A DNA stretch of 64,000 nucleotides, from NCBI GenBank assembly GCA_020881915.1, contig JAJFPB010000003.1:4712001-4776000 (forward strand), in the 5' to 3' direction. The stretch's first letter is position 1; each line of letters opens with the position of its first letter. The notes under the pieces are model-generated. The model made no database searches and was not told the DNA's origin. It was given only the letters and a program-made list of their open reading frames with translations. Source of the stretch: Paramyrothecium sp. XJ0827. Lineage: Eukaryota > Ascomycota > Sordariomycetes > Hypocreales > Stachybotryaceae. Of the stretch, positions 1 to 64,000 are shown one piece after another. The position numbers and the translations under genes are program-made.

Positions 1-1254
1 CGGGTTCTGGTTGTTCTTCACTCGAAGCTTGAAGCTGCCGCCGTCGTTCTTTCGAGGCTCGACAAATACAAACAATCCGGGAGAAAAAAGAACATCCACT
101 TCCTTGCTTTGCGAGACAAGTTTGAGGAAGCGGTTGGAGACTTGGAATCTTGGCAGAAACGGTTCGAACCAAGCTGGTTCGAGTTGGTCAAAATTGCTCC
201 TCTGGCAATCAACGGCACTCTCAAGACTATGGCTGCTTCAAGACCCAAAGAGGCCAGAGAGCCAACGCGCGAGGCTTTGAAGTTTCGGCGAGCTTTTGAA
301 CCTATCGACCCCCAGAAGCTCATCTTTGCTTCTGAGAAAACCCTCGACGGCTACGAAAAAATGGCTCTTCCTCATAGTATGGTTCAGATAGCCACAGATG
401 TCAAGGAGAACAAGCACCATATCATTGATATAGCTTCCGCACAGGCCGTCTCTCTCAAAGATGCCAGAAACCTCGCAAGTCGACTTCGCGAGTCAAACCC
501 TCAGACCTTTGGAACTATGAAATGCAAGGGCATTGTGCGTTTGACGGAAACCTCTAGCATGGCCTTCATATTCCGTGTTCCCGATGAATTCGATACGATC
601 CGCAGTATACGAGATTTACTTCTAAACGGCCCAGTACCACAATCACTCACTATACGACTTGAGATGGCACGCCAGCTTTCCAATGCAGTTTACTACATAC
701 ATCTCTACGAGTTTGTGCATAAGAACATCTGCCCAGAGACGATAATAAGCCTTAGCACAAAGCATAGAGACGAAAGCCCTGTAATATGCCTCGTCGGCTT
801 TCAGGTCCTCCGTCATGCGGACGGCAGAACAAATACCGGGAAATTTGGCAATAGATTCAGCTTGTACCAGCACCCACGGAGACAAGTGTCAGATAAATCT
901 GCATTCATCATACAGCACGATATCTACAGCTTAGGCGTTTGCCTTCTCGAAATTGGTCTTTGGGAGTCGCTTGCTTCTGACGGAATGGCGAACTCATTAA
1001 ATAGTCCTAAGCTCGGCCGAGCTGAGTCCGATCCCGAAAGTATCAAAGAGGAAGTAGTCATGTTGAGCCGCACTAGGCTGAGGATTCAGATGGGCGATAA
1101 ATACGCCAAGGTTGTAGAGACATGTCTGACGTGTTTGGACCCTGAAAATGTTGATTTTGGTGACCCAGACGAATTCACTGATGAGGATGGGGTTGAGGTA
1201 AGAGCGAGGTATATGGAAAAGGTGATAAGTATTATCAATACTATTTCTTTGTAA
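1..1254 (+). CDS. HeLo-like / pseudokinase protein, 5' end outside window
   Basis: The frame is open from base 1 to the TAA at 1252-1254 and has no convincing ATG at its head, so the gene continues off the left edge. The visible N-terminal part (about residues 1-75) is a charged helical segment with LRDKFEEAVGDLESWQKRFEP, similar to the end of the HeLo / 'prion-inhibition and propagation' domain of fungal cell-death proteins. The rest is a protein-kinase fold: an alphaC-to-E-like stretch, HKNICPETI where HRDLKPEN is expected, LVGF where DFG is expected, and a well kept DIYSLGVCLLEIG F-helix. Both catalytic Asp residues are replaced, so it should be a pseudokinase. A HeLo-plus-pseudokinase order recalls MLKL. 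That the HeLo domain is complete is inference, because most of it lies outside the window. Confidence 0.7.
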   Translation, partial: RVLVVLHSKLEAAAVVLSRLDKYKQSGRKKNIHFLALRDKFEEAVGDLESWQKRFEPSWFELVKIAPLAINGTLKTMAASRPKEAREPTREALKFRRAFEPIDPQKLIFASEKTLDGYEKMALPHSMVQIATDVKENKHHIIDIASAQAVSLKDARNLASRLRESNPQTFGTMKCKGIVRLTETSSMAFIFRVPDEFDTIRSIRDLLLNGPVPQSLTIRLEMARQLSNAVYYIHLYEFVHKNICPETIISLSTKHRDESPVICLVGFQVLRHADGRTNTGKFGNRFSLYQHPRRQVSDKSAFIIQHDIYSLGVCLLEIGLWESLASDGMANSLNSPKLGRAESDPESIKEEVVMLSRTRLRIQMGDKYAKVVETCLTCLDPENVDFGDPDEFTDEDGVEVRARYMEKVISIINTISL

Positions 1255-1975
1255 AGGTGAGACAAGATAAATTTCAATCTTATAGTTGTGGGAAATAACC
1301 CCAACATCTGAGACGTTATCGTGATGAATATGTCCTACCTTGCCATTGCCCCCACTTACGACAGTAACTTGATCTTGATGCCCTCATTTTCTTGAAATTC
1401 TTTCAGAAAATCTCATGCGTTTCGCATACACACTTTATGTTGTGCACACGTTTGACAGACACGCATATTCCTGGCTAACATGGGATGTCAAGTTCAATAA
1501 CTCAATGGCGGAGTCTAACAATACCCTTTTTTTTGTTGTGGCAAATATGGTCGCAAATCTCTTGAATGCAGGTCACGAGTACGTCTTGGCGAATAAATAT
1601 GGTCCGCAATTCTGAGGCGGATGGAAGGCAATTGAGGGAGCTCATACAGCAAGGAGTGGAGTGGCGGCCAAGTGGCGACGTGATTAGGACCATACTGGCT
1701 CATAATTTTCAGTTCTAAAGCAATAGTAGAACCTCGAGATCATCTAGGTACCTCTCTTAATCCCTTTTGAAGCCCCTGTTATGTCCATAAGTTACGCCAG
1801 TACAAGTGCATATATGCGGTATCATTTGCCTCTGTCGAAGGCTGGTGAATGACTGGTTACTCCTTTGGCGACTAAAGACAAATAAAATTGTCAATGATCC
1901 TAAACCACTACTCGGGGATGCCTCTGTAAATGCCGCGCTACTGAAAGGCCGAGACCACAGCAAGCTAATCTAATC
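1255..1975. other. Intergenic or eroded 5' part of the ankyrin gene
   Basis: There is no supported gene. Around 1596-1718 a short open stretch begins at ATG 1600 and ends at a TAA. It might be an exon of the ankyrin gene that follows, but I cannot place splice sites. Confidence 0.3.
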
Positions 1976-2614
1976 ATGAATTCTCCTTGCTATTGGGCAA
2001 TACTGAATAGCCAAGCTGGTTGTTGTCGAACGATTTATGGAGAGCGAGGGGCAGAAGTTGGAACGGATGGTAATAATTTAGGCCTACTATTACCAGTTCT
2101 GTATTCTAGTAGTGACCCAAAATCATCTTCCGAAGCCAATGTCAAAGATGGTAATAGCTGGATACCGCTTATGTGGGCCGTAAAGAAGAGAAAAGAAACA
2201 ATAGTTAAGTTACTAATTAGTAAAGAAAAAGTTAATATGAATATTGAGGATACTAGTGGCTATATAGCATTATTATTTACCTTTGAACTATAGTACTATG
2301 CTATAGTGGAGCTACTTCTTGGAAGAGAAGATATTAATATTAGCGCTATTAATTATTTTAGTAGTATAGACTATAGTATGCGGCTATACTAGGTAGCTAA
2401 AATAGGGTATAAGGCCATTATTAAGCTACTACTTAAGAGGGAAGCTAATATTAAAGTTAAAAATAGATCTAATTTAATACTACTATAAATAGTAGCTAAA
2501 GAGAGATATAAGGTAGTAATTAAGCTCTTACTTAATAGTGGTACTAATCTAAATATAAGAGATATAAACTAGTATATATTACTACTATAAGTAGTCTATT
2601 ATAAGTAAGAGCTA
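1976..2614 (+). pseudogene. Ankyrin-repeat gene, segment 1 (RIP-damaged)
   Basis: From about 2140, translation gives ankyrin helices in one frame: WIPLMWAVKKRKETIVKLL, then IVELLLGRED, AIIKLLLKREANIKVKN and VVIKLLLNSGTNLNIRD, at the usual spacing of about 33 residues. Stop codons interrupt the frame where CAA, CAG or CGA would fit, and TA dinucleotides rise steeply towards 2614, as expected from RIP. The segment ends at the 5-bp AGCTA target site (2610-2614) of the solo LTR. The next ankyrin codons resume at 11219. The first part (1976-2100) is probably out of the original frame. Ankyrin genes of this kind often carry an NLR-type or effector-like N-terminus, but none is visible here. Confidence 0.75.
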
Positions 2615-2790
2615 TATAACGACCGAGCCTGAACCTAAGTACAGGGTAGGTGGTTTTGTGGTTTATTATTTAATGCAGGGAATAAGATTCCCTCTTAAAG
2701 CAATAGATCACTTATCACTAGTCTATAAGACTTCTTCTCTAGAAGCTAATCAAAGGATATCTCGGGGACTATATATTATTAATAGCTATG
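2615..2790. mobile_element. Solo LTR 'B', left part
   Basis: It starts TATAACGACC (TGTAAC before RIP) directly after the AGCTA target site. Its 3' half (about 2708-2787) aligns with LTR A: CACTAGTCTAT, then GGGGACTATATATTATTAATAGCT. It is interrupted at 2790/2791 by element A and continues at 10722. The two parts total about 668 bp. Matching 5-bp AGCTA sites sit at 2610-2614 and 11214-11218. No internal region is associated with it, so it is a solo LTR. Confidence 0.7.
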
Positions 2791-3397
2791 TGTGATGATC
2801 TGAGGGTAGCCTTACACCGGAAGGTATAGGGTAACTAAGGATCGTTGGGGGTTCGTTTGTCCTTAGACAGAATGACGGGAAAGTATCTGAAGCACATAAG
2901 GGGTTGTCACTAGTCTATGAGAGAACAGTGCGATGAAGGTTATCTTGGGGACTGTATGTTATTGATAGCTGGTTGTCTTCTATCTATCCTGAGGTAGAGT
3001 TCTCCTATCTATATACTTGTTGTGTTATCTGGGATCTGGGGATTATACTTTAGATCCCTAGATCCGGATCTGGGGATTATTCTCTAGATCCTATGATCTC
3101 GCCCTTATTGGTTGGAGGGGCCGCTAGTCTTCTTTCTGCCTAGCCAGGCTGGTACTGTACCCCTTTGAATCCCTAGGATGGCTATAGCGTCGCGCCCAAT
3201 GTATTCCCCTGTTGTGCGCCTGAATCTGTTACTCTGTTGGTCCCACGTGACTATGTCTTTGGTGAGGGTTGGCATGTGTTTGAATTGTGGTCCTCTAACT
3301 GGTTCGTCCAGTTCCTCTACGTAGCATCCGTTATAGCTGGTGCGGGTTATTGTTATTCCGTTCTGGCTTAGTTATGAGGTTAGTGCGGGTTGTGACA
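2791..3397 (-). repeat. 3' LTR of element A (607 bp)
   Basis: Begins TGTGATGATC and ends GGTTGTGACA, giving TG...CA ends. It is the same length as the copy at 10115-10721. The 26 differences I count between the two copies are all C/T on the plus strand. Confidence 0.92.
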
Positions 3398-3619
3398 TGA
3401 TACTCCTCCTTCTGAGGCCGTGTCTCGCGGCCTAGTGTTTTGTTCGTATATAAGGTCGATGGTTCCCTCGTTTGGTAGGTTTCTCTTTCTTGTTCTCTTC
3501 CCGCGTATGTGGTCACTATGCCTAACTGAGTAGCGAAGAGTGCTAACACCCGTGTCCGCTATCCAAAAACCGTTTAGTGCGACAATTTGCTGGAGCTTAT
3601 TTTTAAATCTTCTGTTACT

Positions 3620-4117
3620 ATGCCTTCTTGCGGCTACTGCGAAAAGCAGCGTTGAGAGTGCGTCGCTTCTCCTGATGATTCTTCTTGTTGCTATGAGTGC
3701 GTTCGTGATTATCAATTGATGTGCGACGCTTAAGGTCTTTTGGCCGCCTAACTTCGGAAAATTGTGTCTTAATATTCCAAACTTGAGGCCGAGTTGGAGG
3801 CCGCCGAGGATGCTTGATGCGCCATGGATGCCAAGGTGGAGCGTCTGCGGAAACAGAAGAAATTGTGGTTCGAAAAGATGATGCGGGCGATTTTGAGGGG
3901 TCTTGATTCCGTGGAAGAGTTGGAGCGGGTTGAGCAGGAGGAGGCGGAGCGTCTTGCGGTGGCTCCGGCTTGTTCCTCCACTGAGGACCTTCTTGGTTCC
4001 GATTTTACTTCCTCTTGGGATGCGGTTTATCCCGATGTTGCCCTGGATTCTTCTTTGCTTGCGACGATGGGTTTTGCGGCGGGTTCTTTAGTGCCGCACG
4101 CTTCCGAAACTGGTTGA
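3620..4117 (+). pseudogene. Antisense Cys-rich / coiled-coil ORF in element A
   Basis: On the strand opposite gag-pol, one frame runs from ATG 3620 to TGA 4115-4117. It is broken only by five stops (two TGA, three TAA), each explained by C-to-T in CGA, CAA or CAG. The N-terminus has a cysteine cluster: SCGYCEKQ, then EC, then SSCCYEC and MC. It is followed by a predicted coiled coil (SKLEAELEAAEDA, then VERLRKQKKLWFEKMMRAIL, then EELERVEQEEAERL) and an acidic Ser-rich tail, for about 165 residues. The last open part is 3824-4117. I recall similar small Cys-plus-coiled-coil hypothetical proteins as common in fungal genomes. The link to an antisense Gypsy position is what this sequence shows; its function is unknown. 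Confidence 0.65.
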
Positions 4118-4184
4118 GGATCTTAGGGGCGTTTTCTAGGTTGTCCGGGGTTTCCTATGTGTTTTTGCTGTTGTCGTAGTTTTT

Positions 4185-7100
4185 CTATTTGACGAAATAT
4201 AGTTCTTTGCTGTCTTCGGTTTGTTTGTATGTGACTATTTGTTCTACTTTGTATTCTTCTTCTTCCGTGAGTACCTCGATAGATTCTTCTGCGGGTTCGT
4301 CGTCTGGTGCTGGTTCCAGGAGTGCCACGTGAAACACTGGGTGGCATTTCATTATGTCCGGGAGTTCCAGTTTGTAGTTGATGTCTTTGATTCTGCGTAA
4401 GATTTTGAAGGGTCCGAGTTTTTTGTAGTCCAGCTTGTCGCTTGGTTGCGTTGTTTTTATGTTTTTTCTGAGTAGGTAGACCATGTCTCCCTCCTCGAAG
4501 ATCGGCTCTGGCGATCTTTTTGCGTCATAATGTTTCTTTATTTTCTGATTTATAAATGAAATTTCTTGTTTTATTGCGTTGTGCAATTGTTTGAGTTCTT
4601 TTGCCTCGATGATGGCTAGTTCGTTGAGGGGTCCTTTACGTTTGGCGTGCTTGATGGTTGGTTTAAACCCGTAATTTGCGTAGAATGGTGATATTTTGGT
4701 GGTTTCTGACTTGGTACTGTTGTAGCAGTATTGCGCCATAGGTAGCTATTTTACCTAATCCTTCTGCTGGTAGTTGATGTAATAGCGGAGGTATTGTTCC
4801 AAGGTTTGATTTGTGCGTTCTATTTGTCTATTTGTCTGTGGATGGTAGGTAGTGCTTAGTTTGTGGTTAATGCCTAGGAGAGCTGCCAATTCTTGCTAGA
4901 ACTTAGATGCGAACGTGGGTCCTCTGTCGGAGATGATTTCTTCTGGCGTGCCATGTTGGCTTGCAATGTACTTGTAATAGTGGTATGCTATGTCTTTGGT
5001 GTTAGTTGCCTCGTTGTAGGCGATGAAGTAGGTGTATTTGGTGAACCTATTGAGAATAACGAAAATGCTGTCATAGCTGTCTTTAGAGCTTGGCTTCTTT
5101 GATCGGGGAAGCTTAATGATGAAGTCCCATGAGATTGATTGCCAGGGTCTAGTTGGTACTGGTAGTGGTTGGAGGTGTCCGTAAGGTTTGTGCCTTGAGG
5201 TTTTGGTTTTGTTGTAGATGTTGCATTTTCTTACGACTCTTTCTACGTCTTTCTTCATCCCAGGGTAGCTATATGTCCGATATACTGCTTCCATGGTTTT
5301 TCTGATTCCCTTGTGTCTAACGGTACGGTGTCCGTAGATTTTGGTTAGAATTTCTTCTCTTATTTCTTCTGGAATCTATATTCGGTTGTTGTGTATGGGT
5401 ACCGCGCTGTGTTCCATTTTTGCTTCTATGGGTACTTCCATGATGTGCGTGATGTGTTTCTTGCTCCATTCTCTGATTTTGTTGTACTACTTGTCTTCGG
5501 TTTCGATCCTGTGGGTTTTGATCAGGTTGATGGTTTTCTGCTTGTAGTTCCCTTCTGAGTTGAGGTGTAATAGTTGTTGCGTTACCTTGGGGATTTCTTG
5601 CTTGTATTTGCTTTTCCGGCTTAGCGCGTCAGCGCGTCCGTTCTCGGATCCTTTCTGGTGGATGATCTTGTAATTAAAAGGTGCGAGTGTTTCTGTATAG
5701 TGGACTTGTCTTGCTGTTAGGGTTTGGGTTGTGGCGAAGTAGGCAATGTTTCGGTGGTTGGTGTAGATCTTGATCTTGTGTTCCGTACCCATGAGGTAAT
5801 GTCGAAATTCCTTGAATGCTTTGATAATTGCTATGAACTCTTTGTTGTAGATGGGGTAGTGGAGTGGAGGTCCGGTGATTTTCTTGGACCAGAAAGCAAT
5901 GGGGTGTAGGAGTTTGTTATCTCCGATTTGTCCGATGGTGGCGCCAAGGGCGTAGTTGGAGGCGTCGGTTTCTAGGATGATTTGCTTCTTTGGGTCGAAA
6001 GTCGCTAAAATAGGCTTACTGATGATTTGTTCTTTGATTTCTTTAAAGGCTTGCTGGGCCTCTGAGGTCCATTTGAAAGGTATGTCTTTTTTGGTTAGAT
6101 CTGTTAGTGGTCTGGCGATCTTTCTAAAGTGTTTGATGAAGCGTCTGTAATAGTTTGCGAATCCTAGGAAACTCTGGATGTCTTTGACATTATCCGTGGG
6201 GGGCTTCCACTCCTTGACTGCTGCGATTTTGCTTTTCTCCATTTGAATCTTGTTGGGTTGAATGGTGTGTCCGAGGAAATCTACTTTGTGTACGTGGAAG
6301 TTACTCTTGGTGGGTTCTACTAGAAGTTTGGCGTCTTGTAGCGCCTGGAGCACTTTATGTACGTGCTCTTTGTGTTGTTCCTTGTTTTCTGAGAAGATGA
6401 GTATGTTGTCTAAGTAGACTATGATGAAGTTGTCTACGAATTCTCTTAAAATGTAGTTGATTATGCGTTGAAATGTAGCTGGTGCGTTGGTTAGGCCGAA
6501 CGGCATTACTAAGGTTTCGAAGAGTCCGAATTTCGTATGAAATGCGGTCTTCTATTTGTCTCCTTTCTTTATTCTGATTAGGTTGTAGGTGCCTTTGAGG
6601 TCGAGCGCGGTGAAGATTGTTTTACTGTGCAGACGATCTCTCATTTCGGTGATGAGGGGCAAAGGTGTCCTGTCTTTGATCGTAATGTCGTTTAGTCGGC
6701 AATAGTCTATGTATAGGCGGAGTTTTCCGTTTTTTTTTGGGACGAATATAATAGGGTATCTGGCGGGTGATGTTGATCGTCGGATGTATCCTTTTTTGAG
6801 GTTCTCGTCAATGTATTCTTTTAATGTCTTCAGTTCTTTGGCATTGAGGTTGTAGATTGGTAGGAAATGGGTCTTTTTTTCTGTCGATCAGGCAGATTTT
6901 GTGGTCCCATTCTGAGTGTTCGGGGAGCCCACTTTCCAGGTTTTCCGCGAATAGCTTTGTGTATTTGCGGTACTTTTCTGGGATGTTTGCGAGTCTGTCT
7001 TCCACTTCTTGTTTTGCTTGTGTTTGCTCCTTGATGCTGTGCGCAAGGGTGTGGATGAGGTTGATTGCTTTCCTTTTATAGGTGGATACTGCTTGGCTCT

Positions 7101-8567
7101 GCTTGTGTTGTATACTAGGTTGTATTCCGTTGTTGGTTAATACTTTGGCTTTTGCCTGATGATCCTTCTGTCTTAGGAGGGTCCTTCTTTTCCTGGATGG
7201 GGTTTTGTCGCAAATGTTTGCTTCTTTCCTTCCTTTTGGTTTCCTTTTCCTTGCTTGGGGCGGTTGCGATTCTGCTATTGTGACTTGGCCAGTATCCCAG
7301 TTAAAGGTGGGTCTTTGATCTTTTAACCATGGTTTGCCTAGGAGTATGTTGGATCGGGTGCTGATGATGTCTAGAGTGACTTTGTAGGTGATCCCTTGCG
7401 TTGTTGCGCTGAGGGCAACTTCTCTGTCAACCTATCCTTGGTTGTAGGTGAGCGGAATACCTTCCGTGCTGGTGGCCTGGTATTTCCTTGCCTTTTTCCT
7501 CCATGGGATTTGGTGTTGGTTCATAAAATCTGGATCGATGTAATTTTCTTCGGCGCTAGTATCCACTCTGGCGTTGAATGTTATGCCCTGGACTGTGAAG
7601 TCAATGTAATACCCTTGCCGTTCTGCCTGGTCCTCTTTTTGGACTACGGCTATGGTACGTTGCTTCCTTCCGTCACCTTGTAGCCCGGTTATAGGTGACG
7701 GGCCTCGTTTTTTGCCTGGTTACTTTGGATAGGGATCCTGTCGATCCTTTGTTTGGCTTCTCTGATGCTGATGGGCGATTTATTGCTTATCTCTTTTGTG
7801 CAGATGGTGTGCCCGTAGTAGGTTTGGTGTGGGTAGTAGTGTTCTTTGTGCTCCCGGGTGTATTCTTCCTTTGTGGTGCCTGTTATCTTGGGTTCTATTT
7901 CCCTGCGAAGGCGTATCCTTTCTGCCTCGTGTTTTTTGCAGTCGTAGTAGCGGCATAGGCTGTCTTCGGTGCAGCTGATCTCTATGGGGCTGGGTTCGGT
8001 CCCGTGGGCGGTGGGGGTTTTCTTCTTGCAGTTGCGGGCGGAGTGCCCCGTCCTGCAGTGGTGTTCCCTTCTTAGGAGCCCATTGAGAAATTGCGAGATC
8101 GCTGTTTTGATGTGTTTGTGGTCTTCGTTGAGGAGCGTGTTTTCTAACTGGGTGTACTCCCTTCTATATTTGCCTTGGAGTCGGTAGAGTCGGTTGATTT
8201 TTGTTTGGTAGTGTATCTGGCATTCGTTGGTTTCGCAGGTTTCTCCTGCCTCGAAGTAACATTCTTCGGGGTATTCCTTGCTTGGTCCGAGGATTGCGAT
8301 TTGATGCCGGAGGTGGTGCGTTTTGACCTCCTAATAGGGTATCTCCTCGAACATGTAGGGGTTTTCCATCTTGGTGCCTTGTGCGTGCGTAGGGAATGCG
8401 TTTTGTTTAGCCTTGGTTGCAAGGTGGATCGGGCATTGGTGTATTACGTAAGACGCCCATGAGATTTCGTTATATCTGTAGTGATCGGGGTTGAACAGGG
8501 GGTTGCATTGAGAGTTGATGGTGAACCTTGCTCCCTATAAGTTTATGGCTGCCTTCGTAGTTACCGC
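4185..8567 (-). pseudogene. Gypsy pol of element A (PR-RT-RH-IN-chromodomain), broken
   Basis: Reading leftwards on the minus strand: a Cys/His-rich stretch with GHSARNC and C-x3-C-like pairs (about 8070-7700); an aspartic protease core around 7585-7540 reading VDTSAEENYID (DTG to DTS); RT from about 6870 with MPFGLTNAPATFQRI and YLDN near 6410 in place of YLDD; RNase H with LETDAS near 5975 and TNHRN near 5760; an integrase zinc region near 5330-5215 whose CxxC has become CxxY; and integrase core motifs SWDF, ISDRGPTF and the region with the catalytic Glu (IERTNQTLEQ). It ends in a C-terminal EYKVEQIV-like chromodomain start near 4270-4185. The frame is cut by stops and by a one-base shift near 6872. 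All the active-site changes are G-to-A on the coding strand, so the protein is inactive. Confidence 0.85.
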
Positions 8568-10112
8568 TTAGATGTATACTTTCCGATCTCCAAGGAGTGG
8601 GTTGTATTGTTTGGTCCCAGCTTCGACCAGTATGTGGTTAAGTAGGAGTGGGGCACCTTCGGCGGTGTCCGCGCTGGATTCTGATTCGTCATCTGAGGGT
8701 TTGCTGACTGTGGGTGTGTTGCATAGCGAGTTGGTTAGACTGGTAATGTTGGATATGTCTTCGATTGTTACTTGTCGATCGGGGATGTCCTCGGTGGGTT
8801 CCTGTTTCTCGATGATGTTAATGGTGCGTTGTTCCATAATATTAATATTTCGCTTGTTTTCCGTAACTGGCCGAAGGTACGTTTTCTTGCCTTCCTGAGG
8901 CTTGCTTTGGCAGTTGCGGGCATAGTGTCCCTTTTTTCTGCAGTTGTAGCAAGTGAGGTCCTTGCTTTTCTGGATGGTATTGATTTCTATGGGTCTAGGG
9001 GCGGTTCCGAAAGAAGTGGGGACGAATTTCTTCTTTCCTTGGTTTGCCTGGTAGGGGGTTTTGAATTTCTTTGCTTTGTCTTCTTGTCCCCGTTCCTTGC
9101 GGTGTTCCCAATTGCGGTTGTTGATTTCCACTGCTTTGTGCATGTATTCCGATAGTGAGACTTCGTTGCGCTTGACTTTGATGAGTTCGTCTTTTATGTC
9201 GGGTTTAATCCTGTCGTAGAAGGTCTTCTTCAGGACATCCTCTGGCCAATGGAGTGGCGCGGTGATGCGGAGGAACTCGGCGACAAGCTTAGCGCAGGAC
9301 CTGGTCTGTCTAAGCGAGTTGAGGGCTCTCTTGGCGTCCTGTGTTTTATTGGTTGTTCCGAAAATGCGTCCGATTTCTTCCTCGAACTTCTGGAAGCTCG
9401 CGAAGATGCGTTCGGTGTAGTCCATCCGAAAGATGGAAGTGTTGTTGATGTAGTCTCGGAGTGTGGGCTTGAACCAGGTTTGTGCCTTCCCGGTTAGGTT
9501 GCGAGCCGCGAACATGATCCTATTATGGTCCTGTACGAAGAGTGAGGGGTAATCTAGGTAATACGCTTTGAGCGATGTAATGAATGTTTGGAGCTTGCTC
9601 GGGGTGCTGTCGAAGGGCTTGGGCTTTCTGGTTTGCAGGATGGCTCCCTTGTCTTTCTGGGCCCCCGTGGCTCCGCTGAGGTTTGCGTTCTGGAGTCGTT
9701 CGAGCATTTCCCTGTTTTTCTTAGATTCCTCTGCGTGGAGTTGTGCCATGTTGGCCATCTCCTTCTTGAGAGTTTCGATAAGCTGCTTTAGTTCGTAGGC
9801 TTGTTGAGCGTTAAGGATGTTGTCTTGGAGTTGATTGAGTTTTTCATTAGTGATCCGGATGTCCTCCCGGACTTTTGCTCGTAGGGCGGCGATTTCGTTG
9901 TTGTCGTCAGAGTCCGATTGCGAGGCCGGGTCTTCGCCTATAACAATGTTGTCTCCTGAGGGGGTTTTCTTGGGAGTGACCTTGGTGGGTGGAGGCCTTG
10001 GTGCCGCAGGGCGGGCTGCCTCCTTTCCCTTGGGGGTTGGCTTGGTTGACTTACCTGCTATTTTCAATATTGCTTCAGGTATGATGGCGTCGCCTGGAAC
10101 AAGAGCTATCAA
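8568..10112 (-). CDS. Gypsy gag of element A, nearly intact reading frame
   Basis: A 514-codon open frame starts just inside the 5' LTR border. There is no ATG at its head; the first codon of the open frame is TTG, so the true start is unclear or has been mutated. A basic Pro-rich N-terminus is followed by coiled coil (QQAYELKQLIETLKKEM), a capsid-like helical segment (LQTFITSLKAYY, then AARNLTGKAQTWFKP) and a CCHC zinc knuckle CYNCRKKGHYARNC at about 8960-8900. This order and length fit Gypsy gag. It lacks in-frame stops although pol has several. The lost start and the dead pol argue against autonomous activity. Confidence 0.8.
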   Translation of the reverse strand: MIALVPGDAIIPEAILKIAGKSTKPTPKGKEAARPAAPRPPPTKVTPKKTPSGDNIVIGEDPASQSDSDDNNEIAALRAKVREDIRITNEKLNQLQDNILNAQQAYELKQLIETLKKEMANMAQLHAEESKKNREMLERLQNANLSGATGAQKDKGAILQTRKPKPFDSTPSKLQTFITSLKAYYLDYPSLFVQDHNRIMFAARNLTGKAQTWFKPTLRDYINNTSIFRMDYTERIFASFQKFEEEIGRIFGTTNKTQDAKRALNSLRQTRSCAKLVAEFLRITAPLHWPEDVLKKTFYDRIKPDIKDELIKVKRNEVSLSEYMHKAVEINNRNWEHRKERGQEDKAKKFKTPYQANQGKKKFVPTSFGTAPRPIEINTIQKSKDLTCYNCRKKGHYARNCQSKPQEGKKTYLRPVTENKRNINIMEQRTINIIEKQEPTEDIPDRQVTIEDISNITSLTNSLCNTPTVSKPSDDESESSADTAEGAPLLLNHILVEAGTKQYNPLLGDRKVYI

Positions 10113-10114
10113 TG

Positions 10115-10721
10115 TGTGACGATCTGAGGGTAGCCTTACACCGGAAGGTATAGGGTAACTAAGGATCGTTGGGGGTTTGTTTGTCCTTAGATAGAACGAT
10201 GGGAAAGTATCTGAAGCACATAAGGGGTTGTCACTAGTCTATGAGAGAATAGTGCGATGAAGGTTATCTTGGGGACTGTATGTTATTGATAGCTGGTTGT
10301 CTTCTATCTATCCTGAGGTAGAGTTCTCCCATCTATATACTTGTCGTGTTATCTGGGATCTGGGGATCATACTTCAGATCCCTAGATCCGGATCTGGGGA
10401 TCATTCTCTAGATCCTATGATCTCGCCCTTATTGGTTGGAGGGGCCGCTAGTTTTCTTTCTGCCTAGCCAGGCTGGTACTGTACCCCTTTGAATCCCTAG
10501 GATGGCTACAGCGTCGCGCCCAACGTATTCCCCTGTTGTGCGCCTGAACCTGTTACTCTGTTGGTCCCACGTGACTATGTCTTTGGTGAGGGTCGGCATG
10601 TGTTTGAATTGTGGTCCTCCAACCGGTTCGTCTAGTTCCTCTACGTAGCATCTGTTATAGCCGGTGCGGGTCATTGTTATTCTGTTCTGGCTTAGTCATG
10701 AGGTTAGTGCGGGTCGTGATA
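10115..10721 (-). repeat. 5' LTR of element A (607 bp)
   Basis: TGTGACGATC...GGTCGTGATA; the terminal CA has become TA. In the transcriptional direction of the element this is the upstream LTR. The sequence just inside it (ATTGATAGCTCTTG on the minus strand) is shared with elements C and D and is the place for a primer-binding site, but I cannot match it to a tRNA. Confidence 0.92.
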
Positions 10722-11213
10722 TAGTAGGTTCTAGTCTAGATACAAGGTATAGAACCTCCTATCTATATACCCAGGTCTTATCCCGCCGGGACATATATAA
10801 GGTAGTGCTTATGCTCATCAAGCAAGTATAATTATAGCTAGGTCACTAGATCACTTATTATTTATAATCTAGTATTCCTACTAGATTACTATAAGGTTAT
10901 AATCCATTAATCTATATTAGTAGGTTTCTGTAGCTCTTCTATTATTTATAGGAATCTTCTTCTATGTAGATCTATTATCTATACTAGGTTTTTTTCTACA
11001 TATTAGCCTAAGAGTCCTATCCTATTAGGGCTAGTATATTACTAGTCTTGGCCTATTCCCTATACTAGCCCTAAATATACTAGCCTTAGCTAGTACTAGC
11101 CTAGTGTAGCTGGTCTATTTATTGTCCTAGTATAGTAAGGCTAGTATATCCTATATATACATTTCTATATGACTTTCTATAGCTTAGTTATAACCTTGGG
11201 TCAGGTTATAATA
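10722..11213. mobile_element. Solo LTR 'B', right part
   Basis: Continuation of 2615-2790. It begins inside the region that aligns with LTR A (AACCTCCTATCTATATAC) and ends TTGGGTCAGGTTATAATA. It is followed by the AGCTA target-site copy (11214-11218) and then by ankyrin coding sequence. It contains several CTAGCC/CTAGTA-rich stretches without coding potential. Confidence 0.65.
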
Positions 11214-11376
11214 AGCTAGTAGTAAAACTTTTACTTAAAAAGGGTATAATTATTTTTAATATATCTAATAAATATAGTAAAATTTCTTTATAGTTAGTAA
11301 TTATAGAATTATATAAAAAATTAACTAAGATCTTACTTAAGAGTAATATAAAATTTAAGATAAGGGATAGTATTAG
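11214..11376 (+). pseudogene. Ankyrin-repeat gene, segment 2
   Basis: Directly after the solo LTR the frame reads LVVKLLLKKG, then IIELYKKLTKILLKSN and IRDSI, with one stop. This is the ankyrin helix-loop pattern in phase with segment 1 once the LTR and one AGCTA are removed (GAG-CTA-GTA-GTA-AAA). It ends at the ATTAG target site (11372-11376) of element C. Confidence 0.75.
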
Positions 11377-11962
11377 TATTATAATCTATACTAATCTTAT
11401 AACTAAGCTAGAATAGAATAACTATAACCTATTTAGGCTATAATAAATACTATATAAAAGAAATAAAGAAACTAATTTATAAACTATAGCTTAAGATAAT
11501 ATTTACTCTTACTAAAGATATAATTATATAAGACTAATAAAGTAAAAGATTTAAGTATATAATAGAAAAATATATTAAATATAATACTATAGCTATTCTA
11601 GGGCTTAATAAGAATATAATACCTACTTAGTAAAATAAAGAGATACTTTAGGAATAATATTAGTAAAAAAGATTATAGTAAGTAAGTACTTATAGTAATT
11701 AAAAAGAATTATAGTAATCTAATTAGTATAAATAACTATATAAATAGTAAGTCCTTTATATATATTTTATTAAATACTTAATAGCTATTAATAATATATA
11801 GTTCCTAAAATAATCTTTATTATATTATTTTTTTATAAACTAGTAATAATTTCTTATATACTTTAAACACTTTTCTATTATTTTATTTAAGAATAAATAA
11901 ACCCTAAATAATTCTTAGTTATTTTATATCTTTAAATATAAAGCTACTCCTAGATTATTATA
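11377..11962 (+). repeat. 5' LTR of element C (586 bp)
   Basis: TATTATAATC...AGATTATTATA. It aligns end to end with 20586-21171. Its sequence is unlike the LTRs of A and D even though the interiors are homologous. Confidence 0.88.
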
Positions 11963-13606
11963 TATTAATAGCTTTTATTTTAAGTAATATTATTATACCT
12001 AAAGTAATATTAAAAATAATAAATAAATTAACTAAGTTAACCCCTAAGAGAAAGAAAGTAGCCTACCTTATAGTACTAAGGCCTCTACTTACTAAAGTTA
12101 CTTCTAAGAAAACCCCCTTAGGAGATAATATTATTATAAATAAAGACCTAGCTTTATAATTAGACTTTAATAATAATAATAAGATTATTACTTTATAAGT
12201 AAAAGTCTAAAAGAATATTTAAATTACTAATAAAAAACTTAATTAATTTTAAAATAATATTTTTAATATTTAATAAGTTTATAAGCTTAAGTAATTTATT
12301 AAAAACCTAAAAAAAAAAAAATTAAAATAATATAATTTTATATAAAGAAATTTAAAAGAAATAAAGAAATATTTAAATAACTTTAAGATATAAATCTTAG
12401 TAAAATAATAGGAACTTAAAAGAATCTAGAAGTTATTTTATAAACTAAAAAGCCTAAGCCCTTTAATAGTACCTTAAGTAAGCTCTAAATATTTATTATA
12501 TTACTTAAAGTATATTATTTAGATTATTTCTTACTCTTTATATAAAATTATAATAAAGTTATATTTATAACTTATAATTTAATTAAAAAAGTATAAATCT
12601 AGTTTAAATTTACTTTTTAAGATTATATTAATAATATTTCTATTTTTTAAATAAAATATATAGAACTTATTTTTTTAAATTTTTAAATATTTAAAAAAGA
12701 AATTAAATATATCTTTAGAATTACTAATAAGATATATAATATTAAATAAGCTCTTAATTTACTTAAATAAATTAAATTCTATATTAAATTTATTATTAAG
12801 TTTCTTTATATTACTATATTACTTTATTAGTTAGAAAATATTCTAAAAAAGATCTTCTATAATAAAATTAAGCCTAATATAAAAAATAAACTTATTAAAG
12901 TAAAGTATAATAAAATCTTATTATTAAAATATATATATAAAGTAGTAGAAATTAATAACTAAAACTAAGAATATTATAAGAAGAGAAAATAAAAAAATAA
13001 AGTATAAAGCTTTAAGATCTCCTACTAAGTAAACTAAAAGAAGAAAAAATTTATTTCTACTTCCTTTAGAACTATATTAAGATCTATAGAAATTAATATA
13101 ATCTAGAAGGCTAATAAAGAATTTATATACTATAATTATAAAAAAAAAGAATATTATATTTATAATTATTAAAATAAAATATAAAATAAAAAAAAAACCT
13201 ATTTCTAGTTAGTTTAAGAAAATTAATATAATATTAATATAATTAAGAAATAATTAATTAATATTATTACTAAATAAGAACCTACTAAAGAAATCTCTAA
13301 TTAATAAATAATAATTAAAAATATCTCTAATATTACTAGTTTAATTAATTTACTATAAGGAACCCCTATAATTAGTAAATCCTTAGATAATAAATTAGAA
13401 TCTAATATAAGAACTACTAAAGGTACTTTACTTCTACTTAATTATATATTAATTAAAGCTAGAACTAAGTAATATAATTTATTTTTTAGAGATTAGGAAG
13501 TATATATCTAAGTAGTAACTATAAAGGTAGCTATAAGTCTATAGAAAGTAAAATTTATTATTAACTCTTAATATAATTCCCTATTTAATTTTAATTATTA
13601 TAGATA

Positions 13607-13654
13607 ACGTACATACATAACGAGTGGGCCAACATAACGAGTGGGCCATAAATC
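13607..13654 (+). repeat. Left TIR with two internal 15-bp repeats
   Basis: 48 bases identical to the reverse complement of 15418-15465. The doubled ATAACGAGTGGGCCA is a likely transposase-binding site, by analogy with other pogo-like elements. Confidence 0.9.
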
Positions 13655-13704
13655 CCTCATCCTACATCTCAATCAATTGATCAAATGATTCACCATAACT
13701 AGCC

Positions 13705-15162
13705 ATGACAAACTCAATTAATGAGACTAATCTCAATCTTGCTCTTCAGGCTCTTCAGAGGGACCCAAAAATAAGCCTGCGACGTGCTGCAGCTATCTAC
13801 AATATCCCCCGTCAAACATTAACTCGCCGTCAGCAAGGCGTATCTTCTCGACGCGATACTATGCCTAATCTACGTAAACTATCTGATCTTGAGGAACAGA
13901 TGATAGTTCAATATATTCTTGACTTAGATCTGCGAGGATTTTCTCCCCGGCTTCGTGGTGTTGAAGATATGGCTAATCGACTACTTGCTGAGCGAGAGAT
14001 GCCTCCTGTTGGGCCACGCTGGGCCTCGAATTTTATTAAGCGGCAACCAGAGCTCAAGACGCGTTTCTTTCGCAGATATGACTACCAGAGAGCCAAATGC
14101 GAAGATCCAATCGCGATAAACGCGTGGTTCTCGCTCGTGGAGAACATAATCGCGAAGTACGGCATAAGATCAGATGATCAGTACAACTTTGATGAGACTG
14201 GCTTTATGATGGGCGTTATTACGAGCGGCATGGTTGTTACAGGCGCAGAGAGGCGTGCAAACCCTAAAAGGTCCAGCCTGGGAAACCGCGAATGGGTCAC
14301 AGCGATTGAATCGATCAATGCTGAAGGGTGGGCGCTGCCGCCGTTCATCATTGTTGCAGGCCAATATCATCTCTCGAGCTGGTATCGGGAAAGTAACCTC
14401 CCGGCCGATTGGGCTATTGCAACTACAAAAAATGGCTGGACCGATAACGAGATAGGCCTCGAGTGGCTAAAGCACTTCAATCGGCATACAATCAAAAGAT
14501 CAAATGGTGCCTATCGTCTTCTAATCCTTGACGGGCATGAGAGCCACCATTCGGTCGCATTTGAGGATTTCTGCAAGGAGAATAAGATTATTACGCTCTG
14601 TATGCCGCCTCATTCATCTCATCTACTCCAGCCGCTAGATGTGGGCTGCTTTGGGCCGCTCAAGAAGGCTTATGGTCGAGAAATAGAGCATTTGATCAAA
14701 TGCTCTATAACACACATTTCCAAGACCGAGTTCTTTCCCGCCTTCTACGCTGCACACCGAGCCACTATGACCAAATCGAATATTCAGGGAGGCTTTAAGG
14801 GCCCCGGACTTGCTCCTTTAGATGCGAACCATGTGATCTTAAAGCTTGATATCCGGTTACGAACTCCAACGCCTGCTATTGATGAGCCTGAGCTGCCTGC
14901 CCCTTGGACTTCAAGGACTCCAAAGACAGTTAGGGAAACAGAATATCAATCTGAATATTTAAGAAGACGAATCAGGAGACATAAGAGTAGCTCTCCAGCA
15001 TCAATTATTGAGGCCCTGAACTCATTCTCTAAGAGTTTACTTGCAAATCAGCATAAGATGGCATTACTAGAGGCTGAGGTCCGCGATCTTCGAGAGGCAA
15101 ATGAGATACTAAGCCGGCGCCGGAGAGAAAAAAGAAACGCCTACGCAATGGAGGGACAATGA
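13705..15162 (+). CDS. pogo/Fot1-family DDE transposase
   Basis: 485 residues from ATG 13705 to TGA 15160-15162. The N-terminus (about 10-60) is a Psq-type helix-turn-helix (ISLRRAAAIYNIPRQTLTRR), followed by a CENP-B-like DNA-binding half (about 60-130, WASNFIKRQPEL). The DDE_1 catalytic core has D163 (NFDETGF), D276 (LILDGHESH) and D312 (LQPLDVG), giving a DD35D spacing. The C-terminus is a basic coiled coil. The first start inside the left TIR border fits. All three Asp residues are present, so the catalytic part looks functional. Relatives usually carry a C-terminal zinc knuckle; here it sits in the next frame (15159-15359), overlapping by ATGA, which suggests a one-base frameshift near the end. 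A two-protein arrangement is possible but less likely. Confidence 0.92.
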   Translation: MTNSINETNLNLALQALQRDPKISLRRAAAIYNIPRQTLTRRQQGVSSRRDTMPNLRKLSDLEEQMIVQYILDLDLRGFSPRLRGVEDMANRLLAEREMPPVGPRWASNFIKRQPELKTRFFRRYDYQRAKCEDPIAINAWFSLVENIIAKYGIRSDDQYNFDETGFMMGVITSGMVVTGAERRANPKRSSLGNREWVTAIESINAEGWALPPFIIVAGQYHLSSWYRESNLPADWAIATTKNGWTDNEIGLEWLKHFNRHTIKRSNGAYRLLILDGHESHHSVAFEDFCKENKIITLCMPPHSSHLLQPLDVGCFGPLKKAYGREIEHLIKCSITHISKTEFFPAFYAAHRATMTKSNIQGGFKGPGLAPLDANHVILKLDIRLRTPTPAIDEPELPAPWTSRTPKTVRETEYQSEYLRRRIRRHKSSSPASIIEALNSFSKSLLANQHKMALLEAEVRDLREANEILSRRRREKRNAYAMEGQ

Positions 15163-15359
15163 CTATAGGGGAAGGTCAGGTATCGATTGATCAATTGGAT
15201 GTAGATACGCAGGTAGTAGCTGAATCGTCGAGGCGAGGTGGTCAAGGAAGATCGGGGCAGCCGACCCAGCGGCGATGTGGTGTATGCGGCAAGCCCGGCC
15301 ACAATGCACGAACATGCAAGATAGAGGTAGAGGTCTCTGGGCAAGAGTATAGCGATTAG
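15159..15359 (+). CDS. Zinc-knuckle tail of the transposase in shifted frame
   Basis: 66 codons starting at the ATG that overlaps the transposase stop. Contains RRCGVCGKPGHNARTCK, a clear CCHC knuckle, and an acidic end (GQEYSD). It stops before the right TIR. Most probably it is the detached C-terminus of the 13705-15162 product; a separate small protein or programmed frameshifting cannot be excluded. Confidence 0.6.
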   Translation: MTIGEGQVSIDQLDVDTQVVAESSRRGGQGRSGQPTQRRCGVCGKPGHNARTCKIEVEVSGQEYSD

Positions 15360-15417
15360 TTTTAATTGATCAGATGGTCTATGGTGTTTTAATTGAGGTT
15401 CCTTTCTCGAGGGTTGA

Positions 15418-15465
15418 GATTTATGGCCCACTCGTTATGTTGGCCCACTCGTTATGTATGTACGT
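15418..15465 (-). repeat. Right TIR of the pogo-like element
   Basis: Reverse complement of 13607-13654 with no mismatch over 48 bp, ending GTACGT before TA. Confidence 0.9.
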
Positions 15466-18400
15466 TATAATAAAATCTTATAGGTATTTTATATAATATA
15501 CTAATATTTAATTTATTTTACTATTAAAGTAAAATAAAATATATTCTCTATATATATATAAGGTACTAAAATAGAAAATCCCTATATATTTAAGGAAATA
15601 CCTTACTAGAAGATTAAAATATATTACCTTAGATATTAAATTATAATTCTTAAATTAAGTAAGAAATACCTTAAAGAATATTACTTTAAAGCTAGAAAAA
15701 CCTATAAAACTAATAAATATTAGATATATTATTAAATAAAAATTAATTAACTTTATAGACTCTAAGGTAAATATAAAAAAAAATATACTTAATTAAAAAA
15801 TATATTTTTAAATAAAGACTATAAATATATTAAAATAATAATCTTATAATTCCTTAATAAATTCCTAAGAAGAAAATACTACTATAAAATAAGGTACTTT
15901 ACTTATAATTATAAGAAAAAAGTACCTATAGCTTATAGAACTAAATCTAATTTTATAGAGATTAGTTATATAGAAAATAGCCTATATTACTACTATAATT
16001 ATAAAAAATATAAAATAAAAAGAATATACTTTTATAAGGAAATAGAACTTAAGATAATAGGTATTATAAAAGAAGAATATACTTAGAAGTATAAAGAATA
16101 TTATTACTTATATTAAATCTACTATAGATATATTATTTATATAAAAGAAATAAGTAATAAATTACCTATTAGTATTAAAGAAATTAAATAAAGAATTAAT
16201 AAAATCTTAATATAAAATAACTAAATAAAAAATAAGATCTATTAATTATAATTAGATTATAAGATAATAGAAAAAAGTAATAAACTATTATTATAGTTTA
16301 AAAGTAGAAATAAATAAAATAGTAAAAGTACTATATTAACTTTATAGTTTAAGATATAATTATTAATATTAGAGTAAATATTAGTACTAAGGAAAATTAT
16401 ATTAATCTTAATTTTATAAACTAATATAAAATCCTATAAAGAAGAAAAAAGAAATTATATAAAGCTATAAATATAGAAGAAATATTTTTTATTTATAATA
16501 AGAGACTAATAAATAAAGAGGTAATTTTTTATATAATAATATAGAAAACTACTTATAATATTACCCTTAATATAATATAAATATAATCTAATATACTTCT
16601 AAATAAACTATAGCTAAAGAATCAAAGATCTACCTTTAATTAAGGTAATAGCTAAATTATAATAATAAAGTTATAACTACCTTAAGTAAGAAAAAGAAAA
16701 CTAAAAAAGAAAAAAGAAGTAAATATTTATAATAAAACCTTATTTAAGAAGAAAAAGACTCTCTTAAAATAAAAGAATTATTAAGTAAAAACTAAAGTAT
16801 TAATTAATAATAAAATATAATCTAATATATAATATAAATAGAGCTAAATAATATTTACTTATAAATAAAAAGTAATTAATCTTATTTATATTCTTATATA
16901 TAGTATTAAGAAATAAATATAAGTAAAATAAGAAGTAAAAAATAAACTTATAAATATTCTAGAAAAGTACTATAAATATATAAAATTATTTATAAAAAAC
17001 CTAGAAAGTAGATTCCCTAAATACTTAAAATAGAACTATAAAATCTACTTAATTAATAAAAAAAAGACCTACTTCTTACTAATTTATAATCTTAATACTA
17101 AGAAACTAAGAATATTAAAAGAATATATTAATAAGAACCTTAAGAAAAGATATATTTAATAGTTAATATTATTTACTAAATATTTTATTATATTTATTCT
17201 AAAAAAAATAAAAAACTCTATTTATATATAGATTATTACTAATTAAATAATATTATAATTAAAAAATAAGATATTTTTACTTCTTATTACTAAAATAAGA
17301 AATTACTTATATAATAAAATAATTTTTATTATATTTAATTTTAAAAATATCTATTACTTAATTAAAATAAAGAAAAGAAATAAATAGAAGATTACTTTTT
17401 ATATAAAATTTAGATTCTTTAAAATCTTAGTAATACTATTTAATTTAATTAATATACTAGCTATATTTTAATATATAATTAATTATATTTTAAGAGAATT
17501 TATAAATAACTTTATTATTATTTACTTAAATAATATATTTATTTTCTTAGAGAATAAAAAATAATATAAAAAGTATATATATAAAGTACTTTAAGTACTA
17601 TAAGATATTAAACTTCTAGTAGAACCTACTAAGAGTAATTTCTATATATATAAAGTAGACTTCTTTAGATATATTATTTAATTTAATAAAATTTAAATAA
17701 AAAAAAGTAAAATTATAGTAATTAAAGAATAAAAGCCCCCTATAAATAATATTAAAAATATTTAAAGTTTCTTAAAATTTATAAACTATTATAAATACTT
17801 TATTAAATACTTTAGAAAAATAACTAAATTACTAATAAATTTAATAAGAAAGAATATATTTTTTAAATAAATTATAAAGACCTAAAAAACCTTTAAAGAA
17901 ATTAAAGAATAAATTATTAGTAAATCTATTTTAATAACTTTTAATCTAAAGAAATAAATTATTTTAAAAACTAATATCTCTAATTATATCTTTAATATTA
18001 TTATTAAATAAATAAAAAATAATAAATTCCTATATTTTATTACTTTTTAATCTAAGAAAATTATTAAATCTTTACTTTACTATCTTATTTATAATAAAGA
18101 ATTTATAGTAATTATTAAAGTATTTAAGGAATTTTAATATTACTTTATAAATATAAAATATAAAATTAAGATTTATATTAATTACTAAAATATTACTTAT
18201 TTTATTATAATTTAAATCCTAATAATAAAATAAATTTATTATATAGAAATACTTATATTCTTTAATTATAAGATTATTTATTAAAAAGATCTAAGAATAA
18301 ATATATTAATATATTAAATTAAAAAAGTAAATATAAGTAAAAGATCCCTAAGGTAATATAGTAATTACTATATTTTAATTTAGAAAAAAATTATAAATAA

Positions 18401-20585
18401 AAAACTATTAATTTAATTAAAACCTATAAAATTAAAATAAAAAATAAATAATATAATAAAATTAGAAAATAAAGTAAGAAATATATTATATATATTATAA
18501 AAGTACCTATAAAAGTAAGTATAAAATATAATATAGTACCTATATATAATAACTAAATATAGATTCTAAAAAAAATATAAAAAGAAATCTTAACTAAAAT
18601 CTATAGGTATTATATTATTAGATATAAGGGAATTAAAAAAACTATAGAAGTAATATATTAAATATATAGCTATTCTAGAATAAAGAAAGATATAAAAAGA
18701 GTTATAAGAAAATATAATATTTATAATAAAACTAAAATATTAAGATATAAATCTTATAAATATCTTAAATTACTATTAGTATTAACTAGATCTTAGTAAT
18801 TAATTTTATAAGACTTTATTATTAAGTTTCTTTAATTAAAGAAATTAAATTCTAAAAATAACTATAATAGTATTTTTATTATTATTAATAGGCTTACTAA
18901 ATATATTTATTTTATTACTTATAATAAGGTAATAAATACTAAAAATATAATATATTACTTTTATAAGTATATTATAAGCTAATATAATATATTAGAAGAA
19001 ATTATTTCTAATAAAGAATCTATATTTATATTTAAGTTCTAGTAAGAATTAGTAGCTCTCTTAGATATTAATTATTAGCTAAGTATTACTTATTATTTAT
19101 AAATAAATAAGTAAATAAAATATATAAATTAAATCTTAAAATAATATTTTTATTATTATATTAATTATTAATAAAAAAATTAAGTAAAATAGCTACTTAT
19201 AGTATAATATTATTATAATAGTACTAAATTAGAAACTACTAAAATATTATTATTTTATATAAATTATAAATTTAAATTAATTATTAAATATACTAAATAT
19301 AAAAAACCCTTAATAAATTAACTATTATTAAAATAAAAGAACTTAAATAATTATATAATATAATAAAATAAGAAATTTTATTTATAAATTAGAAAATAAA
19401 GAAATATTATAATATAAAAATATTACTAGAACTAATCTTTAAGAAAAGAAATATAATTTACTTACTTAAAAAAAATATAAAAATAATATAATTAAGTAAT
19501 AAATTAAATTATAAAAAACTTAAATCTTTTAAAATCTTATATAAAATTAAAGATATTAATTATAAATTAGAGTTACTTAATATAATAAAATATTACTTAG
19601 TATTTTATATTATACTTTTAGAACTAATATTAAATAATAAATTTACTAAAAAATCTATTAAGGTACTTATAGAAAAAGAAAAATATAAAGTAGAATAAAT
19701 TCTTATATATAAATAAACCAAAAATAATAAAAAATTATATTTTATTAAATAAAAAAACTATAATAAAAGTAAAAATATCTAGAAATCCCTTAAATATCTC
19801 CTAAATACTAAATAAAAAATTACTATATTTAAGAAAAAAACTAGAAAGTAGAACCCTTAGTAACTAAAGAACCTACCCCTAAAAAATTACTAAGATCTAA
19901 TAAAATCTAATTAAGCTTATTAAATAAACCTATTTACTAAAGATTATTAATAACTATATACTTATAGGTATTTAAAGTAGGGACTAAATCCTTCTTATTT
20001 AATTCTACTATATCTTAAGTAAATAACTCCTTCTCTTTCTCTTTAGTTTTCTACTTAATAATATAAATATAAAATAAGTAACTAGCTATAAAAACTAAAT
20101 CTACCTATAATTTAGTAAGCTAAGAATAAAGCCTAAGAAGAGCCTTACTTATCTTATTCTCCTCTTTTATTAATTTATTATAGGTATTTATTACTTTAGT
20201 AACTAAAAGAAAATAAGTAGAAAAAAAGATATAAAGAAATAAAAGATAAATAAGACTAAGTAACTAAAATACTATTATAAGCTTAGCTATAATAAATATA
20301 CTTACTATAATAATAAGAATCCCTATTTAATATAAGATATACCTTCTTCTACTTAAAATAATAAAAGTATAATATATTAATAAAATAACTATAAAGAGCA
20401 ATATAATAAGTAAGGGATTTTTATTTAATAGTAGTATTATAAGACTTATTATCTAATATAATATTAATATATAAATTAAAAAAAAGGAAGAATATATATA
20501 CCTACTAAGGAAAACTAGGAACTAATAATCTTATATAAAGAAGAATACTAAGCTATAAGACTTAATCTTAGAAGAAGAAGTATTA

Positions 20586-21171
20586 TATTATAATCTATTT
20601 TAATCTTATAACTAAGCTAGAATAGAATAATTATAACCTATTTAGGCTATAATAAATACTATATAAAAGAAATAAAGGAACTAATTTATAAATTATAACT
20701 TAAGATAATATCTACTCTTACTAAGGATATAATTATATAAAACTAATAAAGTAAAAGATTTAGATATATAATAGAAGAATATATTAGATATAATACTATA
20801 GCTATTCTAAGGCTTAGTAAGAATATAGTACCTACCTAATAAAATAAAGAAATACTTTAGAAATAGTATTAGTAAAAAAGATTATAGTAAGTAAGTACTT
20901 ATAGTAATTAAAAAAGATTATAGTAATTTAATTAGTATAAATAATTATATAGATAGTAAATCTCTTATATATATTCTATTAAATACTTAATAGCTATTAA
21001 TAATATATAGTCCCTAAGATAACCTTTATTATATTATTCTCTTATAAATTAGTAATAATTTCTTATATACTTTAGATACTTTCTTATTATTCTATTTAAG
21101 GATAAATAAACCCTAAATAATCCTTAGTTACTTTATATCTTTTAGTATAAGGCTACCCCTAGATTATTATA
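20586..21171 (+). repeat. 3' LTR of element C (586 bp)
   Basis: Aligns with 11377-11962 and is slightly less mutated. It is followed by ATTGG and then ankyrin coding sequence. Confidence 0.88.
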
Positions 21172-21840
21172 ATTGGCTATATACTACTATATATTGTAGC
21201 TTTATAAGGTAATACTATAATAAGTAAAATCCTACTTAACTAAGGTCTTAATATTAAGACCTAAGATATTTTCTATCTAATACTACTAAGTATTATAGCT
21301 AAGAGGGATTATTTTAAGGTAGTTAAGCTCCTTAAAAAATAGGAGCCAATGTCGAGGCAAGGGGTAGGGCAGATAAGATACTATTACTCCATGCCATTTG
21401 CAATAATAACGCAATAATAGTTGAAGTCTTACTAGAGAATAGCGCCGATATCGAAGCAAAGGATTTTCAGTTTGGCCTTACACATGACTTCGAGATTGTG
21501 GTCCGTATTCTGCTCAAGAAACGGCCTAATCTCGAGGCTGAGTATGGACAGGGCCTGACGGCACTATCTTTAGCAACCCTGAGGCAGCATGCAAAAGTAA
21601 TCGAGCTACTGCTGGAGCGAGGCGCAAATGTTGATGCCAAAGTTGCAGAAGCTTTGAAAGAGAAGACCGGTCCTTCGCTGCTGGGCGATAAAGGTAAGTT
21701 CCAAAGACCGTGTTTTAATATCTTGGTTTTTTTTTCTGCTAATATACTAATAATTTGTAGTGACATATGCTGATATTATCGTTATCTCGGCTCTGCACTT
21801 TATACAGAGAACTAATGGAGAGCAATATTCTAAGCCTGTT
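21172..21840 (+). pseudogene. Ankyrin-repeat gene, segment 3, with an intron
   Basis: After the ATTGG target copy the frame reads GYILLYIVAL, then NTIISKILLN and YFKVVKLL with stops, in phase with segment 2. A one-base shift at an A-run (about 21333) leads to well kept repeats: GANVEARG, NNAIIVEVLLENSADIEAKD, VVRILLKKRPNLEAEYGQ and HAKVIELLLERGANVDAK. RIP damage fades over this segment. A plausible intron lies at 21694-21760 (GTAAGT donor, ACTAAT, TTGTAG), after which the frame stays open to the CTGTT target site of element D (21836-21840). Past element D the joined frame continues from 29825 with LEIVAFHEAFRKWLKRDFH, broken by two TAG codons. That last part is uncertain. Confidence 0.7.
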
Positions 21841-22491
21841 TGTGACGATCGGGGGTAGCCTTATACCGGAAGGTATAGGGTAGCTAAGGATTATTAGGGG
21901 TTTATTTATTCTTAGATAGAATAATAGGAAAGTATCTAAAGTATATAAGGGGTTATTATTAGTTTATAAGAGAATAATATAATAAAGGTTATCTTAGGGA
22001 CTATATATTATTAATAGCTAGTAATCTTTTATTTATCCTAAGGTAAAATCCTCCTATTTATATACTTATTATAATTACTTTATTAAGGTAATTACTAATA
22101 TACTTAGTTTAGTATACTTAGTTATAGTATATAAGTATATATATATAATTAGCCCTTCCTTTACTTAGTATTATATAGGAATTTACTTATATTCTTAGTT
22201 CTAAGGTAATTAGGTACTAGCCCCTTTTTTACTTTACTAAGTAGGGACTATAGTTTATTAGATCCCTAGAATAGTAGCTATATTATATCTAATATATTTC
22301 CCTATTATCTATATAAACCTCTAGTTATATTAGTCCTATATAATTATATCCTTAGTAAGAATTAATATATACTTAATTTATAGTCTACTAGTTAGTTTAT
22401 CTAGCTTCTCTATATAGTATTTATTATAACTAATATAAGTTATATTTATTCTATACTAGCTTAGTTAATGGGGTTAATATAGGTTATAATA
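21841..22491 (-). repeat. 3' LTR of element D (651 bp)
   Basis: TGTGACGATC...GGTTATAATA. The first ~240 bp and the last ~230 bp resemble LTR A; the middle differs, which accounts for the greater length. Confidence 0.88.
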
Positions 22492-22639
22492 TAATACTCC
22501 CCTCCCTAAGGCCTACTCTAGAGGCCTAGCTATTCCTTTATATAAATTAAACTAATTCCTAGATTTCTTAGTTATAGCCTAGTAAATATTTCTTCTTCTT
22601 TCCCTTCCTTATAATAACCTTAGAGACTACTATTTACTA

Positions 22640-23130
22640 TTATTTTTATACTAATACTATTTTTAGATTTAGTTTTACTATTATATCTTATATTTATTAT
22701 TACTTAAAGGATATAAAGTATAAAATACTATTTAGATTAAAGTATTACTAGATATATACTTATTTTAGCTATCTTTATAATTTAATAGATATTCCTCTAA
22801 TATCTTATAGATTCTTCCTTCTATATATTTCTTAGTTCTTACTAATTATAGCTTAGTTTATTAAATAATTAATAAGAATAAGAAACTAAAGAAGAAGAAA
22901 ATTAAGGTAGAAGAAGAGTTACTTTATTATTAAGTTACTCTCTCTAAGTCCCTAGCTTATTTAATATAATTATATTATTAGTACTAAGCCTTAAAAAATA
23001 AAAGTACTTATTTAGTAGAAAATACTAAGGCTAAGAAGGAGATTCTTATTAAAGAGATAGAAATTATCTTTAATATTTAATTCTTAGTTTATTCTAATAT
23101 TACTTTTTCTCTAGATATAGATTAATAGAT
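22640..23130 (+). pseudogene. Relic of the antisense coiled-coil ORF in element D
   Basis: At the same position and orientation as 3620-4117 of element A, the plus strand keeps a Lys/Glu-rich heptad-like frame with stops (KVEEELLYY, then ALKNKSTYLVENTKAKKEILIKEI). It is too mutated for more than a positional assignment. Confidence 0.4.
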
Positions 23131-26100
23131 CTTAGGTTTTAAAGCTTTATTTAATTTCGGAATTTCTTTAGTTTTAAGCTAGCTTTATTTAGGTATTTAA
23201 GTAGTTTTTAAGTATTTTTACTTTTATTATAATTTTTTTATTTAATAAAATATAGTTTTTCTTTATTTTTAGTTTATTTATATATAAGTATTTATTTTAC
23301 TTTATATTCTTCTTCCTTTATAAGTACCTTAATAGTTTCTTCTATAGATTTATTATCTAGTATTAGTTCTAGAAGTATAATATAAAATACTAGGTAATAT
23401 TTTATTATATTAAGTAATTCTAGTTTATAATTAATATCTTTAATTTTATATAAGATTTTAAAGGATCTAAGTTTTTTATAATCTAATTTATTACTTAATT
23501 ATATTATTTTTATATTTTTTTTAAGTAAGTAAACTATATTTCTCTTCTTAAAAATTAACTCTAATAATCTTTTTATATTATAATATTTCTTTATTTTTTA
23601 ATTTATAAATAAAATTTCTTATTTTATTATATTATATAATTATTTAAGTTCTTTTACTTTAATAATAGTTAGTTTATTAAGAAGTTCTTTATATTTAGTA
23701 TACTTAATAATTAGTTTAAATTTATAATTTATATAAAATAATAATATTTTAGTAGTTTTTAATTTAGTACTATTATAATAGTATTATACTATAGGTAGCT
23801 ATTTTACTTAATTCTTTTATTAGTAATTAATATAGTAGTAGAGATACTATTTTAAGTTTTAGTTTATATATTTTATTTATTTATTTATTTATAAATAATA
23901 AGTAGTACTTAGCTTATAATTAATACCTAAGAGAGTTATTAATTCTTACTAGAATTTAAATATAAATATAGATCCTTTATTAGAAATAATTTCTTCTAGT
24001 ATATTATATTAGTTTATAATATACTTATAGAAGTAATATATTATATCTTTAGTATTAATTACTTTATTATAGGTAATAAAATAAATATACTTAATAAGCC
24101 TATTAATAATAATAAAAATACTATTATAGTTATTTTTAGAGCTTAGTTTCTTTAATTAGGGAAACTTAATAATAAAGTCCTATAAAATTAATTACTAAGA
24201 TCTAATTAGTACTAGTAGTAATTTAAGGTATTTATAAGATTTATATCTTAAGACTTTAGTTTTATTATAAATATTATATTTTCTTATAATCCTTTTTATA
24301 TTTTTCTTTATTTTAAAGTAGTTATATATTTAGTATATAGCTTCTATAGTTTTTTTAATTCCCTTATATTTAATAATATAGTATTTATAGATTTTAATTA
24401 AAATTTCTTCTTATATTTCTTCTAGAATCTATATTTAATTATTATATATAGGTACTATATTATATTCTATATTTACTTCTATAGATACTTCTATAATATA
24501 TATAATATATTTTTTACTTTATTCTCTAATTTTATTATATTACTTATCTTCTATTTTAATTTTATAGGTTTTAATTAGATTAATAGTTTTCTATTTATAG
24601 TTCCCTTTTAAGTTTAAATATAATAGTTATTATATTACCTTAGGGATTTCTTATTTATATTTACTTTTTTAGTTTAGTATATTAGTATATCTATTCTTAG
24701 ATCCTTTTTAGTAAATAATTTTATAATTAAAGAATATAAGTATTTCTATATAGTAGATTTATTTTACTATTAGGGTTTATATTATAATAAAGTAAGTAAT
24801 ATTTTAGTAATTAATATAGATCTTAATCTTATATTTTATATCTATAAGGTAATATTAGAATTCCTTAAATACTTTAATAATTACTATAAATTCTTTATTA
24901 TAAATAAGGTAATAAAGTAGAGATCTAGTAATTTTCTTAGATTAGAAAGTAATAAGATATAGAAGTCTATTATCTCTTATTTATTTAATAGTAGTACTAA
25001 GGGTATAATTAAAGGTATTAGTTTCTAAGATAATTTACTTCTTTAAATTAAAGGTTATTAAAATAGGTTTATTAATAATTTAGTCTTTAATCTCTTTAAA
25101 GGCTCTTTAGGCTTCTAAGATTTATTTAAAAAGTATATCTTTTTTAATTAGATCTATTAATAGTTTAATAATCTTTCTAAAGTATTTAATAAAGTATTTA
25201 TAATAATTAATAAATCCTAGGAAACTTTAAATATCTTTAATATTATTTATAGGGGATTTCTATTTCTTAATTACTATAATTTTACTTTTTTCTATTTAGA
25301 TTTTATTAAATTAAATAATATATCTAAGGAAATTTACTTTATATATATAGAAGTTACTTTTAGTAGGTTCTACTAAGAGTTTAGTATCTTATAGTACCTA
25401 AAGTACTTTATATATATACTCTTTATATTATTTTTTATTTTTAAAAAAAAAAATATATTATTTAAGTAAATAATAATAAAGTTATTTATAAATTCTCTTA
25501 GAATATAATTAATTATATATTAAAATATAGCTAATATATTAGTTAAGCTAAATAGTATTACTAGGGTTTTAAAGAGTTTAAACTTTATATAAAAGGCAGT
25601 TTTCTATTTATTTCTTTTCTTTATTTTAATTAGGTTATAGGTACTTTTAAGATTAAGTATAATAAAAATTATTTTATTATATAAATAATCTCTTATTTCT
25701 ATAATAAGGAATAAAGATATTTTATTTTTAATTATAATATTATTTAATTAATAATAATCTATATATAGGTAGAGTTTTTTATTCTTTTTTAGAATAAATA
25801 TAATAAAGTATTTAATAAGTAATATTAATTATTAGATATATCTCTTTTTAAGGTTCTTATTAATATATTCTTTTAATATTCTTAGTTCTTTAATATTAAG
25901 GTTATAAATTAGTAAGAAGTAGGTCTTTTTTCTATTAATTAAGTAGATTTTATAGTTCTATTTTAAGTATTTAGGGAATCTACTTTTTAGGTTTTCTATA
26001 AATAACTTTATATATTTATAGTACTTTTCTAAGATATTTATAAGTTTATTTTTTACTTTTTATTTTACTTATATTTATTTCTTAATACTATATATAAGAA

Positions 26101-29100
26101 TATAAATAAGATTAATTACTTTTTACTTATAAGTAAATACTACTTAGCTCTATTTATATTATATATTAGGTTATATTCTATTATTAGTTAATACTTTAGC
26201 TTTTACTTAATAATCTTTCTATCTTAGGAGGGTCCTTTCTTTTTTAAATAGGGTTTTATTATAAATATTTATTTCCTTTTCTTTCTTCTACTTTCTTTTT
26301 CTTATTTAAAATAGTTATAATTCTACTATTATAACTTAGCTAGTATCTTAGTTAAAGGTAGGTCTTTAATTTTTTAATTATAGTTTACTTAGAAGTATAT
26401 TAGATTATATATATATAATATTAAAAGTAACTTAATATATAGTCCCTTATATTATTATATAGAGAACTACTTCTTTATTTATTAGCCCTTAGTTATAGGT
26501 AAATAAGACTTCTTTTATATTTATAGCTTTATATAGTTTCTTCTTTCTTTTCTATAGGATTTTATATTAATTTATAAAGTTAGAATTAATATAATTTTCC
26601 TTAGTACTAGTATTTATTCTAGTATTAATAGTTATACCTTAGATTATAAAGTTAATATAATACCCTTACTATTTTATTTATTTTTACTTTTAGATTATAG
26701 TAATAGTTTATTACTTTCTTCTATTATTCTATAGCCTAGTTATAATTAATAGATCTTATTTTTTACTTAGTTACTTTATATAGGGATTCTATTAATTCTT
26801 TATTTAGCTTCTTTAATATTAGTAAGTAGTTTATTACTTATCTCTTTTATATAAATAGTATATTTATAGTAGATTTAATATAAATAGTAGTACTTTTTAT
26901 ACTTCTAAATATATTTTTTCTTTATAGTACCTATTATTTTAGATTCTATTTCCTTATAAAGATATATTTTTTCTACCTTATATTTTTTATAGTTATAGTA
27001 ATAATATAGATTATCTTCTATATAACTAATCTTTATAAGACTAGATTTAATTTTATAGGTAGTAGGGTTTTTCTTTTTATAGTTATAGATAAAGTACTTT
27101 ATTTTATAGTAGTATTCCCTTCTTAGGAGCCTATTAAGAAATTATAAGATTATTATTTTAATATATTTATAGTCTTTATTTAGAAGTATATTTTCTAACT
27201 AAGTATACTCTTTTCTATATTTACTTTAGAATCTATAAAGTTAATTAATTTTTACTTAGTAGTATATTTAATATTTATTAGTTTTATAGATTTCTTCTAC
27301 TTTAAAGTAATACTCTTTAGAGTATTTCTTACTTAGTTTAAGGATTATAATTTAATACTTAAGGTAATATATCTTAATCTCCTAGTAAGGTATTTCCTTA
27401 AATATATAGGGGTTTTTTATTTTAGTACCTTATATATATATAGAAAATATATTTTATTTTATTTTAGTTATAAGGTAGATTAGATATTAGTATATTATAT
27501 AAAATACCTATAAGATTTTATTATATCTATAATAATTAGGATTAAATAGGGGATTATATTAAGAGTTAATAGTAAATCTTACTTCCTATAGGCTTATAGC
27601 TACCTTTATAGTTATTACTTAAATATATACTTTCTAATTCCTAAAGAGTAAATTATATTACTTTATTTTAATTTTAATTAGTATATAATTAAGTAGAAGT
27701 AAAGTACCTTTAGTAGTACCTATACTTAATTCTAATTTATTATTTAAGGGTTTATTAATTATAGGAGTTTCTCTTAGTAAGTTAATTAAGCTAATAATAT
27801 TAAAGATATTTTTAATTATTACTTATTAATTAGGGATATTTTTAGTAGGTTCTTATTTAGTAATAATATTAATTAATTATTTTTTAATTATATTAATATT
27901 ATATTAGTCTTCTTAAATTAACTAGAAATAGGTTTTCTTTCTATTCTAGGGCTTACTTCTATAGTTCTATATATAATATTTCTTTTTTCTATAGTTATAG
28001 TAGAAGAAGTTTTTTCCTTATTTCTAAATAATATTAATTTCTATAGATCCTACTATAATTCTATAAGCTATAGAAATAAATTTCTTCTTTCTTTAGTTTA
28101 CCTAGTAGGGGGTTTTAAATTTCTTTGCCTTATCTTCTTATTCCCTTTCTTTCTAGTATTTCTAATTATAATTATTAATTTCTACTACTTTATATATATA
28201 TTTTAATAATAAGATCTTATTATATTTAATTTTAATAAGTTTATTTTTTATATTAGATTTTACTTTATTATAAAAGATTTTCTTTAGAATATTCTCTAGC
28301 TAATAAAGTAATATAGTAATATAAAGGAACTTAGTAATAAGTTTAATATAAGATCTAATTTATCTAAGTAAGTTAAGGGCTCTCTTAGTATCTTATATCT
28401 TATTAATTATCTTAAAAATATATTTAATTTCTTCTTTAAACTTCTAGAAGCTTATAAAAATATATTTAATATAATTTATTTAGAAAATAGAAGTATTATT
28501 AATATAATCTTAAAATATAAACTTAAATTAGATTTATATCTTCCTAATTAAATTATAAGCTATAAATATAATTTTATTATAGTTTTATATAAAGAATAAG
28601 AAGTAATTTAAGTAATATACTTTAAGTAATATAATAAATATTTAAAGCTTACTTAAGGTACTATTAAAGGGCTTAGGCTTTTTAGTTTATAAAATAGCTT
28701 TTTTATTCTTTTAGGCCTCTATAACTCTACTAAGATTTATATTCTAAAGTTATTTAAGTATTTTCCTATTTTTCTTAGATTTCTTTATATAGAATTATAT
28801 TATATTAGCTATTTCCTTTTTAAGGGTTTTAATAAGTTACTTTAATTTATAGGTTTATTAAGTATTAAGAATATTATCTTAGAATTAATTAAGTTTTTTA
28901 TTAGTAATTTAAATATTCTTTTAGACTTTTATTTATAAGGTAGTAATTTTATTATTATTATTAGAATTTAATTATAAAGCTAGATCTTTACTTATAATAA
29001 TATTATCTCCTAAAGGGATTTTCTTAGAAGTAACTTTAGTAGGTAGAGACTTTAGTATTATAAGGTAGGCTATTTTCTTTTCCTTAGGGATTAGCTTAGT

Positions 29101-29168
29101 TAACTTACCTACTATTTTTAATATTACTTTAGATATAATAATATTACCTAAAATAAGAGCTATTAATA

Positions 29169-29819
29169 TATAATAATTAGAGGTAGTTTTATACTAGAAG
29201 ATATAAAGTAGCTAAGGATTATTAGGGATTTATTTATCTTTAAATAAAATAATAGAAAAGTATTTAAAGTATATAAGGGGTTATTACTAGTTTATAAGAG
29301 AATAATATAATAAAGGTTATCTTAGGGATTATATATTATTAATAGCTAGTAATCTTCTATTTATTCTAAGGTAGAATCCTTCTATTTATATACTTATTAT
29401 AATTACTTTATTAAGGTAATTACTAGTATACTTAATTTAATATACTTAGTTATAATATATAAGTATATATATATAATTAGCCCTTCCCTTACTTAGTATT
29501 ATATAGAAATTTACTTATATTCTTAGTTCTAGGGTAATTAGGTACTAGTTCCTTTTCTACCTTACTAAGTAGGGACTATAGTCTACTAGATCCCTAGAAT
29601 AGTAGCTATATTATACCTAATATATTCCTCTATTATTTATCTAAACCTCTAGCTATATTAGTCTTATATAATTATATTCTTAATAAGAACTAGTATATAC
29701 TTAATTTATAGTCTACTAGTTAGTTTACCTAGCTTCTCTACGTAGTATCTATTATAACCAATACAGATTATATTTATTCTATACTGGCTTAGTTAACGGG
29801 GTTAGTGCGGGTCGTAATA
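29169..29819 (-). repeat. 5' LTR of element D (651 bp)
   Basis: Starts TATAATAATT (TGTGACGATC before mutation) and ends GGGTCGTAATA. The last ~90 bp are nearly unmutated. Confidence 0.88.
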
Positions 29820-29824
29820 CTGTT

Positions 29825-30060
29825 CAGGAATAGCTCGAGATTGTCGCTTTCCACGAGGCGTTCCGCAAATGGCTCAAGAGGGATTTTCACTAGAATTCAG
29901 GACTATGTAGGCATACGCTCAGGAGTTACAATTATATCCACTTGCACGGATACGATTCCAGGGACGAAAGACTCTGGTCTAAGCGAACCAGTCAGGCGTT
30001 GTTGAGTGTGCGGACTAAATGTCAAGGAGCCCCACGACTACAGCTAAACCCTCAACATGA
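29825..30060. other. Short spacer between element D and the RiPP precursor gene
   Basis: Normal base composition. It may hold the last exon of the interrupted ankyrin gene (plus strand, two TAG codons) and must hold the terminator of the minus-strand precursor gene. No clear signal is seen. Confidence 0.3.
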
Positions 30061-30147
30061 TCACCTCTTGCGGTTCTTGCGGCCAGCAGCATTGGCATTG
30101 TTGGTCTCGGCTCCTTAAGGGTGACGAGCCTCAAGCTCCTCAAAGTC
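30061..30147 (-). pseudogene. Sixth precursor repeat beyond the present stop
   Basis: In the same frame as the precursor, the 29 codons after its TAG read DFEELEARHP, a TAA, then GAETNNANAAGRKNRKR and a final TGA at 30061-30063. This is clearly one more repeat copy. The TAG at 30148-30150 and the TAA at 30115-30117 could each be one C-to-T change (CAG, CAA). Confidence 0.7.
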
Positions 30148-31035
30148 CTATACCTCATCATCGTCCTCCTGACGCTTGTCCTCCTGGCGCTTGTTGTTGC
30201 CGTTGCGGTTCTTGCGACCGTTGGCGTTGGCGTTAGTCTTGGCTCCCTGGTGGTGGCGAGCCTCAAGCTCTTCGTAATCCTCTTCATCAATCGCCTCTCG
30301 CTTGTTGTTGCCGTTACGGTTCTTGCGACCATTGGCATTAGCGTTGGTTTTCGCGCCCTGGTGATGACGGGCCTCAAGGCCCTCCTCCCTCTTCTTGTTG
30401 CCATTGCGATTCTTACGGCCATTGGCGTTGGCATTGGCATTGTTGGTCTTGGCACCCTGGTGGTGGCGAGCCTCAAGCTCCTCGTAATCCGCTTCATCAA
30501 TTTGCTCCCGCTTGTTGTTGCCATTGCGGTTCTTGCGGCCATTAGCATTGGCGTTGACATTGTTGGTTTTGGCGCCTTGGTGATGACGAGCCTCGAGGAG
30601 CACGTCAGCGACAGCAGCAGCGGCAGCGCTGTCGACTACATAACCATCTGAATCATGGACCTCAAGCTCGTCTCGCTTCTGGTCGCGGTTGTTGGCCGCA
30701 GCAGCATTCTTGCCACCCTTGCGGCCATTAGCATTGTTGGTCTGAGCACCCTGATGATGGGGCTGCGGCATGGTTAGTATTTGTAGTCGTGCTTAGCGCT
30801 TCCCCGGAGCACTTACCTCGCGAATCTCTAGAGCATCGGTCAATGGGAAGGCAACAGCAGGCACCGCCATCATCACAGCAATAGGGGCCTGCTCTTTGTG
30901 TTAGATACTTGCCGCTTTCCCAACGCAAAAAGGTATACTTACGGCATACCGGCAGATGACGCTGCCGGATGGGGTAATAGAGAGTGACAAGCCTTGAGCC
31001 GCAAAGACGCTCAGAATAACAGCTGCAGAATGCAT
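30148..31035 (-). CDS. Kex2-processed repeat precursor, putative dikaritin-type RiPP
   Basis: Exons on the minus strand are 31035-30943, 30888-30817 and 30762-30148; both introns are 54 bp with GTAAGT donors and keep phase 0. The protein has 259 residues. The N-terminus is hydrophobic (MHSAAVILSVFAAQ, later APIAVMMAVPAVAF), a secretion signal. From residue 56 there are five copies of HHQGA[QK]TN inside a repeat ending ANGRKNRNGNNKR. Dibasic KR sites follow QK, NN, K, NN and NN and would be cut by Kex2-like protease. Linkers are acidic (EQIDEADYEELEAR and similar). Signal peptide, KR-bounded repeats and an adjacent UstYa gene are the hallmarks of UstA/PhomA-type precursors. No Tyr-bearing core like YAIG is present; the conserved candidate core is RHHQGAKTN. 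Alternatives are another Kex2-processed repeat (KEP) protein or, less likely, a pheromone, but there is no WxW-type motif. Confidence 0.8.
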
Positions 31036-32487
31036 CTTGGAACAATTTTGATACAATGAAGTGTGAAAAAAGATATGTAACTGAAAGTCAAAGTTAAATT
31101 ATGGTCTACCTGAGAACCAATGGGATCGAAGAGAAGTCGCGTCAAGCGATGAAAGGGGAGTAAGAAAGAATGGTGACCAGTTGAAGAATGATGGTTGAGA
31201 GTTTGAGCAGGTTGAGAACCTTTATACAGCAAGACAGCTGCCAACAACTTCGTTCCATGTAAGTAAAGGCTTGTCAACTAAGCCTATATGCTAGCAGAAG
31301 CCAGCCTGTTCCCTGGCATTACCTTTCGGCATGGACAATAATAGCACGCACAGGGTGATGAAACTTGGGATTTTCCATTGTCTCGTCTCATGGTGCCGAA
31401 AAGCCGGCTCGCCTGGCGGTTAGGACGAAATAATTCAGACGTAGCTGGGCCGCTGTCTACCTCATTCGCCGTAACTGTCAAACGGTAACGACAGTGTCTT
31501 GGGGTTATAAGTTGTGGGGTGTTGTGGAGACTTGTCGAGACAAGCTCTGCGTGTGGGCAAATAAACTCCGGCTAGTACGGCACGGCACTTGCAATGGGCT
31601 TTAGGAGGCTTGCTAATTTGCCGCTGGATGGCGACTCGAAGATGGAAGGGGGGGTGAGACAAGGGTTCTCATCACTCGTCGCATGCGTCTACCAGACCTT
31701 GCTCTTTCCCGACACGCATCTTGTACCTCTGTTGTTGGAGATACCGCAGTCAGAGGTGGGCTCTGCATTCCGCTCATGATCTTGAGAAATGCCAAGCTTT
31801 GGATTCTATTTCAATCACAGTCTGTGCATGAAACTGATCGCTTCTCTACCAAAATAGAACACCTATTGTCTTGGTAAACTAGGTTCTCGATCATGTTGTT
31901 ACCTAGAACAGCGGGCCAATGGTGCCCTTGTTGTGCGCTAAGCTGATGCGACGTGCTTCAGCATCCGCAACAGACGCGCTTACCCCTAGCTGTTCCAACC
32001 TGCGATAGTTCAGTAACATGCGTCGCTAAACGTCATTCGACCAGGGTATCCCCCCCTTGTTCACACACACTTCCAGGCTTGTTCCCCACTAGCTCCCGTG
32101 TTTATGCACCAATGAAGGTGCATGCACTCATCCCTCCAACCTCTATCGGGAAATCTCTCCTTGGCTTTTTCGTTCCATGTTTGTCTGACGATGATTTACT
32201 GCTATGGAGTTTGTGGGGTTTGGTTTGAGGCTTGGGCCAAGAGTCGGCCCAATCGAACAATGTCTTCGTCTCATGCGAGATGGCATTCAAACAATCAAAT
32301 TCACCGATTTTCAGGCCCATGCTACCTCAGCACTTGCTCTTTCTATCTTCTTCTTGTGCGACGCGCGCTGTGCGCTGTGATTACCAGTGTCTTTTCTCTC
32401 ATTACGTTTGATCATTTGTTGGCTCTTTCACGATCCTTTCCTTCCAATTCGCCTCTCGCTGTTACATACTTGTAATTCACATTCAAC
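31036..32487. promoter_or_regulatory. Divergent promoter region between precursor and UstYa genes
   Basis: 1452 bp with no supported gene. The position between two start codons facing away from each other suggests shared control. I do not see a defined operator or a clear TATA box. Confidence 0.45.
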
Positions 32488-33398
32488 ATGCATCAAGCCT
32501 ACGAGGCAATCCCTCTTGACGAGGAGAAACAATCCACAGAAAAAGGAAGGTTGTTTTTACGAGCAAGGACGATCGCGCTGGACCAAGATGGCAGACTATG
32601 GAGCATTTTGTCCTGGGTTCTACCAACCATCATGTTTATTACCTCCATCATCCTCTTTGCCGCCTCCTATTCTCTAAGGTACGGCCAATCCTCCGACCTG
32701 TACTTTACGCGGTTGTATTCTCCTTACTGTAAGCTCTTCAGTTTGCCCTGACTGCTCAGACTTTCCCTCACTAAATCGACGTAGCCCCGGCAGCCGAAGC
32801 CGTCGAGTACAAGACAATGCGTTATGACATAACCCCAGCAATGAAAAAGACCGAATATGTTGGCTACGGCCCAGAGGTGGACAAAGCATGGGACCACATC
32901 ACTTACGATGTGGGTGATCAGATGATTTCGAGGGATGCTCTCGACCGCCTGGGTCTTGATCCGAACTCTCTTAAGATCAAAGATTCCAAGACGGGCGAGG
33001 AAGGCTATCGTGTCGGAATGCAGGTATTTCATCAGCTGCATTGCCTCAACCTCTTGCGGCAAGACAGCCACAAAGAGTATTACTTACATCACGGCGGAGA
33101 CGTCGAGGTAGATCCTGAGGATCTACGAGGGCATCTAGGTAAGTTCATGAGGCTCCGGAGTACCTCCGTGGTCGTATTGAACGAATATTGACTCCTATTT
33201 CTACGCGTAGATCACTGCATCGAGATGCTGCGAGTTAGCCTCATGTGTCAAAGCGACATTGGCGTATTCCCTTTCAAATATTACGAGGGATTTGAAGGTC
33301 ATTGGCCAGACTTCAGTACCCTACATACATGTCGAAACTTTGATGCCATCCGCGATTGGGCATTCAACCATGCTGTAATTTTTGGAGACGAGGAATAA
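32488..33398 (+). CDS. UstYa-family (DUF3328) oxidase
   Basis: Exons are 32488-32728, 32785-33138 and 33211-33398; the introns have GTAAGC/TAG and GTAAGT/TAG borders and restore the frame. The protein has 260 residues, the usual family size. A short cytosolic N-terminus (AYEAIPLDEEKQ) precedes one membrane helix (about residues 38-62). Next come the family stem YSPAAEAVEY and EVDKAW, then the two diagnostic motifs HQLHC (163-167) and HLDHC (197-201). UstYa proteins oxidatively cyclise RiPP core peptides in ustiloxin, phomopsin and asperipin pathways, and others act in cyclochlorotine-type pathways. The divergent neighbour is the KR-punctuated repeat precursor, its most likely substrate. The family call is firm; the substrate is inference. 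Confidence 0.92.
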
Positions 33399-36276
33399 GT
33401 AGTAGCTTGGCCCCGGAGGTCGAGTCGGTAAGGTGTTGGGGATCCTTTAAACGATAGAAAAAAGATGCTTCTTGAATAGGGAAATATAACGAAAGGCCAA
33501 GCTTGTATGAGGGGCTCGGGAGCCTGGTGCCAAGAAATTACTACTATAAACAGAAGAGGCTTGATTCTTATATATTAGAAGATAAAGTTTCGTGTCTCTT
33601 AAGAGGAAACACCTGTGAAATCTTGGTTCTTTAATTACTATAGAGCGACCTTTTATAGAATAGGCTAGTAGCAGGGCGTAAGAGGTTGACCTTATTGCAC
33701 TTATGAAGCCAGGTCTGGCAAGCGCCATGGCTTTAACTTTTTCCCCTAATTATAAATAGCTCTCTTGTGTATATACTAAAGCTTAGCCCCTATCTAATGG
33801 ACGGTGAGAGCGGACTTCCGTCCAGTTCTCCACTGCCCAACCGGCTTGTCGGCTGAGGGGGAGGGCTTGGCAGCCCACGAATCAAAGTACCAACACGGAA
33901 GACAGGTTCCAGATCGCTTACCCTCATGAAATTGCACGCATTTTTTACTTAATATGCCCACTCACAATTTGGATTCAGTATGGAAAGCTTCACGATGGAA
34001 ACTCACCAAGTGCCACACGAATCAAATGCTGCGTGGCCATCGCCTTTCGAATGCCGCTCTCTTGATGTAGGAAAGCGAGACACTTAGATAATTTATGGCA
34101 GCCTTTTCAGACTGGGCATCGTTACCATAATGTTTCACGCGAAAGTTGCGATCTGAAGAACTCGGTTTGAACTGTGTCTTGGCAAAAAGGATCATTCGCC
34201 TTCGCTTAATGCTTACGTTCGGTATAAGAGCTCGGACTTCTCAATATTGTGGGGGTTAAACAACATGCCAAGCCATTCGTGGCCAAATACGCGTGGAGGA
34301 ACGCAAGCGAACATGTAGGATCGTTGTCACATTACATCATACGAGCTTTGCAGTCTACTCTGCAGAGACGGTTGCCCACCTGCTCTTCCAGGAAACACAT
34401 GCATATTCGCGTACTCCATGTGTTTTATGCTGTCTAACTATTTGCTAGAGATATCCGGCGAGCCCGGTAACCGCAGATAGTTAGAGGGCGCGTATTGTGG
34501 TATTCTCACCTGCCCTTGCTCCTGCAGCAAATGCACTGGGCTTGAAGCTTTCGAAATTCAAGCTTTTGCAATGCATTTGAGAAACCCAGAGCACAGACAA
34601 CAGTGTGTTTCTTCAAAGCGTATTCACGCCAACTCAAATCAGATCTTTTCCCCGACTTATCAGTCAACATTGCATAGCTGTTCGATAAACCCCGTGAATC
34701 CTGATGATCGGGGTTGGGCAATCCTTGTGCGAGCTACTCCTGAGCCTGGCTACAATTGTAGAAGAGGGTCTGTTCGATGAGGACCACACTCAATGCCCTA
34801 GCTCAAGCTCTGCATGAGGGACAGGTCAAATTGGCCTGTTGCTGAAAGTTTGCAACAGCATAGGTCAAGAACCTGCATGCCTGTGATGAGACATCTTTTG
34901 GGTGCTTGGATGGGGCGCAGTAGATTGTTCCTGATACTGCAAAGAAGAAAGTAAAAATGATAGTAAGTCAGTCTACAAAAGTCAGCAATTATATAGCTAT
35001 TGCGGAGCTTTCTTCCTCATCGGCTTGCCCGGCACCAAATACCAGCCAGGGTCACACTACCCTGTCGAACGCCGTCTCATCCCCAACGATTGTCACATCC
35101 CTACCTCTGTAGACCAAACTTCCTCCCATTATTGCAGGCAAATGGAAAAGGACACGGAAAGTGACAACTGGGCTCCAAAAAAGCAACTTCTTGGTGCACG
35201 ACGAATTCCCAAGACCCATCATGACAAGATGACCAAAACAGGCCAACAGCGGGTAAAATGATGGGATGAGGGAGAGTAGGATCGTTTCAATCACCGGAGA
35301 TCGTCACAATTGAACCAGAAAAGTGCTGCAATAGTATGCACAGTGACTGCTCCAGTAGCCTTTTATGCCTTTAAATTAGTTCAAATGTATTTGATGCTCT
35401 TTAGGTTCGACTGTTCCACCTCCTACATTTATTTGGATATTTCTTGAGTATAGGGTAAGCCAATATAGAAGCTACGGACTGGACATTTCCTCCTACCCCC
35501 AACATTGCACGTAGATTTCGAGGCGTGATATTAGCAATGTCGAAGAGAATTCAGTTGTGTTCAATGATATAAATTGGAGCCCGTCTCGCGGCATGAGATG
35601 TGGAATAGGAGACGTTCAAAGTGCCCACTGGGGAGTAGGGCGACGCGTGTAGACGAAACTTGGTGGTTGGAATTGCAGGTTGAGAGCCGAACAAGAAAAT
35701 CCGACTCAACTATAGTAATGTGACACGAACCGCTGCTGTAGTATCCGGCAATATTCCTTAGCAAACGGAGTTTACACTCAAAATCAAGTGACTGGATATT
35801 GGTAGTTCTCGCCATCAGAAGCCAGTCCAGAATTACTATTTCCTGCGCCTTGGTCTTCCGTGATGTGCGTGTGTGATTGGTGGTGAACATGGAATACGAA
35901 AAATACGACAAGCCACAACGCACCAATAACATCAATTCATCTTCTGAAAGGAAAGTCACTGTGGGTGGAGGAGAGGAGATCCCGAGTGCGGCTTCCAGGG
36001 ACTAAATTAGTTGCGAGGCTGACTCGTTCAGCCGCAACGCAATGTCGGGATGTTGATTGGCAAAGCAAGGGTCGATTGAGGCAAGTTGCTGGTTGCGGAG
36101 GGCATACCATGTCACTCCTGCATGTGGAATTGAAACGAATGAGAGTGCAGGCGAATTGTGGAATGAAAACGGGAGGTTGTCCAAAATGCGGTTGTCATTG
36201 TCGACTTTCTCCCTCTTCTTCTACAATCCCGCCAGCCAGAACAAACAAGACCTATCCGCAAAGAACTTGCAGCATC
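33399..36276. other. Intergenic, no supported gene
   Basis: 2.9 kb. An AT-richer patch at about 33450-33780 may be an old repeat relic. Short frames elsewhere lack homology signals, codon structure and convincing starts. Confidence 0.4.
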
Positions 36277-37553
36277 ATGTGGGCTCCATCTATTTTCTTC
36301 GAAGATTTGTGTCTCCTTCTCCTTGTACCCTTCGTCGGTGCTCAACGGACCGTTTCAATCGAAAACAGTATACCATCTGATGGGCACAACTGCCTCCAGA
36401 AATGCGTCTTTTTCCCTGGCGTGTACGAAGACATCGGAACAGCGTTGGCTTGCGGTAGGCCTGTGGAGAATGAGTGTTATTGCGCAACGGAAGCCGCCTC
36501 GGCCACCGTTGCCAGGGACTGGATTGACAGCTGCGCGAGCTCACAATGTGCCGCTGGCGACCTGGAACGGGACATCACAAGTATGCGCAGCATCTACGCC
36601 AGGTATTGCCTCAATGCTGGCTTTACCCAACCCATTGTATCTGAGTGGTACACCACTCAAGAGGAGGAGCCTAGAACAACCGAGGAATCTACTGCCGGGG
36701 GGGACTCAGAGAACACAGCCAGCCGCACGCGTGATGCCGAGCCCGAAAGAACTACAAGAGTAACCATAATCACGGAGACATCACAATCCGAGCCACCAGA
36801 CAGCGGAGCCGGCCGAACGCTTGGTGAGTTGATCTTCCTCGGGGCTGTGATAGTGCCTGTGGGGATCCTGCAGCTGCTCTAGGTACTGCCATGCTCTGAA
36901 ATCCTTTGTTCATCATTTGGAAGTCATACTAATCATAGTCGTCTTGACTCGCAGAAATCATTGACGTTACATCAACCGTAACTATACCGCCGACGCGATC
37001 CAAAGACGCGAATTTAGGGAATAGCCTGGACGGCGCGTCGACGAGTGACAAATCAAAGAAACTCGGAATCGGCCTTGGAGTAGGGATAGGTGTTGCGCTG
37101 ATACTTGCTATTCTTGGGATCTGGCTCTATCTCAGACGGAGAAAGAGTCGCCAGGCCCAGAGTCTAGCGGCGGCCTACGGATTCGACCAAGAAAACAAGA
37201 CCATTCCCAATAACGGTTCATCAGAGCCGCCTACGAAGACAGTCTCCCCTGTGAGCAGGATTGAAAGAAAAGCCGTGCCTTCGGCAATTTCAACGCCTTC
37301 CATACTTCAATCAGAGAAGACGGAGCTGTCGGGTCAGCATGTCACGAGGGAAGTCTCCGGCCGTGAAATCCACCCTTTGCCCAGCTTATCGCCAAGTCCA
37401 CCGGTGCCAGTGCCGGGTCAGTATGAGATGTGGGCTGGCAATAGAGCACGGCAGGCACATGCAGTGCATGAGAATAGCAATGAGCGGCCACATGGTGATC
37501 CTCGGTATGAAATGGGCCAGAGCGATCCTCGGTATGAATTAGGTGGCAGATAG
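36277..37553 (+). CDS. Eight-cysteine (CFEM-like) single-pass surface protein
   Basis: Exons 36277-36823 and 36955-37553 (GTGAGT donor, ACTAAT branch, GCAG acceptor) give 381 residues. The ATG at 36277 starts a signal peptide (about 1-23, LCLLLLVPFVGAQ). An extracellular domain of about 43-113 has eight Cys in the order C-x3-C, C, C-x-C, C-x4-C, C, similar in number and spacing to CFEM domains. Then come a Thr/Glu/Ser-rich stalk, a membrane helix at about 219-242 (GIGLGVGIGVALILAILGI), a basic RRRK stop-transfer and a Pro/Ser-rich tail ending in a doubled DPRYE motif. This looks like a cell-surface sensor or adhesion protein. CFEM itself is not certain, because the PxC start and the Asp are not clear. 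Confidence 0.75.
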
Positions 37554-38024
37554 TGGCAACAACAAACTGTCCATCGAAGTTAAGTCCCGTTGTCGTGGAG
37601 CTAGTTAACCATATTATTTCTGCCTGAGCGTCAAGCAAATGCTTCCGCTTACCGTGAGCAAGTAACATTACCCCATTGCCATATCTGGATTAATCAGTAA
37701 GACAAGGATACTTGTCAACCCATTGACTTGTGGGCTACTTGTTAGATCATCGGGGTTTGTAATCCGGTTACTCCATGGTCAGGGATACAGATTTTAGGTA
37801 TAGTCTTAATGATTTGGTGGGAACTGTAGGGTTACCATTTTCCCGACGGCGCAATTCCCGTTGCCGCACCATCTAAAGCCTCCGATCCTCCCTACCATAT
37901 AAGCGCATCGGTTTCGAGCACACTTCTTTAGCAGAGACCTTCAGTTAAATCCACCTTTACTCACTGCTTGAGATCTTTTATGGCACTATAGAATCTGTCA
38001 GAACAAACTTCCGCATCAGATATC

Positions 38025-38891
38025 ATGCAGCCAAAACGGACAATCCTCATCACCGGCTGCTCCGACGGCGGCCTGGGCTCTGCCCTGGCGCTCGCATTTC
38101 ACAAAGCCGACTGGCGTGTTATTGCCACGGCCCGCAAGGTCGAAAAGCTCAAAGAGACGACTGCCGCGGGTATCGAGTCTGCACAGCTCGACACAACTTC
38201 CAAGGCTTCCATAGAGGCATGTGTGGAAGTTGTCAGGACCATGACGGATGGCAAGCTCGACGCGCTACTCAACAATGCCGGCAGTGGATACAGCATGCCA
38301 GCGCTGGATCTGGAGCTGGACCAGGTGCGACAGGTGTTTGAAGTCAACACCTTCTCGCTCGTCCCGCTTACCAAGGCCTTCTTGCCTTTGTTGCGAAATT
38401 CTGTTGGAGGAGGCATGATAATCAACAATACTTCTATTGCAAGCAGGTTCTCACTGCCATTCGCCTCGGCCTACAACGCATCCAAAGCAGCAGCTGCATC
38501 TTTGACTGAAGGCTTGAGACTGGAGTTGGCGCCCTTTAACATTAGGGTCATTGAGATAGTCACCGGCTCGGTAGAATCTCAATTCTTTCAGAATACGCCT
38601 CCAAGCGAGTTGGCGCCAGATTCCCTCTATTTGCCGGCTAAAGACCCCATCGAGAAGCATATGCGTGGCGAGCACGGCCTAGGTGCAACGGATCGCCATC
38701 AATGGGCCAAGCAAGTTGTTGCCGATCTGAGCTCTTCGAAGCCTCCGCACCACATTTGGCGTGGCAAAAATGCCTTCGGAGTTCGGCTTGGTGTATTCTT
38801 GCCAACTGGGTGGCTTGATTGGGCGGTAGAGTCGATAGTTGGCTTGGATGTGCTGAGAAAGAATCTGAAAGAAGTAGAAAAGTCCAAATAG
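38025..38891 (+). CDS. Short-chain dehydrogenase/reductase, Ayr1-like
   Basis: Intronless, 288 residues. Classical SDR marks: TGCSDGGLG nucleotide-binding loop (10-18), NNAG (83-86), Ser near 137, and YNASK with Y150 and K154. The GCSDGG form of the loop and the length match the fungal 1-acyl-dihydroxyacetone-phosphate reductase-like group, which is NADPH-dependent and acts on lipid precursors or other ketones; many members have unknown substrates. A TATAAG lies at 37898, about 125 bp upstream. Its stop is about 215 bp from the stop of the convergent GST gene. Confidence 0.85.
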   Translation: MQPKRTILITGCSDGGLGSALALAFHKADWRVIATARKVEKLKETTAAGIESAQLDTTSKASIEACVEVVRTMTDGKLDALLNNAGSGYSMPALDLELDQVRQVFEVNTFSLVPLTKAFLPLLRNSVGGGMIINNTSIASRFSLPFASAYNASKAAAASLTEGLRLELAPFNIRVIEIVTGSVESQFFQNTPPSELAPDSLYLPAKDPIEKHMRGEHGLGATDRHQWAKQVVADLSSSKPPHHIWRGKNAFGVRLGVFLPTGWLDWAVESIVGLDVLRKNLKEVEKSK

Positions 38892-39107
38892 TCTTGCTTC
38901 TACAGCGCAGGGATTGGAATGTCTTTGAATTCATTTGACTGTGGACTAAAGAGTTTGGAGAAACACGAACAAGGAGCAACTGCTGCGCACCGGGGCCATC
39001 GGGAGGAAGTTGGATTGCTGCGTTGTCCTGTACCAAGAAGCGAATGCTGGAATACACAAGACACATAAATTCATTGCTAGACTATACTTTTAATGTTTGA
39101 ACCAGGA

Positions 39108-39836
39108 TCATTGGCTGACTTTCGCGGACAAGTCTTCAAGCACCTTGCGTCCTCTTGTGCAGTCTTCCTCATGCATTGGCTCCCGAGCAGCCTCCCTGAT
39201 CCCAGCCTGAACCCACTCGTGCACCGCTGGATGCTCGAACAGCCTCTCGATATAATCTTGGGCCGTCGCATCTCCCAGCTTGAGACCATATGTCTTGCAG
39301 CGGGACGCGACCGGCGCGTAGAATGCATCGGCAGCGGTGAATTTCGGACCCGCGAGCCAAGGGCCGCCAAACTGCTCGAGTCCGTGTTTGAACAGCGTGG
39401 TGAACCGGTCCAGATCTGCCTGCAAGGCTTTGCTAGGAGGACCACCCAAGTCAATGCGCAGGCCGACGTTCATGGAGCACTCGTCGCGAATGGCGCTGAA
39501 TCCAGAATGCATCTCGGCGGCGGCACTGCGGGCGAACGCCCTCGCGGCTGGCTGATCCGCGCTTGGCCACACATCAGGATACGACTCCGCCACATACTCG
39601 ACAATGGAGAGCGAGTCCCAGATGGTGATCTTCTGCTCCGAGGCCCCTTCGATTGTGTGATGCAGGCAGGGGACCTTGCCGCTGCTGGAGAAAGCCTTGA
39701 ACTCGGGCTGGCGGATGCCGGGCTTGAAAAAGTTGAGCCGCTCCTCAAAGGGAATGTCGAGCGCTTTGAGGATGACCCATGGTCGCATTGACCAGGAGGA
39801 GTACCGCTTGTTGCCGATATAGAGGACGTAAGACAT
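39108..39836 (-). CDS. Glutathione S-transferase family protein
   Basis: 242 residues from ATG 39836. The frame is open further upstream, but MSYVLYIGNKRYSSWSMRPW is the standard N-terminus, so the rest is taken as leader. Thioredoxin-like half: YSSWS near 12-16 as glutathione-activating region, GKVPCL with the cis-Pro, and DSLSIVEYV. Helical half: WLAGPKFTAADAFYAPV. It conjugates or isomerises with glutathione in the cytosol. The IGNKRYSSWS type is shared with bacterial GSTs whose substrates are mostly unknown. Confidence 0.87.
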   Translation of the reverse strand: MSYVLYIGNKRYSSWSMRPWVILKALDIPFEERLNFFKPGIRQPEFKAFSSSGKVPCLHHTIEGASEQKITIWDSLSIVEYVAESYPDVWPSADQPAARAFARSAAAEMHSGFSAIRDECSMNVGLRIDLGGPPSKALQADLDRFTTLFKHGLEQFGGPWLAGPKFTAADAFYAPVASRCKTYGLKLGDATAQDYIERLFEHPAVHEWVQAGIREAAREPMHEEDCTRGRKVLEDLSAKVSQ

Positions 39837-40828
39837 GATGCCGTCAGCAGCGGGTATTTGACGCGAAGGAATGGTTTTTGTCGATGACTTGAGATAGTTG
39901 GCGAAAATATGCCACAGTAAAGATGAGGTTACGGAATGATCGATTGTTTGATGGCTTGATGTTCGAAGGTACAAAGGGCGGCCATATATAAATGTTCACC
40001 ATGCTGAGAGTCATCTCATGCTAGCGTTACCGGAAGAGCTAGGCGACTCCACTTTCGCGCCCTCCTCGCGACATCTGTGGAGAGGAGGTTGCAGTCCCGC
40101 ACGTGCATGAGTAACTCAGCTAAGCCGTTCAGCTTAGAAAGAGCTACCTCATAGTGTTACTGCTTCTACATCAAAGCACAAGGTATCAACCATTATCTCG
40201 AAACTCTACGAGATGGGTACTCATCGTGGTGTGAAAGGAGTCTCGACTCTAGAAAATGTCAAAGATGCAGTAAGTTTGTCTCAGAACGATGAGTACCAAC
40301 ATTCTTCAACCCTAGTCTTCTGGACCTCCTAAAACAGTCAAATCTCCGTAGAATCTTCAGCCGCACGCACCGCTCGTAGAGCGGCTTACAAATAAATGCA
40401 GAACCCACACTGGACTCAATTGTGGACATGCCGAATGCGTGCTGTTATTAGACCTAAGGGCAAGGTGCTGCCATTTCTGCAGTATATTTCCCTTTTCTTT
40501 TCTTGTGAAGGATGCTATTTATGCCGACTATCTGAGAAGCAAAGAGCAAATTAGTTATGCCTACCGCATACTATCTTCGATTGTTGGTGCGCTGCGCCAG
40601 AACCTCAGTCTGATGTTGGCGTGGGTAGCCCCTATAATGGTATACGAAAATAATACACGAATGCCTTTCGGGATCATAGGATTAGCGAATGTGAGATGAT
40701 TCAATGATTCTATTGAATTGTTCCAGCCGCGGCTCCAGGCTCCGTCCAGCGTTGCCTCCAGTTGCAGATATCTTACACAAGTATACAAATTCCATACGCC
40801 TCCCATACCATTTCCATTGCTCCATAAA
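39837..40828. other. Intergenic
   Basis: It holds the 5' side of the GST gene and the 3' side of the next minus-strand gene. No supported coding region. Confidence 0.5.
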
Positions 40829-41591
40829 TCAATAAGTTCCCTTGTCAGTCTGACCGCTCAATGCTGGCATCTCCTTGATCCATTGACTCCCCCAAATATT
40901 ATCAACCATCCACTTTGCCAATGCGGCTCGTGGAGTTGATAACCCCCATCCCTTGTCGCCAAGGCTTCCTTCATAGACTTCCTCCGTTCGGTCAGTCCTC
41001 CAGCTCTCTTCGTCGCATTCCCCTGGGATTAGAGCAACTCTCACGAGTGTCCACTTCAGGCCTTCTCCGTCTTCTTCAAATACTGTCGCCAAGTTTTGCA
41101 TATTTTGGTAGACAGCTCCCGCTAGGAGTCTCATGGATCCTCGTACCACCCTAGGCATAAGCCCTCGGTGGTCGTTGGGGCGCGAAATACAGAGGTTGCC
41201 GATGGCAATGATGCGCCGGATGCCGTTCTCGCGCATCATAGGGAAGACGTCATTTTTGTAGATGTCCGAGTAGTGAGAAGGGTCCAGTTTACGTGCTCGG
41301 AAGCTCGGAGAAAGAAGGGAAAGCACGGCGATACATGGCCTCATGGCGTCGCCGAGGGCTTTGTGATCACTAGTATCACCTTGGACCAGCTGAGTAAATG
41401 ATTAGCTCCTGAAATTGGGTGCAAGGTATCGTCACGCCTACTGTGAGGTGTGGGTTTGCCCAGAGATCAGCTGGGATTCTGGAAGGGTCGCTGACAAGCG
41501 CGACAACGGGTTGTTTGCGGGAAAGGAGCTCCCTCAGCAGACAGGTGCCGGCTGAGCCGATGCCGCCCAAAACAAGTACCGGAAGAACCAT
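40829..41591 (-). CDS. NmrA-like NAD(P)-binding protein (atypical SDR)
   Basis: Exons 41591-41442 and 41389-40829 (52-bp intron, GTAGGC donor, ACTCAG acceptor, phase 0) give 236 residues. The start MVLPVLVLGGIGSAGTCLLREL has a GGxGxxG Rossmann motif. An in-frame ATG at 41609 is an alternative start. Later parts fit the family: PSRIPADLW, LVQGDTSDHKALGDAM, MRENGIRRIIAIGNL, and a C-terminal STPRAALAKWMVDN. The Tyr-Lys catalytic pair of classical SDRs is absent, as in NmrA-type redox sensors or isoflavone-reductase-like enzymes. Confidence 0.8.
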
Positions 41592-43823
41592 TTTTATGAT
41601 GTTAAACAATGCTCAACAAGTCATGAAGATGCGAAGGAAAATGCTCTTGATCGATGCTGTTGACGAGATTCCTCGGTCAGGTATATAGGCCTTCGCCCCA
41701 GCCACTTCAGTTTTGTCGGACTTCCGCTTCATTTCCAGAGATCCGCCCTAGCAACCCAACTCGCCCGACGATACCAACATGGACAAGGGTTTAGCCCAGA
41801 TCGATCAAGGCCGAAGACGATCTGGCGAGATTTAAGCTATGGAAGCCTGACTAGCGTGGGCTTTCGCCCAACGCTTGCCACGTTGCATGAACAATTAATG
41901 AAACCAGCCCACTTAGTGTTCACGATAGCGCAACGTGAGCCCGCAAAACGTCACGTCAGGTACGGGTGGCTGGGAGTTGTGGCAAGGGTTCCCCAGGGTT
42001 GAATAGTTGCCCGATTACCGAGTATCGTGCCAAGTTTCTAGAAACGTGGCAAATCCAGGGGCCGCGACCTCCGTATCCTGATGTGCCCAACGATCAAGAT
42101 GGAGAAAGCCTGCAAAATCAAACAAGATCCACCTTTAACCAAACCCAACGTCATTTTCGAAGGCAGGCTACACGGGTTCCTGAATTCAAGGCCGTGAAAT
42201 CCACATTTTGCGAGTCCAAAGTGGCAGTTCTGGGACATGAGGCTTACAGGCTTGATTACCCTCGTACATTGACGCAATCATGGCCTTGTTCTATCCAGGC
42301 CTGTCGCCTAGCCTCATCTTTAAAGTTTTTTTCAGCAAACTTTTACAAATTTATGGCCAGATGTTTGATTGCACTATTGGCTCTTGCCTGTGCCTGTTGG
42401 AGGAGACAGTGGACACTTCTGCAACAGCCTACGGACGGTTCCGATCAGAGGTCGGAATTTGAAGCCCTGGTAGTGGAGTTCCTTGCAAGGCAGAGCTCTA
42501 CCAAACAAGCATAAACCTGGCATGAGCAATCAGGAGACTAGCCGCAGCATCCGTCAACCCCAGACCTAAGTTATCGGATAGGTACATTATTTGCCTGAGA
42601 ATTTGTCGAATCTTGAGCTGACTCACTCAACAATGCCACCATTTCAGACGATAAATCGAAATTTCTTAGTTGCGATTTCATGTGCCTAGGCCTGAAGTGC
42701 GCGTATCAGCACAACATAAGTTCTTATTTCAGTGACGCTCCATGACCTTGAGCACAAAGCCAGTCCATTATGGATGAAGCGCACGATTCATCAGAGATAA
42801 ATGAGTTGATTGTAAGCGGGCACCACCAGAAAGTCAATTAAATTTGCCGCCTAGATCAGAAATTTAACCTCATGCAGCAGGATCTAAAGTTGCAAAAATA
42901 TGAAGTACGTGGTTAATGAAATCGCAAACGTGAATCGTATATGAGGTAGTCTTGCATCACACAACCAGTAGACCTCGAGACAAGACAATCGGCACGCCGC
43001 CGCCGATGAAATCGTAATGACCATGGCAAAGCCCCATTCTGAAAGGTAAACAAATGACTCGCAAGTTGGGGAAGAGAATTCTTGTCAGGTACGTGGCTGG
43101 TGCCACTGGAGCCGGACGAGCCGTTAGTGCTCTTCCTGTGTATTGTGGCAGAAACGGTACGATATTGACTTTTCAGAGGTTTCCAGTTCCTGAAGCGAAC
43201 AATCGTCTAGCGCCTAGACAACTTTATGGACATGGCATTGTCCAAGAGTTGTTTTTTTGCCGGATGGTGTGTGGTGATTGGTAAGTATGATTCAATGACA
43301 CATGGACTTTCCACTCTTTTGCAAAAGAGTTTGACTTGCAACTGTCGGCTCTGCGAGATAAGCTAGCAACGGCCGAGCATTCTTCAACATCGATCACTGA
43401 AGCTTAAAAGAAGCGCTATAAGCCACTCAGGGGGAAACCTTCTTATGCGTGGGGCCCCGGCATAAAGGTACGGAGTAAGCGCCTCTCCCAATCTAGAAGG
43501 TAGACGCCCCCAAACGGGCAGCTTGCGCATGATCGACAGCAAGTTCCGACCCCAACCCGCTATTAACTGGGGCGGTGCTCGCTGAGGAGCCGTGGCACCT
43601 AACCAGTGCAGTAAGTCCTTTTGAATTGCCGAACATCCTTTCCCGTTCCTGCCGCGAGCTGCTCGCATGACACGCGGCGCGATGGACCGAGGCCGGCTGG
43701 CTGCACAGCTATATAGACCATGCCGGCTGGCTTTTCGGACAATCGCCTTCTGTCTCCCCAGGCCTTTGCTTCTCCGTGTTCTTCTGGTTCGGATTCCCGC
43801 GGTCTTTCAAGCCTCTTGTTACC
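41592..43823. other. Intergenic, 2.2 kb
   Basis: No supported gene. A 182-codon frame at 41966-42514 has no ATG at its head and no recognisable domain. A TATATA lies at 43710, about 110 bp before the carboxypeptidase start. Confidence 0.45.
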
Positions 43824-45242
43824 ATGAAGTTCGTCGCCGCCGCTCTGAGCTTCGTGCTCCCGCTCGTCGCGGCCAAGACGTCATATGATGGCTACAAGGC
43901 CTTCCATATTGACAGTCACGACGACTACGAAGGTGTCAAGAGCGCTCTTGCCGGCCTCAATTACGTCTCGCTGGGGTGCGAGCACGACCACAAGACCTTT
44001 GACGTCGCCATTGCGCCGGAGAGCCTGCAGGACTTTGAGGGGTTGGAGTTTGACGCATCGGTCATCACTGAGGATTTGGGTGCCGATTTTGCGATCGAGT
44101 CTACCCACAAGCCGTACTTGGGTAAGTTAAACCAATGCGGGTGGTGGATGCGACAAGATTAACCCTTGCAATAGCTACCCGAAAGGAGCACGGCGTTGGT
44201 TCTCTCCCCGACATCTCGTACTTCAATTCCTACCATACTTTCGAGGAGCACGAGCAGTTCCTTGTTGATCTGCAGGCTAGCTTCCAGAACAACTCGGAGG
44301 TGTTTGTCGCAGGAGAATCGCTGGAAGGCCGCCCGATCCAAGGAATCCACCTTTACGGCAAGGATGGACCCGGTGTTCACCCCGCCATTATCTGGCACGG
44401 AAATGTTCATGCGCGTGAATGGATTACCGGAGTGGTGAGTCTGACGTGCGCGACAACTGGAAAATACTGGCTTGCTGATTATTGTTAGACCGTGGAGTAT
44501 CTAGCTTATAAGCTCGTGGACGGCTACCAGACTAGCAGTGCTGTGCCTACCAGCACGCTGGACAACTACGACTTCTACATCATGCCCGTTGTCAACCCTG
44601 ATGGTAAGTTACGGATCCCTTGTTGAAAAGACCTCTGCTGACGATGCGCCAGGCTTCGTCTACACCACCCAGGACCGCATGTGGCGCAAGAACCGCCAGG
44701 TCCGCACCGGCAAGCGCTGCGTGGGAACCGACATCAACCGCAACTGGCCGCACCAGTGGGACGTGCCCGGCGGCTCCTCGCCCGACGCCTGCTCCGAGAC
44801 GTACCGCGGCGAGGCGCCCGGCGACACACCTGAGATGGCCGTGCTGACGAACCACACGCGGTCCCTGGCCGAGTCCACCGGCATTAAGATGTTCATCGAC
44901 TGGCACTCGTTCAGCCAGCTCATCCTTCTGCCGTACGGGTACAGCTGCACCGCCGAGGCGGAGAACATCGACAAGCAGATCGAGCTTGCGGGCGGCGTGG
45001 CCGAGGCCATCAAGAGCGTCAACGGGCTGACGTTCCGGTACGGACCAACCTGCTCGACCATCTACCCAGCTTCCGGTGGCAGCATGGATTGGGCGTATGA
45101 CATTGCGGGTGCCGAGCTGGCATGGGGCTTCGAGCTCAGGCCTGCAGGCAACGGCAATGGCTTCGTGATTCCCCCATCTAATATTGTTCCATCTGGAGAG
45201 GAGAACTGGGCGGGTATGGAGTATCTGTTCTCTGTATTTTAG
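43824..45242 (+). CDS. Secreted M14A metallocarboxypeptidase
   Basis: Exons 43824-44121, 44175-44434, 44489-44603 and 44653-45242 give 420 residues. Signal peptide about 1-17 (FVAAALSFVLPLVAA), activation propeptide about 20-100, then the peptidase. Zinc ligands are H178 and E181 (VHAREW) and H309 (IDWHSFSQ); substrate-binding Arg is in DINRNW (R254); the catalytic Glu is E385 (GFELRP). These match the carboxypeptidase A/B family, which removes C-terminal residues outside the cell. The last 37 residues lack any membrane anchor. All key residues are present, so it should be active. Confidence 0.93.
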
Positions 45243-45671
45243 ATGTAGAGGGGCCACTGAACATCGGCAGGAGGTCTGATGTATTTCCATGTATATTTTC
45301 TATATTATCTGTATATGGACACACCTCATTATGATATCCAGGTTTAATCCCATGCTGCCCCTGTGGCGCATTTCGCTACGTTGTATGGTCGTCGTAATGT
45401 GAGTCCAATGGGTAAGACAATTCAGCCGACCCTGCTCTGCCAATTGATCCTCCATGCCGCTGTAAAAACGATTGCTGGTCATGATTCCATATTAATAATT
45501 TGTCGCGTTACCGTCCAATCTGACTTCATTACGATTTTGTACCGTTGGGATGGCACGTAGGGTGTATGTAGCCGAGTTTCGATCCCTGATTGAAACGCAG
45601 CTATCCCTCGAAACTGGCGTGTTCGCTTGGCGAATGCCTCGTAGTCCGTTACTTCTATATTCTTGTCGTTC

Positions 45672-46788
45672 TCAGCTGACCAGTTCTTTCGCAGGCGCCT
45701 CGTTCGCTGGCTTTTCCGCACATAGCTCGATGGGAGTTGACCCTTCCATCTCGTAAAGTGTTTCGGGGCGGGTTTTGCTCGCCAGTTCGTCCGAGTCGAG
45801 CTCTGTTGGCCCTGCCGTGCTACCTCTTCTGCGCCGGCGCCAAAGGAGGAATATGAAGCCGAAGACGAGCGCGAGGCCGGCAATCGAGCCGACGGCGGGT
45901 CCGGCTATCCAGGATCGGTCACTGGAACTGCCTTTGGTGAATGTGTTAGTTTTGACTGGTCAAGAGGCTACAGCAACGAGTCGAGGAAAACGTACTATCA
46001 TCTGGGACTGCAGGAGGGAAAGGCGTCTGACTGAAGGAGTTTGTGATTGTGGCAGTGGAAAAAGTCGTTCTTTGAGCCGAGGGCGTCCGCTCGGGGGTTC
46101 GAGATGAATCAAGGGTGGTTGAAGCCGGCGCTCCGGTCGAAGTCGCGGGAGCCGGCGCATCGGTGTCCCAGCGGGCGTCGCACCAGGGCGGTAAATAACT
46201 CCGGTACTCGGCAGGAATGCTCACGTCGTCGCCATTTTCCCCGGGGCACACAAAGCGTCCCCCGGGCCCGTTCGAGGCCCACGGCGGCGCACCCGTTCCC
46301 CACGGCGGAGTGCCGGTGCCCCATGGCGGGCCGCGCTGGTCTCGGCCACCGTCCTCGTCCTCATCAACCGGCGCGGTCGGTGCAACGACAAACACCAACG
46401 TTGAGACTTGGCCGTTGGTCATGACCATGGTCATCGTGGAGGTGACCACGTCCAGGCTACAGTGCGCCAGGAATGGTGCCAACTCGGGGACTACCTCGGT
46501 GACGGCGTTGTCTTTGCCCACGTTGCTCTGTATACACGCGGCGCAGCCGGCGTAGGTTTCGCGGAATTTCGAGCCATCCTTGCAAAGGGCTTCTGTTTTC
46601 CCCGTCGACTCTGCTTCCTTGTATGCAGCATCTACGCACCGGGATGATCAGCATAGACCCTCCGCAAAGACCGCAGCGGGCGGGGGGGGGTGGGGACGGT
46701 ACGCACCACACTGCCCAGAGCATGTTGATTCCGGATCCTCGTTGCCCTGCCTTTTCCCTAACGCCTCGGCGATAAAGGAAGCCGACAT
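45672..46788 (-). CDS. Cys-rich single-pass membrane protein with PPWGTG repeats
   Basis: Exons 46788-46707, 46631-45996 and 45931-45672 (introns of 75 and 64 bp) give 325 residues. Cysteines (CSGQC, LC, GCAACI, HCS) form a small extracellular domain. A Gly/Pro-rich linker with three PPW-G/A-type units (PPWGTGTPPWGTGAPPW) and a further Cys pair follow, then a Ser/Thr-rich stalk, a membrane helix (GPAVGSIAGLALVFGFIFLLW), RRRRR and an acidic tail. The start is doubtful: MSASFIAEALGKRQ is not a full signal peptide, and a hydrophobic open stretch lies just upstream without an ATG, so a first exon may be missing. Function unknown; a surface or wall-associated role is likely. Confidence 0.65.
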
Positions 46789-48154
46789 CTGAAGGCTAGC
46801 GATGAGCACGGGCAGACGCAGAGCAATGCCTCGTAAACGAAATCATGCGACTCTCGTGACCAAACCTCAAAGGGTATCGCGACAAACTCAGTCCTCCGGA
46901 ATTGACATGTTTGGGGAGGAAAACAAAGGGACGCCGTCACAGGGGCAGGACGCCATATGTTATCAACAGCATCGTCGGCGCCAAATTTGCGAGAGAGATT
47001 CCAGCCAAGACTTTGTTATCCGCCATACAACCCTGTCCTGCATACCATCAGATCCTTCGAATCCTCCCGTAAGGGGCGGAACGGTAGATGCAGGGTGGAG
47101 GAGCGCTGCACCTTCTTGACCAATCCGCTGCATGTTCCACCTTCAGCTCTTGGGTGTTATTCCTGACAAAGACCTACAGCGCGGGCACAGCCTTGCGGGT
47201 TGGGACGATGTCCTCTGCTTTTACCGCCCACCGAAGCGAGAAGGATCGCGAAACATTGGTCTGTGCTCTGCCTCCGGCAATTCAACTCTTGCATATTGTT
47301 TCAATTATTTTTTGTCCCATGCTGGTCTCGTCTCGCCTCGAAACATGCGTTCAAAATGCTGCACTTGAATCCTCCATGAGCCACTGTGACAACAGACTAC
47401 AGCGAGGGTGGGTGTCGGGGAGTTCACGATTGGTGTCGGACCCGAGACCAAGAAACGGCTGGGTGGCGCACCAGCCCATGAGCGCGACCACGGTAGTGTG
47501 ACGGTGGTGCTGCATACTGAGCACACGCACAGGGTAGCATTAACGCCGCCACTGTCGTCTATATCCAGCGGAGCTAGGTTACAGGGAGTGATCGGCACGG
47601 AACCTGAATCTCAGCCCGATATCCGCTCGGCGATCCTCGAATAATTACTGCGACGGCAGCGAATTGTAGGACAAGCGCCGAAGCAGAAACGAGCTTTCAA
47701 TGATCGAAATAAGTCCAATTGAATTGCAGGAGAAGTCTTGCCTTGGAGATATGTGTCTGCCGTTGTGTCTCGAGACTCTTTTCGGAAACTAAAGCGTGGC
47801 TCTCCCTTGCAGGTGCAATACCCTCCGAGATCGTGGCGGCAAATGACCTCTGCGGCGCTCTCCCACATTTGAATCGGTAAGGATCTGCCCACCCTAGACT
47901 AAGCCCAAGGAGGTCTCACAAGCACCCGATTTGATCAGCCCATCGTCATAAGGGTCCTTCGGGCGAGAGGGCGCAAGGGGTGGCGTCCGGTCCCGAGATG
48001 TTCATATATCCCGTCCGCCAGTCCAGTTTCCCATGTTGAGGCGCCACAAATGCGAGAAAGACCAGCAGCTGAGAAGAGTTCTTTATGCCAAGGATACCTC
48101 TGCGTCCAAAAAAAAATACTTGTTAAATTGCCTAGTCAGGACCGATTTCTTGGC
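46789..48154. other. Intergenic, divergent promoter region
   Basis: Lies between the starts of the Cys-rich protein gene and the transporter gene. No supported coding sequence. Confidence 0.45.
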
Positions 48155-49611
48155 ATGGCGGGTGAAGAAGAGACGGCCCACACGGTGGGTGTAAGTCGCA
48201 CAAGAGAAGAATTGGCAAACAGGCCAGGCATGCTTCAAGAGGGGGAGAAAGATGGTGTCGACGTCGAAAATGACGGTTCGACCAGCACCACAAGCATTTC
48301 CGACGATTCACCAATGGACAGCCCATCCGAGTCGGTCCCGGGTCCTCCTCCGGATGGAGGCCTACGCGCCTGGATCCAAGTTGTCGCCAACCACCTCGTC
48401 GTCTTCAACTGCTGGGGCTTCGTCATCAGCTTCGGCATCTTCCAGCCATACTACGAAGAGGCACTCTCCATGCCTCCATCGACAATTTCTTGGGTCGGCA
48501 GCATCCAAGTCTGCCTGATATACCTGGTCGGGACCTTCTCCGGCCGAGCCTTTGACGCAGGCTACTTCTGGATCGCCATTACTGTCGGCTCGCTCATGCA
48601 GCTCATAGGCATATTCATGACGAGCATTGCGACCGAGTACTGGCAGCTCCTCCTCGCACAGGGTATCTGCCAGGGCCTTGGGTGCGGCATTGTTTTCACA
48701 CCGGTAGTGGCGAACACATCCACCTATTTTGTCAAGAAGAAGGTCACGGCCATCTCCCTCGCCGCCTCCGGGGCGGCCACGGGCGGCATCGTGTTTCCGC
48801 TCATGGCGCAGCAGCTTATACCAAAGATTGGATTCCAGTGGACGTTGCGGGCCATTGGACTCGTTGTCCTTACCACAACGGCCATCGTGATGGCAGTGGC
48901 CAAGACAAGGCTACCTGGGCGAAAGTCTGGGCCACTTGTCGAATTCGCAGCGTTCAAGGAATTACCTTACACGTTGTTTGCGATTGGCATGTGGTTTACG
49001 GTTTGGGCAACATACTTTGCCTACTATTTTGTAAGTACACGACGCGTTACTCTCGTTGTGGGTTTCAGTGATGTTGACAGTTGTTCTTCCAGGCACGCTC
49101 ATACGCCTTGACGGAGCTATCGGCTCCAGAGTCGACCTCATTTACCGTTCTACTCATCATCAATGCGACCGGAATTCCAGGGCGTATTGTGCCCGCATAC
49201 CTCGCCGACCGCTACTTCGGCCCGGTGACTGTTTTCATCCCAACCATTTTCAGCGTGGGCGTCCTCACGTTTGCATGGGCAGGTGTGCGGTCCTTGGCCG
49301 GCAACTATGCTTGGGTGGCCATTATTGGCTACTTTGCGGCGGGCATACAGAGCTTGTTCCCGTCGACGTGTGCCTGCCTGACGGAGGACCTGAGCAAAAA
49401 CGGCACGCGAATGGGCATGCTGTTCACGATTGTCAGCGTTGCGGCGCTCACGGGTCCCCCCTTGGCCGGGAAGCTGATACAGGTCGCTGATGGGAGCTAT
49501 ATCGGGGCGCAAATCTGGGGAGGGAGCTGTCTCATGCTGGGGACGGGCTTCATGGTTGCTGTGAAAGTTGCAAGCTCACGAAAGACGCAGCAGCGCAAGG
49601 ATCCCCTCTAA
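48155..49611 (+). CDS. MFS transporter, monocarboxylate-permease-like
   Basis: Exons 48155-49030 and 49093-49611 (62-bp intron, GTAAGT donor) give 464 residues. A Ser/Asp/Glu-rich N-terminus is followed by PPPDGGLRAWIQVVANHLV, the hallmark start of the fungal monocarboxylate porter group, and about 12 membrane helices (for example SWVGSIQVCLIYLVG, LLAQGICQGLGCGIVF, ASGAATGGIVFPL, IINATGIPGRIVPAYLADRY). It probably imports or exports small organic acids or a metabolite at the plasma membrane; sequence alone does not tell the substrate. An in-frame ATG at 48050 would add 35 residues; I prefer 48155 because MAGEEE is typical for the family. Confidence 0.88.
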
Positions 49612-50395
49612 TTTTACGAAGACAACACGGGGTGCCTGCTGCTTTGCCCAAGGCAGCTGTAGGCGGCGGCTGGAACACTTACACGGATTAGGATCATGAC
49701 AAGTCAATCCTTTCCAGCAGTGGTGAAGTCCACGAGGAGCTTCTCCTGTCAGAACAGCAGAACTCTTCCCCCAGTCCACGGGAAAGTGATTGAGAGGAGA
49801 AGTCCCATTGCAAGGATAGGTCACCAACTCGTCGATGTTTGCTCTTCACATGCTGCTCAAAGAAACTCAAGTTGACGCACACTTTCCACAAGCCGGCGCA
49901 AGGTCACGACACATCACAAAAATGCCGTCGCAAAGCCGCCGAGAGCATCCAAAGGGAGCAACTTTAGCTTCTGAGGTGCAACAGAGCCGCGCAATCTCAG
50001 CTTCAAATTTGCTAGTAGTGAGCCGGATCGACAGTTGTTGCCCTGGGGCTAAAAATAGTTCTTGCCTCGACGGCCAAGGACGATAAAGCTGGGACGATTC
50101 AGCTTGGACAGTGTGAGGCTGTCGCTGAAAGCCGCATTCGGGTGGCTGCATTGTCTATGCCTTGCTTACGCCTGGTCGGCAACAGAATTAATAGAGCCTT
50201 ACGATCATTGTTCTGTCTTGGTCCATGCACTGCCACGCTGCACTGATGCCCCTATAACCATGATACCCCTATAACTATGATTTGTGAATGAGTATCACCG
50301 TCGAGGCTCGCGGTCATGGCTGGAGCAATAGAACGCGACTTGTTATCCCTTGGAACGCATTGTGCACAGCGCTATCGTAAACTCACACAACGGCA
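49612..50395. other. Intergenic
   Basis: 784 bp without a supported gene. A missing first exon with a signal peptide for the WSC gene could lie here. Confidence 0.4.
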
Positions 50396-51331
50396 ATGGC
50401 CCGATTGCCAGTGCCACGGCCTCTCCCAATCGTGCTCACGCCAACCACAGCAGCACTGCCCACGGTGTCGGTCAGCGTTCGACCAGAGCACCTCACAGTT
50501 GCCAGCGTACACGGCTACAGCTACCTTGGCTGCTATGCAGATTTAGGTACCCGCGTCTTGCGGGGCACCAGCAGCACTGGTATTGCGGGTGGAGGCCTGG
50601 ATCCGGACTCTTGCTGCTCATGGTGCTCGGAACAGAATCGAGACTATACGTTGTGCGCGGTAGAGCATGCCAGCGAATGCTACTGCGACTCGACCGTGCT
50701 CCAAACTTCCACGGCCGCCAATAGATGTACCTCCGCATGCAAAGGGAACGACAAGGCCCACTGCGGTGGCTACTGGGCCATGGATCTGTACAGCTCGAAG
50801 TTGGTGCCGACTGCGCAGGATGTCCCAGGGTTTGCGAATCTCGGGTGTTTCACTGATTACAGCAACGATCGACGCATTCTGAAAGGCACCGAGTTGAGAT
50901 TCTTCGAGCTCAGCCCCCAGACTTGCTGCAATTGGTGCATCAGTGTCGACGCCGACTTTAGATATTGCGGCGTTGAGTTCGGCGGCCAATGCCGTTGTGA
51001 CAGAACTGTCGGAACCACCGTCGCGGCCCACGCTTCGGAGTGCAGTATGCCTTGCTTCGGGCTGCCAAACTATAAGTGCGGTGGGACTTGGCGGATCAAT
51101 ATGTACGAGGCAACGACAGATCGGAAAACCACAGCAGGTGACGTAAAAGCTTCAACAACAACAGGAGCTCCTGCTACGGCGACAGCGACGGAGGATTCCG
51201 ACGACGAGGAGCCTAAAGACATGTCGCGAAAAGAAATCATCGCCCTGGCAGTAGGAATTCCATCCGTATTGGCTGCCATAGTGACGATAGTGGAATGTAT
51301 ACGCAAGAGGCGAAAAGGCCAGGATGAGTGA
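50396..51331 (+). CDS. Two-WSC-domain single-pass membrane protein
   Basis: 311 residues from ATG 50396. WSC domain 1 spans about 41-132 (YSYLGCYADLG, then DSCCSWCSEQ, CYC, CTSACKGN and CGGYWAMDLY). WSC domain 2 spans about 146-238 (FANLGCFTDYS, then QTCCNWC, CRC, CSMPCFG and CGGTWRINMY). Then a Thr/Ala/Glu-rich stalk, a membrane helix (281-301) and a short basic tail (RKRRKGQDE). WSC domains bind wall glycans and occur in stress sensors. No N-terminal signal peptide is visible, so either the N-terminus is incomplete or secretion relies on an upstream exon. Confidence 0.82.
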   Translation: MARLPVPRPLPIVLTPTTAALPTVSVSVRPEHLTVASVHGYSYLGCYADLGTRVLRGTSSTGIAGGGLDPDSCCSWCSEQNRDYTLCAVEHASECYCDSTVLQTSTAANRCTSACKGNDKAHCGGYWAMDLYSSKLVPTAQDVPGFANLGCFTDYSNDRRILKGTELRFFELSPQTCCNWCISVDADFRYCGVEFGGQCRCDRTVGTTVAAHASECSMPCFGLPNYKCGGTWRINMYEATTDRKTTAGDVKASTTTGAPATATATEDSDDEEPKDMSRKEIIALAVGIPSVLAAIVTIVECIRKRRKGQDE

Positions 51332-52147
51332 CTGCTCGAATGACAACCAGCGGGTGTCAATTTGTTACGAGAGGCTACTATCCGATCGACGTGTATTTAC
51401 CCATGAAGGCGTTACAACGATAGGGTCTTGTTTTGTTGCCAGGAGTGGCTCATACCCGGACAAGCGATGACTTTGTCGAAACTCAGCTGATGGAGATGTA
51501 CATTTACTAGGGTCCTGCTGATGCCAAGCAGTATAGACAATAGACTTGTTCCGCTTTAGTCTCAACAATGGCAGCTTGCCGAAACTACCCCTTTAAGTGC
51601 TAGAAACTTTGTGGTGATTGATCGGGCACCGAACTGGAGCCTATCTCCGGGACGCCTTTAAAAGCCGCTCTTGTGCCTAAAGGCACGAAGAGTGGGCATC
51701 CTGATGGAAGCTTCGATCTTACCAAAGCTTGGTTCGTTGTTGAGTCTGGTCACATTTGGCCTCTACGAGGATAGGCCCTGCTTGAGTCAAGCCTGGAACG
51801 AATGACGAACCCAACGGCTCTCATCCTGTCTGCACGAAGCCTTCTACGTCAGTGAGCAGGGGGGGATTACGATTTGGTGAATGCTACCCAGCAAAGGATC
51901 CATTTAAGGGTCTGATTGTCAGCGTCAGCCGCATTGCTACCCATTGATGCGGCTCGCCGTCACCCCGCTTCACAACACGGCGTTAGCCATGCTCATGGGC
52001 TGTGGTCCAGGAAGCAATCGTCATGAGAGACGCCACAGCATCGCCGGATCCCGGCTGGGACAAAACGTACTAATGCTTGTGTCAACAATTTCTAGGCAGT
52101 CGCTTTAAATTTGTCGGAATTCTGAACATATATCCAACCATGCAAAG
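51332..52147. other. Intergenic
   Basis: No supported gene. Confidence 0.5.
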
Positions 52148-54160
52148 TTGACGGCGGCCATAGCGAGGAACAGATGCAAGCAATGTGAATGCTTGCTTCG
52201 GTTCTTTCAGTTTTTAAAGACAGAGGATGACTTCAAAAGTAGGGCAAAGACGTGGGTCAGAGAACTATATTCTAAGGACAATGTTCGCTTCCAGATGCTA
52301 CTGCCACGTTACCTCAAAGGTGTAGACTTAACGACCGATGGGATCATGGCTGTGGATACAGGGGGGTTGGAGCTGATAGGATAAGTACGCATGCTGAACC
52401 TTACGTATCCAATTGAAACTGAGCTCAAGTACGGTGGTAGGGCACACTATCAAGGCTGCAGCCGTGTGATCTGCCGATACGAACATCCAAAAGAGCCCTC
52501 GGCTTCGCACATGTCAATCCCGATCCCCTGGCCGAACAGAATGTTGATGAAAGCCATGACGGGTTCAAGTCGCGGCTCTACTGAGGACACTCGCCGACAA
52601 CATCCCAGTTGCCAAGGCTTTAGACATCCAATATCTCTGGATCGACAGTCTCTGCATTATTCAAGATTTGAGAATGGAAAGAGGAAGTTGTGAAAATGCG
52701 CCAGCACTATGCGAACTCGTACCTCACGATTGTGCCTTCATCGTCAAATTCGGTGGACGACTCAGTTTCAATGGGAATTTGAAGAAGAGCTGTATGGTGC
52801 AAAGCACGAAACGGTGAGAATATGCTATCCGTTGGATACTTGGCGTCCCAAAGTCGTACTCAACTTAATTTGGGCCACAAGGGCTTGCACAATGCAAGAG
52901 CAGATGCTCTCGCCTCGCATTCTGTCCTTACCCAACATGACCCGAACCTCAGTTGCCGGCAGAGAGTCTCGATGACTTGGATAGCCAGCCCTCATTGACG
53001 ACGGTCCCTGGTTTGGTTTCCTGCCCCTGGGCTTTGCCAAGGAATAAGTTCCGATCTCACGGAAAGCCATCTAAAGCGGATGCCCATCACAAGCTCTCCG
53101 CTGTCTCTGGCATCTTTGGGAAATATGGAGAGACATTCTTATGCGGGAACCTTCTCATGGGATTTTCTCCTACGATGTTAGTCGAGGGTAATCTTGGCCT
53201 GTGCCTTCAAGGCGGCTTGTATAGATGACGCGCCCAATCAATATAGAGAACTCATCGAGGTCTTCAAACAGAGAGGAGAGCCATCTTGGACCTGGGCAGC
53301 ATTCGAGGGAAACACCATAATCGAATTTCCAACCCTGCATGCACGGCTTGGCCACTACATACGCAACTGCGCCCAGCTGAGTATTGAGATAGCCCCTGTT
53401 GCAGACACAAGAGCCTTGCTCTCAGGCTTTTGCCACAAATTCATTGACGTTGCCGAAGACCCGAAGAAACCGGACCTGAGCATCCGGAGTGAGCTCTTCC
53501 TCGACACCAAAGTTTCCGACAGAAACGACATGCCTGGCATCTCGAGCGAAAAGGAACCGTCCACGAGAGACGCAAGTTACTTGGAGTACTTGATGGAATT
53601 TCAGCTTGGTACTGATTACGTTGCCGAATTGGGCCTCCCTTGTTTATTGGATGTCGAGTTTGGGCAAAGGAAACCCGCACCGGCAACCCTCTGATAACAA
53701 GTGCGAAGATGTTGATGAAGTGAAAACCCCAGCCCGTCAACTGTATATCGTCTTGCGGCAGCCAATCTCTCCTGGTACCAATCTAATGAAGGAGTATACT
53801 GATGGATTGGCATGCCGGAGATCAGGCTGTGCGAGTTCCACAGCCGGACACACGGGTCGGCAAATTGCAGTGCATTCTTTCGACGCCCTCTGCGAAGGCC
53901 CCCGGAGCACTGTGGTTCTAGAAGAACGCATTTGCGCATTTTCGAACTGTGGCAGAACCGACTATTCTGGTATGAGTTCTCGAGTACAGAATCCCACCAA
54001 TACCAAGACGAGAAGCAGCACCCTGGTCTCAGCCGCATCGCTCTTGTGCTATTGTACTCTCGATACCGCGACTTAGAACTACAGAACGAGCCTGCGCCAA
54101 CAAGATTCATCACCAATCCACATCCAATCTGGTCGCATTGCCCCCATGATTCCGTCATAT
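52148..54160 (+). pseudogene. HET-domain (heterokaryon incompatibility) gene, decayed
   Basis: HET hallmarks occur in order but in different frames: ALDIQYLWIDSLCIIQD near 52625-52670; a shifted frame with MRQHYANSYLTIVPSSS near 52695-52745; RACTMQEQMLSPRIL near 52878-52925 (normally RAWTxQExxLSPR); KADAHHKLSAVSGIFGKYGE near 53080-53135; and PSWTWAAFEG near 53281-53310. Frameshifts (for example near 52678) and a Trp-to-Cys change break it. Composition is normal and there is no excess of TA, so decay was by ordinary indels rather than RIP. An N-terminal CKQC at about 52175 may be the usual start of the family. The 3' limit is uncertain. Confidence 0.75.
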
Positions 54161-54425
54161 GGTAGAGCTAGGTGCTGCCCTTTAGTCGTTTGCCCGTTTC
54201 CAGCACCCTGGGCCACGGAGCAATCCCGCGCCGAGGCTGACTTCGCGAATGCAAACTTGTCCCAAGAGGGAATCGTGTCCGGCACCTAGCCCTGTCCTTG
54301 AAGTGAGGCTTTGCTCGCTTTGCTCGCCTCGTGGGTTGTTTTAAGGGCACCAACTCCCACCCAGCGGAGCCTCAACGCTCTTGTCGTCTCAATTGCTTTT
54401 GGACAGATTGGGCCCTCTCCTCAAG
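54161..54425. promoter_or_regulatory. Upstream region of the DUF7136-like gene
   Basis: CT-rich just before the start codon (54411-54425), as is common before fungal starts. No other signal. Confidence 0.3.
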
Positions 54426-55331
54426 ATGCGCCCAGCAATCCCCACACTCCTGGCCTTCTTCTCTCTCTTCTGCCGCTGTTCCTCGGCAGATCTCCCCTTG
54501 CCTCTCTCCTTCGAGGTTGACCTGCTCTTCCCGCGCCCCAACGCAACGTACGCCGTGTCCGTGCCGTTCCCTGTCCTCTTCTCCATCCAGAATGCGGCAG
54601 CGGCATTTGAGTTTGGCATGTACATATCCTACTCCATCTACCAGATGGAGGGGGGTGAGCGTGTACCATTCGGTAGTCGCGGGTTAGAATGGCATTTCCC
54701 CGGTTCTGAGTTCAACACGCACCCTGACCCGGGCACGGCGGAGCCATTCATCTACGCGTCAAACGTCACCGAGACACTCCTCCCCGGCACATATTTCTTG
54801 CAGTGGGATGTGAGCAGAGGCGCCGCTTGCGAGGGCTCCTTATTCATACAATGGGATTGGGAAGTCACGGTGGCAAATGGAACATTCACTTTCGATGTGG
54901 CCTACGGCGCAGAGCAGCCGGATTTCCAGATCCCGCCGGGTCGGAATGATGCTACCAATGCAACAGCGAGTTGCGCGCAGGGACTGGCGGGGATATCATA
55001 TGCGGCGTACAACTCATACGTCCCGTACACCGACTTGCAAAGCCGCACATCCAGCTGCCCCATGACAGACCCGGACCCTGTTCCGCTAACGCCTTGCGCC
55101 GTCACCGTGAACCCGTCGCAGGCGTCGAGCCTGACAAGGGCGCTCAACATGACCATCATATCGAGCGAGCCGGTCACGACGAGCTTTTCAAGCAGCTCGA
55201 CGACCACGACGTCGACGGTGTCAAGCACCACGATTCCTGAGCCTACGGAGGATAGCAAGGGCACGACGGGGAGGGGGGCAGCCGGTGTTGGGCTTCCGCT
55301 GGCGTTGGCTGCGTTTCTCATGGTTGTGTAG
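54426..55331 (+). CDS. Secreted GPI-type protein, DUF7136-like
   Basis: 301 residues from ATG 54426. Signal peptide about 1-21 (TLLAFFSLFCRCSSA). It is followed by LPLPLSFEVDLLFPRPNATY and FPVLFSIQN, a beginning I associate with a fungal extracellular family (DUF7136). There are several N-glycosylation sites (NAT, NVT, NGT, NMT), Cys pairs, a Ser/Thr run near 260-280 (FSSSSTTTTSTVSS) and a C-terminal hydrophobic end (GVGLPLALAAFLMVV), as in GPI-anchored proteins. Intronless. Wall or plasma-membrane surface location is likely; molecular function unknown. Confidence 0.78.
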   Translation: MRPAIPTLLAFFSLFCRCSSADLPLPLSFEVDLLFPRPNATYAVSVPFPVLFSIQNAAAAFEFGMYISYSIYQMEGGERVPFGSRGLEWHFPGSEFNTHPDPGTAEPFIYASNVTETLLPGTYFLQWDVSRGAACEGSLFIQWDWEVTVANGTFTFDVAYGAEQPDFQIPPGRNDATNATASCAQGLAGISYAAYNSYVPYTDLQSRTSSCPMTDPDPVPLTPCAVTVNPSQASSLTRALNMTIISSEPVTTSFSSSSTTTTSTVSSTTIPEPTEDSKGTTGRGAAGVGLPLALAAFLMVV

Positions 55332-55772
55332 TGGTTACTCCCAGGATTAATATATTATCGCAGCCTCTGGTATGGTGGTGATCTTTTTCGGTGCTTTGGC
55401 TGTGGCGAGGGAAGCGTAAAGCAATAATGCGATTGATGCAACTACAATACAACTTCGAATAATTTACGACCTTGGCTGTGCTTTCTTCATGGAAACAAAA
55501 CAAGACCGCTTTAACCGTCCGGGCAAGAATATTTACTCAGTTACTCTCCACCAAGACGGCTCGTTGCTGTAATTGCCTTCGTGGTTCTCCGGCGCCGCTC
55601 CCCACTAACAGCGGCTTGGCGCAAGGCCCGGTCCGGCTTATCGGCCGCCCGCGTGCCTGGTCCCCAATCAGGCACGTCTAAAATTCCAGAATTATTTCTG
55701 GCATCGCTTAACCTCGACATCATCCACCCACCGCCAAACCCTCCGACCCTACGGCAACTACACGCCAAGAGC

Positions 55773-57108
55773 ATGTCCCTGACGCCATGGGTATGCAGGA
55801 GCTGCGTCCGGGCACTCGCCCGCTCTCCTAGGCGCCAATTCGTCCGCTACGCCTCCAACGGTACGTGTTCTCCCCATCAACCCTCGACTCCAAACTAATC
55901 CGGTGACGATTCTAGATGCACCCTCCTTCTCCCTCGCGCCCACCCTCCTCCAGCGCGCGCAGAACCTCACCGCCGAGCACGACAGCCTCCAGAAAACCCT
56001 GAGCGCCTCCTTCGATGCCGCCAAGGCCAAGCGCGTCGGCGAGCTGTCCCGCGTGGCGTCCGCCCTCGCCGCGTGGAACAAGGCCCAGGCCTCCGTCGCC
56101 GAGCTGACGGCCATGATCGACGACCCGGCCCAGGACCCGGACCTGGCCGCCATCGCGCGCGACGAGCTTGATGCCGAGCGCGCACGCCTCGAGCCCCTCG
56201 GCCGCGACCTCTCCGCCAGTCTCACCCCCCGACACCCCTACGCCGACTTCCCCTGCCTGATCGAGTTCCGCCCGGGGCCCGGCGGCACAGAGGGCCGCTA
56301 CTTCACCGACTCGGTCTTCAAGATGTACAAGAACCTCTGCACGCGCCGCGGCTACCGCGCCAGCGTGCTCAAGTACGACATGGCCGACAGCGCGGGCGAC
56401 CAGTCCTCCGCGGCCGGCGAGATGCCCGTGCAGGAGGCCGTCCTCGAGGTCCAGGACCCGGGCGCCTTCGACATCTTCCGCAGTGAGGCCGGCATGCACC
56501 GCGTCCAGCGCATCCCGTCGACCGAGAGCAAGGGCCGCGTGCACACCAGCGCCGTCGCCGTGTGGGTGCTGCCGTCGTTCCCCGAGTCGGGCAGCCCCGT
56601 GTCCGACGTCGACTTCGACGACCCGGAGAGCGACTTCTACGTCAACCCGCAGGACGTCAAGGTCGAGACGATGCGCGCTCGCGGCGCCGGCGGGCAGCAC
56701 GTCAACAAAACCGAGTCCGCCATCCGCCTCACCCACCACCCCACGGGGACGACCGTGTCGATGCAGGACCACCGCTCGCAGGCGCGCAACCGCGAGGACG
56801 CGTGGCGCGTGCTGCGCGTGCGCATCGCCGACCAGCGCCGCCAGCAGCGCGAGGAGGAGGCCTCCCGCCTGCGCAGCAGCGTCCTCGCCCAGAGCCAGAT
56901 CACCCGCGGCGACAAGATCCGCACCTACAACTACAACCAGGACCGCTGCACCGACCACCGCGCCGGCCTCGACGTCCACAACCTGCCCGACGTCCTGCAG
57001 GGCGGCGAGACGCTCGACCGCGTCATGGACGCCGCGCGGGAGTGGCTGGTCGCGCAGGACGTGGCCCTCGTCATCGCCGAGGAGGAGGCCAAGGCGAAGG
57101 CGGGATGA
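55773..57108 (+). CDS. MRF1: Mitochondrial peptide chain release factor 1
   Basis: Exons 55773-55860 and 55916-57108 (55-bp intron, GTACGT donor, TTCTAG acceptor) give 426 residues. The first 28 residues are Arg-rich without acidic residues (CRSCVRALARSPRRQFVRY), a mitochondrial targeting peptide. The PCRF domain has FRPGPGGTEGRYF. Domain 2 carries PSTESKGRVHTS, the PxT-like stop-codon recognition region. The GGQ hydrolysis motif is at 288-290 (GAGGQHVNKTESAIRLTH). It ends peptide synthesis on mitochondrial ribosomes at UAA/UAG. Third positions are strongly G/C, much more than in neighbouring genes, which produces long false frames on the other strand. Confidence 0.95.
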
Positions 57109-57516
57109 CGGGGCGAGACGCGAGGCACCGAGCGTTTTTGACGATTTGTACGAGGGCGAGGGCCATCATCTCTAGCTCATTGCGAGCGAGGTATTGAATT
57201 TGTAGAATAGTGTATGAGACGAACGTACAATAGTATATCTCAATATTTACAGCGAAAATTGGGGGTCCAAGGCGTTCAAACCCAGTAAAGACAACTAATA
57301 AGCCCCTGCTCCAAATGTGATGTTCCCATCACATGATTTCCTAACGCCGTACCCAAAGTCATCAGAGGCCAGCACAAAGCCAGGGCGACTGCTGATGCTG
57401 AGCAAATGCCCCATCCATCCCAACGCCGTCGCGAGCGTTCGCAAAGTTTAAGCCGCTAATATCATGACCACAAACGCTGGCCGCCCAGCTGATTTTGCTG
57501 CAGTGTACCGAACAAC
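57109..57516. terminator. Convergent 3' region
   Basis: Shared downstream region of MRF1 (plus) and the next gene (minus). AT-rich around 57190-57260, with ATAGTATATCTCAAT; no defined terminator motif beyond that. Confidence 0.3.
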
Positions 57517-58998
57517 TCACATAAGCCCGCCCAGAACCACCTTGCCGATGTTGGCCATCTCTGTTTTGACGTGCATCTTGCTGTGATCTTCAAACTCCTT
57601 CACCACCGAATTTACCAGGATTCTCCTCACTCGTGCGTCCGCCTTGCTGAACAACTCTGCTATGCCGGGGGAGCACTCGCGCGCCGTGGGCACCAGTGCC
57701 AGGAACCGCGTGTACGTGTCAATCAGCACATCGCACAGCGTGGCAAACGTCTCGAAGAAGTCGGGCTCGAAGGGTAGCGATGGCGTTAGAAGGTACGTGT
57801 ACTCCTCGCCAGGGAGCAGTTCCGACTCGGATGCTGCAAAGTTGACCAGCGAGGGCGCACCGTTCGCTGCTCCTCTCGCTGCGCCGCCACCGCCGGCGCC
57901 GGCGGTCATGATATCGTCGCTGACAAAAACATCGCTGGCAGAGGTGGAGCGGCGTGACTTGTTGCCCGGACGGCGGAACATGTTGGGAAGGCGAGCACGG
58001 CTGATGGATGCGGAAGAATCGCTGTGAAGCTGTTGGAAGGAGTCGTACTCGGAGAGGAGGGCGTTGAGGCAGCGTAGGAATTCGAGAGGCGTGGAGGAGT
58101 AGAGGTCGGCAATGGTGGGGATGGAAAGGCCGAGGAGAAGGTGGTTCGTGGCCTTGCGGGCGAGCTTGCGCGGGTCGAAGTAGGGCATGCGGTTGAGGTC
58201 GGGGCGGTCGAAGAGATACGTGTTGAACCAGTAAACGCGACCCTCGTGGCTGCCGGGGATTGCATGTTAGTTGAATCTTGTCACGGCATGCCAATTGGCA
58301 GTGCAGCGCAATGGCAGTTGGGACTGGGAGTCTTACGCTCTGCGGAGATAGTCCAGCGTGGAGATGCGCTTGTTGGCCATTTCGGTCATCTGCTGGAACA
58401 TGACGGTCGCCTGGTCCTGCCACGGGTTGCTGCTGCCAGCAGAGTCCGGAGGCAGGTAGGCCGTCATGCCCGTGGTGGTCCGGCCCAGCATCTTGGGGCC
58501 GCGGCCTTCGGGGCTAGCGGGGAGCCAGGGGAGGACGTTGGAGGAGCTGGACGTGGCGGTCGGCGGAGGGAAGACCTTTGCCGCGGCGGAGAGGGCGTAG
58601 TCGGGCAGGGCGGGGGGCGTGGCGGCGTCTGTCACGACGGCATCGGAGGAGATGGAGGAGGCGATGGAGGTGCTGGAGCTGCCGCGGCGACGGGAGCCGG
58701 AGAAGGAAGCTTTGCGGGAGAAGGAGGCCTTGCGGTCCTTGGAGGAGAAGAAGTGCGAGCTGGTAGAGGAATGCGGCTGCGGAGGGGGGGGCTGCCACTC
58801 GAGGGGGCCGCCGTCGCGGGTAGTCGGTCGCGAGGAGGAGGGCGGTCGTGAGGAGGACGCGGAGGGTGTGGCGGCGGCGCCAAACAGAGGGAAAAAAGAG
58901 CCTGCGGTCGCGTTTGAAGTCGAGGTTGAGGTTGCTGTCGAGGTCGAGGTTGAGGCAAAGGGGGCGTTGGCCGTTGCGCGCTGGTGGTGGTGCTGCAT
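57517..58998 (-). CDS. Conserved fungal protein of unknown function
   Basis: Exons 58998-58337 and 58249-57517 (87-bp intron, phase 2) give 464 residues. The first ~190 residues are low complexity: His at the start, Ser/Thr/Ala runs (STSTSTATSTSTS), Pro-rich and basic Ser stretches (KASFSRKASFSGSRRR). From about 195 the sequence is ordered and looks conserved: NPWQDQATVMFQQMTEMANK, then GRVYWFNTYLFDRPDLNRM, LGLSIPTIADLYSSTPLEFL and EEYTYLLTPSLPFEPDFFETFATLCD, ending in a helical VKTEMANIGKVV. I recognise the pattern as a widespread fungal family but cannot name a function. No signal peptide or membrane helix. Confidence 0.78.
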
Positions 58999-61263
58999 GC
59001 TGGGCGACGTGCACACTAAAAGATAAGACGGTTCGGGCGCTTGCTGCTCTCTAGTGGAGGCCAGGCCGGGCCAGGCCAGCGCCAGGCGAGGGGGAGGGGA
59101 GGGGAGGGGAGGGGCCCCGCCCACTCACAGACAGTCGGGCTCGTCTGGCTGGCTGTCTGCGTTTGGACGCGCGCTGTTTGTTGGCTGGATCTAGTCTGGG
59201 CCTGGTCTGAATCTAGATTTGGATCTGCCTGTGGTGCGCCGCGGTGCGCTGCGGTGCGCGCGCTGCCAGGGGCCGAGCGTACGGGACCGATGGATGGACG
59301 GACGGATGGACGAACGAGGAGGATCGGTGGCTTCACGTGGGGACGCCGTTGAGAGGAAGCGGATTCGAAATGCCAGGTTCGGTCCCAGCCTTGCGAATGG
59401 AGTAAGTATGGGTAAGATACAAGATAAAATAAAATGAAAATTCCCTGAAAATCAAAATCAAACTCCGGGATTGGACAAGGTCGTGCGGCTGAGCGCCGGA
59501 GAAAAAAAGACGCCGGAGTAAATGGCTGCCAATGGGCGCCCGCGTACAGAGGTACTGACTGGATGGGAGACGACAGGCTAGGTCCAGATATAGCAGGGAG
59601 AGACTGCGCTATAGCCTTCGGGCCGCCAGATCTGCTGAGGGCCAGGGAGAAGGTACGCGGCAGATGGATTGGAATGGGGACAAATGACGGAGCGATGAGG
59701 TCAAGCCGAAGGGAACGAAGGAAAGGCGAGAAGGGGGTTTAGAGGCAGGAAGGGGAAGAAAAAAAAAAGAATGGAGATGGGGAAATTGAGGTGAGCGCCT
59801 TGCTCTGCTCATTTACAAGAGGAGCCACATGGGAAACCTTTACACACCTGAAGCAGATAACAGATTCGGCCAAGGAGCCACAAGTAGAAGAGGAAGAAGA
59901 CTGGAACCGGCAGTCGAAAAAGGGGTTTCGCTTTTGGGAGAGAGAAGAAGGGATCATCGGGTCCAGGTCCATGTTGCCAAAAGAAGGGGACTTTGGCTAT
60001 TCTTCAACCCCCCTGGCGAAAGGCATGGGGGCAAGGGAAGGGGAGGGGGGAAAAAGCATGGGCGCGGCATGGCACAGCATGGCACAGCATGGCATGGCGT
60101 GGAGACGGACGGATGGACAGAGACGGGATGGAGATGAGGCACAGGCAGAGGGATGGGACGAAACTGAAAATAAAAATGCAAATGCACATGCAGGTATGGC
60201 ACAAATGCAACGTGCGCATATGCACGAAGCTGAAACCCTCCGCGTCTTGGTCATGGTCTTGGTCATGGTCTCTGCGTCTTCTCTCACTCACTCACCCGTT
60301 CTTAGTGGGCAGGGAGACGGGCATTTCCGAAGAGCTAAGGCGGATGCCACAGGCAGGGCCACGCGACACTCTCACTCACCTTGTTCCTTTTTTTGTTTGG
60401 TCTGAGACACGTCATTTTTCATTCTCTTCTTTTTCCTGTTCCTGGCTTGTCTCTTCTTGCCTCTTATTGCATGTCTAGGCACACCGGTGATACCAGGTCA
60501 ACAATTCGTGCATAACTCCCGTTTTATGAAAAGAAAGAGAGAAGAAAGAAAAAGAAAAAATGAACAAAATGGTTAGGGAGAAAGGGCAACAGGGAGCGCC
60601 TGGACAGCGATAGCCTTTTCATGCAAGCTATCCACGCATTGCAACGGGCCCGTCCCTACAAGACTCCGGTTCATGCTGGACCCTTTTCGGGAAAAGCCCA
60701 TCGATAGTGGAGGGACGGGACCCAGTCGTGCCGAAGGAGCATCCATTTGCCGCTGTAGGGCCTAGCGAGTTTCACAACCTGCAGGCGGGAAGGACGCAAG
60801 AAGCAGAAGGGGGAAAAAAGACTGAACATCGGACGGAAACTCTGCATCAACCGTTACGGCGCGGTGGGCACCCCTTGGAAACGTCGAGAACGCGTGCGGC
60901 GCGGGTTGCGAACCTAGTCCTGGTTTGTGGTGTCAATGCGAGTTGCGAAGCATCTGCGACGACGGGGACTTGGTGATGGCCACGTCCACACTCCAAGGTA
61001 GGTGAGTGTACGCGGGAGATTGTTTTGCTTTGGGGAGGAGTGAGGCGCGGCATAGATGTCAAACACGCTGGCTCATGACGTTTTCTTTTTATTGTTTCAT
61101 TGCTTTCGGGGCCAGAGCAGCCAGCTATTGGCACAGCGTCCCCAGATACTATGTACTATGTACACCAAATAGGTATGGTAGGTAAGGTAAGGTAAGACAG
61201 CCCATTACACTCCACCACGTACATCCCCCGCCATCATATACAAAGATCAGGCGCTTCTGCAGC
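58999..61263. other. Long low-complexity intergenic region
   Basis: Contains a run of GGGGA units at about 59091-59114 (next to GGGGCCCC), repeats of GGCACAGCAT/GGCATGG at 60068-60100, and GGTAA repeats at about 61180-61195. Purine-rich stretches occur at 59700-59960 and 60530-60590. No supported gene; it is the upstream side of the minus-strand gene ending at 58998 and the downstream side of the phosphatase gene. Confidence 0.5.
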
Positions 61264-62455
61264 CTACGCACCCGTCACCACGGCGGCGGGCGCGTTGCTC
61301 GCCAGCGTCGCCGAGGCCGTCGGACACACGCACCCCTGGCTGGCGTTGCTCGTGACGGGCGGCACCGTGCACGTCGCCGACGGCACGTGCTGGGCGAAGC
61401 TGGTGGTGGGCGTGGGCGCCTCGACCTCGGCCCTGACGAGCACGGGGATGATCTGGCCCGTCGACAGGCGGAAGGGCCGGTGGCCCAGCTGCTCCAGCAG
61501 CTTGGTGATGACGCCCGAGTGCGCCGTCACGCTGACCCAGGTGGCGGCGTCGTCGGCGGCGAAGACGTCGTCGAGCACGCGCTTGGCCCGCGCGCGCATC
61601 GCCTCCTCCGACTCGTTGAGGTCCGGCCGCCACAGCTCGTCGTGCTCGGTGAAGCCCGGCTCGAAGGTGACCTCGGGCACCGTCGCCCTGATGTACGTCG
61701 CGTTGGAGCGGTGGTTGCACGTGTGGATCGTCATGCCCTCGCGGAAGCCCTCCTTGACGACGGGCGCGAAGGGCTTGTCGGCCGGCAGGCTCAGGTTGCC
61801 GAACGTCACGTCGGCCGTGACGGTGCACCGCGTCAGCGGCGACGAGTAGTACGTGTCGAAGTAGGGCATGCCGTGCTCCTCGAAGCGCTGCCGGAAGTAG
61901 TGGTTGGCCTTGTACGCCTCGGCGAAGCCCGCCGGCGTCAGGTGCGGGTCGTCCCAGTGCGCCGTGCCGTTGCCCGTCTGCTCCGCCCAGAAGCAGTTCC
62001 ACGCCGGCGTGCCGTAGAAGCTCTCGGCCGCGTTGTGCCAGCCCTCGCCGTGGCGGCCCATGACGAGCACCTTGTACCGGAAGCTGCCGTCGTTGCGGCA
62101 GTGCCCGTTCAGGTAGTCGACCCAGCGCTCGAACCGCTCCCACTGCGTCTTGCCGCCCTCGGGGTCGAACGACGCGTCCGTGGCGTAGGTACGGTTGAGG
62201 AGGCCAAAGTTCCAGTTGGCCTGTTGTCCGCCATCGCGATTAGCCAATTGAGTCTTGCAGTTTCACTTCTCGTCCCTTGCAGAGATGGGGACAACGTACG
62301 TAGTCAAAGCCGCTGGGCTCCGTCGTGGTCTCGTCCTGGAGGAAGTACCCCTTGACCGTGGTGAACTTGATGCGCTTGCCCTGGGCCTCGGGCCAGTCGA
62401 CGGCCGCAACGGCCGGGACGGCAGCCAGCAGTGCAGAGAGAACGGAAGCCTTCAT
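61264..62455 (-). CDS. Secreted histidine phosphatase (phosphoglycerate-mutase-like)
   Basis: Exons 62455-62300 and 62220-61264 (79-bp intron, GTACGT donor, phase 0) give 370 residues. Signal peptide about 1-18 (ASVLSALLAAVPAVAAV). The catalytic RHG is at 108-110 (VLVMGRHGEGWHN), the second Arg in YYSSPLTRC (R183), and the second His at H286 (VTAHSGVITK). Spacing and N-glycosylation sites (NRT, NGT, NLS, NAT, NES) fit secreted branch members of the histidine phosphatase superfamily. The C-terminus is Thr/Ala-rich with two Cys. The exact substrate (phosphosugar, phytate or other) is unknown. Confidence 0.9.
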
Positions 62456-64000
62456 CTTGTCGGCGGGTGGTCGCTTCGCAAGTGGGAGATCAGGTTGCGA
62501 TGAAGAGACGGAACGGGCGAGCAGGAGGATGCATCGTCGGGGGGCCGAGGCTCGTATTTAACCACGGCGCCTTGGGCCCCAAGAAACTCCATGGCGGGCA
62601 GATGCTGGATCCGGTAGGTCGCAATCAAATTAAGCAGCTTTTTTGCCTCTCATGACCCATGGGCCGGGCAGAGGCAGGACAGGGACAGCGTAGCGTAGCG
62701 TCGCGCGCGCCCCCAAGATCGGACCAGCTTTGGTCCACGGTTCGCTGCCGATGCTGGGACGCAGGACCCGCTGCATGCGAACAAGGCCAATCGATCAAAA
62801 ACGTGTCCGGCTGGGGTCGAGCAGCTTCGGTGGGTGGATGGGGGCATGGGTCAGGTAAGGAACCAACAATTAGATTAAGGTACGGAGCAATAGTGTGTTT
62901 CTGTGATCCTGTCTTTACGTCTATGGCAACTGAATACAAACGCAGTATCTTTAATTGTTCGTTGTTGTTAGTTGTGACATTCGCGGATGGTCGGTCTATC
63001 TTTGTGACGAGGCTACTTTAGGCCGCGGAGACGTCACTGGCGATCACCAGGTTTCCCCTCAAACGCAACACTAAGAATGCCGCGGTAGAACATCGACAAC
63101 CACAAGTCCAGCCAACTTGAACAGGGGCAAAGAACAAACAAAACCTGTCCAAAATTGTTTCCGATAGTGGTGAGCCAAGAGCAGCGACTCCAGCAACTAG
63201 CCCAGGTAGCAAAAGAGTCCGGCCCCGATAACAGCCTTCGCAGGCTCTGGATCATTGGCTTGGTGTCGCACGTGGGCAGCCGTGTTGCTGTGCCTGGGTC
63301 GGGCCAGGGATCAGGACCGTTAACACACCAACTCTAAAATCACACTATGGAAGGGGGACTGGGGTGCTGTGTGGAGAAATTGCGTCAATAGGAGGGCAGC
63401 GGACACCGCTTCAATGCAGACACGAGCTGGGCAAGCCAATCTCTAGAAATCAATTAATCAATGGGTACGTCGATGGAGCTCCTGTTCGGGAAGAAACACA
63501 CGTGCTGCGCTCTGGCATGGCCATCTTTAAGTTAGACTACCTAGGTATCTTATCGTTGTCGAGACTGACCGATGGATCCGGCGTCTGGCTCATGGCTTCT
63601 GACTTGACTTTGGTACCTGAGCAGAACAGCCGAGGCGGCAGTGGCATACCACCATGGCGTCCCCTACCCGCGCCCCGGACCAAGACCCAAAGGGAGAACC
63701 AGGCCCCTTTTTGCATATGGGACCTTGGGGTGCCGACAGAGTATGGTGCCTTAGCGTAGGTACACGGCCAAAACGCCCCCTGTGGCCCCAGACCTGTCCA
63801 GCCGTTGCCACTGCTGCTGCCGCTGCCGCTGCCACCCCAGGCCTGCCCAAGTCACCGCTGCTCTGTCCTGTTCTGGTCTGCTCGCCTCTCGACCCCGCCA
63901 TTTGCCCCTCCATCCCGTCGCAGCTCCAGCTCCAAAGCTTGGCCGAAATTGCTTCAGCAAACACATCCATCCCTACGAGATACCGCCGCCCTATTGTGAA
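62456..64000. other. Intergenic to the right edge
   Basis: No gene supported on either strand. There are short CTG/CCG-type runs at 63800-63835 and a CT-rich stretch. A promoter for a gene beyond the edge is possible. Confidence 0.4.

Follow-up and report, generated by a model that had tools for sequence, protein, structure and literature searches.

We describe a divergent gene pair in the 64,000-nucleotide stretch of Paramyrothecium sp. XJ0827 DNA that was analysed (the window). It consists of a Kex2-repeat precursor (KEP) gene and a UstYa/DUF3328 gene, an architecture that supports the dikaritin-type assignment made in a first-pass annotation. We rate as about even the chance that the pair is a two-gene di-histidine RiPP-type locus in which an oxidase of a copper-dependent family acts on the His-His core of the precursor.

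The precursor gene (30148..31035, minus strand) encodes 259 amino acids in three exons and ends in a TAG codon at 30148-30150; a search of the organism's own genome found no second copy. Exon 1 (30943..31035, minus strand) codes for an N-terminus (MHSAAVILSVFAAQG...) that aligns with six database N-termini and, judged by eye, resembles a signal peptide. Exon 2 (30817..30888, minus strand) codes for a conserved hydrophobic leader, APIAVMMAVPAVAFPLTDALEIRE, and is followed by exon 3 (30148..30762, minus strand). Both introns are 54 nt long and in phase 0, with GTAAGT...AG ends and branch-like sites (TCTAAC and ACTAAC), and alignments with database homologues span both exon junctions; the intron calls, named earlier as a possible weak point, hold. 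Wrong introns are ruled out by the conserved leader and the conserved intron place. In one homologue, P0128, an intron appears to be retained at the equivalent point, as seen from the protein sequence alone (REVSH...MQ, directly ahead of PHHQG).

By its signal-peptide-like start the protein is a secretory-type precursor, with five tandem units between putative Kex2 sites (the threshold being at least three). All five are HHQG units closed by KR, and all lie on the minus strand: unit 1 (HHQGAQTNNANGRKGGKNAAAANNRDQKR, 30673..30759) has LEIR-EP in front of it, and LEAR precedes unit 2 (HHQGAKTNNVNANANGRKNRNGNN-KR, 30508..30585), unit 3 (HHQGAKTNNANANANGRKNRNGNK-KR, 30388..30465), unit 4 (HHQGAKTNANANGRKNRNGNN-KR, 30298..30366) and unit 5 (HHQGAKTNANANGRKNRNGNN-KR, 30187..30255). 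Units 2-5 are near-identical and unit 1 (PHHQGAQTNNANGRKGGKN...) is divergent. The gene had been described as having three exons and five near-identical KR-bounded repeats; the three exons and five KR-closed units stand, but the near-identity does not extend to unit 1. Among repeats 2-5, codon differences over 26 aligned codons are 68 synonymous versus 3 non-synonymous, and 70 of the 73 base differences fall at third positions, counts that come from six pairwise comparisons that are not independent of one another. The leader and repeat motif occur again in database homologues from other genera. A chance origin of the repeats is ruled out by this recurrence and by the codon test (68:3).

A decayed sixth unit lies behind the stop codon, outside the protein (30061..30123, minus strand). 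It is visible when translation is continued past the stop, contains TAA at 30115-30117, and is picked up by the own-genome search as a weak match of its own, interrupted by one stop. The gene edge had been placed at 30061, which is instead the end of this unit, past the in-frame TAG. Further out lie a strongly RIP-like AT-rich tract (28.0-29.7 kb; TpA/ApT 1.47, substrate index 0.01) and a mixed stretch (29.7-30.0 kb; TpA/ApT 1.46, substrate index 0.65), which reach to within 150-450 bp of the precursor gene. Their closeness and the degenerate unit behind an in-frame stop would fit a decaying locus, with a pair left non-functional beside a mutated AT-rich region. However, the precursor gene carries no RIP signature (TpA/ApT 0.58, substrate index 1.64), units 2-5 differ almost only synonymously, and both reading frames are intact, and we regard decay of the pair as very improbable. 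For the gene itself, killing by RIP is ruled out, the decay being limited to the sixth unit.

Eight database proteins (E ≤ 10) have the same design as the window precursor, making nine proteins in all. At 36 of their 37 HH sites the HH is preceded by aliphatic-x-x-Arg, either directly or via Glu/Asp-Pro; the aliphatic residue is L at 30 sites, V at 3 and I at 3, and the sole site outside the rule is that of P0128, where the intron seems to be retained. By comparison, only 11 of the remaining 119 Arg residues in the nine precursors have L, V or I at P4. The residues after HH are QG (27 of 37), TG (8), GG (1) and RG (1), and EP or DP stands ahead of HH at 16 of the 36 readable sites, including 1 of 5 in the window precursor. 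The constancy of HH is partly by construction, because the sites were located via HH; two Cytospora units have other residues after LEAREP (LEAREPHP and LEAREPHL), and LxxR sites without HH occur in the Fusarium austroafricanum precursor and in P0126. KR itself is scarce or absent in some homologues, with 2 per 8 HH in Microdochium, 1 per 5 in Cytospora and 0 per 4 in P0126. Searches by tblastn of 67 pattern stretches from IMG/VR and 19 GTDB contigs gave no relatives, and there were no Rfam matches at gathering cut-offs. HH-X-G, the LxxR processing sites and the E/D-P dipeptides are features that the first-pass annotation had overlooked.

LxxR has been described as an expanded Kex2 motif (PMC8528282), and the STE13 motif as XP or XA with X often D or E (PMC9769878). 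The LxxR-(EP)-HH pattern agrees with both, and at the level of sequence it fits processing to peptides that would start with His-His-X-Gly. The genome contains one Kex2-type P-domain match and four DPPIV_N matches. We propose that the precursor would be secreted and cut by Kex2 both at the KR behind the tails and at aliphatic-x-x-Arg (LEAR, LEIR) before the cores, and that a STE13-type dipeptidyl aminopeptidase would take off E/D-P wherever it stands ahead of a core. All five units would then give one kind of peptide, with N-terminal His-His-Gln-Gly and a cationic polar tail of about 20 residues rich in Asn, Gly, Lys and Arg. The spacers, which are acidic and measure 7-14 residues among units 2-5, would be thrown away. 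The pattern offers a concrete putative cleavage rule for a di-histidine KEP: aliphatic-x-x-Arg, then E/D-P. The published KEP survey was restricted to dibasic sites (PMC7329392), and dibasic-only searches could overlook homologues of the sort seen in Cytospora and Microdochium.

The UstYa/DUF3328 gene lies on the plus strand, beyond a shared divergent intergenic region of 1452 bp (31036..32487). Its three exons (32488-32728, 32785-33138 and 33211-33398, placed by splice sites) are separated by introns of 56 and 72 nt. The 260-residue product scores 186.5 bits against PF11807 (cut-off 25). It has a single hydrophobic (membrane) helix and, just as first described, the motifs HQLHC and HLDHC. Of the UstYa proteins that were aligned, 45 out of 47 retain both HxxHC motifs, and so do 103 out of the 120 matches listed. 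Each lies within a helix in a structure model of the relative P0003 (75% identical to the window UstYa), the alignment behind which comprised 46 of the 120 UstYa matches listed. In the search for solved relatives of the enzyme, none of 134 Foldseek matches reached E ≤ 0.001, and the sequence comparison gave one non-significant match (E 0.64).

The copper nature of a UstYa/DUF3328 enzyme was demonstrated only recently, for CctR, a copper- and O2-dependent hydroxylase described as a binuclear copper oxygenase (PMC12435403). CctR resembles the window enzyme in its Pfam family, single membrane helix and HxxHC(x)nHxxHC in two helices, but its substrate is a non-ribosomal cyclic peptide (PMC12435403). 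By analogy the window UstYa may also use copper. We suggest that, anchored in the membrane, it probably meets the HHQG core in the secretory pathway and oxidises or cross-links it there, with histidine as the putative site, and that the locus may thereby make a cyclic or otherwise modified product. Another UstYa could act in trans, because the genome has 15 UstYa loci. The CctR authors hypothesise that an accessory protein supplies Cu(I) or electrons (PMC12435403), and the His-His peptides might be a lumenal or secreted copper carrier for UstYa or the cell instead of a substrate, as would suit the copper dependence of a DUF3328 enzyme and the predicted N-terminal HH. Units that are multiplied and released by proteases are, however, more in keeping with a secreted product than with a carrier. 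General copper chaperones could also fill that role, and we consider a carrier unlikely.

Pairing of the two genes had been expected in other fungi, and we found it in one outside species. Locus tags of Fusarium gaditjirri put the precursor homologue FGADI_5762 next to the UstYa gene FGADI_5763, each being recorded on a contig of 176,295 bases, and the adjacency recurs in this second genus. FGADI_5763 nests in the Fusarium branch of the window UstYa's clade, in a tree of 58 rows: the window protein, a paralogue and, from the 120 matches listed, 56 proteins, leaving aside 64 of the matches listed and 106 further ones; long rows were flagged for Periconia, Stachybotrys chartarum and P0061. In F. 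austroafricanum, on the other hand, the precursor (contig 18,835) and the UstYa among the matches listed (contig 22,431) are on separate contigs.

The units could instead be unmodified linear cationic His-His peptides, from a KEP of pheromone, defence or cell-wall type, with the adjacent UstYa acting on another substrate. UstYa relatives (226 at E ≤ 1e-10) far outnumber precursor matches (8 at E ≤ 10), although low-complexity precursors are harder to find, and linear KEPs of the alpha-pheromone type have this combined Kex2 and STE13 X-P signature (PMC9769878). Two further points speak for linear peptides and against our preferred reading. Tyr is absent from all five HH units, occurring in the leader and spacers only (DEADYEE, DEEDYEE, DGYVV), which bears out the earlier remark that the Tyr-aliphatic core is missing; the survey discusses three ribosomal products, ustiloxin, phomopsin and asperipin, and in each of them the UstYa-type enzymes cyclise through Tyr (PMC7329392). 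In that survey HH content also differs little between KEPs that have DUF3328 (5.7%) and KEPs that lack it (3.9%; PMC7329392). Linear peptides would not account for the adjacency in F. gaditjirri, however, and in the survey all but three of the KEPs with a mating-factor or pheromone annotation are without a DUF3328 neighbour, whereas its two widespread di-histidine types, G-3 and G-8, have DUF3328 within 15 genes in 57/64 and 45/49 cases (PMC7329392). We hold the linear alternative to be possible but doubtful. A pheromone precursor proper is ruled out by the core.

Pfam scans covered six frames from 33.4 to 53.0 kb, the plus-strand frames no further than 54.5 kb, and a lesser part of the AT-rich left side; they detected SDR, NAD_binding_10, GST, M14, WSC, MFS, HET and Mid2 domains. 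No tyrosinase, methyltransferase, S41 peptidase or P450 domain was found in the scanned stretches at E ≤ 1e-3, although short exons may escape such scans, and a larger cluster was rejected for these stretches. Tailoring genes (tyrosinase, methyltransferase, S41 peptidase) are absent from some accepted clusters too (PMC12048977). Elsewhere in the genome, five further KEP-like ORFs adjoin UstYa genes; the KEP detector gave 6 matches among 2129 ORFs in 17 stretches (16 genome stretches and the window), versus 0.6 expected from shuffled ORFs (3 in 10,645). Several such loci per genome are not unusual, because nine dikaritin clusters were counted in Venturia inaequalis (PMC9632046).

The locus type had been proposed as new, which is not supported. 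Di-histidine KEPs close to DUF3328 genes are a kind already known, since Umemura 2020 listed two such types, G-3 and G-8 (PMC7329392), and five other KEP-like ORFs lie beside UstYa genes in this genome. What does persist is the suggestion of an undescribed product: we found no characterised product for this kind, and no characterised His-core UstYa product, in the open-access literature covered. A recurring His-His core with one enzyme is a clean two-gene system in which to ask about histidine chemistry in the UstYa family. More speculatively, these loci might represent a histidine-core dikaritin class, whose precursor matures in pheromone-like fashion (LxxR plus STE13) and whose N-terminal His-His-(Gln/Thr)-Gly is oxidised or cross-linked by a copper-dependent UstYa. 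The outcome would be a conserved peptide that is secreted and either binds copper or is cross-linked.

The window locus resembles G-3 and G-8, compared by description and not by motif profile, in its Kex2-repeat precursor and HH motif and in its adjacent DUF3328 gene, which is nearby in most members of those types (PMC7329392). Of the genera given for G-8, 8 out of 18 appear among the 120 UstYa matches listed; for G-3 the figure is 3 out of 20. The Tyr-type G-6 reaches 5 of 19, and the overlap in genera lends the comparison weak support. The named precursor genera Fusarium, Pochonia, Microdochium and Cytospora, in contrast, are not among the genera that the survey gives for G-3 or G-8 (PMC7329392). 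Ascomycete alpha-pheromone precursors share Kex2 repeats with STE13-type E/D-P dipeptides, but the window precursor has a UstYa neighbour and no Trp, a residue that is a feature of the pheromone core (PMC7329392). With the dikaritins (ustiloxin, phomopsin, asperipin-2a and victorin) it shares a signal-type N-terminus, Kex2-punctuated repeats and a UstYa with two HxxHC motifs. To our knowledge, the characterised dikaritins use tyrosine or other non-His chemistry. The window locus differs from them in HH units without Tyr as a cross-link site, in the absence of tyrosinase, P450, methyltransferase and S41 peptidase domains from the scanned stretches, and in a precursor with mixed LxxR and KR sites and E/D-P dipeptides.

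We confirmed the gene pair seen in the first-pass annotation, a repeat precursor divergent to a UstYa gene, with 1452 bp between them in a host genome of 51.8 Mb (15 contigs). The precursor gene, of the predicted Kex2-processed (KEP) type, has exons at 31035-30943, 30888-30817 and 30762-30148 on the minus strand, and its two introns are each 54 nt long, in phase 0, with GT-AG ends and branch-like sites. The 259-residue product begins with a signal-like stretch, followed by another hydrophobic segment and then five units with the pattern HHQGA(K/Q)TN..., each ending in KR, with acidic spacers between them. On the plus strand, the three-exon UstYa gene (32488-33398) encodes 260 residues with one hydrophobic helix and the motifs HQLHC and HLDHC, and matches the PF11807 UstYa profile at 186.5 bits (cut-off 25); the dikaritin-type architecture proposed for the pair stands. 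The 3' end of the precursor had to be corrected, because position 30061, the original left border, marks where a decayed sixth unit (30061-30150) behind the stop codon ends. This unit has several substitutions and two in-frame stops, a TAG before it and a TAA inside it, one of which ends the gene, and it is outside the translated product in the present gene model. Either the precursor has been shortened here or its end may be decaying.

A rival explanation is that the whole locus is decaying. Among repeats 2-5, the codon differences over 26 aligned codons are 68 synonymous versus 3 non-synonymous, with 70 of the 73 base differences at third positions (codon counts from six pairwise comparisons that are mutually non-independent), and the precursor frame is therefore under constraint at the protein level. 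Database homologs also have a matching leader, hydrophobic exon-2 block and repeat motif (six N-termini aligned).

The surroundings include a very AT-rich tract (11000-29700; GC 11-20% across much of its length), whose 28.0-29.7 kb part carries a strong RIP-like signature (TpA/ApT 1.47, (CpA+TpG)/(ApC+GpT) 0.01). The tract stops about 450 bp short of the precursor gene, and a mixed stretch intervenes. Inside the tract, a DDE_1/Tc5-type transposase ORF of 487 aa (13699-15162, plus strand) has near-normal GC. A Ty3-type LTR-retrotransposon-like region (3380-10238, minus strand; one scanned frame matches gag, RT, RNase H, integrase and chromodomain) has ordinary GC, in contrast to the neighboring tract. 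A zinc carboxypeptidase (M14) gene lies at about 44.2-45.3 kb on the plus strand, some 11 kb from UstYa, with nothing found that ties it to the pair.

Two database searches yielded eight relatives of the precursor (2 of 554 candidates in the first and 8 of 7994 in the second, including the first two), from Pochonia chlamydosporia, Fusarium gaditjirri, F. oxysporum f. sp. cepae, F. austroafricanum, Microdochium bolleyi, Cytospora mali and two others. One database protein, P0128, is counted on its motif, with E = 0.34; its protein sequence contains an apparent unspliced intron (REVSH...MQ|PHHQG) at the exact place of our second intron. The nine proteins, including the window precursor, have 37 His-His (HH) sites, and 36 of these are preceded by aliphatic-x-x-Arg, either directly or with E/D-P between (P4 residue: L 30, V 3, I 3), the sole exception being the apparently unspliced site of P0128. 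By comparison, L, V or I occupies P4 at 11 of the 119 other arginines in these proteins. The residues after HH are QG (27), TG (8), GG (1) and RG (1), and the constancy of HH itself is partly by construction because the sites were located by HH. Two Cytospora units, LEAREPHP and LEAREPHL, lack HH, and additional LxxR sites without it occur in F. austroafricanum and in another database protein, P0126. Published work describes LxxR as an expanded form of the Kex2 motif (PMC8528282) and X-P or X-A, where X is often D or E, as the STE13 motif (PMC9769878). Applied here, these rules would give the same N-terminal HH-X-G from R|HH as from R|EP|HH, and we infer a Kex2 plus STE13 maturation scheme. 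The host genome has profile matches to one Kex2-type P-domain and four DPPIV_N domains.

HH-X-G is the best-conserved part of the unit. The tails vary, and are poor candidates for the target of a specific modification; their charge is +3 to +5 in the window precursor (spacers -2 to -7) and 0 to +8 in the KR-delimited tails of its relatives, with KR rare in Microdochium and Cytospora and absent from P0126. Most likely, UstYa would oxidize or cross-link the HHQG core in the secretory lumen, with Kex2 and STE13-type proteases releasing it. A serious rival is an unmodified linear peptide; in the available part of Umemura 2020 (PMC7329392), the HH content of KEPs is similar with and without DUF3328 (5.7% vs 3.9%).

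The enzyme for the favored reading, modification of the core, has 226 protein matches at E<=1e-10, the closest among the best 120 listed being from Stachybotrys elegans (75% identity). Of 47 aligned UstYa proteins, 45 retain both HxxHC motifs, and the two are present in 103 of these 120 matches, some of which are partial. In a tree of 58 rows, the window UstYa groups with S. elegans and Paramyrothecium (support 100/100). This group falls within a clade of 27 rows (97/96), alongside a Nectriaceae group, a Fusarium group and a paralog branch. From these closest relatives the host is probably hypocrealean. The paralog in the same genome (L017:4379-5321, C9:1.97 Mb) has HQLQC as its first motif, and no KEP-like ORF was found in its 10-kb stretch. 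An intact HxxHC pair is likewise missing from its branch-mates P0034 and P0038, so this may be a motif-losing branch. In a predicted monomer structure of the S. elegans relative (mean pLDDT 84.5, pTM 0.70), the two motifs lie in two helices with a long N-terminal helix in front, an arrangement that agrees with the description of CctR, a DUF3328 hydroxylase requiring copper and O2 (PMC12435403). Sequence and structure comparison found no solved structure resembling the enzyme. A copper-carrier peptide as the precursor's product is a further rival to core modification.

In F. gaditjirri, FGADI_5763, a UstYa inside the Fusarium branch of the clade, has a locus tag adjoining that of FGADI_5762, the precursor homolog, and each is listed under a contig of 176,295 bases; this is the one case of adjacency that could be shown beyond the window. 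Adjacency was not found in F. austroafricanum, where the precursor (annotated as partial) and UstYa are on contigs of 18,835 and 22,431.

Within the host genome, we grouped 28 PF11807 matches into 15 loci, and because six of these, including the window, have a KEP-like ORF, the pair is one among several of a common architecture. The other five ORFs (L015:21-785, L016:1606-2580, L018:8204-8812, L019:7092-7646 and L021:4864-5094) each have their own core (DADAAEKYKLYVDPSKR, AYGRHTDDVP, STNNQAGWGRR, GDPILDIN..SSY and DEEVKVADGFKR), with repeats strongly different from those of the window precursor. The KEP detector accepted 6 of 2129 real ORFs versus 3 of 10,645 shuffled ones.

The proposal of a new locus type did not hold, given this common architecture and the di-histidine KEPs with DUF3328 already described in the available text of Umemura 2020 (PMC7329392). 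That text reports 7878 KEPs, 22% of them near DUF3328 genes, and two di-histidine types: G-3, where 57 of 64 KEPs from 20 genera have DUF3328, and G-8, where 45 of 49 from 18 genera do; its phrase 'accompanied by P' may concern these or another type. HHQG is not included among the conserved motifs in the available part of Le Marquer 2019 (PMC6339444), and we found no characterized product for such a locus in the open-access literature searched. The genera among the best 120 of 226 UstYa matches include 8 of 18 for G-8 and 3 of 20 for G-3, which is weak support because the tyrosine type G-6 reaches 5 of 19 in the same listing. Two points speak against the match: none of our named precursor genera appears under G-3 or G-8 in the available text, and the HH content given above hardly differs between KEPs with and without DUF3328. 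The repeats do lack a tyrosine core, as first noticed, and for this reason we class the locus as a KEP/UstYa variant rather than a proven dikaritin. Compared by description alone, it fits the published account of G-3 and G-8, a di-histidine KEP with DUF3328 (PMC7329392, available text).
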